Source: Kiritimatiellales bacterium (GTDB lineage: Bacteria > Verrucomicrobiota > Kiritimatiellia > Kiritimatiellales > Pontiellaceae). From it: DNA of 49,022 nt. The DNA lies in assembly GCA_016744085.1 (NCBI GenBank), contig JADGFE010000002.1, forward strand, positions 1 through 49,022. Direction: 5' to 3'. The notes beneath the pieces are model-generated. The model did no database searches and was not told the DNA's origin. It was given only the letters and a program-made list of their open reading frames with translations. Both the position numbers and the translations under genes were made by a program. Of this stretch, positions 1 through 49,022 are shown piece after piece. How positions within the stretch are numbered: the stretch's first letter is position 1; the number at the start of each line of letters is the position of its first letter.

Positions 1-1050
1 TACCACTTTGGGCCGCGCTTCGTGTTTAAATTTAACGCCGAATTTGATCTGGGTAATAGCTCCCTCAGTCGGAAGCGTTTGTCCAGAATGCCGCATAGAT
101 GCGAAGAGGTCATCCGATTTCAGAACTTCCACATCATTAAATGGCCCATCAAGCGCAACATGCACTTCGCGCAATTTCACATCTTCGAATTCATCGATAT
201 CTTCAAAGCGAACGGAATCCTCTCCCTCAGTGCGGATGGGGTCCAGGTTGAATTGCTTGCTGAGATCGAAAAATTGGCTGTCCCCAAAAATATGGGAACC
301 AAAGGTGGAACGGTATAAGTGAACCTCGCCTTTGGCTTCGGCGTTAATACGCAGTTCTCCATTGGCCGGGTTGTAAACGACAACATCATGCTTTTCCGGT
401 CGGAAGTGATAGCTTTTAGAATCCCCTCCATCAATGATGGCCGCTCTGGAATAGCGTTTTCCATGACGGACCATGAACCAGATATAATCCTCTTTGGGCG
501 TGCAAATTACCTTTGAATAGCGGCCTTTCAGCTTTCTGGAAAACCAATCATCAAGCGTGCTTTCCAGCTCCGCGATAACTTCCTCCGACGGTTCTTGAAA
601 TGTCGGAAGCGTCTTCCTGCTGGTTTTAAAATAGTCATATGAACGCTTGCTGACCGAGAGAAGGTTGCCGCTGATTCGCTTCAGAAGTTTGGGTCGCGCC
701 ATCCAGAGTTGAAGCGCCAAATCAGCCGGAGTGCTATTTTGTTCGGCAATGAATAGATCCGGCTCACGATCAAGGTAGTCCAAAATTACCTCAGCGCCAT
801 CGTCGCTCGCCACATCGTTTACATAATATAACGCCTCCGCCAGATCATCTGGGGTGGCGTCATCGGAGGTAATCAGGATGCGGCAGATTTCAGCGTAGTC
901 AGGCTCTTTCCGGCCCAGTTCTTCCAGTACATCCAATCCACGTCCGAGGAAATACTCGGCATGTGGCTCAAAAAAATCAATCAGATGCTTTTTATCTATC
1001 TGCTGCAAAACCTCCGGTTTAGAAAATTGTCGAAAATTTAGCGTACTCAT
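1..1050 (-). CDS. Hypothetical protein, N-terminal 350 residues (gene runs off the left edge)
   Basis: An uninterrupted minus-strand frame starts with ATG at 1048-1050 and stays open for 350 codons to the window edge, so the C-terminus is outside. The product starts MSTLNFRQFSKPEVLQQI and is acidic and soluble, with no signal peptide or membrane segment. I recognise no domain. The N-terminal 120 residues are rich in Asp, Glu and Leu and look helical; the part after about residue 180 alternates charged and aromatic residues and looks beta-rich. It is divergent from the recombinase cassette, with about 155 bp between them. It lies outside the tRNA-like scar at 4.48 kb, so it may be resident chromosome or part of the recombinase-borne element. 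Coding is likely because of the length; function is unknown. Confidence 0.75.
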   Translation of the reverse strand, partial: MSTLNFRQFSKPEVLQQIDKKHLIDFFEPHAEYFLGRGLDVLEELGRKEPDYAEICRILITSDDATPDDLAEALYYVNDVASDDGAEVILDYLDREPDLFIAEQNSTPADLALQLWMARPKLLKRISGNLLSVSKRSYDYFKTSRKTLPTFQEPSEEVIAELESTLDDWFSRKLKGRYSKVICTPKEDYIWFMVRHGKRYSRAAIIDGGDSKSYHFRPEKHDVVVYNPANGELRINAEAKGEVHLYRSTFGSHIFGDSQFFDLSKQFNLDPIRTEGEDSVRFEDIDEFEDVKLREVHVALDGPFNDVEVLKSDDLFASMRHSGQTLPTEGAITQIKFGVKFKHEARPKVV

Positions 1051-1206
1051 TCAGATATCTCACTCTTTGATGCGTAAAGACCTCAAATATATATAACCAA
1101 CCTCGCGAAATAAAATGGAAACCTGTTTTTAGTTCAATTTCCCGACGTTTTCCTAACGTTTCCGGTAGGTAAGCAATATGTCGCCCCCAAATTCAGGAGA
1201 AATCGA

Positions 1207-1362
1207 ATGCAAAACATAGAGCTTGCCCCAGAAAATCCATTTTCAGCCCCGTTAGAGGAATCAAAACTCCTGGATTCGGAAAATCAGTGGGAGTCCATTA
1301 TGGAAATTTTAGCTATCGCCGTGCTCAGAAACCGTTCCCGTCGGAAGCAGAGCGCAGATTAA
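1207..1362 (+). CDS. Small hypothetical protein (51 aa) leading the recombinase cassette
   Basis: ATG at 1207 follows an AGGAG-type ribosome site (about 1194-1199) at good spacing, and the frame closes with TAA at 1360-1362. The 51-residue product begins MQNIELAPENPFSAPLEESK and ends in a basic stretch (RNRSRRKQSAD). I recognise no family. It lies about 90 bp before the DUF2924 gene, on the same strand as the recombinase, so it is probably the first gene of that transcript. The ribosome site and position are the main support. Confidence 0.5.
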   Translation: MQNIELAPENPFSAPLEESKLLDSENQWESIMEILAIAVLRNRSRRKQSAD

Positions 1363-1455
1363 TCCCCGTGCTGCCAGAGAAGGACTTGCTAAGTTTCGCG
1401 ACAAGAGCGTGTGTGTCATGAAAACCAAGTCCACAACTAAGAGAAGGAGTATTTA

Positions 1456-1959
1456 ATGAATGACTTGAAAGAACGAAAACGCTCACGAATATCCGTGCTG
1501 CGACAGTTGGCAGCATTAGAACGAATGTCTCATGAACAGCTTCGAGAAAAATGGCTAGACCTTTATGGCGAGGAAGCGCCGAAATACAGGAAAGCATTTT
1601 TAATGAAGCGGCTGGCTTACCGAATTCAGGAGCTGTTTTACGGAGGCCTTTCGGAGCCAGCGAAAGGATGCCTAAAGCGGATTGCCGCGACCGATCCGGT
1701 GGCAGCGCTAAAAGTGCCGATGCCGGAAGCGCGGAAACCGCAGGATTCAATTCTACCCGGGACCCGCTTTGTGAGGGTTTGGAAAGATGCCCAGCACGAG
1801 GTGATTGCACGTGACACCGGTTTCGAATACGACGGACGTATATTCCGCTCACTCAGCGCAGTCGCTCGAGAAATCACGGGGACACGATGGAATGGAAAAA
1901 TCTTCTTCGGATTGAAAGGATCATCAACTTCAAGGAAAAGAGGACAAAATGCTGAATAA
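1456..1959 (+). CDS. DUF2924 family protein
   Basis: The 167-residue product fits the DUF2924 family: an N-terminal helical part with the pattern L..L..M....L...W..L.G..AP....FL..RLAYRIQE (residues 15-62), and a C-terminal beta-rich part with G..R.WK...H.V.......Y.G..F.SLS.VA..ITG..WNG..FFGL (residues 98-157). The family's biochemical role is not established, but it very often sits directly before large serine recombinase genes in mobile elements. Here its last codons overlap the recombinase start by 11 bases, so translation is probably coupled. A helper role in recombination is inference from that linkage. Confidence 0.9.
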   Translation: MNDLKERKRSRISVLRQLAALERMSHEQLREKWLDLYGEEAPKYRKAFLMKRLAYRIQELFYGGLSEPAKGCLKRIAATDPVAALKVPMPEARKPQDSILPGTRFVRVWKDAQHEVIARDTGFEYDGRIFRSLSAVAREITGTRWNGKIFFGLKGSSTSRKRGQNAE

Positions 1960-3526
1960 CACCAACGCTCAACAGTCAGGCAAAATTTTGCGATGCGCGA
2001 TCTACACCCGAAAGAGCCATGAGGAAGGTTTGGATCAGGACTTCAACTCACTGGATGCCCAGCGGGAAGCGGGGGAAGCCTACATTGAAAGTCAGAAACT
2101 TCAGGGCTGGCAGGCGATCCCAACGCGCTACGACGACGGCGGATTCTCCGGCGGTACCATGGAGCGTCCGGCGTTGAAGCAACTATTGGCCGATATCGAT
2201 GCCGGAAAAGTCGATTTGATTGTGGTCTATAAGATAGACCGGCTTTCACGCTCATTACTTGATTTCATGAAAATGATTGAGGTGTTTAATGAGAAGGAGG
2301 TCAGTTTTGTATCCGTTACCCAGCATTTCAGTACAACGGATCCGACGGGGCGCATGTTCCTCGGAATTCTGATTACCTTCGCTCAATACGAGCGCGAAGT
2401 AATCGGCGAGCGCATTCGTGATAAAGTGTCTGCGGCCAAGCGGCGCGGGAAATATTGCGGCGGCGTTCCTCCATTAGGCTATGACGTGGATCGAGACCGG
2501 AAAAAGCTGGTGGTCAATGCCGAGGAAACGAAACAGGTGAATTTGATTTTCAAACGGTACGTCCAGCTCGGTTCCGCGCAGCAAGTCGCGAAGGAACTGA
2601 ACCAGCTGGGCCATAAAACAAAATCATGGACCACGAAAAAAGGTAAAGAGCGCACTGGAGGTGAATGGAATACAGGTCAGATCTATCGACTGCTGAAGAA
2701 TCGGCTCTATATCGGCGAAATCGCCTATAAAGGAAAAAACTATCCGGCAGAACATGATGCCCTGATTGATCAAAAAATGTGGGATAAAACACAGGCCTTG
2801 CTCTCGGAAAATCATCGGGCAAAATCAACCAAAGCACGGGTGAAGACCATTTCGCCATTGAGCGGAGTGATCCGTTGTGGCCACTGCGACTGCTCCATGG
2901 GGATCACCTACACGAAAAAGAAAGATCGCCGATATTCGTATTACGTCTGTGAAAAAGACCAGAAACGCCCTGTCAGTCAGTGCCCGTTGAAGCGGATACC
3001 CAGTGGCGATATTGAAAAGGTGGTACTGGAACAGCTCAGCGCGGTATTCCGAACTCCGACGTTGGTGGCGAAAACCTACTTCACCGCACGAGAGCTGGAA
3101 AATAAGGAACGAGAACGGCTGGATGCGCAACAGTCAGAACTGAAGAAAAAGCTGAAATCCACACAGGCGGAAGCGCTGGCCTTAATGTCGGCGGAAGAAA
3201 CCGATCCTGAAGCGTTTACTCTATTACAAGGCGTCAATCGCCGTGTGGGCGACTTAAGCGGCCAGCTCGCGCCCATTGTTGCCCAGTTGAATTCAATGAA
3301 TACAGGAGCCATCACCGAGGCCGACGTTTCCTCCGCCTTTCAGAGTATCGAGGTATTTTGGGAAGATCTTTTTCCGTTGGAGCGAAACCGCCTGATTAAC
3401 CTGCTAGTGGAGCGGATTGACATCCAAAAGGACGGCATCGATATGACATTAAAAACCAACGGCCTGACCAGCTTGGTATCTGAGCTGACTGGTCTGGCCG
3501 AAGAAGTTGAAGGGAGGAATGCATGA
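1949..3526 (+). CDS. Large serine recombinase (integrase)
   Basis: 525 residues. The N-terminal resolvase domain (about 14-165) has the nucleophilic serine in AIYTRKS (Ser23), the QR.....YI helix and the conserved YKIDRLSRS and ITFAQYERE motifs. A Recombinase domain follows (about 180-290). Next is a zinc ribbon (about 309-350) with CGHC, a later CEK and a QCPL cysteine, then a charged coiled coil (about 380-450). This is the usual architecture of phage- and element-type integrases that join attP and attB without replication. The ATG at 1949 has GAGG upstream and overlaps DUF2924; the stop overlaps the next gene by ATGA. No catalytic residue is visibly lost. Its own attachment sites could not be identified by eye. 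Confidence 0.95.
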   Translation: MLNNTNAQQSGKILRCAIYTRKSHEEGLDQDFNSLDAQREAGEAYIESQKLQGWQAIPTRYDDGGFSGGTMERPALKQLLADIDAGKVDLIVVYKIDRLSRSLLDFMKMIEVFNEKEVSFVSVTQHFSTTDPTGRMFLGILITFAQYEREVIGERIRDKVSAAKRRGKYCGGVPPLGYDVDRDRKKLVVNAEETKQVNLIFKRYVQLGSAQQVAKELNQLGHKTKSWTTKKGKERTGGEWNTGQIYRLLKNRLYIGEIAYKGKNYPAEHDALIDQKMWDKTQALLSENHRAKSTKARVKTISPLSGVIRCGHCDCSMGITYTKKKDRRYSYYVCEKDQKRPVSQCPLKRIPSGDIEKVVLEQLSAVFRTPTLVAKTYFTARELENKERERLDAQQSELKKKLKSTQAEALALMSAEETDPEAFTLLQGVNRRVGDLSGQLAPIVAQLNSMNTGAITEADVSSAFQSIEVFWEDLFPLERNRLINLLVERIDIQKDGIDMTLKTNGLTSLVSELTGLAEEVEGRNA

Positions 3527-3936
3527 GCAAAGCTACCGTCATGGTAAACGGAAACGGTAACCTGCACATCCACATACCGATGTTCGTTAAAACGAATCAG
3601 GGGAGGAAGATTATCTACGCCCCTCAAACACTGGACGGCGATAACGAGGATATGCCCAATATTGTCCAGTCGGCTGTTGTTCAGTCTCTCGCCCGGGCCT
3701 TTTCCTGGGCTCAGTTACTGGAAAACCGCGAAATCAAATCAGTCGCGGAACTGGCGCGGTCGCTTAACGTCGATAATTCATACGTTGTTCGCACCCTCAA
3801 ACTCACCACGCTCGCTCCTGATATTGTTGAGGCCATCCTCAACGGGGAAGAACCCGATGGCCTGTCGCTATCAAAGCTGGTTCTCAGTTTTCCGGTGGAT
3901 TGGGACGAGCAGCGTTCTCATTTTGGCTTCGCATAG
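3523..3936 (+). CDS. HTH protein of the recombinase cassette (ParB-HTH-like)
   Basis: 137 residues. The C-terminal half contains the pattern ALARAFSWAQLLE....IKSVAELARSLNVDNSYVVRTLKLTTLAPDIVEAIL in parts, a ParB-like helix-turn-helix (about residues 55-110), followed by a PV.W..QR tail. The N-terminal 50 residues are polar beta. Proteins of this type commonly follow DUF2924 and large serine recombinase genes. The start overlaps the recombinase stop by four bases (ATGA), indicating translational coupling. It could bind attachment sites, act as a directionality factor, or repress the cassette; the sequence does not decide between these. A terminator follows 20 bp after the stop. Confidence 0.8.
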   Translation: MSKATVMVNGNGNLHIHIPMFVKTNQGRKIIYAPQTLDGDNEDMPNIVQSAVVQSLARAFSWAQLLENREIKSVAELARSLNVDNSYVVRTLKLTTLAPDIVEAILNGEEPDGLSLSKLVLSFPVDWDEQRSHFGFA

Positions 3937-3957
3937 ATTTTTGTATCTCCGACCATG

Positions 3958-3995
3958 AAAAAGCCCGAGTAGCTTGGATGCTGCTCGGGCTTTTT
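3958..3995 (+). terminator. Rho-independent terminator of the recombinase cassette
   Basis: Arms GCCCGAGTAGC and GCTGCTCGGGC form an 11-bp stem with a single mismatch and a short loop, preceded by AAAAA and followed by TTTTT. It lies 20 bp after the HTH gene stop. The A and T flanks would let it work in both directions. Confidence 0.9.
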
Positions 3996-4432
3996 GCTGT
4001 CGCAATGTTCAGATTATCGTGCCCGGCAGGAAGGGAAGTTAATATTTAGCGCCTGCTGCCATTGCGAAAAAGGTCTGCATCGGAGAACTGCAAAGGTCTT
4101 GTATTGAACTGTTAAAGGCGTTGCAGAAAAATAATTAACCCCGTTTCCTTTTCGATATTCGGACTAATGGTTTTAAAATGACACCGAAATCAGGTGCCGT
4201 TTGTTGCGCAGACATAACCGCGAAAATGGCCATTTTGCGTAAATGCCTGACTGAAAAGGATGTGGATATTCGGACGAGATTCGGACTGGGTCCGAAAGAT
4301 TCAGAGAAAGAGCGGAGAAACAGAGAATATATGCTCAAACAGTCCGTGGAATAGTGCACCGTGTCCGGCTGGACGGGAAATGTTTGTATACCGCAAAGCC
4401 TTTGTGTTTAAGGGCTAAACAGGGTTAAAAAC
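3996..4432. other. Gene-poor stretch left of the tRNA-like scar
   Basis: About 440 bp without a gene I can support. A 58-codon plus-strand frame (4178-4354, starting MTPKSGAVCCAD) lacks a clear ribosome site, and the overlapping minus-strand frame looks no better. No large repeat or recognisable gene remnant was seen. If the scar at 4476-4498 is the displaced 3' end of a host gene, this stretch would be ordinary sequence downstream of that gene. Confidence 0.4.
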
Positions 4433-4465
4433 AAAAAACTCCCTCTCGTTGGAGAAGGAGTTTTT
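4433..4465 (-). terminator. Terminator behind the tmRNA/tRNA-like 3' end
   Basis: Read leftward, AAAAACTCC-TTCTC pairs with GAGAG-GGAGTTTTT across a short CAACG loop and ends in a run of six T. It starts 11 bp after the CCA of the RNA-gene fragment, as expected for the native terminator of a tmRNA or tRNA gene. The A/T-rich arms would also let it act in the other direction. Confidence 0.8.
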
Positions 4466-4475
4466 CGCACCAAAT

Positions 4476-4498
4476 TGGTGGAGGACGCGAGACTCGAA
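4476..4498 (-). other. 3' end of a tmRNA- or tRNA-Ala-like gene, probable attachment-site scar
   Basis: On the minus strand this reads as a tRNA-like 3' end: T-loop TTCGAGT, T-stem strand CTCGC, acceptor strand GTCCTCC, then ACCA. A73 and U70 suit the alanine-accepting G3.U70 type, meaning tmRNA or tRNA-Ala. The matching T-stem strand (GCGAG) does not precede the loop, and nothing upstream folds as a D or anticodon arm, so only the last 23 bases remain. Such a 3' fragment with its own terminator is what integration into the 3' end of an RNA gene leaves at the far end of an element. On that reading the element lies to the right and the intact gene lies beyond the window. Confidence 0.65.
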
Positions 4499-4689
4499 CA
4501 TAACCCACTCTACAAACCCGCGTTCCTCTCAACTCATTTCATATTAATGAATTACAAATCTCCAAAAGTGGTTTCAAAATTCCTGCTACGGGAAGCGATT
4601 TAACCAAATTTCCTTTCTCCGTTTTCTCCGAAAGTTTTATTCGCTTCATCCGGTCACCAAATTGCGGTTTTCCAACTCAACCTCTGTTT

Positions 4690-4875
4690 TCAAATGCCTT
4701 CTACCAACGCCTCTGCCAGCTCCAATACATCCACTGGCCAGAAGCATTCCGGGCGTGGGTGTCGGACCTTATGGTTTCCGGCCTCTGGCGGCAGTTTTGC
4801 AGGCCATCAAGCCATTGGTCAGGAATCCCTTCCCGACCGTACACAGAGCGCTTACAGCGCCCCGTACACGGCGGC
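4690..4875 (-). pseudogene. Decayed 3' end of an ADP-ribosylglycohydrolase gene
   Basis: Read leftward, this stretch aligns with the last ~62 codons of the intact ADP-ribosylglycohydrolase gene at 28485-29465. Recognisable pieces are REGIPDQWLDGLQNCR and, in another frame, HPRPECFWPVDVLELAEAL, against REEIPVQWIDCLQSCR and HPRPECFWPVDALELGDDL. A one-base indel between these pieces, further indels and an early TAA upstream break the frame. Nucleotide identity in alignable blocks is about 80% by eye, so this is an old paralogue rather than a fresh duplication. Homology stops near 4875, about 14 bp from the last gene of the metal island. The 190 bp between this fragment and the tRNA-like scar hold nothing I can name. 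Confidence 0.8.
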
Positions 4876-4889
4876 GGAATTTTAAGGCG

Positions 4890-5191
4890 TTAGCTACTCA
4901 CTTTGGAGCATTGTTTACATGCTTTTACATTTATTCCGCACGAGTCACAGTGATGAACGACTTGAATGTCTTCTATTTCACCAATGCTTTGATCTATATA
5001 TGTTGTTTTACATGCAGGGCAATGCATTTCAGTGGTCATCGTTGTTCCCTGATAGGGCCTGTTGTGGTTACGGTACTACAAGCGGGACAATGAGGACTTT
5101 CATTTTCGGAAATGACCGTTCCGGGGGTCTGGCAACCAGCCATCATTAGCGCTGCCGCAAAGACTGTTATTATTTGTGCTATTGCTTTCAT
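4890..5191 (-). pseudogene. Cys-rich lipoprotein gene, frameshifted in a G run
   Basis: ATG at 5191 opens a signal peptide with lipobox LMMAGC, then HCPACSTVTTTGPIR, and hits TGA at 5036-5038. The next frame continues as MTTEMHCPACKTTY, has further CDSC and CKQC pairs, and ends with TAA at 4890-4892. Restoring one G in the GGG run near 5047 would join the two parts into about 100 residues (GPIRGTTMTTEMHCPAC). So this is probably one periplasmic lipoprotein with four CxxC pairs that has lost a base, or a sequencing error in a homopolymer. The alternative is two separate proteins coupled by ATGA (5036-5191 and 4890-5039). It is the last gene of the copper operon, starting 1 bp after the cusA stop, which suggests a metal-binding role. 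Confidence 0.7.
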
Positions 5192-5192
5192 A

Positions 5193-8100
5193 TTATGCAT
5201 CCTCAGTTAGCTTTTTTCTACTCATCCGGACTTCCTGAATAAGACAGTAAAGTACCGGAACGACGAGCATGGTGATTACCTCAATCAACATGCCTCCAAA
5301 ACTTGGAATAGCCATGGGAACCATGATATCGGAACCCCTGCCAGTTGACGTCAGAACAGGAAGTAAGGCGAGAATCGTGGTAGCGGTGGTCATTAGGCAG
5401 GCGCGAACACGTCGATTTCCTGCTTCGATGACTAAAGCTCGGATCTCTTGTTTCGTATGCAGGGTTTTGTCCCTGAATAGTTGCGTGAGGTAGGTGCCCA
5501 TGACTACGCCATCGTCGGTAGCAATGCCGAAGAGTGCGAGAAATCCTACCCAGACGGCTACGCTCATATTGATGGTATGCACTTGGAATAAATCCCGCAT
5601 TTCAACGCCAAAGAGGCTGAAATCCAAAAACCAAGGCTGTCCATAGCACCATAGCAAAATAAACCCGCCGGACCATGCGATGAAAACGCCGGTAAAGATC
5701 AGTAATGTGGTGGCCGTGGATTTAAACTCAAAGTAGATGAGCATGAAAATAGCAAAGAGCGCTATCGGCAACACCATAGCGAGTGTTTTGGAGGCCCGTT
5801 GCTGATTTTCATAGGATCCCGCGAAACGATAGCTAATGCCTCTGGGGATCTCAAATTCACCACTGTCTATTTTTGATTGTAGGTAGGCTTGAGCCTGTTC
5901 AACTACATCCACTTCGGCATAGCCTTCTTTTTTGTCGAAGACCACATAGCCAACGAGAAAGGTATCTTCCGATTTAATATTTTGCGGACCACGTACATAG
6001 CGGATATCGGCCAATTCAGTAATCGGAATTTGCTGACCGGTCATCCCCGGAATAAGTACTTTTTCAAGGGATTCAATATTATCCCTGAGTTCTCGGGCAT
6101 ATCGAACTCGGACCGGAAAACGTTCTCGTCCCTCGATAGTGCCTGTAACCTTTTTTCCGCCAATGGCAATTTCGACAATATTTTGGAACTTCCGGATCGG
6201 AATACCGTAGCGGGCTAAGGCTTCTCGATCTGGGTGAATTTCCAGATAGGGTTTACCGACAATGCGGTCGGCAATTACTGCTGCCGGTTCAACAGAGGGC
6301 ACTTCTTTCAGGAATTTCTCAATTTGAAGCCCTACCTTTTCAATGGTTTCCAAATCGGGCCCTTGCACCTTGATTCCCATCGGAGCACGCATGCCGCTTT
6401 GAAGCATGACAATTCGAGCTGCGATTGGTTGTAAGTTAGGAGCCGAGGTGGTGCCGGGGATTTTCGCGGCTTTAATGATTTCATCCCAAATATCATTCGG
6501 GGAGCGAATATGATCGCGCCACTGGCGGAATGGTCGACCACGTTTATCCTCAATCAGCTCACCATCAGCATCCCGCACAAACTCGCCTTTTACAGTCTTG
6601 TAGTTGATGCGTCGGCCATCTTTATCGGTTTTGTATTCAGGGATATAATTAATGACCGTTTCAATCATGGAGATCGGAGCGGGGTCGAGTGGCGTTTCGG
6701 CGCGACCCAGTTTTCCAACCGCTGAATCAATTTCGGGAATCGACTCAAAGGCCATATCCTGTTTTGCCAGAATATCAATAGCCTCTCCAATGGATGCATG
6801 GGTCATGGTGGTTGGCATAAAGAGAAAGGAGCCTTCATCCAGCGTGGGCATAAATTCTTTTCCGAAGCCGGGGAACCAATGTGCCATCTTTTGCATTGGA
6901 GCTGTTTTTTCGATGGCGTTTGGAAGCCATCCAAAGGTTTTGCTGAAGCCCAGCCAACTGGTCATGCCCATGGTAAACAAGATCACCGGGAGCGTTAGGA
7001 ATAGTGCTTTATGATCCAAGCACCATCTCAAAATACGCGAATAAAAGTGTTGGAAGATTTGGAAGAATCCAAGGAGACCGCCAATGAGCAGGATGACAAA
7101 GAGCAGGTTTCTGAACGTACCCCTTTCTGGGCCTAAAGGCTCCCAGTCTAGCGTGAGCAACCAACCCACACAGGCAATGACCGCGATGACGCCGATGAGT
7201 GGCAGTCCTTTTTTGATCGCTTTAACGCGGGGGGACACGATTTTTTTCTTCTTTTTCTGTTTCCAACAAAACAGGGTGTGTGAAAGCACGGGCAATACGG
7301 TTAACGCCAGAATAATGGAGGCAACCAGGGCCACTGTTTTTGTGAACGCAAGCGGTTTGAAAAGCTTACCCTCCGCACCGATCATGGTGAAGACGGGCAG
7401 GAAGCTGATCACCGTAGTAAGCACAGCAGTTAATACGGCGCTTCCCACTTCTGAGGCCGCACGATGGACGACCTCAATCCTGGATTCCTCGGGGTCCGCC
7501 TGATCGAGATGCTTGAGTATGTTTTCACAGATGACGATTCCCATGTCGACAATGGTTCCAATGGCGATGGCGATACCTGACAAGGCAACAATATTGGCCT
7601 GTACGTTGAAAAGTTTCATGCCAATGAAGCAAAATAGAACGGTCAACGGAAGCATGGTGCTGATGGCCAGCCCGGAACGTAGATGCAATACCATCATCAG
7701 TACAACAATGATGGTGATGAGCACCTGCTGTGTGATCGCTTCATTTAGGGTGCCCAGCGTTTCATAGATCAATCCGGTGCGATCATAAAAAGGGACGATG
7801 GTCACTTTACTTAGGGTCACCCATTCCGGCCATTGTGCGCGCTCAACCGAGCGTAGATACTCTTTCCAGTCCGGTTGATTGATTTGATGGTCTTTATACG
7901 CGTCAAAGCCTTGTTGAATCCCGAAATCAGTGATTTCCTGTGCCGTTGTTTTATTGAAATCAATAATGGCCTTGGAGGGGAGTGCATCTGCTGTTCCTTT
8001 TATCTTCTCTTTGACATTGGCGATGACGCGAAGCGGATTATCTCCATATCGTGCAACAACTACGCCTCCGACAGCCGGTGCACCGCCTTTATCCAGCGTC

Positions 8101-9014
8101 CCTCGACGCTGTGCAGGGCCAAGTGTTACTTTAGCTACATGCTTGACCAAAACGGGCACATTTCCAGCATTGACCTTGATCACACTATTTTCAATGTCTT
8201 CAATTTTTTTAATGAATCCGATACCGCGAATAAAATATTCAACTCGGTTCACTTCTAAGTTCTTTGCCCCCACATCCATATTGGCCCCTTGGACCGCTTT
8301 ATAGACTTCATCTACGCTGACGCCGTAGGCGCGCATCGCATCGGGATCCACATCAATTTGGTATTCGCGGACAAACCCGCCGACCGAGGCCACTTCAGCC
8401 ACGCCATCTGCCGACAAAAGCCAGTAACGCGCATACCAATCCTGTGTGGTGCGGAGTTCTTCTGGATCCCACCCGCCCGTTGGATTCCCGTCAGGGTCTA
8501 ATCCTTCCAGTGTATACCAGTAGACCTGCCCCAAAGCGGTGGCATCGGGCCCTAGAGTCGGCTGAACGCCATCCGGCAAGGTGCCTGACGGTAGCGAGTT
8601 CAGCTTTTCAAGTACGCGGGTTCGCGACCAATAGAACTCCACATCTTCTTTGAAGATAATGTAGATCGAGGAAAAGCCGAACATAGAATAAGATCGGATT
8701 GTTTTGACGCCCGGAATACCAAGAAGCTGTACGGTCAGCGGATAACCGATCTGGTCCTCTACATCCTCGGGAGATCGTCCCATCCACTCGGTAAAGACGA
8801 TTTGCTGGTTTTCTCCAATATCTGGAATGGCATCTACTGCAACGGGGTATCGCTGGAGGTCTCCGACTTTCCAATCAAATGGAGCAACGAGTAGCCCTCC
8901 AAAAATAACGGCCATTGTGAAGAGGGTAACGATCAGTTTGTTTTCCAGACAAAACCGAATCAGACGGCCTACGGGTGATTTTTGTTCGCGAGTCTGTTCT
9001 TTTTTAGTGAGCAT
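5193..9014 (-). CDS. cusA: CusA-type Cu(I)/Ag(I) RND efflux pump
   Basis: Inner-membrane proton-driven pump of the heavy-metal RND family. ATG at 9014 has GAGG upstream and is preferred to a TTG at 9026; it overlaps cusB by 11 bp. Numbered from 9014, Met733, Met783 and Met870 lie in FLFMPTT, PISMIET and RIVMLQS, the contexts of the E. coli CusA three-methionine site (573, 623, 672). The first spacing is exactly 50 in both. TIVDMGIVICEN in the fourth membrane segment carries the proton-relay Asp. At about 1273 residues it is some 225 longer than E. coli CusA: two extra hydrophobic segments follow a poly-lysine stretch at about 585-655, and a charged insert of about 38 residues lies between the second and third Met. 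Specificity for Cu/Ag is well supported. Confidence 0.95.
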   Translation of the reverse strand: MLTKKEQTREQKSPVGRLIRFCLENKLIVTLFTMAVIFGGLLVAPFDWKVGDLQRYPVAVDAIPDIGENQQIVFTEWMGRSPEDVEDQIGYPLTVQLLGIPGVKTIRSYSMFGFSSIYIIFKEDVEFYWSRTRVLEKLNSLPSGTLPDGVQPTLGPDATALGQVYWYTLEGLDPDGNPTGGWDPEELRTTQDWYARYWLLSADGVAEVASVGGFVREYQIDVDPDAMRAYGVSVDEVYKAVQGANMDVGAKNLEVNRVEYFIRGIGFIKKIEDIENSVIKVNAGNVPVLVKHVAKVTLGPAQRRGTLDKGGAPAVGGVVVARYGDNPLRVIANVKEKIKGTADALPSKAIIDFNKTTAQEITDFGIQQGFDAYKDHQINQPDWKEYLRSVERAQWPEWVTLSKVTIVPFYDRTGLIYETLGTLNEAITQQVLITIIVVLMMVLHLRSGLAISTMLPLTVLFCFIGMKLFNVQANIVALSGIAIAIGTIVDMGIVICENILKHLDQADPEESRIEVVHRAASEVGSAVLTAVLTTVISFLPVFTMIGAEGKLFKPLAFTKTVALVASIILALTVLPVLSHTLFCWKQKKKKKIVSPRVKAIKKGLPLIGVIAVIACVGWLLTLDWEPLGPERGTFRNLLFVILLIGGLLGFFQIFQHFYSRILRWCLDHKALFLTLPVILFTMGMTSWLGFSKTFGWLPNAIEKTAPMQKMAHWFPGFGKEFMPTLDEGSFLFMPTTMTHASIGEAIDILAKQDMAFESIPEIDSAVGKLGRAETPLDPAPISMIETVINYIPEYKTDKDGRRINYKTVKGEFVRDADGELIEDKRGRPFRQWRDHIRSPNDIWDEIIKAAKIPGTTSAPNLQPIAARIVMLQSGMRAPMGIKVQGPDLETIEKVGLQIEKFLKEVPSVEPAAVIADRIVGKPYLEIHPDREALARYGIPIRKFQNIVEIAIGGKKVTGTIEGRERFPVRVRYARELRDNIESLEKVLIPGMTGQQIPITELADIRYVRGPQNIKSEDTFLVGYVVFDKKEGYAEVDVVEQAQAYLQSKIDSGEFEIPRGISYRFAGSYENQQRASKTLAMVLPIALFAIFMLIYFEFKSTATTLLIFTGVFIAWSGGFILLWCYGQPWFLDFSLFGVEMRDLFQVHTINMSVAVWVGFLALFGIATDDGVVMGTYLTQLFRDKTLHTKQEIRALVIEAGNRRVRACLMTTATTILALLPVLTSTGRGSDIMVPMAIPSFGGMLIEVITMLVVPVLYCLIQEVRMSRKKLTEDA

Positions 9015-11196
9015 GCGGAACCTCAATTTTTGCTGGCTCTATCCCTTCAGCTCGCATCTGGCTGATATACTTCTCTGGATCTTCTTTGAAGGTGGTATCA
9101 CAACCGGGGCAACAAAAGTATACGCGCAAACCGTTATGGTCCGCGTAAACCTCTTTATTGATGGCCCCGCCCATGATGGGGCAAAGGGTCTGTTCGGAAG
9201 AAGGTGGTTCCGTGGAGCCCTGTGCCATAGATTTATGATTCGATTCGTTAAACGTTTGCTGTATTTCTCCGCAGCGAAGCATCATTTCCCCGAAATAGGG
9301 ATTTAATACCTCTTCTGAAGATTGCAGCCATTGTGCGCCTGCATTATCAAATGCCATCGGGCAATACGCTTGATAAATAGTTTCTGGGACAGGGAAGGTT
9401 TGAACCGTTTTAATCAACTGCTGAGAGAGCGAAAAGAATGCTTCTCGTTGATCCTCAATCGCTACAGCGGATTTTAGTGGTCGGAAGGCCGCATTGAGAG
9501 CTTTCAGATGATCCATCCAGACCCTATGAGCATCGCCCGAAAGCAATCCCATATCAATGGCATCAAGCGCCTCTTTGGTAGCTGTGGCAGCCAGTGCTGC
9601 CGCATCTGAGTCATCCCCCGCTAAGGCCTGCTGCAGCGAAAAATAGCTGCGAATCATTTTCTGAAGCTGTTGTGTGAAAGCTTCTGGCGTCATTTGAACG
9701 ATGATTTCGGAAGGTGAACCCTGATGCATCGAGTGATCAACTTTCTGGGTTTCACTAGGCATACTCATCATACTGGGTTTTGCTCGGATCTGCAGTTCTG
9801 CATCCAGTTTAAAGGCTCCTCGCGTCACAACGAGATCCCCTTCTTCGAGCCCACTCTCAACCACATAGTAATCACCAAGACGCGCACCTAAATCGACTTC
9901 CCGACCCTCATAACTTGGTTTTTCGGAATCAGGGATTTCTACGTAGACCACGGCTCGTCGCCCCGTTTTCAAGGCGGCAGTTACCGGGATTAATAGCGGA
10001 GCATTGCCTTCGTCTTCGGTAACATATCCAAGCGATTCAGCCGTAACCAGAGGCATCCCGCAGACATCACAGGGGCCAGGTTCATCTTTAATGACTTCTG
10101 GATGCATTGGACTGATCCACTTACCGGCGAGCCCTTCATCCATTACTCGGCCTCCCGCAGCCACTTTCGGACGGGCCAGCGCACGAACGAACATGCCGGG
10201 TTTGAGTCGACCTTTTTGATTATCTACGATCACGCGTATTTTGGCCGTGCGGGTAGACGCAGTAATAACAGGATCAATGAATGAGATCGTTCCAGTGAAT
10301 GTTTCTCCCGGATACGTTACGGTTGAAAATTCGATTTTCCCGCCATATTTTAGCCAGTTCAAATCACTTTCATACGCATCTAGCTGCACCCAAACGGTAG
10401 ATAGATCAGCAATCGTATAAATGCGTGTTCCTGTTTGAACATACATACCTTCTTGCGCATTTTTATGGATTACAATACCCGCTCCCGGAGAGTAGATGGT
10501 CATATGTTCACTCGGCGCTTCGCTTTGCTCCACATCGGCAATTTGTTGGGCGGAGAACCCCCAAAGGCGTAGCTTTTCACGGGCGGCGTCGACGGTTTTC
10601 TTGGCGGTTTCAACCAGTGTACTGCTCTGGCTTTCTTTTAGGCTTTCCAACGTACGAATCGCCTGTAGGAGTTCTTCTTGTGTGGTGAATAATTCAGGAC
10701 TATAGATTTCCGCGAGATGGTCGCCTTTATTGACCGAAATGCCGGTGTAGTCGACAAATAGTCGGTCAATACGACCTGCAACCCATGAAGAGATATAGGA
10801 GGTGCCGGTTTCGTCATAATCCACCTTACCGATCATTCGAACTTCTGCTTCTCCAAAGCGGCGCATGGCAGGTGTCGTTTCCAGTTCCATCAGTTTGGCG
10901 GCATATTTACTGATCCGAACCTCCCGTTCTCCGCCCCCATCATCCCCGGCTTCAAGAAGAATGAGATCCATGAAACAGATCGGGCATTTTCCAAACTTAG
11001 GCAATTGGATCTGCGGATGCATAGAGCAAGTCCAGACCTCCGGCTCATTGGATACCTCTTCGGTATGGCCATGTGCTTCATCCGGCTCGGTGTGTTTTGC
11101 TCCTGATCCGGTGAGTCGCCCGATTATAAATGTCATGAAGATGATGCCAGTGGCAATCAACCCGACTTTAATCTTTTTTTTATTCAATTTCATCAT
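9004..11196 (-). CDS. cusB: CusB-type periplasmic adaptor with extra metal-binding domains
   Basis: 730 residues, about twice the usual adaptor. Order: N-terminal membrane anchor (about 10-28); heavy-metal-binding domain WTCSMHPQI...CPICFMDL (54-78); membrane-fusion barrel/lipoyl/hairpin part (about 95-345); a second metal-binding domain SPMHPEV...CDVCGMPL (362-383); the adaptor's last domain (about 400-470); a Met/His linker; a DUF3347-like helical domain (about 500-650); and a YHS domain CPIMGG...VYFCCPGC (672-699). It should link CusA to the outer-membrane channel and hand over Cu(I). The added YHS and DUF3347-like parts resemble proteins encoded separately elsewhere, so several metallochaperones seem fused onto one adaptor. 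ATG at 11196 follows AAAGGACAT. Confidence 0.95.
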   Translation of the reverse strand: MMKLNKKKIKVGLIATGIIFMTFIIGRLTGSGAKHTEPDEAHGHTEEVSNEPEVWTCSMHPQIQLPKFGKCPICFMDLILLEAGDDGGGEREVRISKYAAKLMELETTPAMRRFGEAEVRMIGKVDYDETGTSYISSWVAGRIDRLFVDYTGISVNKGDHLAEIYSPELFTTQEELLQAIRTLESLKESQSSTLVETAKKTVDAAREKLRLWGFSAQQIADVEQSEAPSEHMTIYSPGAGIVIHKNAQEGMYVQTGTRIYTIADLSTVWVQLDAYESDLNWLKYGGKIEFSTVTYPGETFTGTISFIDPVITASTRTAKIRVIVDNQKGRLKPGMFVRALARPKVAAGGRVMDEGLAGKWISPMHPEVIKDEPGPCDVCGMPLVTAESLGYVTEDEGNAPLLIPVTAALKTGRRAVVYVEIPDSEKPSYEGREVDLGARLGDYYVVESGLEEGDLVVTRGAFKLDAELQIRAKPSMMSMPSETQKVDHSMHQGSPSEIIVQMTPEAFTQQLQKMIRSYFSLQQALAGDDSDAAALAATATKEALDAIDMGLLSGDAHRVWMDHLKALNAAFRPLKSAVAIEDQREAFFSLSQQLIKTVQTFPVPETIYQAYCPMAFDNAGAQWLQSSEEVLNPYFGEMMLRCGEIQQTFNESNHKSMAQGSTEPPSSEQTLCPIMGGAINKEVYADHNGLRVYFCCPGCDTTFKEDPEKYISQMRAEGIEPAKIEVPHAH

Positions 11197-11211
11197 ATGT
11201 CCTTTAGTCGT

Positions 11212-11943
11212 TTACCATGTAAAGTGTTCCAAACCATATACCAACAAGCCACCCAAATGTCCGGTAGCCGCGACGCTTCCTGCACTCAGCATCAGAAATC
11301 CTCGATAGATCCAAATCAACTGCGACTTTCCTTTCCGAATTCCGAGTTCTAATGCCGCCGCAGCGAGAAATGCCAATATGAAGGTGAAAATGCCCAAGGA
11401 GCGGTGAATCATTAAGACTCGCTGGTAAGTTTCCGGATAGGCTGAACCAGAGGCCGCAGCAAAACCGAGGATGATGGCTGCTACGGCCCCTAGAACAGCC
11501 AGAAGGATGTTGAAACGGGCTGCGCTCCGGAAGAGGGTGCGAGATCCGAAGCACAGAAAAAGAAGCTCTGCCAAGGCGGCCATTAAAATGAGACCGATTG
11601 GAATGTGAACAGCAACTGGGTGAAATTTCCCTACAAACTTGATCAATCGAGATGATGAGGTCGTTTCGGCATCATGATCAGTGGCATGATCATGGCTATC
11701 TTTCGATACTTGAACCTCGGGTAGGTTTTCTATGTATTCCTGAGGGTTTTCAGAAAACATACTTACACACATTTTGCAACAGAAGTAGATACGTTGCCCC
11801 TCGTGATCAATAAATAGGGATGGATCAATAGGGTTTCCAACCATCACAGGGCATGTTGCCTGTCGTGGCGTTTCTTCGGCGATGCTTAAACCGGCATAGA
11901 GGAGACAGCTCCATAGAGCGACGATTAGCCATCTTATCTTCAT
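11212..11943 (-). CDS. YHS domain fused to DUF2231 membrane protein
   Basis: 243 residues. A signal peptide (about 1-22) is followed by a YHS domain with TCPVMVGNPI and IYFCCKMC (about 28-75). After a His/Asp linker comes a DUF2231-type membrane domain (about 95-240) with KFHPVAVHIPIGL and four to five hydrophobic segments. YHS domains of this kind bind copper; DUF2231 proteins are common in copper and cytochrome-related operons but their function is not settled. The start overlaps the upstream TolC-family stop (TAATG) and the end is 16 bp from cusB. A role in periplasmic copper handling at the inner membrane is inferred from neighbours. Confidence 0.85.
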   Translation of the reverse strand: MKIRWLIVALWSCLLYAGLSIAEETPRQATCPVMVGNPIDPSLFIDHEGQRIYFCCKMCVSMFSENPQEYIENLPEVQVSKDSHDHATDHDAETTSSSRLIKFVGKFHPVAVHIPIGLILMAALAELLFLCFGSRTLFRSAARFNILLAVLGAVAAIILGFAAASGSAYPETYQRVLMIHRSLGIFTFILAFLAAAALELGIRKGKSQLIWIYRGFLMLSAGSVAATGHLGGLLVYGLEHFTW

Positions 11944-13223
11944 TATTTCTCTCCGAACATTGCGGCTGAAATATAGTTATTTCCGGTGAGACGGCTAAGA
12001 GCTGCGCGACTAATGAGATGGTCGGCTAATGCACGCTCATAGGATAATTCGAATTCGAGCAAGACGCGTTCTGCATCAATCAGATTGATGAATTCCATCT
12101 GTCCTGCCTCATACCCTTTTCGATTCACCTCCAGAGATTGTTGGGCTTTGGGAATAAGGCTTTTTTTGTATAGGTTAATTTTTCGGTCAGCATCCCGCAA
12201 TTTAAACAAGATCTGTTGGATATCAGCATCCAAAGTTTGCTCCCTATTCTCCAGTGTTAACTGAGCGGCTGTTTTTTGATAATTCGCGGAAGCTATGCGA
12301 GCGCGGTTTTTTCCAAACCAAATGGGTAAGTTAATGCCAATGGTTCCGATAATAGCATCCTGCCCACTGTCGGAAACAGCCATGGCCGCTTCACCCGTGT
12401 CAATATACTGCACTCCAAGTGTGAAGTCAGGGAAGCGTTCGCGCTTCGCAAGCTGAACCCGATGAGAACCTTGTGCTACATTGTGCGCCAACGCCGAAAG
12501 TTCAGGGCTGGTTTGTTGGAGTTGCTTGAGCACGGTTTGTTCATCAATTTTAATTAGTGAATAAGAGAGATCTGTAGGCCATGGGAGAGATGCATTAGGC
12601 GGTCGATTGAGCGCCGCATTGAGTCGGGCTATTTTGGCTCCGCGCTGGTCGTTCAAAGATGAAAGGCGATCCTCAAGGCGGCCAAGTTCTACTTGTGCTT
12701 GAAGACTGGGAGCCAGTGGCGCTCCAGTTTTGTACCGAGCCATCGCTACTTTTTCGAGATCCTGAACAAGCGTGATACGATCCTTTGTAATATCAATACT
12801 TCGTTTCAAGTAGTAGAGTTCTGCATAAGCTTCAGTAATAACGGCATCGAGGTTTAGCTTCTCCTGCTTGTAGCGTTCTCCGAAGGCGGATGAAAGGTCG
12901 GTAGCAATTGATTCTTGTAAGGATAGTTTTCCGAATCCTGGAAATTTCTGAGAAAGTCCAAAACGTTGGTTTTGTGGTCCAACACGGGTTTCAACGGATT
13001 CAAAATAGTATCCATATGTTAACATGGGATCTGGCAGTGCCTTTTGTACGGAAATATTCTCTTGCAACCCTTTCCACTGGTTAAAAGCAGCTTGAAGTTG
13101 AGGATTGTTCTCTGCTCCGTATTGCAACGCGGCTTCCAATGTTAGGTTGGTCTGTAATGAATCCGCCAGACCGGGCAATGCCGTTGCACTTAGCATAATC
13201 AGCAGTATTGAATATTTCAGCAT
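11943..13223 (-). CDS. cusC: TolC-family outer-membrane channel of the Cus system
   Basis: 426 residues with a signal peptide (MLKYSILLIMLSATALPGLA), then two long helical repeats typical of outer-membrane efflux proteins: LEAALQYGAENNPQLQAA at the start of the first and AYAELYYLKRSIDI, LNRPPNASLPWP and YEAGQMEFINLIDAERVLLE further on. It lacks the lipobox Cys of E. coli CusC, so it is probably not acylated. It would be the outer-membrane exit duct for CusBA. ATG at 13223 follows AAAGGAATAACC, and 77 bp with a strong inverted repeat separate it from the YHS gene upstream. The symbol reflects operon position rather than close similarity. Confidence 0.9.
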   Translation of the reverse strand: MLKYSILLIMLSATALPGLADSLQTNLTLEAALQYGAENNPQLQAAFNQWKGLQENISVQKALPDPMLTYGYYFESVETRVGPQNQRFGLSQKFPGFGKLSLQESIATDLSSAFGERYKQEKLNLDAVITEAYAELYYLKRSIDITKDRITLVQDLEKVAMARYKTGAPLAPSLQAQVELGRLEDRLSSLNDQRGAKIARLNAALNRPPNASLPWPTDLSYSLIKIDEQTVLKQLQQTSPELSALAHNVAQGSHRVQLAKRERFPDFTLGVQYIDTGEAAMAVSDSGQDAIIGTIGINLPIWFGKNRARIASANYQKTAAQLTLENREQTLDADIQQILFKLRDADRKINLYKKSLIPKAQQSLEVNRKGYEAGQMEFINLIDAERVLLEFELSYERALADHLISRAALSRLTGNNYISAAMFGEK

Positions 13224-13260
13224 GGTTATTCCTTTGTTGTCTTTTTACGAGAGAGTCTCT

Positions 13261-13292
13261 CTCAGGGAGGGAGAAATGGTCCTCTCCCTGAG
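13261..13292 (-). other. Inverted repeat in the Cus operon, between YHS gene and cusC
   Basis: CTCAGGGAG (13261-13269) and CTCCCTGAG (13284-13292) are a perfect 9-bp inverted repeat with a 14-base loop. A second small palindrome (GAGAGA G TCTCTC) adjoins it at about 13246-13260. No T run follows, so it is more likely an RNA-processing or stability hairpin or a partial attenuator than a full terminator. Confidence 0.6.
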
Positions 13293-13300
13293 AATCTGCA

Positions 13301-13630
13301 TTAGTGCTGGTGACCGCTGTGACTGTCGGCCTTTTTAGCTGCTGGCTTCATTTTTTTCATTTCGGCTTTGTCGAGCGTAATCCCTTTCGCTTCGAGCTGT
13401 TTGATATATTTGTCAGGGGCGGCCTTTATTTTTCCAATGCAACCGGGGCAACATACGTAGATACGTTTTCCATTCACATCCGCGTATTGAGCTTTATTTA
13501 TTTTCCCACCCATGACAGGACATGTCGTCTGCTTTTTGACTTCGGTTTTCTTTTCTGCTGCATGGACTGTGATAATTCCCATTCCGATGATTGCGGCGAC
13601 TAAGACGGTCATTACTTTTCTACGTTTCAT
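13301..13630 (-). CDS. Small periplasmic YHS-domain protein
   Basis: 109 residues. A signal peptide ending around HAAEK is followed by one YHS domain: TTCPVMGGKINKAQYAD, then KRIYVCCPGCIGKIKAAPDKYIKQLE, with the CPVMGG and VCCPGC motifs that make the likely copper site. The C-terminus ends in a Lys-rich tail and HSGHQH, possible extra metal ligands. ATG at 13630 follows AGGAGTAATAAA. It is a close paralogue of the gene at 13694-14020, evidently a tandem duplication. Likely job: a periplasmic copper-binding protein passing metal to CusB or CusC, by context. Confidence 0.85.
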   Translation of the reverse strand: MKRRKVMTVLVAAIIGMGIITVHAAEKKTEVKKQTTCPVMGGKINKAQYADVNGKRIYVCCPGCIGKIKAAPDKYIKQLEAKGITLDKAEMKKMKPAAKKADSHSGHQH

Positions 13631-13693
13631 TTTATTACTCCTAATACTGATATTTGTTAATTTGGCTGAGAGTTATACTGGGTGATTTTATAT

Positions 13694-14020
13694 TTAATGT
13701 GAACCGCATCCACCACATCCGCTCTTACTGGCGGAAGCATCCTGTTTTTTGGTAGATTTTTCAAGAGCGATCCCTTTGTTTTCGAGCTGCTTTATGTATT
13801 TATCTGGGGCAGCTTTGATCTTGCCGATACATCCGGGGCAGCAGACATAAATACGTTTTCCTTTCACATCTGCGAATTGAGCTTTGTTTATTTTTCCTCC
13901 CATCACCGGGCAGGTGGTTTGCTTTTTAGGCTCCGCTTTTTTTTCTTCCGCCTGTGCTGAGATGAGCCCTATCCCAATGATTGCGGTTACCACTAATGCC
14001 ATGATATTTCTACGTTTCAT
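13694..14020 (-). CDS. Small periplasmic YHS-domain protein (tandem paralogue)
   Basis: 108 residues from ATG at 14020, chosen because AAGGAGTAAGATA precedes it; an in-frame start at 14062 would overlap the upstream gene and spoil the signal peptide. A signal peptide (about 1-23) precedes a YHS domain with TTCPVMGGKINKAQFAD and RIYVCCPGCIGKIKAAP, nearly identical to the next gene downstream. The tail differs: it ends KSGCGGCGSH, which adds two Cys and a His. The duplicated pair with different metal-ligand tails suggests gene dosage or slightly different partners. Confidence 0.85.
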   Translation of the reverse strand: MKRRNIMALVVTAIIGIGLISAQAEEKKAEPKKQTTCPVMGGKINKAQFADVKGKRIYVCCPGCIGKIKAAPDKYIKQLENKGIALEKSTKKQDASASKSGCGGCGSH

Positions 14021-14048
14021 TATCTTACTCCTTAGTTGTTGTTTCAAT

Positions 14049-14648
14049 TTACTGGTGTCCATTATGAGGACTATGCTTGATCATTTCTTTATAGTCATAA
14101 TTGATAAACCAGAACGGGGTTTCGTTTTCGCTCAGCAGGTGGTCGGGGTGAACATGCAGGCTCGGATTTTCAGGCCAACCCTTTTTGCCAATACGTTTGC
14201 TGGTTTCTTTGTACGCCACCCGTTCCCCATTGATTACAATGGCCGCTGCACTATCGATTTCATTGTTCTCAACATCATATCGCTTTACACAGTTGGGATG
14301 CATATAGACGTAGGCCACGTGATTGCCGGGGGCGATGTTGATGTAGGTAGTTTGCTCTGAGAGGACCACCGGCTTATCGCTTCCATGATCACCAACCAGC
14401 GCAAAGTGTTTCACCGTTAGCTCATCGATCCAGTCACCGTCTGTTTCATACTCGACTGTCAGGCGAAGCCAGCGTTGTGATGCTCCCTGCTCATGATCCT
14501 GTTCAGTCTCTACGGTGAAATAGGGCGTATAGACATTGTCCTCAACTTCGATGCTTTTTATTTTCACAGTGGACTCTGCATGTGAGGTCATGATTGCCAG
14601 TGTCACTAATAACGTCGATGCGATCATTTTGTAATGTAGTGTTTTCAT
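14049..14648 (-). CDS. Secreted protein of unknown family in the copper operon
   Basis: 199 residues with a clear signal peptide (about 1-24, ending SHAES). The mature part is predicted all-beta and polar, with TVEYETDGDWIDEL, a HVAYVYMHPNCVKRYD segment and a His-rich end (LHVHPDHLL, IKHSPHNGHQ). I do not recognise the family. ATG at 14648 has GCAAGGAGCGAT upstream. It lies between the receiver-only gene and the YHS pair, with 25 bp and 28 bp gaps, so it is probably in the same transcript. The single Cys next to Met/His and the His-rich tail suggest metal binding, but that is inference only. Confidence 0.75.
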   Translation of the reverse strand: MKTLHYKMIASTLLVTLAIMTSHAESTVKIKSIEVEDNVYTPYFTVETEQDHEQGASQRWLRLTVEYETDGDWIDELTVKHFALVGDHGSDKPVVLSEQTTYINIAPGNHVAYVYMHPNCVKRYDVENNEIDSAAAIVINGERVAYKETSKRIGKKGWPENPSLHVHPDHLLSENETPFWFINYDYKEMIKHSPHNGHQ

Positions 14649-14673
14649 TTATCGCTCCTTGCTTATGTTTTTT

Positions 14674-15024
14674 TTAATTATAGATGGCTGCTTTTAGCTG
14701 ATGAATATCGATGGGTTTCGGTAGGATTTGATCGATCCCTAGCCCCTCAGAATTTATCTGACTAATTAAATCCGTGTGGGCGCTCATAAGAATAATCTTG
14801 CACTTGAACGAAGGGTCTTTTTCCAATCGGAAAATCAGCTCATCCCCATTCATTTCAGGCATTGAGTAATCCGTCAGGAGCACATCAACCGGTTCGTTTC
14901 TAACCACGTGAAACAGCATCTCTTCTGGATTCGAAAAGGTTACAATTTCATGCCCTTCTGCCCGAAGTACAAGTTCAAGGCTTCGAAGGATCGACGTGTC
15001 GTTATCAATGATTACTATTTTCAT
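14674..15024 (-). CDS. Receiver-only response regulator
   Basis: 116 residues from ATG at 15024, chosen because AGGAGAAAGCTG lies directly before it. It is a single REC domain: acidic pocket IIDNDTS at the N-terminus, phospho-acceptor Asp52 in LLTDYSMPEMNG, switch residue in ILMSAHTD, and the Lys of LPKPID. There is no output domain. It is the first gene behind the predicted sigma-54 promoter and next to an NtrC-type regulator and kinase. It could act as a phosphate sink for the kinase, or as a protein-interaction switch. Being under the control of the pathway it might dampen would make a feedback loop; that is inference. Confidence 0.9.
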   Translation of the reverse strand: MKIVIIDNDTSILRSLELVLRAEGHEIVTFSNPEEMLFHVVRNEPVDVLLTDYSMPEMNGDELIFRLEKDPSFKCKIILMSAHTDLISQINSEGLGIDQILPKPIDIHQLKAAIYN

Positions 15025-15048
15025 CAGCTTTCTCCTGCTAACTCTAAC

Positions 15049-15063
15049 GCACAAGGTGTGCCA
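15049..15063 (-). promoter_or_regulatory. Sigma-54 (-24/-12) promoter of the Cus operon
   Basis: Leftward reading gives TGGCACACCTTGTGC: a GG and a GC exactly 10 bases apart, with TGGCAC perfect at -24 and TGTGC in place of TTGC at -12. Transcription would start near 15037, giving a leader of about 13 bases that contains the AGGAG of the receiver gene at 15024. An NtrC-type activator gene with the sigma-54 GAFTGA loop ends just upstream. Confidence 0.7.
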
Positions 15064-15109
15064 GCGGGGAAAACTCAGTAAAACCGGGGTTTTTACGAAA
15101 ATAGGCCCG

Positions 15110-15163
15110 ATGGATCGAGATCCATGTGGTCAGAATCTGGTGGGTCACCAATCAGAAACTGGT
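15110..15163 (-). promoter_or_regulatory. Candidate activator binding sites upstream of the sigma-54 promoter
   Basis: Two direct repeats on the plus strand, TCAGAATCTGGT (15130-15141) and TCAGAAACTGGT (15152-15163), differ at one base and start 22 bp apart, close to two helical turns, so they lie on one DNA face. Both lie in GGTCAC-rich surroundings. A perfect palindrome, ATGGATC-GA-GATCCAT, occupies 15110-15125. They sit about 75-130 bp upstream of the predicted start, the usual place for enhancer sites of NtrC-type activators. A further AAAACC-GG-GGTTTT hairpin (15080-15093) lies between, perhaps a weak terminator for the regulator gene. Confidence 0.6.
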
Positions 15164-15169
15164 CACTTA

Positions 15170-16531
15170 TTATTTGGAGGGACGCACTAGATCGTAGTCG
15201 CTGATCTTTTTACGCAATGTGGTCGGAGAGATGTCTAATGTTCTGGCCGTTTGCGAGATGTTCCAATCCTGAGCTTCAAGGACATACTGTATGTATCCTT
15301 TTTCTTCTTCAGCCAATGAATGGAGAGGTCGTTTTTTGATGTCGGGAGACGGTCTGTCAGCAGAAGGATTTCCTAAGAAATGGATATGTTCAGGGAGGAT
15401 CTGGGGCGATTCACTTAAGGCCACCGCTCGTGTGATTACATTTTCCAGCTCACGCACATTGCCAGGCCATGAATGCCGCGCAAGTAAGTGAAGCGCCTCA
15501 TCGGAAAAACATGTGACCGTACGCTGCATTTTTTGGCTAATACGATTTAAAAAATGATTCGCCAGTAAAACAATATCTTCACCGCGTTCTCGTAGCGGGG
15601 GGATGAGGATTTCTCCGACCACTACACGATAATAAAGGTCTTCCCGGAACGTTCCTTCTTTAACCATCTCGGCTAGATTTCGGTGCGTCGCAAAAACAGC
15701 TCGCCCTTTAAAATATAAGGGTTGGTTTCCTCCGACTCGCTCATACTGTTTTTCTTGGAGAACCCGCAATAACTTGGCCTGCAGATCTAAATCCATATCA
15801 CCAATTTCATCGAAGAAAACGGTGCCGTTCTTGGCAAGTTCAAGCTTACCGACCTTCTGCCGGTCGGCTCCTGTGAAGGCTCCCTTTTCATGACCGAATA
15901 GTTCGCTTTCCAACAGAGTGGCCACGATGGCGGAACAATTAATCGCCACAAAAGGTTTCCCTGGAGATGACGCTCCATGAATGGCACGCGCCACCAGCTC
16001 TTTTCCGGTACCGCTTTCTCCATGAACCAGCACGTTTACATGTCCCCGGGAAAAACGCCCGACTTGTTTGAGGATCTCCAAAACCTGGGGATCATTTCCG
16101 ATGATCTCATCCGGTTGCGTAATTCTGACCTCCGGTTGTTCATCCTTTTGTTCGCTGGAGGTAGAGCGATCAAGCTCCCGCCTAACTTTTTCCAAAATCA
16201 ACTCTACATCATTCACATCAAAAGGTTTGCGGAGATAATCGTACGCTCCCTTTTTCATGGCTTCAATCGTGGCCGCCATATCTTGCCGCCCCGATATGAT
16301 TACAACAGGGACCGTTGGATTTTTCTGAGAGATCTGATCTAGAATTTCGAGGCCGTCCCCATCGGGTAAAACCAGATCCAGAAGAATGAGATCAGGACAG
16401 AACTCCATCATGCTTTCAATACCTTGCTCAGCAGAGGAGCAAACTTCAACGTTGTACCCTTTCCCTTCCAGAATAAGCTGAATAGATCGGCACAAAGCCA
16501 CATCATCATCGATCATTAATAATTTATTCAT
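15170..16531 (-). CDS. NtrC-family sigma-54-dependent response regulator
   Basis: 453 residues: REC domain (1-120) with phospho-acceptor Asp52 in LILLDLVLPDGDG; AAA+ domain (about 145-375) with Walker A GESGTGKE, the sigma-54-contacting GAFTGA loop, Walker B FFDEIGDMD and the arginine finger region; and a C-terminal Fis-type HTH (about 410-450, WNISQTARTLDISPTTLRKK). The ATG at 16531 overlaps the kinase gene by 8 bp, so the two form a translationally coupled two-component pair. The sigma-54-like promoter just downstream is its obvious target. Its signal is not visible from sequence, but the context argues for copper or another metal in the periplasm. Confidence 0.95.
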   Translation of the reverse strand: MNKLLMIDDDVALCRSIQLILEGKGYNVEVCSSAEQGIESMMEFCPDLILLDLVLPDGDGLEILDQISQKNPTVPVVIISGRQDMAATIEAMKKGAYDYLRKPFDVNDVELILEKVRRELDRSTSSEQKDEQPEVRITQPDEIIGNDPQVLEILKQVGRFSRGHVNVLVHGESGTGKELVARAIHGASSPGKPFVAINCSAIVATLLESELFGHEKGAFTGADRQKVGKLELAKNGTVFFDEIGDMDLDLQAKLLRVLQEKQYERVGGNQPLYFKGRAVFATHRNLAEMVKEGTFREDLYYRVVVGEILIPPLRERGEDIVLLANHFLNRISQKMQRTVTCFSDEALHLLARHSWPGNVRELENVITRAVALSESPQILPEHIHFLGNPSADRPSPDIKKRPLHSLAEEEKGYIQYVLEAQDWNISQTARTLDISPTTLRKKISDYDLVRPSK

Positions 16532-18278
16532 TCGCCGAACCTCCCATGGGAAGAGTTATTGAAAAAACAGAGCCTTCCGGAGAGGAGACAAAAGAAATCG
16601 TGCCTCCGTGTAATTCAACAATTTTTTTAACATTGGGTAATCCCAGTCCCGTTCCCCGTTTTTTGGTCGTAAAGAAAGGCTCAAACAGCTTTTCCCCAAC
16701 CCGATCAGAAATTCCACTACCATGATCCCGAACCTCTAACACCGTTTCTAAAGGCTCACTCTCACGAACGGTTAAAGTGACGGCACCATCTGCTGGACTG
16801 GCTTGAAGGGCGTTGTCTACCAAGTTAGTGACCGCCCGAAGCATCTGCTCTTTATCAACAAACAACGGGCTGTGATGATTATTTACGACATCAAGTGAGA
16901 CATTCTCAACCTCTTCACCCCGAACACACGAGGCAACTTCCTTGCAGAAATCATCTACGGAAACAGCCACCTTATGCAGTTCGATTTTTTTCCCGAATAA
17001 CAGCAGATCATTGAGCATGGTTTCCAGTCGACGGGCCTGATCAGACGCTATTTCCGCCAATTCCGCATGAACAGGATCATCATTCACAACACCTCTCAAA
17101 ACACTAAGGTTCATCATGACGGCGGATAGTGGGTTTCGCATTTCATGCACGATGCTCGCACTTAACTTTCCAATGGCAGACAACGCTGCGGCGTGAGCTA
17201 ATGCCTCTTTGGCTCGTTCAATCTCATCGAGCATCTGATTAAACGCGTCGGCAACCTGAACATGCTCCCGCCCCGGAAAATGCTTCATACGGGTATCAAA
17301 ATGACCTTCCGATACCGACAGAGCAACGTCGGCCATGTGGCGCAACGGGGTACTGATCTTTTTGGCCGACTTTGCGGCTAACCAAAGCACCAGAGACAAC
17401 GCGATCAGCCCGGTAATCACCGCCCGGACTTTTAGATGGTGTAGCCACATGAATGCGTGCTTCGTTTCAGCTTCCGTAAGCAGTATCCACCCAAGCTCAT
17501 CAATGTGGGTCGCCACACCAACCACAGTTCGCTGATCAAAATTACGATAGACGACGGGTTTATCTCCTGCGTTATTTAGCACTTCGGGAAGCTTTACCAT
17601 CCTCTCAGTCGATGTGGTTTCATCTGGAAGTCCCGTCAAAAGAAGTCCGGTTTCAGAAACAATGCATGATTGAACCGCTGTCGCCTCACTGGTTTCCGGA
17701 GCCAATGCAGGATAGACCGTAGATGACAGCTCAAGCACCGCAATAATATATTTGGCTGAAGACTCATGTTTTACATCTAGCGGAATACCAATATGAATAC
17801 CAATCATGCCATCCTCATGAATATGAGGTTTTGACAGAATGGCTCCCTCCGCATTTTTCAGCTCTTCTTTAAACGAAGGAGGCAGAAGTAGGTTTTCATC
17901 GTGCACCTTGCTCTTCCGGCCCCAAACCGGTTGCCATTCTTTGGAATACAGTTCGATACTTTCATACGCAGAATTATTTAACAGGAACGAGGATTCAATG
18001 GCGGCCTCAATAATCGGGCAGTTTGTAGAGGGGGTTCGGTGCAGATCTAAGGCAACGAACCGGCTGAGCATCATCAGTTCGTTGCTGCGTTCGTGAATCC
18101 AGTCCACAATTCGCTGCTCTTTGGCCTGCGCCACCACTTGAAGTTGCTCGTGTTTTAGTTCCAGCACAGCCTGTCGAGCGCAGTGATACCCTTGAACCGC
18201 CATGATAACCAACGGAGCAATCGCCACAGCAATCATCCAACGTCGAACGCTCTCTGCAATGCTCCTGTTCTTTTTCAT
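16524..18278 (-). CDS. Membrane sensor histidine kinase
   Basis: 584 residues. First membrane segment about 14-31; periplasmic sensor of about 250 residues (Cache-like by layout); second membrane segment about 286-302; HAMP (about 303-355); a HisKA dimerisation helix with phospho-acceptor His378 in SIVHEMRNPLSAV; and an ATPase domain with NLVDNALQA, DHGSGI and GTGLGLPNVKKIVELHGG. It should autophosphorylate and phosphorylate the coupled NtrC-type regulator. The sensor region contains several His and Met but no classic CusS or CzcS signature, so the ligand is unknown. ATG at 18278 follows AAATAGGAGTTTCC and is 9 bp from the csoR stop. Confidence 0.93.
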   Translation of the reverse strand: MKKNRSIAESVRRWMIAVAIAPLVIMAVQGYHCARQAVLELKHEQLQVVAQAKEQRIVDWIHERSNELMMLSRFVALDLHRTPSTNCPIIEAAIESSFLLNNSAYESIELYSKEWQPVWGRKSKVHDENLLLPPSFKEELKNAEGAILSKPHIHEDGMIGIHIGIPLDVKHESSAKYIIAVLELSSTVYPALAPETSEATAVQSCIVSETGLLLTGLPDETTSTERMVKLPEVLNNAGDKPVVYRNFDQRTVVGVATHIDELGWILLTEAETKHAFMWLHHLKVRAVITGLIALSLVLWLAAKSAKKISTPLRHMADVALSVSEGHFDTRMKHFPGREHVQVADAFNQMLDEIERAKEALAHAAALSAIGKLSASIVHEMRNPLSAVMMNLSVLRGVVNDDPVHAELAEIASDQARRLETMLNDLLLFGKKIELHKVAVSVDDFCKEVASCVRGEEVENVSLDVVNNHHSPLFVDKEQMLRAVTNLVDNALQASPADGAVTLTVRESEPLETVLEVRDHGSGISDRVGEKLFEPFFTTKKRGTGLGLPNVKKIVELHGGTISFVSSPEGSVFSITLPMGGSANE

Positions 18279-18286
18279 GGAAACTC

Positions 18287-18562
18287 CTATTTAGACAATC
18301 GTTTCACTGCCGTCATGATCTCTTCGATCTTAACGTCCACTTCATCTGGCGAGTTGCGGGCATCCGTCACACAATGCCGGATATGCTTTTCCAGAATAAT
18401 TTTACTCACGGACTGTAATGCAGATCTGGCCGCTTGGATCTGCGTGATAATATCGATGCAGTATTCCTCCTCTTCAATCATTCGAACAACCCCTTTGACT
18501 TGGCCTTCAATCCTTGCCAGTCGGGATACATTCTCATGATGAGTTGTCTTGGATATATCCAT
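18287..18562 (-). CDS. csoR: CsoR-family metal-sensing repressor
   Basis: 91 residues from ATG at 18562, chosen because AAGGAGATTGAT precedes it. The family fold (three helices, R..RIEGQVKGV.RMIEEE.YC.DI..QI.A..SAL) is complete. Cys35, His60 and Cys64 match the Cu(I) fingerprint of CsoR (Cys36, His61, Cys65 in M. tuberculosis), unlike the HCHH or HCHD sets of RcnR and FrmR. An N-terminal HH pair at 8-9 leaves some doubt. Such proteins bind operator DNA when metal-free and release it on Cu(I) binding. It is probably the first gene of csoR-kinase-regulator and represses its own promoter through the repeat 27 bp upstream. Confidence 0.92.
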   Translation of the reverse strand: MDISKTTHHENVSRLARIEGQVKGVVRMIEEEEYCIDIITQIQAARSALQSVSKIILEKHIRHCVTDARNSPDEVDVKIEEIMTAVKRLSK

Positions 18563-18588
18563 ATCAATCTCCTTATCTGCGGGTACAA

Positions 18589-18607
18589 TATACCCTATAT
18601 GGGTATA
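18589..18607 (-). promoter_or_regulatory. Probable CsoR operator overlapping the csoR promoter
   Basis: TATACCC-TATAT-GGGTATA is a perfect 7-5-7 inverted repeat, starting 27 bp before the csoR ATG. G-tract dyads of this form are the usual CsoR-family operators. A plausible leftward promoter brackets it: TTACTG as -35 and TATATT as -10, with an 18-base spacer that contains most of the dyad, so a bound repressor would block RNA polymerase. A further imperfect GGGTA...TACCC pair overlaps it at 18581-18595. Confidence 0.75.
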
Positions 18608-18654
18608 ATTCAGTAAAATAGAGACCAATTTGATACTTTATCTGATGCATGTAG

Positions 18655-20853
18655 TTAGTCCTGTAAGTTTCTGTTTGGCAGAGCAGGGCTGTTTCTCAGT
18701 AACCGAAGGCTATTTCCAATAACTAGAATAGATGCGCCCATATCAGCTACGATGGCCATCCAAAGGGTTGCGAGGTTTGACAAAGCCAGTCCCATAAATA
18801 TCAATTTTAATCCCAATGCAAAGATGATGTTCTGCCTGATGACATTTAAGGTTCTTTGAGCATGTCCTATTAGCCAGGGGATGCGTGTTAGGTCATCAGA
18901 CATGAGGGCAATGTCTGCCGTTTCAATGGCTGCATCGGTTCCGGCGGCTCCCATGGCAATACCAATACTAGCGGCGGCCAGCGCGGGGGCATCATTGATG
19001 CCATCACCCACCATGGCGACGTCTTTGTATCGGCGGACGAGTTCTTCGACGGCCTTTAGTTTGTCCTCGGGGAGGAGCTCAGCCTGAACTTCGTCGAGGC
19101 CCACGGTTTTTGCAATAGCACTGGCTGTGCCTTGGTTGTCGCCAGTCAGCATTACTACATGCTGGAGACCGATGGCTTTGAGGTCGGCAACCACCTCCGT
19201 AGCATGTTCACGGATGGTGTCGGCAATGCTGATGAATCCGCATACGTGCTCATCGTTTCCTATCACGACAATGGAATGTCCTGCATCCTCCATGGCTTCA
19301 ATTTGTTGATGAATTGCTGGTGTCTCCATTTTCTTCTCATGGAGAAGTCGATGGCTGCCCAACCAGAATGAGCGGCCATAGATCGTGGCTGACGCACCCT
19401 TGCCCTTGATGGCTTGGAAATCTTCGGCCTGAGATATCTCGATTCCTTCTTTTTCTGCCAGTCGCAATATGGCTCGTGCCAGCGGGTGGTCACTGTGCGC
19501 CTCCATGGCGGCGGCGCGTTCGAGCAGTTCGTTCCGCGTGTGGTCGTTTAGCGGTATGATCTCCTGCACCTCGGGCTTACCGTGTGTAATGGTTCCGGTC
19601 TTGTCCAAAGCAATTGCTTTGAGCCGGGCGGCGGCTTCGAGATAGGCACCGCCTTTAATCAGGATTCCCGCACGTGCGGACGATGCTAACGCCGCCACAA
19701 TGCTGACCGGAGTAGAAATGACCAACGCACACGGACAGGCAATCACGAGAATGACTAGAGCCTGATAGAACCATGCTCCCCATGCGCCGCCAAATAACAG
19801 TGGAGGAATGATGGCGATGAGCACGGCCAGCAGGATCATGGCAGGCGTGTAGTAGCGGGCGAATTTTTCGACCCACTGTTCGGAGGGCGCGCGGCGGGAC
19901 TGGGCATCCTCCACCATGTGGATGATGCGCGAAAGGGTTGTGTCGTCGGCGGGTTTGGAGGAGCTGAATTCAATGGAACCATCTTCATTGACTGTCCCCG
20001 CATAGACTTCGTCCCCTGGCGCTTTGGAAACGGGCATGGATTCGCCGGTAATGGGTGCTTGGTTTACCGACGTGCTGCCTTTGCTAATGATACCATCCAG
20101 CGGGAATTTTTCACCGGGCCGCACGAGCACGGTTGCGCCGACGGGCACCTCGGCCACCGGTTTCTCCATGATGTCTCCATCGGATGGACAAATATAACGG
20201 GCGGTCGCGGGCGTCAGATCCATGAGGGATTTAATAGCGCGACGAGCACGTCCCACACTCCACGATTCCAGCAGCAGAGAGAACGAAAAAAGGAAGGCCA
20301 CGGCAGCGGCTTCAAAATATTCTCCGATGAGGAGTGCGCCAACAACGGCAATGCTCATCAGAAGATTCATGTCAGCACGCAATCTGCGCAGAGCACTGAA
20401 TGCTTTTGGAAATACATACCAGCCCCCGGCGATTACAGCACTGAGGTAGAAAATCATGCTGATCAGTGGGAATGTGTGATCTCCAGATCCTTCTCCTCCA
20501 GACAGAGCATCCATTAGACTTCGATGCAGAACGGCATGTAAAATAAACCCGGCTAAAAGAAGAATGCCGCTGAGAATACACATAATTGTGCGACCTCGTA
20601 TTTGCCAAAAACTGACCGCTTTTATCGCTTCTGAATTTAGAGGCTGGGCCTTTAGTCCTGCCTTCGCAACAGCGGCCAAGATCTGCTCTTCGGACACTTT
20701 ATCATGGGAGAATGTCACGATCATTGTCCCGTTGAGTAAATTGAAGTCGAGTCGATCAATTCCGTCCAGTTTACCAACCGTGGATTTCAGTGCGCCCACT
20801 TCCTCTGCACAATCAAGCCCGACTATTTTTAGTGTAAGGGAATTCATCTTCAT
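18655..20853 (-). CDS. P1B-type metal ATPase, Zn/Cd/Pb class
   Basis: About 732 residues. An N-terminal HMA-like domain has a single-Cys motif (LDCAEEV, Cys15) instead of CxxC. Eight membrane segments carry CPC at 373-375. Phosphorylated Asp417 lies in DKTGTIT, with TGES, MLTGD and GDGINDAP motifs also present. The last membrane pair has a Lys (ALGLKLIF) and an Asp (VADMGAS), the signature of the ZntA/CadA class; copper ATPases have other residues there. It should export Zn, Cd or Pb from the cytoplasm to the periplasm, where CzcCBA would carry the metal out. An ATG six bases inside (20847) has better spacing to GGAG and may be the true start. Confidence 0.93.
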   Translation of the reverse strand: MKMNSLTLKIVGLDCAEEVGALKSTVGKLDGIDRLDFNLLNGTMIVTFSHDKVSEEQILAAVAKAGLKAQPLNSEAIKAVSFWQIRGRTIMCILSGILLLAGFILHAVLHRSLMDALSGGEGSGDHTFPLISMIFYLSAVIAGGWYVFPKAFSALRRLRADMNLLMSIAVVGALLIGEYFEAAAVAFLFSFSLLLESWSVGRARRAIKSLMDLTPATARYICPSDGDIMEKPVAEVPVGATVLVRPGEKFPLDGIISKGSTSVNQAPITGESMPVSKAPGDEVYAGTVNEDGSIEFSSSKPADDTTLSRIIHMVEDAQSRRAPSEQWVEKFARYYTPAMILLAVLIAIIPPLLFGGAWGAWFYQALVILVIACPCALVISTPVSIVAALASSARAGILIKGGAYLEAAARLKAIALDKTGTITHGKPEVQEIIPLNDHTRNELLERAAAMEAHSDHPLARAILRLAEKEGIEISQAEDFQAIKGKGASATIYGRSFWLGSHRLLHEKKMETPAIHQQIEAMEDAGHSIVVIGNDEHVCGFISIADTIREHATEVVADLKAIGLQHVVMLTGDNQGTASAIAKTVGLDEVQAELLPEDKLKAVEELVRRYKDVAMVGDGINDAPALAAASIGIAMGAAGTDAAIETADIALMSDDLTRIPWLIGHAQRTLNVIRQNIIFALGLKLIFMGLALSNLATLWMAIVADMGASILVIGNSLRLLRNSPALPNRNLQD

Positions 20854-20878
20854 TCTCCATTCATTGAGGACCTATCTA

Positions 20879-21319
20879 TTATGATTTTATACGCTTAGGG
20901 ATGGTGTACATCGAGCAGTTTGAAACAGACTCGGAGTGATGAGTTAAGTGAATGACTGCGCCCTCTGGCACTTCCATTTTCCCTGAAATACGAAATCCAA
21001 TCTTGGATGCTCTTCTTGTTCTATACCTTTTAGATGTAGAAATGACCAGATCTCCAATATGAAGAGGTTGATTATCTTTGGATATTTCGACATCCACATG
21101 CCCTTTAACTATTCTTCCACCAAAACGGGGTTTAATGGTTCCATAAATGATCAGTTCTCCGTCGATGTTGGATGCATAGACGCCAATGATTTCGGAACGA
21201 TGATTTGAGTCGCGAGTGAGAGTTACCTTGTCGTCGCTCAATAAGTTCCCTTGTATTGTTGTGCATCCTGAATAGAGAAGACTACTGACCGCGACACCAA
21301 CCATAATTATTTTCTTCAT
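20879..21319 (-). CDS. Lipoprotein of unknown function next to the P1B ATPase
   Basis: 146 residues from ATG at 21319, preferred because AGGAGTATTATC precedes it. The signal peptide has a lipobox LLYSGC; the lipid-bearing Cys is about residue 18. The mature protein looks like a beta-sandwich (IIGVYASNIDGELIIYGTIKPRFGG, then GHVDVEI and VIHLTHHSES), a layout reminiscent of small outer-membrane-anchored lipoproteins in metal-efflux operons. It has no known domain that I can name. It sits between a structured, terminator-like hairpin and the ATPase, 25 bp away, and is probably cotranscribed with the ATPase. Confidence 0.75.
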   Translation of the reverse strand: MKKIIMVGVAVSSLLYSGCTTIQGNLLSDDKVTLTRDSNHRSEIIGVYASNIDGELIIYGTIKPRFGGRIVKGHVDVEISKDNQPLHIGDLVISTSKRYRTRRASKIGFRISGKMEVPEGAVIHLTHHSESVSNCSMYTIPKRIKS

Positions 21320-21375
21320 GATAATACTCCTTATTCTACTCACTTGTTGTTGCGATATTTATGTCACCAAAAACC

Positions 21376-21435
21376 GACACCGCTTCCGAGGGTCACTGAT
21401 CAAGGCTCGGTCACAGGCCTCGTAGAAACGGTGTC
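21376..21435 (-). terminator. Branched hairpin with T tract after czcA
   Basis: GACACCG (21376-21382) pairs with CGGTGTC (21429-21435), and CGAGG (21387-21391) pairs with CCTCG (21418-21422). Within the loop GGTCAC occurs twice around a TGATCA palindrome. Read leftward the stem is followed by GGTTTTTGG. It can act as a partial or full terminator for the czcCBA transcript, separating it from the lipoprotein-ATPase pair. Confidence 0.6.
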
Positions 21436-21477
21436 ATTTACAGGCGAGCAAATGATATGCCCGCCTCGTTCTCCGGC

Positions 21478-24400
21478 TTAAATACTCACCTCCTTTTCAT
21501 CGCTCCGTTTTAACTTCGTGAACATTACAAACAGGACGGGAAGCACCAGCAGTGTGAGCGCTGTGGAGGTCAGCACACCGCCAATAACAACCGTGGCCAG
21601 GGGGCGCTGAACCTCTGCTCCAACCCCGGTCGAAATGGCCATGGGGATAAACCCGACCGCATCGGTGATTGCCGTGGCCAAAACCGGACGCAAACGCTGA
21701 TGAGCAGCCAATGAAGCCGCTTCACCCAGTGCCTTCCCATCATCGATGAATGATCGGATGGCCGTCACAAGTATTTGCCCGTTTAGTACCGCTATCCCGC
21801 TGAGGGCAATGAACCCGACCGCAGCACTCACACTGAACGGGATGCCACGGAACCAGAGGGCAAATACGCCCCCGATCAACGCAAAGGGTATCCCGGTGTA
21901 AATCAACAATACATCCCGGAAATTCTTAAGGCTGAAATAGAGCAGGAAGAAAATCAGAAGCAGGGTGACCGGAATCATGATCGTAAGCCGCAGCCTTGCC
22001 CGTTCGAGATTCTCAAACTGTCCTCCCCAGTCGATTACATAGCCTTCCGGGAGCTTTACCGTTTCATCAATCTTGCGTTTTGCCTCTTCGACAAATGAAG
22101 ACACATCTCGACCAGACACATTGCACTGCACACGGATCAAACGACGTCCCCATTCCCGATTGATCGTGGAAGCACCCTCTACGCTGGACACATCGGCAAG
22201 CGCTCTTAAAGGAACCTGCTCACCGGTATCCGATGGAACTATCGTATTGGCCAGCACTTCGCTATCTGAACGGTGAGACTCCGGCAGGCGCACTACCAAC
22301 GGAAACTTTTTCTGCCCTTCGAAGATTTCTCCGACCGTTCTCCCCCCAACACATTCGATTAGATCGAGGACATGAACCGCTGGCAACCCGAGCTGAGCCA
22401 TAGCCTGTTCGTCAACCTTGATCTGCAAGGTCGGCTGACCGGTTACCTGATCCACAGCAATGTCAGACTGCCCCTCAATTTGAACCAGTACACGCTGCAC
22501 CTCGTCACTTACTCGAATAAGCTCCTCGAAGTCGTCGCCGTAAATCTTGATGCCGATATCAGAGCGGATGCCGGATTCCATCTCATTCAGGCGCATCTCA
22601 ATAGGCTGTGTAAAGACCATGTTCAGCCCGGGCAAATCAGCGACCGTCTCTTGCATCGCGACAACCAGCTCATCCTGAATCGAGGCTTTTGTCCATTGCT
22701 TGCGGGGCGTGAGGGTTACGAAAATATCCGTCAACTCGGTACCCATTGGGTCAGTGGCAACCTCGGCAGTACCGATACGACTCCAAACCGACCGCACTTC
22801 GTCAGGAAATTCATCCAGTAGCAACTGTTCGATGCGTGTGTTGTAGGCAACCGAGTCCTCTATCGATACGCCCGCAAGGCGAATCGTGTTAATTACGAGG
22901 GCACCTTCACTCAACCGAGGAATAAATTCACCGCCCAGATTTGTCGCAACCACACCGGTTATCGCCAGCAACACGACAACAGCAGACACCAAGATCCATC
23001 GCAGTTTCATTACAAAGCTGAGGGTTCTGTCGTACCAGCGAAGAATCAGGCCCATGAAGAACCCTTCGCCTTCTTTCGCGGTGCGCGGCAAGAAAAAGTA
23101 ATTCATCACCGGAGTCAGAACTAAGGCAATGATAAGGGCTCCAGCCAATGCGAGAATAAATGTCAGCGCCATGGGCCTGAACATTTTCCCTTCGGTTCCC
23201 TCCAGCGTAAGGATCGGAATGAATACGACGAGAATGATCCCCATACCAAACACAATAGGCCGAGCAACTTGCCTGCAGGAATCGATCAATGTTTCGAGAC
23301 GTTCCTTTGGAGTGAGAGGCCTGCCCAGCAACTTGTATCGGTCAGCTAGGTTCCGCAGGTTCGCTTCGGTCATTACCACCGAACCATCCACAATGATGCC
23401 GAAGTCTATGGCACCCAGACTGAGCAGGCTTGCAACAATCGCGAATTGATACATCCCCAGCACGGCAAAGAGCATGACGATGGGAATAACCAAAGCAACG
23501 AGTAGCCCGGCTCGAAGGTTGCCCAGCAGCATGAGCAAAACCACGACCACAAGGATGGCTCCTGCCGTAAGGTTGTGCTGAACCGTTTTTATAACTTCCG
23601 TTGTTAGCTCGGTTCGGTCGTACATTACTTTTACGACAACATCATCGGGCAATGATTTCTTCGCGTTTTCAAGTTTAACTTTCAACGCCTCGGTAACGGC
23701 TTTTCCGTTCTCTCCCATCAACATGAAGGCCAGCCCAAGCACCGCCTCTCCCTGCCCTTGGGCCGATACAGCACCACGACGAATTTCATATCCGATTTTA
23801 ACTTCTTCAGAAACATCCCGAATGCGCACAGGCGTGCCTTCATAGGCAGAAACCACAATGTTTTCAATTTCTTCTATCGAATGGACGCGAGCTATACCCC
23901 GCACAACCTGCGACTGGCCGGAGGCCGTGACCAACCCGCCACCCACATTGTTATTGTTCTTTTCCAGTGCATCGAAAACATCGTTCAGGGTCAGGTTGTA
24001 TTTAACGAGTGCCGGAGGAGAAACAATTACATTGTACTGCCGTTCATACCCCCCCCAGGAATTAACCTCGGCCACACCGGGGACTTGTCGTAATTGGGGT
24101 TTGATGAGCCAATCATGCATCGTCCTCAGCTCTTCCAGCGTTCGGTTGGGATCGGAAGAACTCAAGGTATAATGAAAAATCTCGCCCAACCCGGTAGCAA
24201 TAGGGCCGAGTTGCGGCCGTTCAATTCCATCCGGAAGTTCAACGCTGGCCAGCCGTTCGGAGATATATTGGCGAGCATCGATAATACGGGTTTCATCGCT
24301 GAATATAGCAACAACCTGCGAGAGTCCGAACTTTGAGATCGAGCGGACATCGGTAAGGCCGGGAAGCCCTCCGATGGCCAACTCCACGGGCAAGGTAATC

Positions 24401-24591
24401 TGTTGCTCTATTTCCTCCGGACTTAAAGCCGGGGCAACCGTGTTGACCTGAACCTGAATCGGCGTGGTGTCTGGAAATGCATCAATGGGAATCCGCATCA
24501 AGGTCATAACGCCTGCCCCCATCATGCATACGAATATCAGGATGACCAAAAGTCTGTTCTTTAAAGAGAATTCTGTAATTTTACTTAGCAT
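21478..24591 (-). CDS. czcA: CzcA-type divalent-cation RND efflux pump
   Basis: 1037 residues, the normal length for heavy-metal RND pumps. In the fourth membrane segment LGAIDFGIIVDGSVVMTE carries Asp396, Asp402 and Glu409, with the same spacing as the D402/D408/E415 relay of Cupriavidus CzcA. The two large periplasmic loops and all twelve membrane segments are present, and the CusA methionine triad is absent. It should be the inner-membrane pump for Co, Zn, Cd or Ni taken from the periplasm. GGAGCTACTT precedes ATG at 24591, 18 bp after the czcB stop. The exact cation set cannot be read from sequence. Confidence 0.93.
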   Translation of the reverse strand: MLSKITEFSLKNRLLVILIFVCMMGAGVMTLMRIPIDAFPDTTPIQVQVNTVAPALSPEEIEQQITLPVELAIGGLPGLTDVRSISKFGLSQVVAIFSDETRIIDARQYISERLASVELPDGIERPQLGPIATGLGEIFHYTLSSSDPNRTLEELRTMHDWLIKPQLRQVPGVAEVNSWGGYERQYNVIVSPPALVKYNLTLNDVFDALEKNNNNVGGGLVTASGQSQVVRGIARVHSIEEIENIVVSAYEGTPVRIRDVSEEVKIGYEIRRGAVSAQGQGEAVLGLAFMLMGENGKAVTEALKVKLENAKKSLPDDVVVKVMYDRTELTTEVIKTVQHNLTAGAILVVVVLLMLLGNLRAGLLVALVIPIVMLFAVLGMYQFAIVASLLSLGAIDFGIIVDGSVVMTEANLRNLADRYKLLGRPLTPKERLETLIDSCRQVARPIVFGMGIILVVFIPILTLEGTEGKMFRPMALTFILALAGALIIALVLTPVMNYFFLPRTAKEGEGFFMGLILRWYDRTLSFVMKLRWILVSAVVVLLAITGVVATNLGGEFIPRLSEGALVINTIRLAGVSIEDSVAYNTRIEQLLLDEFPDEVRSVWSRIGTAEVATDPMGTELTDIFVTLTPRKQWTKASIQDELVVAMQETVADLPGLNMVFTQPIEMRLNEMESGIRSDIGIKIYGDDFEELIRVSDEVQRVLVQIEGQSDIAVDQVTGQPTLQIKVDEQAMAQLGLPAVHVLDLIECVGGRTVGEIFEGQKKFPLVVRLPESHRSDSEVLANTIVPSDTGEQVPLRALADVSSVEGASTINREWGRRLIRVQCNVSGRDVSSFVEEAKRKIDETVKLPEGYVIDWGGQFENLERARLRLTIMIPVTLLLIFFLLYFSLKNFRDVLLIYTGIPFALIGGVFALWFRGIPFSVSAAVGFIALSGIAVLNGQILVTAIRSFIDDGKALGEAASLAAHQRLRPVLATAITDAVGFIPMAISTGVGAEVQRPLATVVIGGVLTSTALTLLVLPVLFVMFTKLKRSDEKEVSI

Positions 24592-24609
24592 AAGTAGCTC
24601 CAGTCCGGG

Positions 24610-26427
24610 TTAGTCGTCAGTGCAACCAGCACCCAAGCGTGATTTAAGAAATTCAGACATCGCGATGAAGCTTCCCTGAACAACAATTTGATCGGTCTCG
24701 CTGATTCCCAAAAGAATATCAACTCTGCTGTCATTCACATTCCCCAGCACAACTCTCCGAAGAGCAAGAAGATCGACACCCTCCTTCACGAACAGATAGG
24801 GATTGCCTTCCAGACGTTGAATAGCATCCTTTGGAATACAAAATGTTTTCGTCGCTTGCCCTGTTTTAATCACTGCCTGACCAAACATACCTGCCTTGAT
24901 CTTGCCGCCATCATTGGGAATAATGGCACGGGCCTTAAGCATGCGACTACGTTCGTCAATCGATGTTGCAACCCAAAAAATATTTCCTTCCGAAACAACA
25001 CCGGCACGGCTGTTAAACGAAGCCTGCACATCCAAACCTTGCTCGACAAAGTTGGCCTGATTCGCGGGGATGGAAAGCTCAAGCCACATGCTGTTTAGGT
25101 TGGCCAAGGTAAACAAAGCGTCACCGGGGCTTACGACCTCGCCGACCACGGCCTCACGTAATATCAAGGTGCCACTAAATGGAGCTCGGACGGAAAAGGA
25201 AGATGAGCTGTCGTGAGCTTTTTCAATTTGTTCAATCTCTTCCTCCGTAAATCCATAATTCAGTAACCTTTGGTGCGCAGTAGATTGAGCAAGGGTGGCA
25301 ATATCAAAGCTTGCCTTGGCCTCCTGGAATTCCCGGGTTGCAGATATTTTTTCCTTCACGAGCTTCTCTTCGCGTTTGCTTGCCATCTCTTTGACTTGCA
25401 CATCGGCAATGGCCGAAAGATACGCAGCCTTTGCCTCCGCAATTTCTGCCGAGTTGACTTCAACAAGAACATCTCCTGCTTCAACCCGGGCCCCGATGTT
25501 GGCCAAAACACGTTGAATCACACCGGAGGCCAAAGGAGTGATGCGAGCCATTTCATTCCCGTTGTAGTTGACTTCGCAAAACGCCTCTATTCGTGGTGCG
25601 GACAAGCTCACCGATGGACGTGCAGTACGGAGTCCCGCTTTTGAGATGGATTGCTCAGACACAAATCTGACCTTCATGCTCTCGCCAGGCTTTAAATCCG
25701 CAGCAAGTTCTGGCTGACAGATTCCGCATTCATGTTCCGGCACTCTGTGCTCGTTGCATAGCAGGACAGGCCGATCTTTTGACGATGCCTTATTCGGGAT
25801 ACCGGTGGTTTCTTCCAGCTCTGGGTGGCAGAAATAACACTCGTCCTCATATAGATCATGTTCTTCGCAGAAAAGCCGTTTGCTGTCCTTTAATTCAGGG
25901 TGGCAGATAAAGCACCGATCTTCATAACGGTTGTGTTCCTTACACCACAGCCGACCTTTTTCCCGGAGTGAGGGATCACAGATAAAACACTTGCTCGCAG
26001 GAACACCGTGTTCGCTGCATTGCTTGAGCTTTGAAGAATGGTCGGAGTCCCGTTTTCCCGTTATCGCAGGGCGGGCTTGTTTTTTAACATCAGGATGACA
26101 TGCGAAGCATTCATCTTCATAAAGACCATGTTCTTCGCAAAAGAGGCGAGCGTTATCTTTTAGATCAGGGTGGCAGATAAAGCACCGATCCTCATAACGG
26201 CTGTGCTCCTTGCACCATAGCCGACCTTTTTCTCGGAGTGAGGAATCGCAGATAAAACACTCATTATTAGCAATCCCATGCTCCGTGCACGTGCCTGCCT
26301 TTACAGAACTTTCAGTTTTCTCGCCGGATGCAGAAGTTGTCGTGACGGCAATTGCCGATAGGATGAAAATGGAGCCTGCAATGAGACTCAACTTGGACAT
26401 AAACTTTTTATTTGGTTTTTGAGACAT
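24610..26427 (-). CDS. czcB: CzcB-type adaptor with seven Cys/His modules
   Basis: 605 residues. An N-terminal membrane or signal segment (about 10-33) is followed by seven short modules (residues 47-242) of the form C..EH....E..C..C.P.L, starting at Cys47, 72, 97, 137, 162, 187 and 224. Modules 1-3 and 4-6 are a duplicated 90-residue block. Then come the usual adaptor parts (barrel-sandwich hybrid and helical hairpin, about 265-420; beta-barrel to about 600). Each module could hold one metal ion or a structural zinc through three Cys and one or two His. This gives the adaptor a periplasmic metal-collecting arm not seen in model CzcB. The protein bridges CzcA and the outer-membrane CzcC. CAGGAGAATAACC precedes the start. 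Confidence 0.9.
   Translation of the reverse strand: MSQKPNKKFMSKLSLIAGSIFILSAIAVTTTSASGEKTESSVKAGTCTEHGIANNECFICDSSLREKGRLWCKEHSRYEDRCFICHPDLKDNARLFCEEHGLYEDECFACHPDVKKQARPAITGKRDSDHSSKLKQCSEHGVPASKCFICDPSLREKGRLWCKEHNRYEDRCFICHPELKDSKRLFCEEHDLYEDECYFCHPELEETTGIPNKASSKDRPVLLCNEHRVPEHECGICQPELAADLKPGESMKVRFVSEQSISKAGLRTARPSVSLSAPRIEAFCEVNYNGNEMARITPLASGVIQRVLANIGARVEAGDVLVEVNSAEIAEAKAAYLSAIADVQVKEMASKREEKLVKEKISATREFQEAKASFDIATLAQSTAHQRLLNYGFTEEEIEQIEKAHDSSSSFSVRAPFSGTLILREAVVGEVVSPGDALFTLANLNSMWLELSIPANQANFVEQGLDVQASFNSRAGVVSEGNIFWVATSIDERSRMLKARAIIPNDGGKIKAGMFGQAVIKTGQATKTFCIPKDAIQRLEGNPYLFVKEGVDLLALRRVVLGNVNDSRVDILLGISETDQIVVQGSFIAMSEFLKSRLGAGCTDD
25813..26289 (-). repeat. 270-bp-period duplication inside czcB
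   Basis: The segments 26083-26289 and 25813-26019 encode the same three Cys/His modules (residues 47-115 and 137-205), offset by 270 bp. Nucleotide identity is high; for example TGGCAGATAAAGCACCGATC occurs in both at 25901 and 26171. A recent in-frame duplication, or gene conversion, is likely. The region could expand or contract by recombination. Confidence 0.9.
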
Positions 26428-26429
26428 GG

Positions 26430-27830
26430 TTATTCTCCTGTTTCATAATTTAAATGGGGTTGTTGATCGGTGAGTTCGGAAAGGGGCATGCCGATTAATG
26501 ATTCTATATCGATGGCGATGCTGTGGAATCGAACTAATGCTTCAAGATAATCCCGTTGTGTTTCAAACAGCGTACGTTGGGCATCTAGCACATCCAGATA
26601 TCCCAGCTTACCTTCCATGTAGGCTTTTTGAATATCGTTGTACGCCTGCTTGGCTGCGGGATATAATTCTCCATTAATCACTTGGGCTTCCTGATGAGCC
26701 GACTGAAGTTTGCGGTATGAACTGGTCAGCGTAGTATTGATCTGAAGTTCAATTTCCCGTTTCTGCTGCAGAGCCCTTTCGAACTCATACTGGGCTGCCC
26801 GGATGTTACCCTGATTTCTATCAAAGAGACCAAGAGGCATCGATAGGCCGAAGACCGCTGCGGTATCATCGGACTCATTGTAGAACTTAATACCTACTCC
26901 GACGTTCACATCTGGAATGGCTTGCGATTTCTCGTATCTGATCTGCGCCTGATGTCTAGCTATTTCAACCGCCCAGCGAGCAATGTCTGGATTCTGATCA
27001 ATCCGCTTAGAAAGGGTTTCCACCGAAGGCAGCTCTTCTATTAACGCCAGATTTCCGACAGTCTGATCAAACTTAGGCAGATTACTGCCCCAGGTTGCAG
27101 CCAGTTGCGTCTTCGCCACACCCAGATCATTCTGGATTCGGTAAAATTCAAGTTTCTCCTGAACGACAGCCACCCGGGCCTTGGTAAGGTCGAGCGGAGA
27201 AATGGCTCCGGCTTCAACACTTTTCTCGATGGCTTCATATGAACTCTCAGCGAGCTCCAGATTCTGTTTTACCATTTCATGCCGCTGCTGGTACGCCAGC
27301 AGTTTTATGAATGCTTTGGAGACCTCTGCAAGGATGTCTACACGAGCAGATTCATACTCCCAGGTTGCAGCATCCCGTTCCAGCCGAGCAACGGTATTAC
27401 GTTTGCTCCGCTTACGACCTAGCTCAACCATTTGGCTGAAGAATAGAGTGGTCTCTGCCGAATCGAATCCTCCGTACGAACCGCTTCCTCCAAACTCCTC
27501 TACCTCAAACTCAACTTCGGGATTCGGAAGGAGATTGGCCTGCAGTGCTTGGGCTTCCCGCACTCTGACTTTCCATCCATAAGCCGTAAGCTTCGGGTGG
27601 TTCAGCAAAGCTGCGGCATAGGCATCAAGTAAAGAAATATCCCCGACTGGCTCTTCAAATTCCGGGGCCTGCTTCTCTTTACCTAAATCATCAGGAGTTA
27701 GTTTCTCCTGAAACTTATCTTCAATAATTTGTTCATCGGGTCGGTATTCCTCTTCAGGGAGGTGGGTGCAACCAACCATGGTTGTGACGGCTATTCCCGT
27801 CAAAAATAGTAATGGTATTTTATCTTTCAT
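26430..27830 (-). CDS. czcC: TolC-family outer-membrane lipoprotein, CzcC
   Basis: 466 residues. The signal peptide has a lipobox-like TTMVGC, so the protein is probably acylated. Two outer-membrane efflux repeats follow: LLDAYAAALLNHPKLTAYGW opens the first half and LDVLDAQRTLFETQRDYLEAL closes the second. It provides the outer-membrane exit of the CzcCBA pump. It is followed 2 bp later by czcB, so the operon order is czcC-czcB-czcA as in Cupriavidus. ATG at 27830 follows AGGA at slightly long spacing. Confidence 0.92.
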   Translation of the reverse strand: MKDKIPLLFLTGIAVTTMVGCTHLPEEEYRPDEQIIEDKFQEKLTPDDLGKEKQAPEFEEPVGDISLLDAYAAALLNHPKLTAYGWKVRVREAQALQANLLPNPEVEFEVEEFGGSGSYGGFDSAETTLFFSQMVELGRKRSKRNTVARLERDAATWEYESARVDILAEVSKAFIKLLAYQQRHEMVKQNLELAESSYEAIEKSVEAGAISPLDLTKARVAVVQEKLEFYRIQNDLGVAKTQLAATWGSNLPKFDQTVGNLALIEELPSVETLSKRIDQNPDIARWAVEIARHQAQIRYEKSQAIPDVNVGVGIKFYNESDDTAAVFGLSMPLGLFDRNQGNIRAAQYEFERALQQKREIELQINTTLTSSYRKLQSAHQEAQVINGELYPAAKQAYNDIQKAYMEGKLGYLDVLDAQRTLFETQRDYLEALVRFHSIAIDIESLIGMPLSELTDQQPHLNYETGE

Positions 27831-27934
27831 ATAATCCTGTTCCTAACAATTCTGAATGCATTCCCGGCATGGGAATAGAAGACATCACACGTCAACCGTC
27901 GGCTGACGCTGCGAAGATTGTTAAAGAAGAAGGA

Positions 27935-28306
27935 TCAAACGCGAAGAATGATCGTGTCAAGATGCCGAATGGCAAAGGAATGACTGCATATATGTTCTGA
28001 ATCAGTACGCAAACATGGTTCAAATCTCTGCTCGCTAATGAACAACACTAAGTAATTAAACGTGACCAAACTGAGGTCAAGGAGGAGTTCATTATCGTCA
28101 TCCTCGCGCTGTTCATATTCACATGACTCTTCACAGAATTCACTATTTTCGGAGCAGTCACAGCACTCTTGCCCGTCGCATTGAGAAACTTGCAGTCTCT
28201 CAGAATGAAATGCCTCTGCTGCAGGTGAACAAATGATGCAACAAGCAAATAACGCCAGTAGCATCGATACCTTCACCAAAACCGAATTTTTAATAGTTTT
28301 TGTCAT
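27935..28306 (-). CDS. Small Cys- and acid-rich exported protein leading the czc operon
   Basis: 123 residues from ATG at 28306; a GTG at 28348 in frame is possible but would lengthen the signal peptide oddly. After a signal peptide (about 1-33) comes a cluster QCDGQECCDCSENSEFCEE with CEYEQREDDDNELLLD behind it, rich in Cys and carboxylates. A hydrophobic stretch (about 83-95) and a C-terminal part with CSHS follow. No family was recognised, but small periplasmic proteins with Cys/acid clusters often open czc operons. No strong ribosome site is visible, so the start and even the reality of the gene are less sure. A periplasmic cation-binding role is inference. Confidence 0.6.
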   Translation of the reverse strand: MTKTIKNSVLVKVSMLLALFACCIICSPAAEAFHSERLQVSQCDGQECCDCSENSEFCEESCEYEQREDDDNELLLDLSLVTFNYLVLFISEQRFEPCLRTDSEHICSHSFAIRHLDTIILRV

Positions 28307-28484
28307 TATTCTATTTACCCGCCCTGAAAACACGGGAATAACTATCACTTACATCAGGTTTTGATCGCGGTCTAGCTAAAATGTTCAATAAATTTGTCTT
28401 CAGTTGCTTGCAGTTGCGTTGAACAACCATCAAAAGTATCGAGAAGCGATGGGACTCATTTTCAGAAGAGAGCAAGAAAACCCC

Positions 28485-29465
28485 TTAAATTCGCCCAATT
28501 AAATCATCTCCTAATTCCAGAGCATCTACAGGCCAGAAGCATTCCGGGCGTGGATGGAGTACTCGTGGGTTTTCGGCCTCAGGGCGGCAGCTTTGCAGGC
28601 AGTCGATCCATTGGACGGGAATCTCCTCCCGACCGCACACAGCGCCTAACAACGCCCCGCAGATGGCCGCGTTGGTATCGGTGTCACCGCCACGCATAAT
28701 GGTGTAGATCACTCCGGCCTCAAGGCTTGACGCATGAAGCAATTGGTACAGGGCGTTTTGAAAAGCGATCAACACCCATCCCTGTTGGTTGACATAATCT
28801 GTAGGCGGCTCGGAGGCAGCCTTTCCAATTGTATCCAGCAACGCGGGTTCAACGGACATGTCGACTGCCCACTGCCGGATGTTCCGGTACAGCTCTTTGC
28901 TGTCGCAACCTGATCTGATGGCGTGGGCAATCCCCATGGCAAACAGCGCGTTGGCCTGTAGGCAGATTAGGTTGGGATGAGTCAGCGCAGCATCCTGCAT
29001 GGCCCATTCAGCCACCTGATTCAGCTCAAATCCGGCACCAAAGATCCCGAGCGGACTGATCCGCATCATCGCTCCATTGGCCTGACTGTCTGGATTAGGA
29101 TTTCCCCGCAACCCAGAAGAAATGGTCATGCCGCAGTCGAATGGATCGGAACGCACCCAATATTGATATTCCTTCCGTGCTGCCGCCGGATCATACGTTC
29201 CCGTTTTCACCAACATCCGGGCCAAAAGCAGTGCCATTTCCGAGTCGTCAGTCGGCTGCCCCGCAATCGTATCCCACGTCCCGCCATCCGCCAGCTCCCG
29301 AACACCGTCAGGATAGCTACACCGGATCTTATCTGGGGATTGAAACTCGACCAGACTCCCCAGCGCATCACCAGCGAGCTGGCCCAGCAGGCAACCTTGT
29401 GCTCTGGAAAGGACGCTATCTTTACAGGTGGTTTTTGAATCTCGCATAACACACACTTCGCTCAT
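28485..29465 (-). CDS. ADP-ribosylglycohydrolase (DraG-like)
   Basis: 326 residues from ATG at 29465 (another ATG at 29447 is possible). It has the ADP-ribosylglycohydrolase fold with both metal motifs: PTDDSEM (Asp73, Asp74) and GGDTDTNAAICGALLGA (Asp261, Asp263). The GDALGS start motif is also present. The enzyme should remove ADP-ribose from a protein, nucleic acid or small molecule with the help of two Mg ions. It is the last gene of the defence operon, 63 bp after the DprA-like gene. It is the second hydrolase there, besides the VOC-fused one. Its 3' end has a decayed paralogue at 4690-4875. It may be housekeeping, or an immunity factor for the DarT-like protein. Confidence 0.9.
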   Translation of the reverse strand: MSEVCVMRDSKTTCKDSVLSRAQGCLLGQLAGDALGSLVEFQSPDKIRCSYPDGVRELADGGTWDTIAGQPTDDSEMALLLARMLVKTGTYDPAAARKEYQYWVRSDPFDCGMTISSGLRGNPNPDSQANGAMMRISPLGIFGAGFELNQVAEWAMQDAALTHPNLICLQANALFAMGIAHAIRSGCDSKELYRNIRQWAVDMSVEPALLDTIGKAASEPPTDYVNQQGWVLIAFQNALYQLLHASSLEAGVIYTIMRGGDTDTNAAICGALLGAVCGREEIPVQWIDCLQSCRPEAENPRVLHPRPECFWPVDALELGDDLIGRI

Positions 29466-29528
29466 GTGCCTGTTTAAATCAAGAGATGTTGCAGAGAATA
29501 GTAATCTAAAACGATTCACCGTTCAGAT

Positions 29529-30467
29529 TCAGTCAAAAAGGGTTCCAGACTCCGTGGCTGTAGTTTTCCAAGATTCTGCCCTAATGGTCTCCTTGACTTT
29601 CTCCAAGGACGGGGTCCCATCTTTTCGTCCGCGAATGGGAGATCCTCCCTTTTCAATGAAATGAGGATTGGCCTCAGCCGAAGGATCAGGCGTGGCGTAC
29701 TCGATAACGAACAACGGACGATTCCGCTTTAGGGTTTCTTCCCCAGCAGCGAACGTCCCGCCGCTTAAACCGGACTCCACAAGAATCATCGCGTCGGAAA
29801 GCCCGATGATGGTGCTATTTCTTTTCATGGCGTTCCGTCCACTCCATGTCAGTCGCGGAGGAAATTGAGACACGAATAAATGGTTTTCAGAGGTCAACAG
29901 ATCGGCGATGTCACTCTTAATTTGAAAGCGAAGGATTCCTTCTACCAAAACAAAGACCGTGGTTCCGCCATGTCCCAGTGCGCTTTTATGAGCTGCCATA
30001 TCAACCCCGTGCGCGTAGCCGCTAACGACATTCAAGCGGGACTCCGCCAGTTGCGCCGCGCAACGGGCGGTTATTCCTAGCCCTTTTTCAGACGCATTTC
30101 TCGAACCACAAAAACCGGCTCCTAGAGCATTCAAAAGCGAGCGATTTCCTTTAACGAAGAGGACAGAGGGGGCGTTGTTCTGTAATATCGATGATAGCCG
30201 CTCGGGATAATCTTCTGAGTTCCACCGAACAAGAGTGACGTTGTTTGAATCGAGCTGAGAGACGACTTCTTCCGCCTCCATTTTAGCTTCCTTTATATTC
30301 TTTGCGACCTCGGGCTTAAGCTTTAATTCGGATGCTAACAATATGGGATTGTTGCATAATGCACCAGCGGCTGTGTCCCCATGGATTTCCGCGTAGGTGA
30401 AAAATTTACGAAGGGCGGCGTCTCCGGCTCCTTTGGCGCAAATAAACTGTAAAATCGGTATGTTCAT
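29529..30467 (-). CDS. DprA/Smf-like Rossmann protein
   Basis: 312 residues. The DprA core is present: GFCGSRNASEKGLGI (about 118-132), then VVSGYAHGVDMAAHKSALGHGGTTVFVL and a later SGGTFAAGEETLKRNRPLFV. Typical DprA binds single-stranded DNA and loads RecA during transformation. The N-terminal helices are present, but the winged-helix C-terminus of many DprA proteins is missing. The ATG overlaps the phosphoribosyltransferase stop by four bases. In competence, DprA works with ComFC, itself a phosphoribosyltransferase-like protein, so this coupled pair looks like a repurposed DprA/ComFC couple inside a defence operon. A nucleotide- or DNA-sensing role is inference. Confidence 0.88.
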   Translation of the reverse strand: MNIPILQFICAKGAGDAALRKFFTYAEIHGDTAAGALCNNPILLASELKLKPEVAKNIKEAKMEAEEVVSQLDSNNVTLVRWNSEDYPERLSSILQNNAPSVLFVKGNRSLLNALGAGFCGSRNASEKGLGITARCAAQLAESRLNVVSGYAHGVDMAAHKSALGHGGTTVFVLVEGILRFQIKSDIADLLTSENHLFVSQFPPRLTWSGRNAMKRNSTIIGLSDAMILVESGLSGGTFAAGEETLKRNRPLFVIEYATPDPSAEANPHFIEKGGSPIRGRKDGTPSLEKVKETIRAESWKTTATESGTLFD

Positions 30468-31357
30468 GTGTTGTCACTATCCCTCATCGACTTAACTCCG
30501 ACTAAGCCGAATACCCGATCCGCACCCAGATCTTTTAAATGTTTTGCGTAAGCCCACATCGAAACGCCCGACTGATACAGGTCATCAACAATCACAATAT
30601 CTTTTCCTGAAAAAGAAATTCCACCGTAGTTCACGTTTCCCGGAACGCCGTAGATTGAACTCCAAGTCGATACTTTTTGTTGTACGTTCAGTTCTTTCAT
30701 CTGTGGTTTGGGATTCAGTAGTTTCGGTTCCATAAATTCCGCCTCTTTTTTTTGAGCCACATGTCCGGCCAGAACTCGGGCGAATCCGCCTGAGTTTTCA
30801 TTGGCTGGGATAGAGGAAACAACGGGCGTGGAATTCCCGCCGAACGAAATTTTTCTCAATGGCAGAAGGTCGTAAACCGCGAGCAGAGCGTTTGACATGA
30901 CTTCGCAGTAGTGTTGTCCTTCGTCGGGGGACAGCTCGTTCGCATGATATTTAAGCCGGTATTCAGCTTCCCCTAATTCACTGCGGCCATGGATCCCGTT
31001 CTCGTCAAAGATCGAGTTGAAATCGGCGGCGACGCAACACGCCAGCTCAGAGCCGGAAAAACAGTCACTCAGCTTTGAGGTCATCAGCCAAACAGATTGA
31101 TTCCCAGCAAACTCAGCCCATCGCTTGATGCTCTCAAGATCAATTACCGATGCTCTATCTGAGGGGATCCAAATATTTTTCGTTCCACCGTTGCTATTTT
31201 GCCATCCCTTTGGCGCGGAATTCACAATCCGAGGGAAATGATTGCTGAATACGCCAACCAGCTCTCCCGAAATAAAAATATTGACGCTTCCATCGGGGTT
31301 CTCATTCAGGCGCATCCAGAACGCGCTTCTTGAACGGGTATATTGAGTCGAAGCCAT
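30464..31357 (-). CDS. ComF-like phosphoribosyltransferase with extra N-terminal domain
   Basis: 297 residues. The C-terminal third carries the type I PRTase signature DIVIVDDLYQSGVSMWAYAKHL (in part, residues 253-267), with the two acidic residues and the PRPP loop. It is followed by LKDLGADRVFGLVGVKS, as in ComF proteins. The N-terminal 180 residues have no family I recognise. GAAGGGAGCGGGTT precedes ATG at 31357. The end overlaps the DprA-like gene by ATGA. It may bind PRPP or a nucleotide without acting as a salvage enzyme, as proposed for ComFC; its partner is probably the DprA-like product. Confidence 0.85.
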   Translation of the reverse strand: MASTQYTRSRSAFWMRLNENPDGSVNIFISGELVGVFSNHFPRIVNSAPKGWQNSNGGTKNIWIPSDRASVIDLESIKRWAEFAGNQSVWLMTSKLSDCFSGSELACCVAADFNSIFDENGIHGRSELGEAEYRLKYHANELSPDEGQHYCEVMSNALLAVYDLLPLRKISFGGNSTPVVSSIPANENSGGFARVLAGHVAQKKEAEFMEPKLLNPKPQMKELNVQQKVSTWSSIYGVPGNVNYGGISFSGKDIVIVDDLYQSGVSMWAYAKHLKDLGADRVFGLVGVKSMRDSDNT

Positions 31358-31406
31358 TTTAACCCGCTCCCTTCAGATCAACGATATTTGCCATACACAC
31401 CTACCT

Positions 31407-32282
31407 CTATGAGGACTCCTGGTTATCTCTTTTTTTCACTTCAGCAATCATTATGCGGTGTAGTTTTTCTAAATTATTCTGTGTCAAATCTTTTAGGGAT
31501 GAGACCGGTTTCTTTAATGCCAGCCGGGATTGTGCGATAGCGTATAACTCATCCTTGGACATCCCTAGTTCATTCGTTCGAGCATAGATAGGCTTATAGA
31601 AGCTTTTTTTCCACAGGGCGGGATCCTTCCGTCGAATTATGGGGCGAGACTTTGCAAGTTCAGCGTGCAACCACTGGATAGCCCGTTCGGAATCTTCCAA
31701 TGCAATTTCCTTGTACGCAGTAACGTTGAATTCTTTTTTCAGTCTCCCCCATATCCGTTGCGCAGCACGTGAGGGATCTTTTTCTGCAACCTTATGATTG
31801 TCGATATATTCTTGTACCAGCGCATGAATTTTTCGTGCCGTGGTATTGGTGATATGTTTCCCTCCCGGGTCAGTATGTACAACCGTTTTCTTTACGATTT
31901 TAGAAGTCGTTACATGCAAATCTCGACCTGCAACCATGTTGTTGGTTCCGCTTACCGATAAAGAAACTTGAGACGGGAGTTCCTCCACCTGTGGAACGGG
32001 CGTATTTAGCGCACCAACCATAGCGAACCATTTATCCCGGTGTTTAGTTAGTTCGCCCGGTGTAAATTTACGTCCCCTCGGGTGATTCGTATTGTAGTGC
32101 TCGACTTCGGCATGACAATCAAGGCATAGGGGAATGCAATTTTCTGGAGAGTCATCACCGCCCTTGTGCTGCGGCGAAATATGATGCATTTCAATCCGAA
32201 CACCACAAAACTTATGGCAAATGCAGCACAACCGTCCACAGGCAACAAGTGCATCCTCTACTGTCTCTCTTGAAAAACTCAT
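31407..32282 (-). CDS. HNH nuclease domain fused to an ORF6C-like domain
   Basis: 291 residues. HNH domain (about 10-60): zinc Cys pairs C19/C22 and C53/C56, HH at 33-34, Asn48 and CHAEV with His57, so the catalytic set H-N-H looks complete. A middle strand SGTNNMVAGRDL (about 110-121) is a short motif seen in several phage and conflict proteins. The C-terminal part (about 145-230), with VTAYKEIALEDSERAIQWL, resembles the ORF6C domain of phage antirepressor-type proteins. It should be a DNA endonuclease guided by a protein- or DNA-binding tail. TTGGAGGATATTCTAA precedes ATG at 32282. Gaps to both neighbours are short (23 and 49 bp). Confidence 0.82.
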   Translation of the reverse strand: MSFSRETVEDALVACGRLCCICHKFCGVRIEMHHISPQHKGGDDSPENCIPLCLDCHAEVEHYNTNHPRGRKFTPGELTKHRDKWFAMVGALNTPVPQVEELPSQVSLSVSGTNNMVAGRDLHVTTSKIVKKTVVHTDPGGKHITNTTARKIHALVQEYIDNHKVAEKDPSRAAQRIWGRLKKEFNVTAYKEIALEDSERAIQWLHAELAKSRPIIRRKDPALWKKSFYKPIYARTNELGMSKDELYAIAQSRLALKKPVSSLKDLTQNNLEKLHRIMIAEVKKRDNQESS

Positions 32283-32305
32283 TTAGAATATCCTCCAATC
32301 GATTC

Positions 32306-34081
32306 CTATTCTTTCTCAAAAACCTCAATCAAATTTTTATCTGGGTCAAAGCACCTGAAATAACGCCGTTTTGTTTGACCCCAACGCTCAAGTTGGGTAG
32401 CTACATCGATTTTGTGCTCTAAAACCCAATTGTATCTATTTTGAATTTCACTTACTTCTACGTATATGAGGCTTCGGAAGCCCTCGACTCTAAATTCGGT
32501 CGCATATGATGCAGGAACAAGAACGAGCCCTTGCTGAAAAACCACCACATCCTTGGACTGTTTCTTAACTTCTAATCCTAGTAAATCTTTGTAGAACCAG
32601 ATTGATTTTTCGATAACCAACACGGGAAGCTTCGGGCCGAAATTTAATTTTCCCTGATGCTCTATTTGTTGTTTCTGAGCAGGGAGAGTTTCTTTGATAG
32701 GCGTCTTTAAAATTGGCGGCTCACAGGAAAACTCACCCTTTGAAATCTTTTTAACGTAGATGGTTTGGCCATCGGAGGTGATAAGTTTCCTAGCTTCGAC
32801 TTTATATTTCCCGCTACGACCAATCTGATCTTTATCACATCTTACCTTCACGATTCTTCCGTCAGGGAGTTTTGTCTCGTGTGAGTCAGGAATTAGGACC
32901 GTCTTATCGATCCAGTTTTTTATGGCAGTCCGCTTAATCGCTTTAAAGGTTGAGTTATCCTCTGCCAGAGGTCCGCTAAGTTGTAATGCGGTTTTTTCAA
33001 GGTATGCAGAATCTTGGATCTGATTTTTGACGGAAGATAGCCAAGAAGAACCATTAATGCATCCCATGATCCCTCCCGCCATAGATGCGATAGTGTCAGT
33101 ATCAGAGCCTACGGCATAAGCAGCCTTTATGACCCCATTTATCGGATCTGCGGCATAACGTGATGCAAGATAAACTGCGGCGATAGCTGCTACCGTTCCT
33201 GCTCCACTAATTTGTTTATTAAAACACTGAAGCTTTTCCAGTACATCATCGTCGAAACTCAAAGCCCCCTTCGCTAGCTCAGAGAGGCAAATCGAGAGAT
33301 ACTCTAAAATTTCATCCTTCGCTGCGCTCCACATTACCGAGTAGGCATCAGCTTGATCATTCGCATAATCCAACCAGTCGTTGACTATTTGATTATTGGA
33401 AGGTATTAAAGACCAGTCGGCTTCCTTTGTGATTAACTCTTCAATTAGAGCACCATAATTTAACTTTGATTCATTACGGATCGCATACCATAAAGCGAAA
33501 CCATAAACCAATGCTCCCAATAATGCTCGCGGGTGCCCGTGAGTAGTTATCCCATCCAAAAAGATCGATGATGCGACTTTAGAAAAATCATTATCGCAGT
33601 GAAATAAAACGTGAGGCAACGCACGCATAGCCACTCCATTGCCTCCAGCATCGAAGTATCTCTTTATATCCTGAGGCTTACGTTTGGGGTTCCACGGCTC
33701 AATTCCATCCATCCATGAATCCACCGATTTTTTTGTTGCTCCGCCACCGCCTCGCTCATAAACAGACCAAAAAGGCAGCTCAACCTGAGTGTAGAATTCC
33801 CACCAGCTATCGCCCTTCTGCAAGGACCTGCTTAAGCATAAAATGAGCTGGGTATCATCACTGTACTCACCAGCTTTTATGGTTTCCTCATGAGGAAAAA
33901 AACGCCCTCCAGAGCGACGTGACCACGTTTTTAGGTCATGCAGACGACTGTTGGTTTGTTTGGGAACTTTTGATTTACTAATTCGTTCATTGGGCCAGCC
34001 CAGTGCATCACCATAGGCAGCTCCTAACAGAGCTCCGACTGCTTTACCGGATTTAAATTTCATTGGCGTGTTATCGGTCAT
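32306..34081 (-). CDS. ADP-ribosylglycohydrolase fused to a VOC (glyoxalase-like) domain
   Basis: 591 residues from ATG at 34081, chosen because GGAGGTCACC precedes it. Hydrolase domain (about 8-345): GDALGW, YSDDTQL (Asp75, Asp76), GGNGVAMRA, THGHPRALLGA and GSDTDTIASMAGG (Asp327, Asp329), so the di-metal site is complete. A linker with a small beta part (about 390-455) follows, then a VOC domain (about 485-591), LVIEKSIWFYKDLLGLEV...FDPDKNLIEVFEKE. It overlaps the DarT-like gene by 11 bp. By position it is the candidate antitoxin, removing ADP-ribose added by the neighbour, in place of the macrodomain DarG. The VOC part may bind the modified target; that is speculation. Confidence 0.9.
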   Translation of the reverse strand: MTDNTPMKFKSGKAVGALLGAAYGDALGWPNERISKSKVPKQTNSRLHDLKTWSRRSGGRFFPHEETIKAGEYSDDTQLILCLSRSLQKGDSWWEFYTQVELPFWSVYERGGGGATKKSVDSWMDGIEPWNPKRKPQDIKRYFDAGGNGVAMRALPHVLFHCDNDFSKVASSIFLDGITTHGHPRALLGALVYGFALWYAIRNESKLNYGALIEELITKEADWSLIPSNNQIVNDWLDYANDQADAYSVMWSAAKDEILEYLSICLSELAKGALSFDDDVLEKLQCFNKQISGAGTVAAIAAVYLASRYAADPINGVIKAAYAVGSDTDTIASMAGGIMGCINGSSWLSSVKNQIQDSAYLEKTALQLSGPLAEDNSTFKAIKRTAIKNWIDKTVLIPDSHETKLPDGRIVKVRCDKDQIGRSGKYKVEARKLITSDGQTIYVKKISKGEFSCEPPILKTPIKETLPAQKQQIEHQGKLNFGPKLPVLVIEKSIWFYKDLLGLEVKKQSKDVVVFQQGLVLVPASYATEFRVEGFRSLIYVEVSEIQNRYNWVLEHKIDVATQLERWGQTKRRYFRCFDPDKNLIEVFEKE

Positions 34082-34766
34082 GGTGACCTCCATTTCTATA
34101 CAGTGTTTCATTTGCTCGTTTTCCTTGCTGAATCAAGCTGGAAAGCCTTCTTCGTTGAAAAAAATCCGAAGCAATATAAATTGGTTTATCTATTGAGATT
34201 CCTTGCAGGTTTAGTCGACACAACTCGCGTTGCGCCTGCTCTTCAGACTGAACCGCTATGCCTATGATGGCTTCCAACGGGACCGGATCTTTCAGCAGTA
34301 CTTCTGCTTGAATATCTGTTGGAGCTGCAGACAAATGCCCCGTCGGGCGCGAAAAGTTGATTCCCGGTGACGTGGCAGCATACAACGAACGAAATCCTCT
34401 AATTCCTGTCTGAATATGGCCGCCGCGTGAACGAGCTGCATTACAGGGGCAAAAGCATGTTTCCTGATGCCACAAATAACTGGGGTCTATGAGTAAAACA
34501 ACCCAGTCCTTAAACAAACGATCATGTTCTCTTACTTTCACGAAGTAATAAGCATTCGGATACTCAATTGAGCAACAGATCAAATCATCCCTGCCATCAT
34601 AACGCTCGGGATCAGTAGGGTTGTGAGGCATATCATAGCTTTGAAGAGTTCGCGTAGAACAGAGTCCATATGGGTCATCAAAAATATGTGCGAGATTTCT
34701 GGACTGAGTAAAATGACATAGTCTGGTAATTCCGCGAGTAACGGACTCCTGTTGAATTACGTTCAT
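34071..34766 (-). CDS. DarT-like ADP-ribosyltransferase (DUF4433)
   Basis: 231 residues. The DarT-type fold is recognisable: LCHFTQSRNLAHIF at the start (NAD-binding His18), RYDGRDDLICCSIEYPNAYYF (in part, about 55-75), DWVVLLIDPSYLW, CFCPCNAA and TDIQAEVLLKDPVPLEAI with Glu155 at the catalytic-glutamate position. DarT enzymes add ADP-ribose to bases in single-stranded DNA and are toxic or anti-phage. AGGAGGTACACCC precedes ATG at 34766. The start overlaps the helicase stop (ATGA), and the end overlaps the hydrolase. The Cys pair in CFCPCN is unusual compared with model DarT. The target base cannot be predicted. Confidence 0.82.
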   Translation of the reverse strand: MNVIQQESVTRGITRLCHFTQSRNLAHIFDDPYGLCSTRTLQSYDMPHNPTDPERYDGRDDLICCSIEYPNAYYFVKVREHDRLFKDWVVLLIDPSYLWHQETCFCPCNAARSRGGHIQTGIRGFRSLYAATSPGINFSRPTGHLSAAPTDIQAEVLLKDPVPLEAIIGIAVQSEEQAQRELCRLNLQGISIDKPIYIASDFFQRRRLSSLIQQGKRANETLYRNGGHHDR

Positions 34767-36166
34767 GGGTGTACCTCCTGATAAAGGCCACCGTCCTTAG
34801 GTAATAGCGGTGTAAGGGAGTCTGAATATAATAACAAAAGAGTTGTTTTTGCTCTAGTTACCGCGACATAGAGTAGCCTTCCATCATGTGTCAGGGCATC
34901 CTCTTCTCCATACGACTCAATATGTGTTTTGTCCGGGAGGTTTTCATCATCAAGAAAAGGGAGAATGACCATGTCAAACTCCAACCCCTTGGCAGAATGA
35001 TAGGTTCCATGAAATATCCCAGGACCGTCCTTCCAAACTTTCATGTCGCGATGTAGTCGGGTCGCAGTGCCACGTAACTCTGTTCGGAAAATATTTTCTA
35101 GTGCACGGTTTTTTACCAAAATTGCGACACTTTGTGTTTTTGAGGCATTTCGAGCCGCTTGCAGGACAATCTCGATTATTTGTTCATCGTTGATGCATCT
35201 TGCTAACGTCGGGAGCGGACCATCCGCTCTGGGAGAAGTTGGTTCAACTAGGTCAGGAATATCATTAAAGAAAGGCATCCTCGAAATTGCTAGCCCCAAC
35301 TGAGAGATCTGTTTTGTATTGCGATAGTTTTCTTTAAAATTCCACTGCTGGGGGATTTTCAACCCGGCTGAGCGCCAGCTCATTCGTTGACCGTATATTT
35401 GCTGAGCGACATCCCCGAAAAATGACAGCGAACCATCTGTTGGAATGGCTACAGCTAATGACCGAATCATTTCTGGAGAGAAATCCTGTCCTTCATCTAC
35501 AATTATATGCTTATACATCCGGATAGATGAATCATCTTCGAATTCTTTGCGAACATGAAGGGCTATATCCTCCCAATCATACCTCTTTCCGTTTTGAGTG
35601 CGGATCTCTACATATTTTTCGAGTATTTCATACATGATGGGCCGTAATCGTCGGGATAAGCTGGTGCCAATCCGTCCGACACGTTCAACTTTGACATACT
35701 CTTCTGCTGAAGTTATTCCGTGACTAAAAATCCACCGAATTTCGTCTATGAAAAATTCGATAGGTCGTTTGAAGAATTTTGACGGTTCATAACCGTCTTT
35801 AATGTTTTTGACTGCTTGAGCTATATAGTTCTTTTGTTCATCGGAATCACTGCAGATGCAGTTATAGCTCATTTTCCCCCGGACATTCAGATAACCACGA
35901 GCAAACGTATGATAGTTTTCGATCTGAACATTTCCTAGCTCAACAGGTTTTAGGTAGTTCAGATAGGTCACCAGAGCTCTATTGAATGTCAAAAGCAGGG
36001 TTTTTCCAGCGTGCGGCATGGACGGCTCCGACAGATAAGCTGCCCGGTAGAGGGCTAGGGTAGTTTTTCCACTACCAGCTGTCCCCAGTACCGCAGTATG
36101 CCCAGAGGCAGGCATATATAATACCTCTCGCTGTTTTTTGATTGGTTTTGGCAAATTCCCAGTCAT
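34763..36166 (-). CDS. UvrD/Rep-like superfamily 1 helicase
   Basis: 467 residues from ATG at 36166, chosen because it overlaps the HamB stop (ATGA) and has AGGAGAAGGA just before it. Walker A GTAGSGKTT (28-36), TLLLTFNRALVTYL (Ia), Walker B IIVDEGQDFS, a QIYGQR motif III region, FHGTYHSAKGLEFDMVILP (V) and LYVAVTRAKTTLLLLYS (VI) are all present. It is compact, without the large 1B/2B inserts of UvrD. It is predicted to unwind or translocate on single-stranded DNA in an ATP-dependent way. Its chain of four-base overlaps ties it to HamB upstream and the DarT-like gene downstream. It could expose ssDNA for the ADP-ribosyltransferase; that is inference. Confidence 0.9.
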   Translation of the reverse strand: MTGNLPKPIKKQREVLYMPASGHTAVLGTAGSGKTTLALYRAAYLSEPSMPHAGKTLLLTFNRALVTYLNYLKPVELGNVQIENYHTFARGYLNVRGKMSYNCICSDSDEQKNYIAQAVKNIKDGYEPSKFFKRPIEFFIDEIRWIFSHGITSAEEYVKVERVGRIGTSLSRRLRPIMYEILEKYVEIRTQNGKRYDWEDIALHVRKEFEDDSSIRMYKHIIVDEGQDFSPEMIRSLAVAIPTDGSLSFFGDVAQQIYGQRMSWRSAGLKIPQQWNFKENYRNTKQISQLGLAISRMPFFNDIPDLVEPTSPRADGPLPTLARCINDEQIIEIVLQAARNASKTQSVAILVKNRALENIFRTELRGTATRLHRDMKVWKDGPGIFHGTYHSAKGLEFDMVILPFLDDENLPDKTHIESYGEEDALTHDGRLLYVAVTRAKTTLLLLYSDSLTPLLPKDGGLYQEVHP

Positions 36167-39100
36167 CGTCCTTCTCCTGATAGAATTTTCCAAATTCGCT
36201 GATACTCTTCCCCGGAAAGAGATGAGGATTGAGGTTTTGCTTGATCCCATACCGAAACATCCGATTGTTTCAGATAGGCTCTCGTAGTTGTAACCGTCTG
36301 ACTGTCGTTCACTGCCGAATCTTTCATTATATTTCCTAGCGACTCTGCAATACTTCTGGGAACCGAGTTCATCCGAAGCAAAACACCTTCCTCCGATTGA
36401 ACACCATGGTAAACCATGGCTGGGATCATATTAATCTGACGCTTGTGGGCTTCACTTAATGTGTCAAAATCAATGCCGGACAAGCGACTAAGCGCCGAAA
36501 TCCCCCAAGTTCCATTGTTTGCGAGAGTTTTGTAAATGGCTTTGCAGGTTGCGGTAAGAGCTTTGGTCTGATCTTCACCGCCTTTGAAAAACTCCTTAGC
36601 AATGTCTTCAATGCTTTTGCCGTTAACCCATGCCTTCGTGATATCTGCAATTTGGCTATGTTCAAGACCTCGGCTTGTTATCTCTTCTAAGTTCCCCTTC
36701 AGTTGGGGAATCCGAAGCATAACTCCATATAAATCAGCCATACCAGAGTGTCCCCCAAATAGGCTGTCTGGTTTCCAGTCCTCCGCAGTAAGTTTGTGTT
36801 CCATCGAATTAATGCCTGCTAAAGCGCGTCCAATTCCTTCTGGAGAAAATCCAGTCATATCCGCGAGCGATGCATGTCCTGGCTTTTCCGAAAGCGTTCT
36901 CGCGTAACTTTTAGTTACCTCCAGCAATTTTTCCGCCTTTTTCTTCTGCTCCGGACGACTTTCTAGCATTCCATATCCAAAGGTATTTCGGAGCAGTTGT
37001 TCGGTGTCAGAAAGTACCGCATCTAGATTTTTCTTTTCATTCCAGAGGTGAGCAACATAGCACCGGAAATCTTCCCATTGCTCATCCTGAAAAACAACTG
37101 AGAGCTCATTGAGCTTCCCCACAGCCTCAAGTTCATCCAGCATTGTTACCAAGCGAGAGGCTAATTCCCCGGTTGCACGGGATACATATTCAATGATTTT
37201 TTGAGGTTCATTTCCTGCCGCGATACCGACAACTCCAACACTATCGTGGTTCATGCGACCAGCACGGCCTGCAAGATTCCAAAACTCACGTGGCGACATT
37301 TCTTTGCCGTAAGGATATTTGTTCGATGCTAGAAAAACCGATGACACAGGAAAATTAATGCCCTGTGCAATGGTTGTCGTAGCGCAAAGAACCTTCAGTT
37401 TGCCTTCTTCCGCAAGCCACTCCATCAAGGCTCTTACCTCATCAGACAGGCCGGAATGATGAACGCCTACTCCATATGAAAGCATGGCAATTAATTCGAA
37501 ATTTGAACTGATCTCCGCCTTTAAGAAGTTTTGAACCAATACGATTTCTTCAGGTACAGGGCAAAGCTCTTGCATGGTTTCACATATTTTCCGAGCCATA
37601 TTCCATACCCAATCAGTGTTATTGGCCACAGCAATACTCGTTCCGCGACCAGACATGATTCGCGCCATTGCAGCTGTCTGCAATGTAAATCCCGTCTGAT
37701 TTCCCGCAGTCAAAACTTTGCTCTTTGGTACCTTGAGGGGAGCGATGCCTCCCACGGCATGCTCTCCTGAGAGGTGAATGGTTTTGGGCGTGGTTGTGAG
37801 CGTCTCGTATTTTAAGTTCCAACCGGCTTTGATCGCATCATTTGCTTCCGCCTTAAACATCCCGACAATTCGCTCGTTTGGCTTCCATGGCGTTGTTCCA
37901 AAGCTAATAGGTCGCCCTGCATTAATGTCTTGAGCCAACCAACGAGCAAGAGCCTCTGGTTTTTCAACAAACGGCATAAGCAAGAGGAAGTTGGCCGAAG
38001 TACATTCTCCTTTAATCGTAGCCAAGAGGAGTTCAATCCTTAATCCACGACTTTCGTCTTCAATATTATGTGCTTCATCCATAACCACCAAAGCGAGCGG
38101 TCGTTTAATTTTTTTATTCCGGATAACCAGTTGTAATTTTTCAGGTGTCGCAATGAGAACATCAAAAGCATCTGCGCGTTCAGTTTCTGCCAGAATATCT
38201 TCTTCAAATGCGTCGATTTCAATCGCGCCCGTCAATTGTGCCACGTTGACGCCGATTGGCTCAAAGTCCCGACGAAGCCGTCGGGTGATCTGGGCAGAAA
38301 GCGCTTTTGTAGGGGCTACATAAGCCACCCAACCCTTTCCTGACTCATCTTGGTCAAATTGGTTGAGTGCTTGCAAAATTCTGAACTGAGCCAGTAGGGT
38401 TTTTCCTCCCGAGGTTGGCATATCAACAACAATAGCTGTGGCAGCTTGGTCGAGAAGCCCCTGTTCTTGAATGGCGGCTCGCTGAGGAGGCAGCAGCTCG
38501 AATAAGGCCTGCTGCTTTGTCACCTCTTTTACAAATTTGGTAACCCTAGAGTTTATTCGTTGTGCAACCCACCAGACCGAGTCAGCAACCATTTGGCGAC
38601 CTGCAACATGAAGCCATCGGATGAGGATTTCAAGTTGTGAGTCAGCACAAGCCGTCGCCGCATCAATCGCTGATTCAAAGTGTTTGTTAAGCAGGGGCGC
38701 AACGCCTGCGGGTTCGCCTTGCAACATATACTTTGCCAAAATCTCAGTCGCTTTAGCCCAGTGGTACAGACTGATCAGTCGTAACGCCATGGCTCGACTT
38801 TCCGCATTAGATGCATCGCTTAGCATCTCTGATTCATACTGAGTCTGATCCTCCCGAAGCTCCAAAATAATCACACGAATGCGATCTAGATCGTCCCATC
38901 GTTTTTTCCTGAAAAGTCGGACCCAGCAATCAAAAAGGCGAATAAGCAATCGATTATCCCAAGAGGTGTTTTCAACCGACGGGATATGAAATGCGTGGTC
39001 ATTTTCATTGTACCAGCGGCGAAGATCTGTCCACCGTTCCCCGCAGTAGGCCAATGAAGAAAGATGTAAAATGTGGAATATTTTTTGATCATCTGGCGTT

Positions 39101-39423
39101 GGGAAATTAAAAAGCCTTCTAATTTCAAAAGCCTTATAGGCTCCCGAAGCGCATTGTGCACGAAGATCGCTATCAGTAGATGTCGGACTCAAAAAATCAT
39201 TAAGGCCCTCAATTGAGGCCATTTCATAAGCTATCGCAACCCGGTCCAACAACTCATAATCCGATGTAGAAAAAGTGTAATTAAAGTGGATTTGAGCCCC
39301 GACAGCTTTATTAACCAAGAGTCGATTGGCCAAATCTGAAGCCATTGCTATTTTGTCATCGCCAATAGCCTGCAGAGCCCAATGCTGGTTAATTTTGCAA
39401 AGAGAAGGAGTTGTTACATTCAT
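36163..39423 (-). CDS. hamB: Hachiman helicase HamB (superfamily 2, Ski2-like)
   Basis: 1086 residues. A helical N-terminal part of about 300 residues leads into a DExH helicase: Walker A PTSGGKT (336-342), APTKALSAQ (Ia), DVLIATPEKL, DEAH (449-452), HHSGLSDEVRALME, LCATTTIAQGINFP and GRAGRMNHD (VI). A long C-terminal helical part follows. In Hachiman, HamB is a DNA helicase that holds HamA inactive and senses damaged or invading DNA. The start overlaps the hamA stop by four bases, as in known hamAB pairs, and the length fits. The assignment rests on motifs plus HamA as neighbour. Confidence 0.88.
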   Translation of the reverse strand: MNVTTPSLCKINQHWALQAIGDDKIAMASDLANRLLVNKAVGAQIHFNYTFSTSDYELLDRVAIAYEMASIEGLNDFLSPTSTDSDLRAQCASGAYKAFEIRRLFNFPTPDDQKIFHILHLSSLAYCGERWTDLRRWYNENDHAFHIPSVENTSWDNRLLIRLFDCWVRLFRKKRWDDLDRIRVIILELREDQTQYESEMLSDASNAESRAMALRLISLYHWAKATEILAKYMLQGEPAGVAPLLNKHFESAIDAATACADSQLEILIRWLHVAGRQMVADSVWWVAQRINSRVTKFVKEVTKQQALFELLPPQRAAIQEQGLLDQAATAIVVDMPTSGGKTLLAQFRILQALNQFDQDESGKGWVAYVAPTKALSAQITRRLRRDFEPIGVNVAQLTGAIEIDAFEEDILAETERADAFDVLIATPEKLQLVIRNKKIKRPLALVVMDEAHNIEDESRGLRIELLLATIKGECTSANFLLLMPFVEKPEALARWLAQDINAGRPISFGTTPWKPNERIVGMFKAEANDAIKAGWNLKYETLTTTPKTIHLSGEHAVGGIAPLKVPKSKVLTAGNQTGFTLQTAAMARIMSGRGTSIAVANNTDWVWNMARKICETMQELCPVPEEIVLVQNFLKAEISSNFELIAMLSYGVGVHHSGLSDEVRALMEWLAEEGKLKVLCATTTIAQGINFPVSSVFLASNKYPYGKEMSPREFWNLAGRAGRMNHDSVGVVGIAAGNEPQKIIEYVSRATGELASRLVTMLDELEAVGKLNELSVVFQDEQWEDFRCYVAHLWNEKKNLDAVLSDTEQLLRNTFGYGMLESRPEQKKKAEKLLEVTKSYARTLSEKPGHASLADMTGFSPEGIGRALAGINSMEHKLTAEDWKPDSLFGGHSGMADLYGVMLRIPQLKGNLEEITSRGLEHSQIADITKAWVNGKSIEDIAKEFFKGGEDQTKALTATCKAIYKTLANNGTWGISALSRLSGIDFDTLSEAHKRQINMIPAMVYHGVQSEEGVLLRMNSVPRSIAESLGNIMKDSAVNDSQTVTTTRAYLKQSDVSVWDQAKPQSSSLSGEEYQRIWKILSGEGR

Positions 39424-40217
39424 AATCCCCCTCCATTTCTGGCAGTGATAACATTATGACTCAGCGTGCCAATGCTACTTTGCGGTAAATAGAGCGCCAG
39501 TAATTCAATAACCATTTCTACATGTATATTATCTGACAGCCTCGTGACTCGAACGCGTAGGTCTTCCTGATCGGGATTAACATCCCTCACTAGAAAACCA
39601 AAAACACGGACGTTCGTTTTGCATTTTATATAATTTGAGGCGGCACGCTTAAAACGATCCTCCCATGACGATTTTTGTGCACGGAACCCAAGGTATCTAA
39701 AAAGGTCATCTCTAATTTTTACATCATCCTTCAAGTCTTCAAGTTGTTGCTTCAAGCCAGTACGACCATGCATGGCTCCCGGGGGATATTTATTTTCGGT
39801 GGAGGTTTTGACTTCTCCAAATGCAAAAAAATCATCGGTGCCGCTTGATTGGAATCCAACTAAATCAGCTCCAGGTAGACTAGAGCCAGTCTTTCGTTCA
39901 TCACGACCATCCGGCCATGGGAAAAAGCAGTTTTTTTTATGGGTCAAATAAGATTCTGCCAAGGCCTCTCCGACGCGCCAGTCTTCTGGAGGCTTGGTAT
40001 TGGATAAGATACGTTCAACTTCACTCTTGTGAAAATCAGTTTCAGCAAGACCAGCCAAAAGAGCAGTGATCTCCGCCAGCCCTGAATCATCAAAAACAAC
40101 TTCTGACACGGGGCCTAAAAGAGCGGCATCCAATTCACTAGAACTATAGGACAGACCGTAACCGGTTACCGGTTCCGTTCCTAATTCGTATTGAATCGTT
40201 CCTGATGCAATACTCAT
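39420..40217 (-). CDS. hamA: Hachiman effector nuclease HamA (DUF1837)
   Basis: 265 residues. The DUF1837 pattern is clear: DFHKSEVERIL (61-71), RVGEALAESYL (81-91), FPWPDGRDE, SSLPGADLVGF (Asp118) and FFAFGEVKTSTE (Glu135, Lys137), a PD-(D/E)xK-type active site. In the E. coli Hachiman system the equivalent E and K are needed for DNA cleavage. HamA is released by HamB on sensing aberrant DNA and clears phage and host DNA. All catalytic residues are kept, so the protein should be active. It comes 78 bp after the HTH gene and overlaps hamB by ATGA. Confidence 0.88.
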   Translation of the reverse strand: MSIASGTIQYELGTEPVTGYGLSYSSSELDAALLGPVSEVVFDDSGLAEITALLAGLAETDFHKSEVERILSNTKPPEDWRVGEALAESYLTHKKNCFFPWPDGRDERKTGSSLPGADLVGFQSSGTDDFFAFGEVKTSTENKYPPGAMHGRTGLKQQLEDLKDDVKIRDDLFRYLGFRAQKSSWEDRFKRAASNYIKCKTNVRVFGFLVRDVNPDQEDLRVRVTRLSDNIHVEMVIELLALYLPQSSIGTLSHNVITARNGGGL

Positions 40218-40295
40218 GCTATTAGTTCCGCTGCTGGTCGTTTCTGTTTCATTCGGAATCCTAAGATATAGTTACCTTTCCTACGTGAATTAATC

Positions 40296-40481
40296 TTATT
40301 GATCAGCACCTGCTCCACCTGATCGGATCCAATCATCCACTTCGCCTTTTTTGAATTTCCATAACCGACCAATTCGATGAGCGGGCATATTCTTTTCAGA
40401 AATCCATTTATAAATCGTATCTCGAGTGACACCGAGATAGTCTCTAATCTCATCTACAGATACCCATCTATCGTCAATCAT
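40296..40481 (-). CDS. Excisionase-type HTH regulator of the defence operon
   Basis: 61 residues from ATG at 40481, chosen because CAGGGAACGCAT precedes it (a TTG 21 bases earlier is also in frame). The whole protein is a MerR/excisionase-like winged helix: WVSVDEIRDYLGVTRDTIYKWI, then MPAHRIGRLWKFKKGEVDDWI and a GG tail. Such small proteins often lead defence operons or act in element excision. It is the first gene of the run that ends near 28.5 kb, with a 116-bp AT-rich stretch before it that probably holds the promoter. A role as a transcription regulator of the operon is the simplest reading. Confidence 0.85.
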   Translation of the reverse strand: MIDDRWVSVDEIRDYLGVTRDTIYKWISEKNMPAHRIGRLWKFKKGEVDDWIRSGGAGADQ

Positions 40482-40618
40482 ATGCGTTCCCTGCATCGTC
40501 AAATCTGCAAAAATTCATAGCGCAAACATATCGCACTTATTATTTGAAAAGATTTAAATATACATGACGGTGACAATAAATCAACAAATCTAACCTGCTT
40601 TAACCGTGTTTAAGCTCA

Positions 40619-41107
40619 TTACTGCCCGATCCAGTTCCCGCAATGGATGCGCATACCATTACGGAGGAAGTTGTACCGATAGCTCCATGCACTGAAATTT
40701 ATATTTTCTGTACTTATATTCACTAACACACGGTCGTATAGGCTCGTTCCGGTAGGGACGAATCCCTCCAAACGATCGATTGGCGGGAGTTGGATTTCGG
40801 GATTATCAAAAGTCATCAGTTCGCCATGGATGAGATCCCAGTCGCCATCCGGTTGGAGCATGGCGTTTCCCGGTAATTCGATGTTGTTCTGTATTTGAGT
40901 GTCGACCAATGGATCGGTGGTTCCATACGCAAGGATACGACAGTCCGGTATTTCCAATGCGGGGAATCCGGCGGGCAAATGGTAGAGCCTGCCCCAAGTG
41001 GTTGCAGGTTCAATGTGGACGGCCTGCGAGCAGAAACGATCATGGTTCCAGTATCCTCGTTTGAGGGTTCCGTAAACAAAGATGCGTAGCTGTTGGTTTG
41101 TATTCAT
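40619..41107 (-). CDS. Gamma-glutamylcyclotransferase-like protein
   Basis: 162 residues. The GGCT/AIG2 fold: IFVYGTLKRGYWNH (substrate loop YGTL at residues 12-15), a GRLYHLPAGFPAL strand, HGELMTF, and PPIDRLEGF with the conserved acidic residues. Members cyclise and release gamma-glutamyl amines or peptides. The start overlaps the amidotransferase stop by ATGA. Together with the amidoligase this makes a form/cleave pair for amide or isopeptide bonds, as noted in comparative work on amidoligase operons (Iyer and colleagues). Likely job: removing or recycling glutamyl-linked conjugates. Confidence 0.85.
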   Translation of the reverse strand: MNTNQQLRIFVYGTLKRGYWNHDRFCSQAVHIEPATTWGRLYHLPAGFPALEIPDCRILAYGTTDPLVDTQIQNNIELPGNAMLQPDGDWDLIHGELMTFDNPEIQLPPIDRLEGFVPTGTSLYDRVLVNISTENINFSAWSYRYNFLRNGMRIHCGNWIGQ

Positions 41108-41901
41108 GCGATCACTCCATCGGGCAAGGTTCCTTTACGTTCCTGACAAATAAATTTGAAGGGCTGCTGCTCCCACTCCTGCAGGTTTTCATGGTTAAAA
41201 CGCAGCATGGTAAGTGGAGGGATGTCGAGGTCCCGCCAGCCGCACAGGTCATCCAGCGCGGAATCAATGAGCTCAGGTTCGGAGGCGTAGAGCACCGCTC
41301 GGTGTTTGCGGCTGTAGCGCAATGTGAGCGGCTTGTTCCCTTTGAGTACGGTAATGGCTCGGGGATCGTGCCGGGAGGCCAACACGGCGCTCATCTGGCC
41401 GCGACAAAGGCGCAGGGCTTTTCGGAAGCCTGCACAATTAAACTCTCGGGCTGAGTCAAAACAGTCCGCCAGTCGGAAAATCAGCTCGCTATCCACCTCG
41501 GCATAGCGTGGCAGTTGAAAACGGCAGAACAGTTGGTCGGCGTTATAGATGGTTCCGTTGTGTGTACCGATGATGTTTCCCGCCCGAATGGGATGGTTGT
41601 TGCGACTGTTGGTTTCACTTCCCCGTGTGCGCCAGCGGGTATGCCCCATGAGGACGGTGGTGTGATTATTGACTTCGTCCATTACTGCGCCGAAAGCCGG
41701 ATCGCGGACGACCCGATGCGCTCGAAATGGTCGCTTGAAGAGCTGGAACTGTCCGTCGGTTTGAAGAAGTGCCACTCCGGAGGCATGCGGTCCGCGCCGT
41801 TCGCAATGGAGCAACATGCGCAGGAAGACCTCGTTCAAAAATTCGCGTTCGGCTATTCGTCGGCGCTTTTTCCCAAAGATGATGCCTACTTGTCCGCACA
41901 T
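41104..41901 (-). CDS. Class II glutamine amidotransferase domain protein
   Basis: 265 residues from ATG at 41901, chosen because processing would expose the catalytic Cys2 (MCGQVGIIFG) and CAATGGGAGCGACACACC precedes it. An N-terminal-nucleophile amidotransferase: RGPHASGVALL, MGHTRWRTRGSETNSRNNHPI and IIGTHNGTIYN carry the conserved His, Arg, Asn and Gly residues. No synthase domain is attached, so it supplies ammonia to, or hydrolyses glutamine for, a partner. The partner is probably the amidoligase two genes upstream. It overlaps the unknown protein's gene by 16 bp and the cyclotransferase gene by ATGA. Confidence 0.88.
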   Translation of the reverse strand: MCGQVGIIFGKKRRRIAEREFLNEVFLRMLLHCERRGPHASGVALLQTDGQFQLFKRPFRAHRVVRDPAFGAVMDEVNNHTTVLMGHTRWRTRGSETNSRNNHPIRAGNIIGTHNGTIYNADQLFCRFQLPRYAEVDSELIFRLADCFDSAREFNCAGFRKALRLCRGQMSAVLASRHDPRAITVLKGNKPLTLRYSRKHRAVLYASEPELIDSALDDLCGWRDLDIPPLTMLRFNHENLQEWEQQPFKFICQERKGTLPDGVIA

Positions 41902-42401
41902 GGTGTGTCGCTCCCATTGTTGGTTTGGGGGAAAAAGATCTTCGGCTCCCCGATGATAAACTCCACGTATTCCACAAGGTGGTCTTGGGTCCAAAGAGCG
42001 ACCTCGGGATAGCCCATCTCGCGGATCAATTTGATGGCTACGGGAACATCGAGCATGTTGGTGCGACCGGAATCGCGCACCGCTTCGATAGCTTCCTGAA
42101 ACTGGTCAGGATATGGCGATCCGATCTCATCCTGCAAAAATTCCACCAAGCCGTTTTGCGCCATACGGGTGAAAAATTCGGCGGAAGCTTGTTCGGGATC
42201 GTCCGGCAGAGGCTTCCCGCTTTCGCCGTCGATTTTGGAAAGCACCCGAAGCTGATATTCCCTAAGCGACAGGTCGGTGGTGAACGGCGTTTGATGGTGC
42301 ATCTGTTCGGCGACTTCAAGGCAGGTGGATGCCTGCAGGATTCTGCCGTCGGCGGGGATCGGTTTCCCGTCGAACGTCATGGAATGGATCTGTATTTTCA
42401 T
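41886..42401 (-). CDS. Unknown protein in the amidoligase cassette
   Basis: 171 residues, soluble and acidic, with no signal peptide. It begins MKIQIHSMTFDGKPIPADG and ends VEFIIGEPKIFFPQ plus a polar tail. The middle (about 40-110) looks helical, with FFTRMAQNGLVEFLQDEIG. I recognise no family. CAGGAGGAACAACC precedes ATG at 42401, and the gene lies between the amidoligase (14 bp gap) and the glutamine amidotransferase (16 bp overlap). A carrier, substrate or partner protein for the conjugation chemistry is possible, but only from position. Confidence 0.75.
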   Translation of the reverse strand: MKIQIHSMTFDGKPIPADGRILQASTCLEVAEQMHHQTPFTTDLSLREYQLRVLSKIDGESGKPLPDDPEQASAEFFTRMAQNGLVEFLQDEIGSPYPDQFQEAIEAVRDSGRTNMLDVPVAIKLIREMGYPEVALWTQDHLVEYVEFIIGEPKIFFPQTNNGSDTPCADK

Positions 42402-42415
42402 GGTTGTTCCTCCTG

Positions 42416-43357
42416 TTAAACAGAGAGGCCGGATGTGGATCCGGCCTCTATGGGTTGCGTTGTGGTTTCTGCGGGTTGTGGTCGCCCGCGTTTAAAGGCG
42501 GCATCGCCGGGCATGTTCTTCATCAAATGCAGACGGGCGGTTTTGAACTCGTCGCCGATTAGGCCGAGGTGAAGCAGGAAGACACGGAAGTCATATTTCG
42601 CGCTCTGAATATTAAAATCCCGTTTCCGGCTCGAAGCGGAACGGGCATTGAGAGCCTTGGCGGCGATGCCCAAACAGAACTGCAGGTAAGCTTTGATTTT
42701 TCCGGCGTGGAGCGTGGATTCAAACCAGCGGAACTCGACGGTGCCGCGATACCAAACATTGTGAAGGTTGAGGCCTCGGTAACGCGTTCGGTCATAGTGT
42801 TGCGGTTGGCTGTTGTGGTAGCCATACCAGATGCGGTTGAGCTCCGCTTTGGTCGCGGGGCGGTGTTGTTCAATACTGCGGATCAGGTCGTCACTGACCG
42901 GACGGGTGTATTGGCTAAGACGGTTGGAGCTGATGCCGAGGGCGTGGAGGATCAGCGGTTCTTGCTTGTAGACCATTTTGGCAAGGTTCCCCAGCTTCCG
43001 GCCATCAAAGGGTTCCGCATCAATATGGATATGTATACCGCACTGGCTGTTTACTTTTCCTCCGGCCCGCCGGACAGCTCGGACGATTTCCTGAAACTGG
43101 GGAATGTCATCGTAGGTTAAAACCGGACTGACCAGTTCCGCCCGCAGGTGGCTGGGTACACCGGAAAGCGAGGCATCGTTGACGATCTTCCATTTGCGGC
43201 CCCTCAGGTCTTTTACTTCCCATGGGTCGTAGCAAGAAGGATAGCCAATGTGCCGAACCGTACCGCCGACCACCGAATGAACCGCCCGGGCGATCTTCTC
43301 GCGGGTTCGTTTGACTGTTTCAATCTCAATCCCGAATCTAAGCTCTCTTAAGTCCAT
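42416..43357 (-). CDS. Amidoligase (COOH-NH2 ligase family)
   Basis: 313 residues from ATG at 43357, chosen because GCGGAGAAACAGG precedes it. Family motifs are visible: [12 protein letters not shown] (near residue 6), a basic [11 protein letters not shown] region, [48 protein letters not shown]. These are the acidic and basic residues of the ATP-binding site of the glutamine-synthetase-like amidoligases. The enzyme should join a carboxylate to an amine. With the amidotransferase and cyclotransferase it makes a four-gene cassette seen in phages and mobile elements. The substrate is unknown: a peptide tag, a modified cell-wall peptide and a small metabolite are all possible. Confidence 0.88.
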
Positions 43358-43473
43358 CCTGTTTCTCCGCTCGTGTTTCTTCTCGTTGCGGGGCAATCTG
43401 TTACCCCGCCCTTTATGGTGTGCATACACGCTCTGAATCGGAGACATAGCAAGTAAAAGAACACAGAAAGCAA

Positions 43474-43508
43474 CTCGCTAACACATTGGGATGAAATATG
43501 TTAGCGAG
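43474..43508. repeat. Perfect 10-bp inverted repeat in a 160-bp gap
   Basis: CTCGCTAACA (43474-43483) and TGTTAGCGAG (43499-43508) form a perfect 10-bp inverted repeat with a 15-base loop, just after the small gene at 43518-43763. No T run follows. It may be a factor-independent hairpin end, a regulator site or an RNA-stability element between phage genes and the amidoligase cassette. Confidence 0.65.
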
Positions 43509-43517
43509 CAGTCGATG

Positions 43518-43763
43518 CTACTCTTTCGAGAGCAGATCGTTATGGATGGCGATGTTGCGGGATTCATCCTGCTTTAGCTTTTCGAGGAACGAGGAGCAGT
43601 CCTCGGCATCTTCGAGCGGCAGTCCCAGTTCGGTTTCCAGCCGATACAGCCGCTGGTGGAGGTTTTCGATCAGATTGAAGGAATGGTCCCGGACCAAACC
43701 TTCCCGTTTTTCCTGTGGAGACGGGATGAACTCGGTCATCCCGCCCCGGCGTTGAACAATCAT
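43518..43763 (-). CDS. Small phage-region protein (81 aa)
   Basis: 81 residues, charged and mostly helical (EKREGLVRDHSFNLIENLHQRLYRLETELGL), with a possible coiled coil at about 25-45. No family recognised. GGAGGCCGTGAG precedes ATG at 43763, 13 bp after the DUF4815 gene, so it is probably the last gene of the tail-gene run. It could be a small tail-assembly or accessory protein; there is no sequence proof of function. Confidence 0.65.
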   Translation of the reverse strand: MIVQRRGGMTEFIPSPQEKREGLVRDHSFNLIENLHQRLYRLETELGLPLEDAEDCSSFLEKLKQDESRNIAIHNDLLSKE

Positions 43764-43776
43764 CTCACGGCCTCCA

Positions 43777-46700
43777 TCAGCTCAATGTTGCGCCAAGGGT
43801 GTGAATTCTCGGATACGCTAACGCAGATCCAGTCAGCTCAGCCTTATAACGCACTTTTGTTCCCGCTGGATCGGTGAAGGTTCTGGCCAGCGTGTATTCC
43901 GTCCAGTTTTCATCGATGGGCCGGGTATCGTCAATGGCCATTGCCTCCCACGTTTCACCGCCATCATTGGAGGTGAACCACAGAACACTGGTGCCGCTCG
44001 GGATATCCATCTGGGCATATACTTTCGTCGACTCCACTCCTTGCGTAAGTTCGTTCTCGCGGGTCAGGTAGATGCCCGTTGTTTTATTGAGATATCCGAT
44101 CAGGTTGACATCGCGGAAGTTGAGCGCGGGCGTATCGTTATTCATGGCGGAGCTGAACCGGATCCTAACCAGCACGCTTTCGGTCAGGTTCGGCAGGCGT
44201 TCCTCTTCCGCCGGAACAACGGCGTCCCACGTCTGGCCACCGTCGGCGGAATATTCCCACACAAGGTTGGTGCCTTCCGGGATCGCGGAATATTCATCGA
44301 TGTTCAGATCGGAAAACTGCACGCCATTGAGCGGCTGGAACTGAACGGAGCCCTCATTCTCGAACTCATAGCCATAGAGCTTCAGCGTGAGGTCGGAACC
44401 GTTGAGTGGAGTCCAGGTTTCAGCGTTGGAGCTTTCCAGCAGCACACCTTCCGCATAGCTCTGGCGAGTGATGATGCCTGAACGACCGGTTTTCCCGAGT
44501 GTGGCGGTGCGCACCTTGTAGTTCGTGCTGTTGGTCAGCAGGACGACCGCATAGCTGGTATTGGCTTCCGCATAGAACGGATCATCAAAGGCAATCTTGG
44601 TTTCGCCACCCAGATTAATTTCTGACGGAGCGATCACCTTTTCCGCAAAGATGGTGTCGTTCGGTAAGCCTGTGGTCACGCCGCGAATCTGCACCGTAAC
44701 CGGAATGGACGGATCACGCTCTGTGAACTGAATGCCTATGGCCGACAGCACCCGGTTTTCAGTAAAGCTGAAGGTCTGAGCCAGTGGATCGCGCCGTACA
44801 AAGATCGTGCGGGTTCGCCAGACCGTCCGCACCACCGGCACACGGACAATCCGGGTGATGATGTTGGTTTGAATGAAACGCTGAATGCGGGTGATAACCA
44901 GCGGATCGTTTACCTGCAGGCTGGTGCGGGCGGTGTACTGGCCGTCGGTCATCTCCACAATCCGGTTTCCGTTACGAGCCGTCGTGGGAATGGTGAACGA
45001 AGCGGATACGCGCCCGGCATCGTCGCTGGACAGGTTGCTTGCCACGATTCGTCCGTCGCATCGCAGCACAATGCCGGTTCCACTTGGCGTAAAGTTGATG
45101 CCTGTCACCGCAACACCCGTTTGACCGCGACGTCCGAGATTTGGTGTGACCTGTAGCATTGCAGGCGGCTTGTCGAATACCGCGTATGGGTTAATGTTGC
45201 GCTCTTCCGACCAATCGCTCTGGTCCAACAGCACTTCTTCCGATCCGGGAAGGAGCGCAAGGCTGCCAAAGAATTCAGCATCGCTGTTGCCTTCATCGAC
45301 TTCAAGCGGCATGGAAACCGCCGTACGATCCGGAGAGGCGAATTTTTCCAGAGCGTTCACCCGGGCATCCCAATCGGCGTGATAAACATCGGATTGCGCC
45401 GTATTGGAAAAGTCATCCGAGTAGATGCCTTTCTTCGACTGCGCATCGCGGTTTTGCAGTTCGTTGTTCATCTGATACTGCGCATCGTTGTATTTCAGAT
45501 CCTCTACGTCTTTGATGATTTCGTGGATCTGATCCATGGTGATTCGCGTTAGACCAAAGTTACGAATGGTCATGATGGTCGAGTTCGGCGGGCAGTCGAT
45601 GCTGCACAATCCGAGCGTGTTCTCTGGAACAATCGGCAGTTTCGGAAAATCAGCTGGAGCGCCTTCAAGGCGTTTAATTTCACGACTGGTGGCATAGATG
45701 ATGTCCTTGCGCCCGAGATAGTATTCATAATCAACACTGCAATTGGATCCATTGACCGGTTGCTCGCCTAATGCGCCGTGCCCGAAGTTCACGACGTTGA
45801 GGTTGCCCAATTCGATCTGGGCGGAAGACATGGAAACCGACGACGTATTGGCCGACGGAGGATTAACGCCGCTGGGTTCATCGACACCATCATCGATGTA
45901 GGAGACCGCTTCGTTGCCCAGTTCCTTTATTCGCTCAAAGCTGATTCGCGAGCCATTAATTGTCGCCCGGTAAACTCTGTAGCCGTTAGCTCCATTTACC
46001 GGAAGCCATGAAAGACGGTTCAGCTCACCCGCCTCTGTCATCCGAGAAAACACACGCCCGGCATCAAAGGCCGTTTCCCCAGAACCATCAAATGCAGTTA
46101 CCATGTAGTGATACGCTCCCGCCGCCGGGTGTGCGTTCTGGCCGAACCAGCCGCCGTCCACATAATCTTCGCCTTTGACCATCTGCTTGGTGTAGGTCCA
46201 GTGCACGGTGTAGGTGGTGCCGATGGCCGGTTCATTGCCGGAGCCGATCCAGTCGACCTGATTGCCAGACTGCTGCCAATCCACACCTTCCTGAAAAATG
46301 GTTGCGCCTTGGCTGACCTCCAGAATGTCTACCACGGGATTAGGATCGAGCAGATCTTCGCCTCCGCCGACCGAACCACGAGTCACATTGGCGGTGATCT
46401 CCACAATGGCTTCCACCTGCGTCGATTCTTTGAGCGGGGTGGAGTTTACCGGATACTGCCGCTGGCTAATGTTGTAGGTTTTCTGTTCACCGCGCACCGA
46501 TTTGATGGCAACCGATTTAGGGATCAGTGTGGACGTCGGCATATCTCGCTGATGCCGGAAACCCTGAATATAGGCGCGGCCCGCGTTGGTAATCACCTCT
46601 ACATCGTTTTCATCCAACGCGCCGAGGAAACTGTCGAATCCGTCGACCAGATAACTTCCCGCCTGATCAAAGGTACGCTCCGCCAGATTTTGCAGGAGTG

Positions 46701-47337
46701 AGTTAAGACCTTCTGCTGCGGCAAAAGAAAGTTGGTCTTCGGTGATGGAGGAAACGGTGATCCGGCTTCCGGGGAGCGTGCCGAGCAAATCCTGTAGGAC
46801 AAGGTTAGATTTTTCCTGCACGGTAGCGGTGACATCACCTGTGGCCCGGTCAAATTTATAGATCGGCACCACCTTCCGCTCCGTCACATTGTTGGGTAAC
46901 GTCTGGCCAGATGTGTCGGAGGGCTTCAGCGCCAGCACCCACTTTTCGCGCTCTGCAGTCGGTTCGCCGGTTGCCGGATTAATCAGGGCCGCATCCTGCG
47001 TGTAGCCATAGTTGTATTTGAGCAGTTCAGCATAGACGTAATCTGATCCGTCCATGGTACCCGGATCGTAGGTCAGCGTGGCTCCGTTAACCATTTCTAC
47101 ATGACCGTCGATATAGATCATGCCCTGCGTGAGGGTCAATTCATTCGCCAGCACGGTCACATCCAGCCCGCTCAGAATCGCCCCCTCCTTAAAGAGGATA
47201 TCGGCAATCTTGCGTCGCTCGAGATTGATCAGCTCCTGCTGTTCATTCAGTTCCGAATCGAGCAGATCTCGGTCCTGATGATAGCGGATCCGTTTGTAAT
47301 TTTTGGCCGGGTCGAAGGTTTCTCTTGAAATACTCAT
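43777..47337 (-). CDS. DUF4815 phage tail fibre/baseplate protein
   Basis: 1186 residues. The N-terminal 600 residues match the DUF4815 layout: RETFDPAKNYKRIRYHQDRDLLDSELNEQQ near the start in part, then GLDVTVLANELTLTQGMIYIDGH and KVVPIYKFDRATGD. A fibronectin-like piece (AAGAYHYMVTAFDGSGETAF, ANGYRVYRATING) follows, with an IPT-like beta domain at about 730-810 (PNLGRRGQTGVAVTGINF) and several beta-rich domains to the end. Such proteins belong to baseplates or tail fibres of contractile-tailed phages. The many beta domains suggest surface binding. CAACAGGAGTGAAACGACC precedes ATG at 47337. No frameshift was seen. Confidence 0.85.
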   Translation of the reverse strand: MSISRETFDPAKNYKRIRYHQDRDLLDSELNEQQELINLERRKIADILFKEGAILSGLDVTVLANELTLTQGMIYIDGHVEMVNGATLTYDPGTMDGSDYVYAELLKYNYGYTQDAALINPATGEPTAEREKWVLALKPSDTSGQTLPNNVTERKVVPIYKFDRATGDVTATVQEKSNLVLQDLLGTLPGSRITVSSITEDQLSFAAAEGLNSLLQNLAERTFDQAGSYLVDGFDSFLGALDENDVEVITNAGRAYIQGFRHQRDMPTSTLIPKSVAIKSVRGEQKTYNISQRQYPVNSTPLKESTQVEAIVEITANVTRGSVGGGEDLLDPNPVVDILEVSQGATIFQEGVDWQQSGNQVDWIGSGNEPAIGTTYTVHWTYTKQMVKGEDYVDGGWFGQNAHPAAGAYHYMVTAFDGSGETAFDAGRVFSRMTEAGELNRLSWLPVNGANGYRVYRATINGSRISFERIKELGNEAVSYIDDGVDEPSGVNPPSANTSSVSMSSAQIELGNLNVVNFGHGALGEQPVNGSNCSVDYEYYLGRKDIIYATSREIKRLEGAPADFPKLPIVPENTLGLCSIDCPPNSTIMTIRNFGLTRITMDQIHEIIKDVEDLKYNDAQYQMNNELQNRDAQSKKGIYSDDFSNTAQSDVYHADWDARVNALEKFASPDRTAVSMPLEVDEGNSDAEFFGSLALLPGSEEVLLDQSDWSEERNINPYAVFDKPPAMLQVTPNLGRRGQTGVAVTGINFTPSGTGIVLRCDGRIVASNLSSDDAGRVSASFTIPTTARNGNRIVEMTDGQYTARTSLQVNDPLVITRIQRFIQTNIITRIVRVPVVRTVWRTRTIFVRRDPLAQTFSFTENRVLSAIGIQFTERDPSIPVTVQIRGVTTGLPNDTIFAEKVIAPSEINLGGETKIAFDDPFYAEANTSYAVVLLTNSTNYKVRTATLGKTGRSGIITRQSYAEGVLLESSNAETWTPLNGSDLTLKLYGYEFENEGSVQFQPLNGVQFSDLNIDEYSAIPEGTNLVWEYSADGGQTWDAVVPAEEERLPNLTESVLVRIRFSSAMNNDTPALNFRDVNLIGYLNKTTGIYLTRENELTQGVESTKVYAQMDIPSGTSVLWFTSNDGGETWEAMAIDDTRPIDENWTEYTLARTFTDPAGTKVRYKAELTGSALAYPRIHTLGATLS

Positions 47338-47361
47338 GGTCGTTTCACTCCTGTTGCTGGG

Positions 47362-47895
47362 TTAAATTTTGATGATTCCGACCAGCTCCACGCGGGTATC
47401 AGAAATCTTGTTAAAATCGGGAATGTTCTTCACTTCATACAGATAGCCCGAGCGCAGCACTTCTCCGGTCGGGTTGGAGTCCTGATCAAAGAAGCCGCCT
47501 GTGGCGAGATCGCCACTCACACTGGCTACAAATTTCACGTCACCGCCGAAGAAGCCGTATTCGCGAATGGTGATGCCGTTTGCTTCGGCTTCTTCAAAAC
47601 GGAAGAAAATACCGATGGTGTTGGTCTCTTGAGCGGTCTCCAGGTATCGAACTCCGTTGACCACCAACGCACCTTCAGCATCCTCCTTGAGGAAGGTTCG
47701 TTTGTAATAGCGCTTTCGGGCCTGCTCATTTTTGAGGGCTGTCTGTTCGATAGTCGGTGCGGGCGGGTTCTGCGGATCGACGAACGTTTCATCTCCATCG
47801 CCGATGGCGCAGTGGGTAATGCCTTCCACTGCTTGTCCGATTAATAATTTGGCCGTTAGTACGCGGCCTGATTTTACAATGAGTCCCAATGCCAT
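47362..47895 (-). CDS. Phage baseplate/tail protein (unknown family)
   Basis: 177 residues. It starts MALGLIVKSGRVLTAKLLIG, with ITHCAIGDGDETF, IFFRFEEAEANGITIREYGFF and LRSGYLYEVKNIPDF, the beta-rich composition common in tail-collar or baseplate-associated proteins. I cannot name the family. AAGGAGATAACC precedes ATG at 47895, and the gene lies 24 bp before the DUF4815 gene, as expected in a tail operon. Function is inferred from position and composition. Confidence 0.75.
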   Translation of the reverse strand: MALGLIVKSGRVLTAKLLIGQAVEGITHCAIGDGDETFVDPQNPPAPTIEQTALKNEQARKRYYKRTFLKEDAEGALVVNGVRYLETAQETNTIGIFFRFEEAEANGITIREYGFFGGDVKFVASVSGDLATGGFFDQDSNPTGEVLRSGYLYEVKNIPDFNKISDTRVELVGIIKI

Positions 47896-47905
47896 GGTTA
47901 TCTCC

Positions 47906-48325
47906 TTATGTCTGAATCTCGTGTTGTTCGTTAATAATCACATTGAAAACGGTCAGCCCGGCCTCAGCGGTGCGGGCGACTATCTGCTTAAGGTTCTGAG
48001 CGGAATCGGCAACCAACGACCGGGGTGCGCTGATCCGGAACGTGGTGTCTAATACCTGTTGCCGAGAATGCGTTACCCGCACTGCAGCAGACGAGGACTG
48101 ATGCAACGCCCATGCGATAGCCAGTTGCAGATCAGTTGGTGCCTCGATCTCATTTCTAGTGACCTGTTGGAGGTCGCAATTAACCCGCCGTTCACCCGAA
48201 ACGAGTACCCGAGCATCTGAACCGACTGCATAATCCTGCCCGACGATGAACTGTGCATCCGCATCCCATTGGGTTGCGGACCGAACCACCAGCGACGTAT
48301 CTGTTGTCAGTTGGAATGCAGGCAT
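47906..48325 (-). CDS. Phage-region protein, unknown (139 aa)
   Basis: 139 residues, soluble, beta-rich at the start (FQLTTDTSLVVRSATQWDADAQFIVG in part) and helical at the end (ADSAQNLKQIVARTAEAGLTVFNVIINEQHE). No family recognised. Start codon ATG at 48325; no clear ribosome site precedes it, but it begins 2 bp after the stop of the neighbour upstream, so coupling is likely. Probably a tail or baseplate component. Confidence 0.65.
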   Translation of the reverse strand: MPAFQLTTDTSLVVRSATQWDADAQFIVGQDYAVGSDARVLVSGERRVNCDLQQVTRNEIEAPTDLQLAIAWALHQSSSAAVRVTHSRQQVLDTTFRISAPRSLVADSAQNLKQIVARTAEAGLTVFNVIINEQHEIQT

Positions 48326-48327
48326 CG

Positions 48328-48921
48328 TTATACAATCGGGTTTTCTGTTCCGGTGAGACTTAGTTTGATGTCGGTTTTGTTTTGGACGGGGGTGTTGGGA
48401 AGCACCGTACAGCGCCGCCAGAATGAAATCGTCTGGTCGTGGGTTTTGGCTCCGAGGTTGAGCGGTGCGCTTTGCGTAGCGGCGTCAAGCTCGGCCTGCG
48501 TAGGCGCGAGCTTGTACCAGACCGATTCGTCCGTTTCGAATTCATCAATGGGGTCCATGACCAGTCCGGTGTAATCGTAGCCGGAATAGACCACGGCATC
48601 ATCAGCATGAGCGGCAGGCACGGTATTGGAAACAGCGCGGCGCACGGTCAGTGATGTGGTACCGCCTCCGGAGAGGATCTGCATCTGTTCGGCTCCGATG
48701 ATAATAAATTCCGCGTCGGCAAAACGCGGCTCCTCCAGCTCAATGTCGCTCTGGATGTCATCAATCGGAGCGGCCAGTGTGGTTTGTTCGTTGGCCACAA
48801 AAATTTGCCGGTCTTTGATTTCGCCAGCGGTGCCGTTGTAGTTTTCTGCATCCGGATTGCTGAAATCGCCTTCCGAAATTTGCTGTGTCAGTTGTGCATC
48901 AAGATATAGATGTATTGCCAT
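48328..48921 (-). CDS. Phage-region protein, unknown (197 aa)
   Basis: 197 residues. It starts MAIHLYLDAQLTQQISEGDF, is acidic and beta-rich, and ends with an IKLSLTGTENP-type strand. The middle has VRRAVSNTVPAAHADDAVVYSGYDYTG. No family recognised. AAGGAGTCTCC precedes ATG at 48921, and this ribosome site overlaps the stop of the partial gene at the right edge. Order and composition suggest a tail-associated protein. Confidence 0.7.
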   Translation of the reverse strand: MAIHLYLDAQLTQQISEGDFSNPDAENYNGTAGEIKDRQIFVANEQTTLAAPIDDIQSDIELEEPRFADAEFIIIGAEQMQILSGGGTTSLTVRRAVSNTVPAAHADDAVVYSGYDYTGLVMDPIDEFETDESVWYKLAPTQAELDAATQSAPLNLGAKTHDQTISFWRRCTVLPNTPVQNKTDIKLSLTGTENPIV

Positions 48922-48930
48922 GGAGACTCC

Positions 48931-49022
48931 TTAAGCAGGCCATTTGGTTACGGTGTATTGGTTCGTTGCGCTCTCTACAGAGGCGGTTTGCTCGTCGTTT
49001 AAATCCCGCTGACGGAATAGCC
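48931..49022 (-). CDS. C-terminal end of a phage-region protein (runs off the right edge)
   Basis: The minus-strand frame from the edge to TAA at 48931-48933 reads LFRQRDLNDEQTASVESATN and continues QYTVTKWPA before the stop. Only about 30 residues are visible, but the frame is open and the stop sits just before the next gene's ribosome site, as in the rest of the run. Start and function lie outside the window. Confidence 0.6.
   Translation of the reverse strand, partial: LFRQRDLNDEQTASVESATNQYTVTKWPA

Follow-up and report, generated by a model that had tools for sequence, protein, structure and literature searches.

A predicted sigma-54 promoter with paired activator sites upstream of a cus copper efflux operon in Kiritimatiellales

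In Escherichia coli, the CusA-type copper/silver efflux operon cusCFBA is under two-component control by CusRS, with CusR being an OmpR-type regulator that works with sigma-70. A sigma-54 promoter stays silent unless an activator powered by ATP engages it; a costly metal pump placed behind one therefore gains a tight off state. An activator of this kind has been tied to copper in Myxococcus xanthus, where CorSR—a sensor kinase and a sigma-54-activating regulator—controls copper resistance genes, four putative sigma-54 promoters being described for the curA operon (PMC3707914). Likewise, E. coli ZraSR-zraP combines a metal-linked kinase, an NtrC-family regulator, sigma-54 and few targets, but is dedicated to zinc and envelope stress and acts on a periplasmic chaperone gene (PMC7657598). 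Type-2 operators of the repressor CsoR share the consensus ATATACCCCTNAGGGGTATAT, with the core ATACCC-N5-GGGTAT and a TAC-N9-GTA frame, and the type-2 systems control an ATPase directly (PMC3902906).

The locus reported here lies in a window (the whole stretch of DNA analysed) of 49,022 nucleotides. Its regulator shares the domains of the CorSR regulator (receiver, Sigma54_activat, HTH_8), and both systems have predicted sigma-54 promoters. However, CorSR acts on a multicopper oxidase, the CopA ATPase and others as opposed to a Cus RND pump, its regulator gene sits inside its own operon, its second control is the sigma factor CorE rather than CsoR, and CorR binding sites are left without definition in the accessible part of the report (PMC3707914). 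Relative to ZraSR, the regulator scores about half the ZraR equivalog cut-off (359.5 versus 760 bits) and falls below every cut-off among its best NCBIfam equivalog matches. Relative to CusRS, the operon's neighbour is of the NtrC rather than the OmpR type, and the promoter is of the sigma-54 class. Core and frame of the type-2 CsoR operators match a site before csoR, yet the probable target of CsoR here is a two-component system instead of an ATPase. The initial annotation had called sigma-54 control of a cus operon unusual. This holds in part: in CorSR, a sigma-54 regulator is already tied to copper genes, but a literature search to which subscription journals were mostly closed returned only CorSR as a close case, and neither a cus RND operon under sigma-54 with a defined conserved activator site nor a coupling to CsoR. 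Sigma-54 control of copper genes is thus known, whereas the Cus RND operon as target, the defined activator site and the CsoR coupling, as predicted from the sequence, appear to be new.

Layout of the cus locus

According to ORF calls and profile matches, the locus is encoded entirely on the minus strand: czcCBA is followed by p154, a gene for a ZntA-like P1B ATPase, csoR, the kinase gene and ntrC, and then, after a gap of 145 nt, by an operon with the order receiver-p199-YHS-YHS-tolC-DUF2231-cusB-cusA. The gap is flanked by the NtrC-type regulator gene on one side and the stand-alone receiver gene (ATG at 15024) on the other. Orthologues of the regulator were compared in six other genomes, three from the same genus (66-85% identity) and three from the same class (54-56%); class- and phylum-wide searches returned no further close orthologues. 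A cus operon lies downstream of the regulator orthologue in five of the six (G025, G009, G008, G080 and G134), the G134 contig stopping inside the YHS genes. The sixth, G126, encodes orthologues of kinase and regulator, while neither cusA nor the tandem dyad described below was found in its assembly, which is judged to be 88% complete. The operon of the window's genome (G000) consists of:

14674..15024, minus strand: stand-alone receiver, operon gene 1 (PF00072; D9, D52 and K103 invariant in the alignment)
14049..14648, minus strand: p199, a conserved 199-aa protein for which an orthologue was found in G008 only
13301..14062 (13694-14062 and 13301-13630), minus strand: two small YHS-like, Cys-rich proteins, syntenic among orthologues
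11943..13223, minus strand: TolC-family outer membrane factor (profile match)
11212..11943, minus strand: DUF2231 membrane protein with a YHS-like N-terminus (Pfam)
9004..11196, minus strand: CusB-like adaptor with HMBD, DUF3347 and a weak YHS match (Pfam)
5193..9026, minus strand: CusA-type RND pump (family match; alignment of Met ligands)

Pump residues M737, M787 and M874 align with M573, M623 and M672, the Cu/Ag-binding methionines of E. coli CusA, and so form the periplasmic Met triad; from a CusA-type pump with this triad, we predict the operon to export copper or silver. The stand-alone receiver retains its phosphorylation residues. A CPVMGGKI/CCPGC sequence is common to both small YHS-like proteins and the cusB C-terminus, the latter matching PF04945 (YHS) weakly and below the cut-off. 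The Pfam search gave no match for the 13301-13630 protein itself and none for p199, whose family was not recognised, and an Rfam search of the window returned 0 matches.

Sigma-54 element and paired dyads in the intergenic gap

The following features were located in the gap:

15049..15063 (read 15063 down to 15049), minus strand: sigma-54 -24/-12 element TGGCACACCTTGTGC (sequence; aligned in G025, G009, G008, G080 and G134)
15032..15036, minus strand: AGGAG ribosome site of the receiver gene (sequence; kept across the genus)
15152..15162, minus strand: putative upstream activating site 1, dyad CCAGTTTCTGA (kept in five orthologous loci; tandem pair unique in the genome)
15130..15140, minus strand: putative upstream activating site 2, dyad CCAGATTCTGA, 22 bp from site 1 (same evidence as site 1, and shuffles)

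As originally described, TGGCACACCTTGTGC keeps the GG-N10-GC spacing, with GG at -24 and GC at -12, and the predicted start at ~15037 would fall right at the AGGAG (15036-15032), the initial annotation having put it just before the ribosome site. The element departs from the consensus TGGCACRNNNNTTGCW at two positions, with a G for T before the TGC and a G for A/T after it. On its own, it is evidence of little force, because loose -24/-12 matches are no commoner in the window than in shuffles, and exact consensus sites across the whole genome barely outnumber those in a reversed control (6 versus 4, no clear excess). Within this particular intergenic region, TGGCA[CT]N6TG[CT] arose in only 30 of 20,000 shuffles. 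The exact genomic sites all fall outside ORFs of 300 nt or more (6/6), and four of them lie 28-63 nt before an ORF, as would fit sigma-54 promoters that are at work in this genome. The window's genome encodes RpoN (G000:C98; PF04552, E 4.7e-59), as do all seven genomes. No sigma-70-like site was found in the 145-nt gap. Elsewhere in the window, a sigma-54-like match before p154 (21447-21462) was rejected because it has two mismatches and lacks neighbouring paired dyads.

The two 12-bp repeats reported previously are indeed present (TCAGAATCTGGT at 15130-15141 and TCAGAAACTGGT at 15152-15163) and exactly 22 bp apart, but each is really a small dyad of the form YCAG-N3-CTGR. Since the variation across loci (centre TTT, ATT, AAA or TTA; first base C or T) preserves the symmetry, the direct repeats are more aptly described as a pair of small inverted repeats. 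Each would suit one dimer of a Fis-type HTH protein, and the pair is set two helical turns apart. In dinucleotide shuffles of the gap, the strict dyad pair appeared in 0 of 20,000 for every genome. A genome-wide search of G000, G025, G009 and G134 for the mismatch-free tandem dyad gave a single match in each, always at the cus locus, against zero control matches.

Inspecting the orthologous loci, the gap before the receiver gene contained two YCA[GT]-N3-CTGR sites and a TGGCA[CT]-N6-TG[CT] element in all five, although G025 and G009, as close relatives whose operon bodies look recently shared, are not fully independent. The spacing of the dyads over the six loci, which span two families of the class, is 22, 22, 22, 21, 23 and 22 bp, and their centre is 84-100 bp from the -24 position, with the promoter always downstream. 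In the window this distance is 85 bp, placing the pair within the -80 to -150 range of activators. G008 has 1.3 kb with an unrelated ORF between ntrC and the operon, yet its dyads still lie 84.5 bp from the promoter, implying that the sites are tied to the promoter rather than to ntrC; its element carries GT in place of GC. This phylogenetic footprinting supports a functional promoter with paired sites. In a more distant locus from Hydrogenedentota (L032; regulator 49% identical), whose neighbour is a Cu-type ATPase, a paired dyad accompanied by a promoter was not detected in the gap. As a separate observation on G008 (locus L116), the ~1.2 kb of extra sequence from ntrC to the receiver gene includes a small ORF whose C-terminus resembles a PEP-CTERM sorting signal and leaves the sigma-54 control region intact.

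Two other repeats lie in the gap. The 16-bp palindrome ATGGATCTCGATCCAT (15110-15125) of the initial annotation exists, its 7-bp arms flanking a TC centre that is not itself palindromic, but it is absent from all orthologous intergenic regions; it was dropped as an operator and assigned no role. An AT-rich imperfect inverted repeat, GTAAAAACCCCGGTTTTAC (15078-15096), lies between the activator sites and the promoter, and similar yet differing inverted repeats take its place in G025, G009 and G008. As a terminator it was rejected, since it folds no better than shuffles in G000, G025 and G009 (z 0.2 to 0.8); a clear hairpin exists at the counterpart in G008 only. No convincing terminator was found between ntrC and the operon.

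A two-component system beneath a predicted CsoR operator

Upstream of the gap, the regulatory genes are arranged as follows:

15170..16531, minus strand: NtrC-family response regulator with receiver, AAA+ domain with GAFTGA, and HTH_8 (Pfam; alignment)
16524..18278, minus strand: sensor kinase (periplasmic region with invariant H126, H152, H154 and H162)
18287..18564, minus strand: CsoR-family repressor with C-H-C copper ligands (Pfam; alignment with CsoR structures)
18588..18608, minus strand: predicted CsoR type-2 operator TTATACCCATATAGGGTATAT, upstream of csoR (consensus in PMC3902906)

The GAFTGA loop noted earlier in the adjacent regulator was found, together with a receiver, an AAA+ domain and a Fis-type HTH, whose recognition helix, ISPTTLRKKI, is nearly invariant among orthologues. 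In the kinase, the four invariant histidines plausibly form a metal site; a dCache_1 match covers the periplasmic region in five of eight aligned kinases. The conserved histidines of this sensor kinase family follow a pattern of HxH and then H-x-G ~7 residues on in the Cache-like region; the Hydrogenedentota locus shares the family, there beside the copper-type ATPase. The kinase structure was also modelled from an alignment of two rows, but the result (mean pLDDT 43) was too poor for judging His clustering and was set aside.

The C-H-C ligand set and the type-2 operator together place the repressor among the CsoR proteins. TTATACCCATATAGGGTATAT agrees with the 12 most conserved positions of the type-2 consensus and with its TAC-N9-GTA frame. 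The window's genome has a single copy of the core ATACCC-N5-GGGTAT; this core also precedes csoR in G025 and G009, and in G008 it is found ~1 kb ahead of the gene. The longest csoR ORF (start 18628) overruns the operator; the likely start is an ATG near 18562-18564, after AAGGAG. A second copy of the operator in G009, ATACCCTATGGGGGTAT (locus L148, C200), lies in front of a gene for a permease and a further csoR, which supports the operator assignment. csoR precedes the kinase gene in four genomes of the genus, while G080 and G134 gave no csoR match in the sequence examined. CsoR would probably gate the synthesis of kinase and regulator, and csoR-kinase-ntrC with its conserved operator suggests a two-tier copper cascade.

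The reading that we favour, and hold to be very likely, is that sigma-54 polymerase drives the cus operon, with activation by the two-component system next to it and gating by CsoR. Control by the adjacent NtrC-type regulator, as first proposed, is supported by the retention of promoter, paired sites and spacing in five other loci, and further by RpoN, the GAFTGA loop and a CusA-type pump with three Met ligands. The kinase would sense periplasmic metal and phosphorylate the regulator, dimers of which would bind the two dyads on one face of the DNA, centred ~110 bp upstream of the start; the dimers would then assemble into the AAA+ ring, contact the closed complex by looping and, by hydrolysing ATP, open the promoter. 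CsoR would probably repress csoR-kinase-regulator until cytoplasmic Cu(I) rises, such that the regulator is made on demand, and the stand-alone receiver, as the operon's first product, would probably provide feedback by drawing phosphate off the kinase. Whether all these parts join into one two-compartment cascade strikes us as an even call: cytoplasmic Cu(I) would free csoR-kinase-ntrC from CsoR, only after this could periplasmic metal, read by the His-rich Cache-like sensor, fire the cus promoter through the paired dyads, and the co-transcribed receiver would shut the kinase down. This would amount to an AND gate with built-in feedback, which, in the literature accessible to us, was not found described for cus operons.

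Alternative modes of control

Could most transcription of the operon instead come from csoR-kinase-ntrC by read-through, under the control of CsoR, with the sigma-54 element acting only as a booster? All genes share one orientation, the CsoR operator is clear and the gap yielded no strong terminator. Against this stand a full promoter and paired sites kept under selection in the gap, the 1.3 kb with a further ORF that intervenes in G008, and the same sites in G080 and G134 despite their lack of a csoR match; we consider read-through unlikely as the main source of transcripts, though it may add to the expression of the operon. A sigma-70-type promoter, with the -24/-12 match and repeats being coincidence or remnants, seems highly improbable: a lone -24/-12 element is not rare in a genome, but the geometry is fixed in six loci, shuffling never reproduced the dyad pair, and the gap has no sigma-70-like site.

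Control by sigma-54 might also respond to another signal, either zinc or, more broadly, several divalent metals, on the pattern of ZraSR, making the locus a switch for general metal or envelope stress. The catalytic part of the kinase is closest to ZraS in the PDB, czcCBA and the ZntA-like (Zn/Cd-type) ATPase adjoin in the window, and His-rich sensors are able to bind zinc. Yet the czc and zntA genes are not beside the kinase in G025 and G009, the paired site precedes the cus operon only, and the regulator is far under the ZraR cut-off. Given the Met ligands of the controlled CusA pump and the copper ligands of CsoR, we regard a zinc signal as quite unlikely.

Under sigma-54 control in response to copper, this lineage probably switches copper export on by an enhancer-type mechanism and not by the textbook CusRS route. 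The locus is also a caution that cus operons should not automatically be annotated as under CusRS. For a branch of NtrC-type regulators that is still uncharacterised, it provides a defined candidate activator site, two copies of YCAG-N3-CTGR at a spacing of 22 bp. It further offers a connection, open to experiment, from a copper repressor in the cytoplasm to a two-component system that senses the periplasm.

Three further features of the window lie outside the cus operon. A CzcB-like adaptor (24610-26427) has several N-terminal Cys/His repeats of the CxEHGxxxxxCFIC type, possibly a metal-loading region. At 29529-31357, a DprA-like and phosphoribosyltransferase-like pair, matched by PADLOC to PsyrA/ShosA and weakly to ShosT/PsyrT, is a candidate PsyrTA/ShosTA-like system. 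Two genes at 36163-40217 gave strong PADLOC matches to A and B of the candidate system PDC-M23, and the large helicase among them is also similar to Hachiman HamB.
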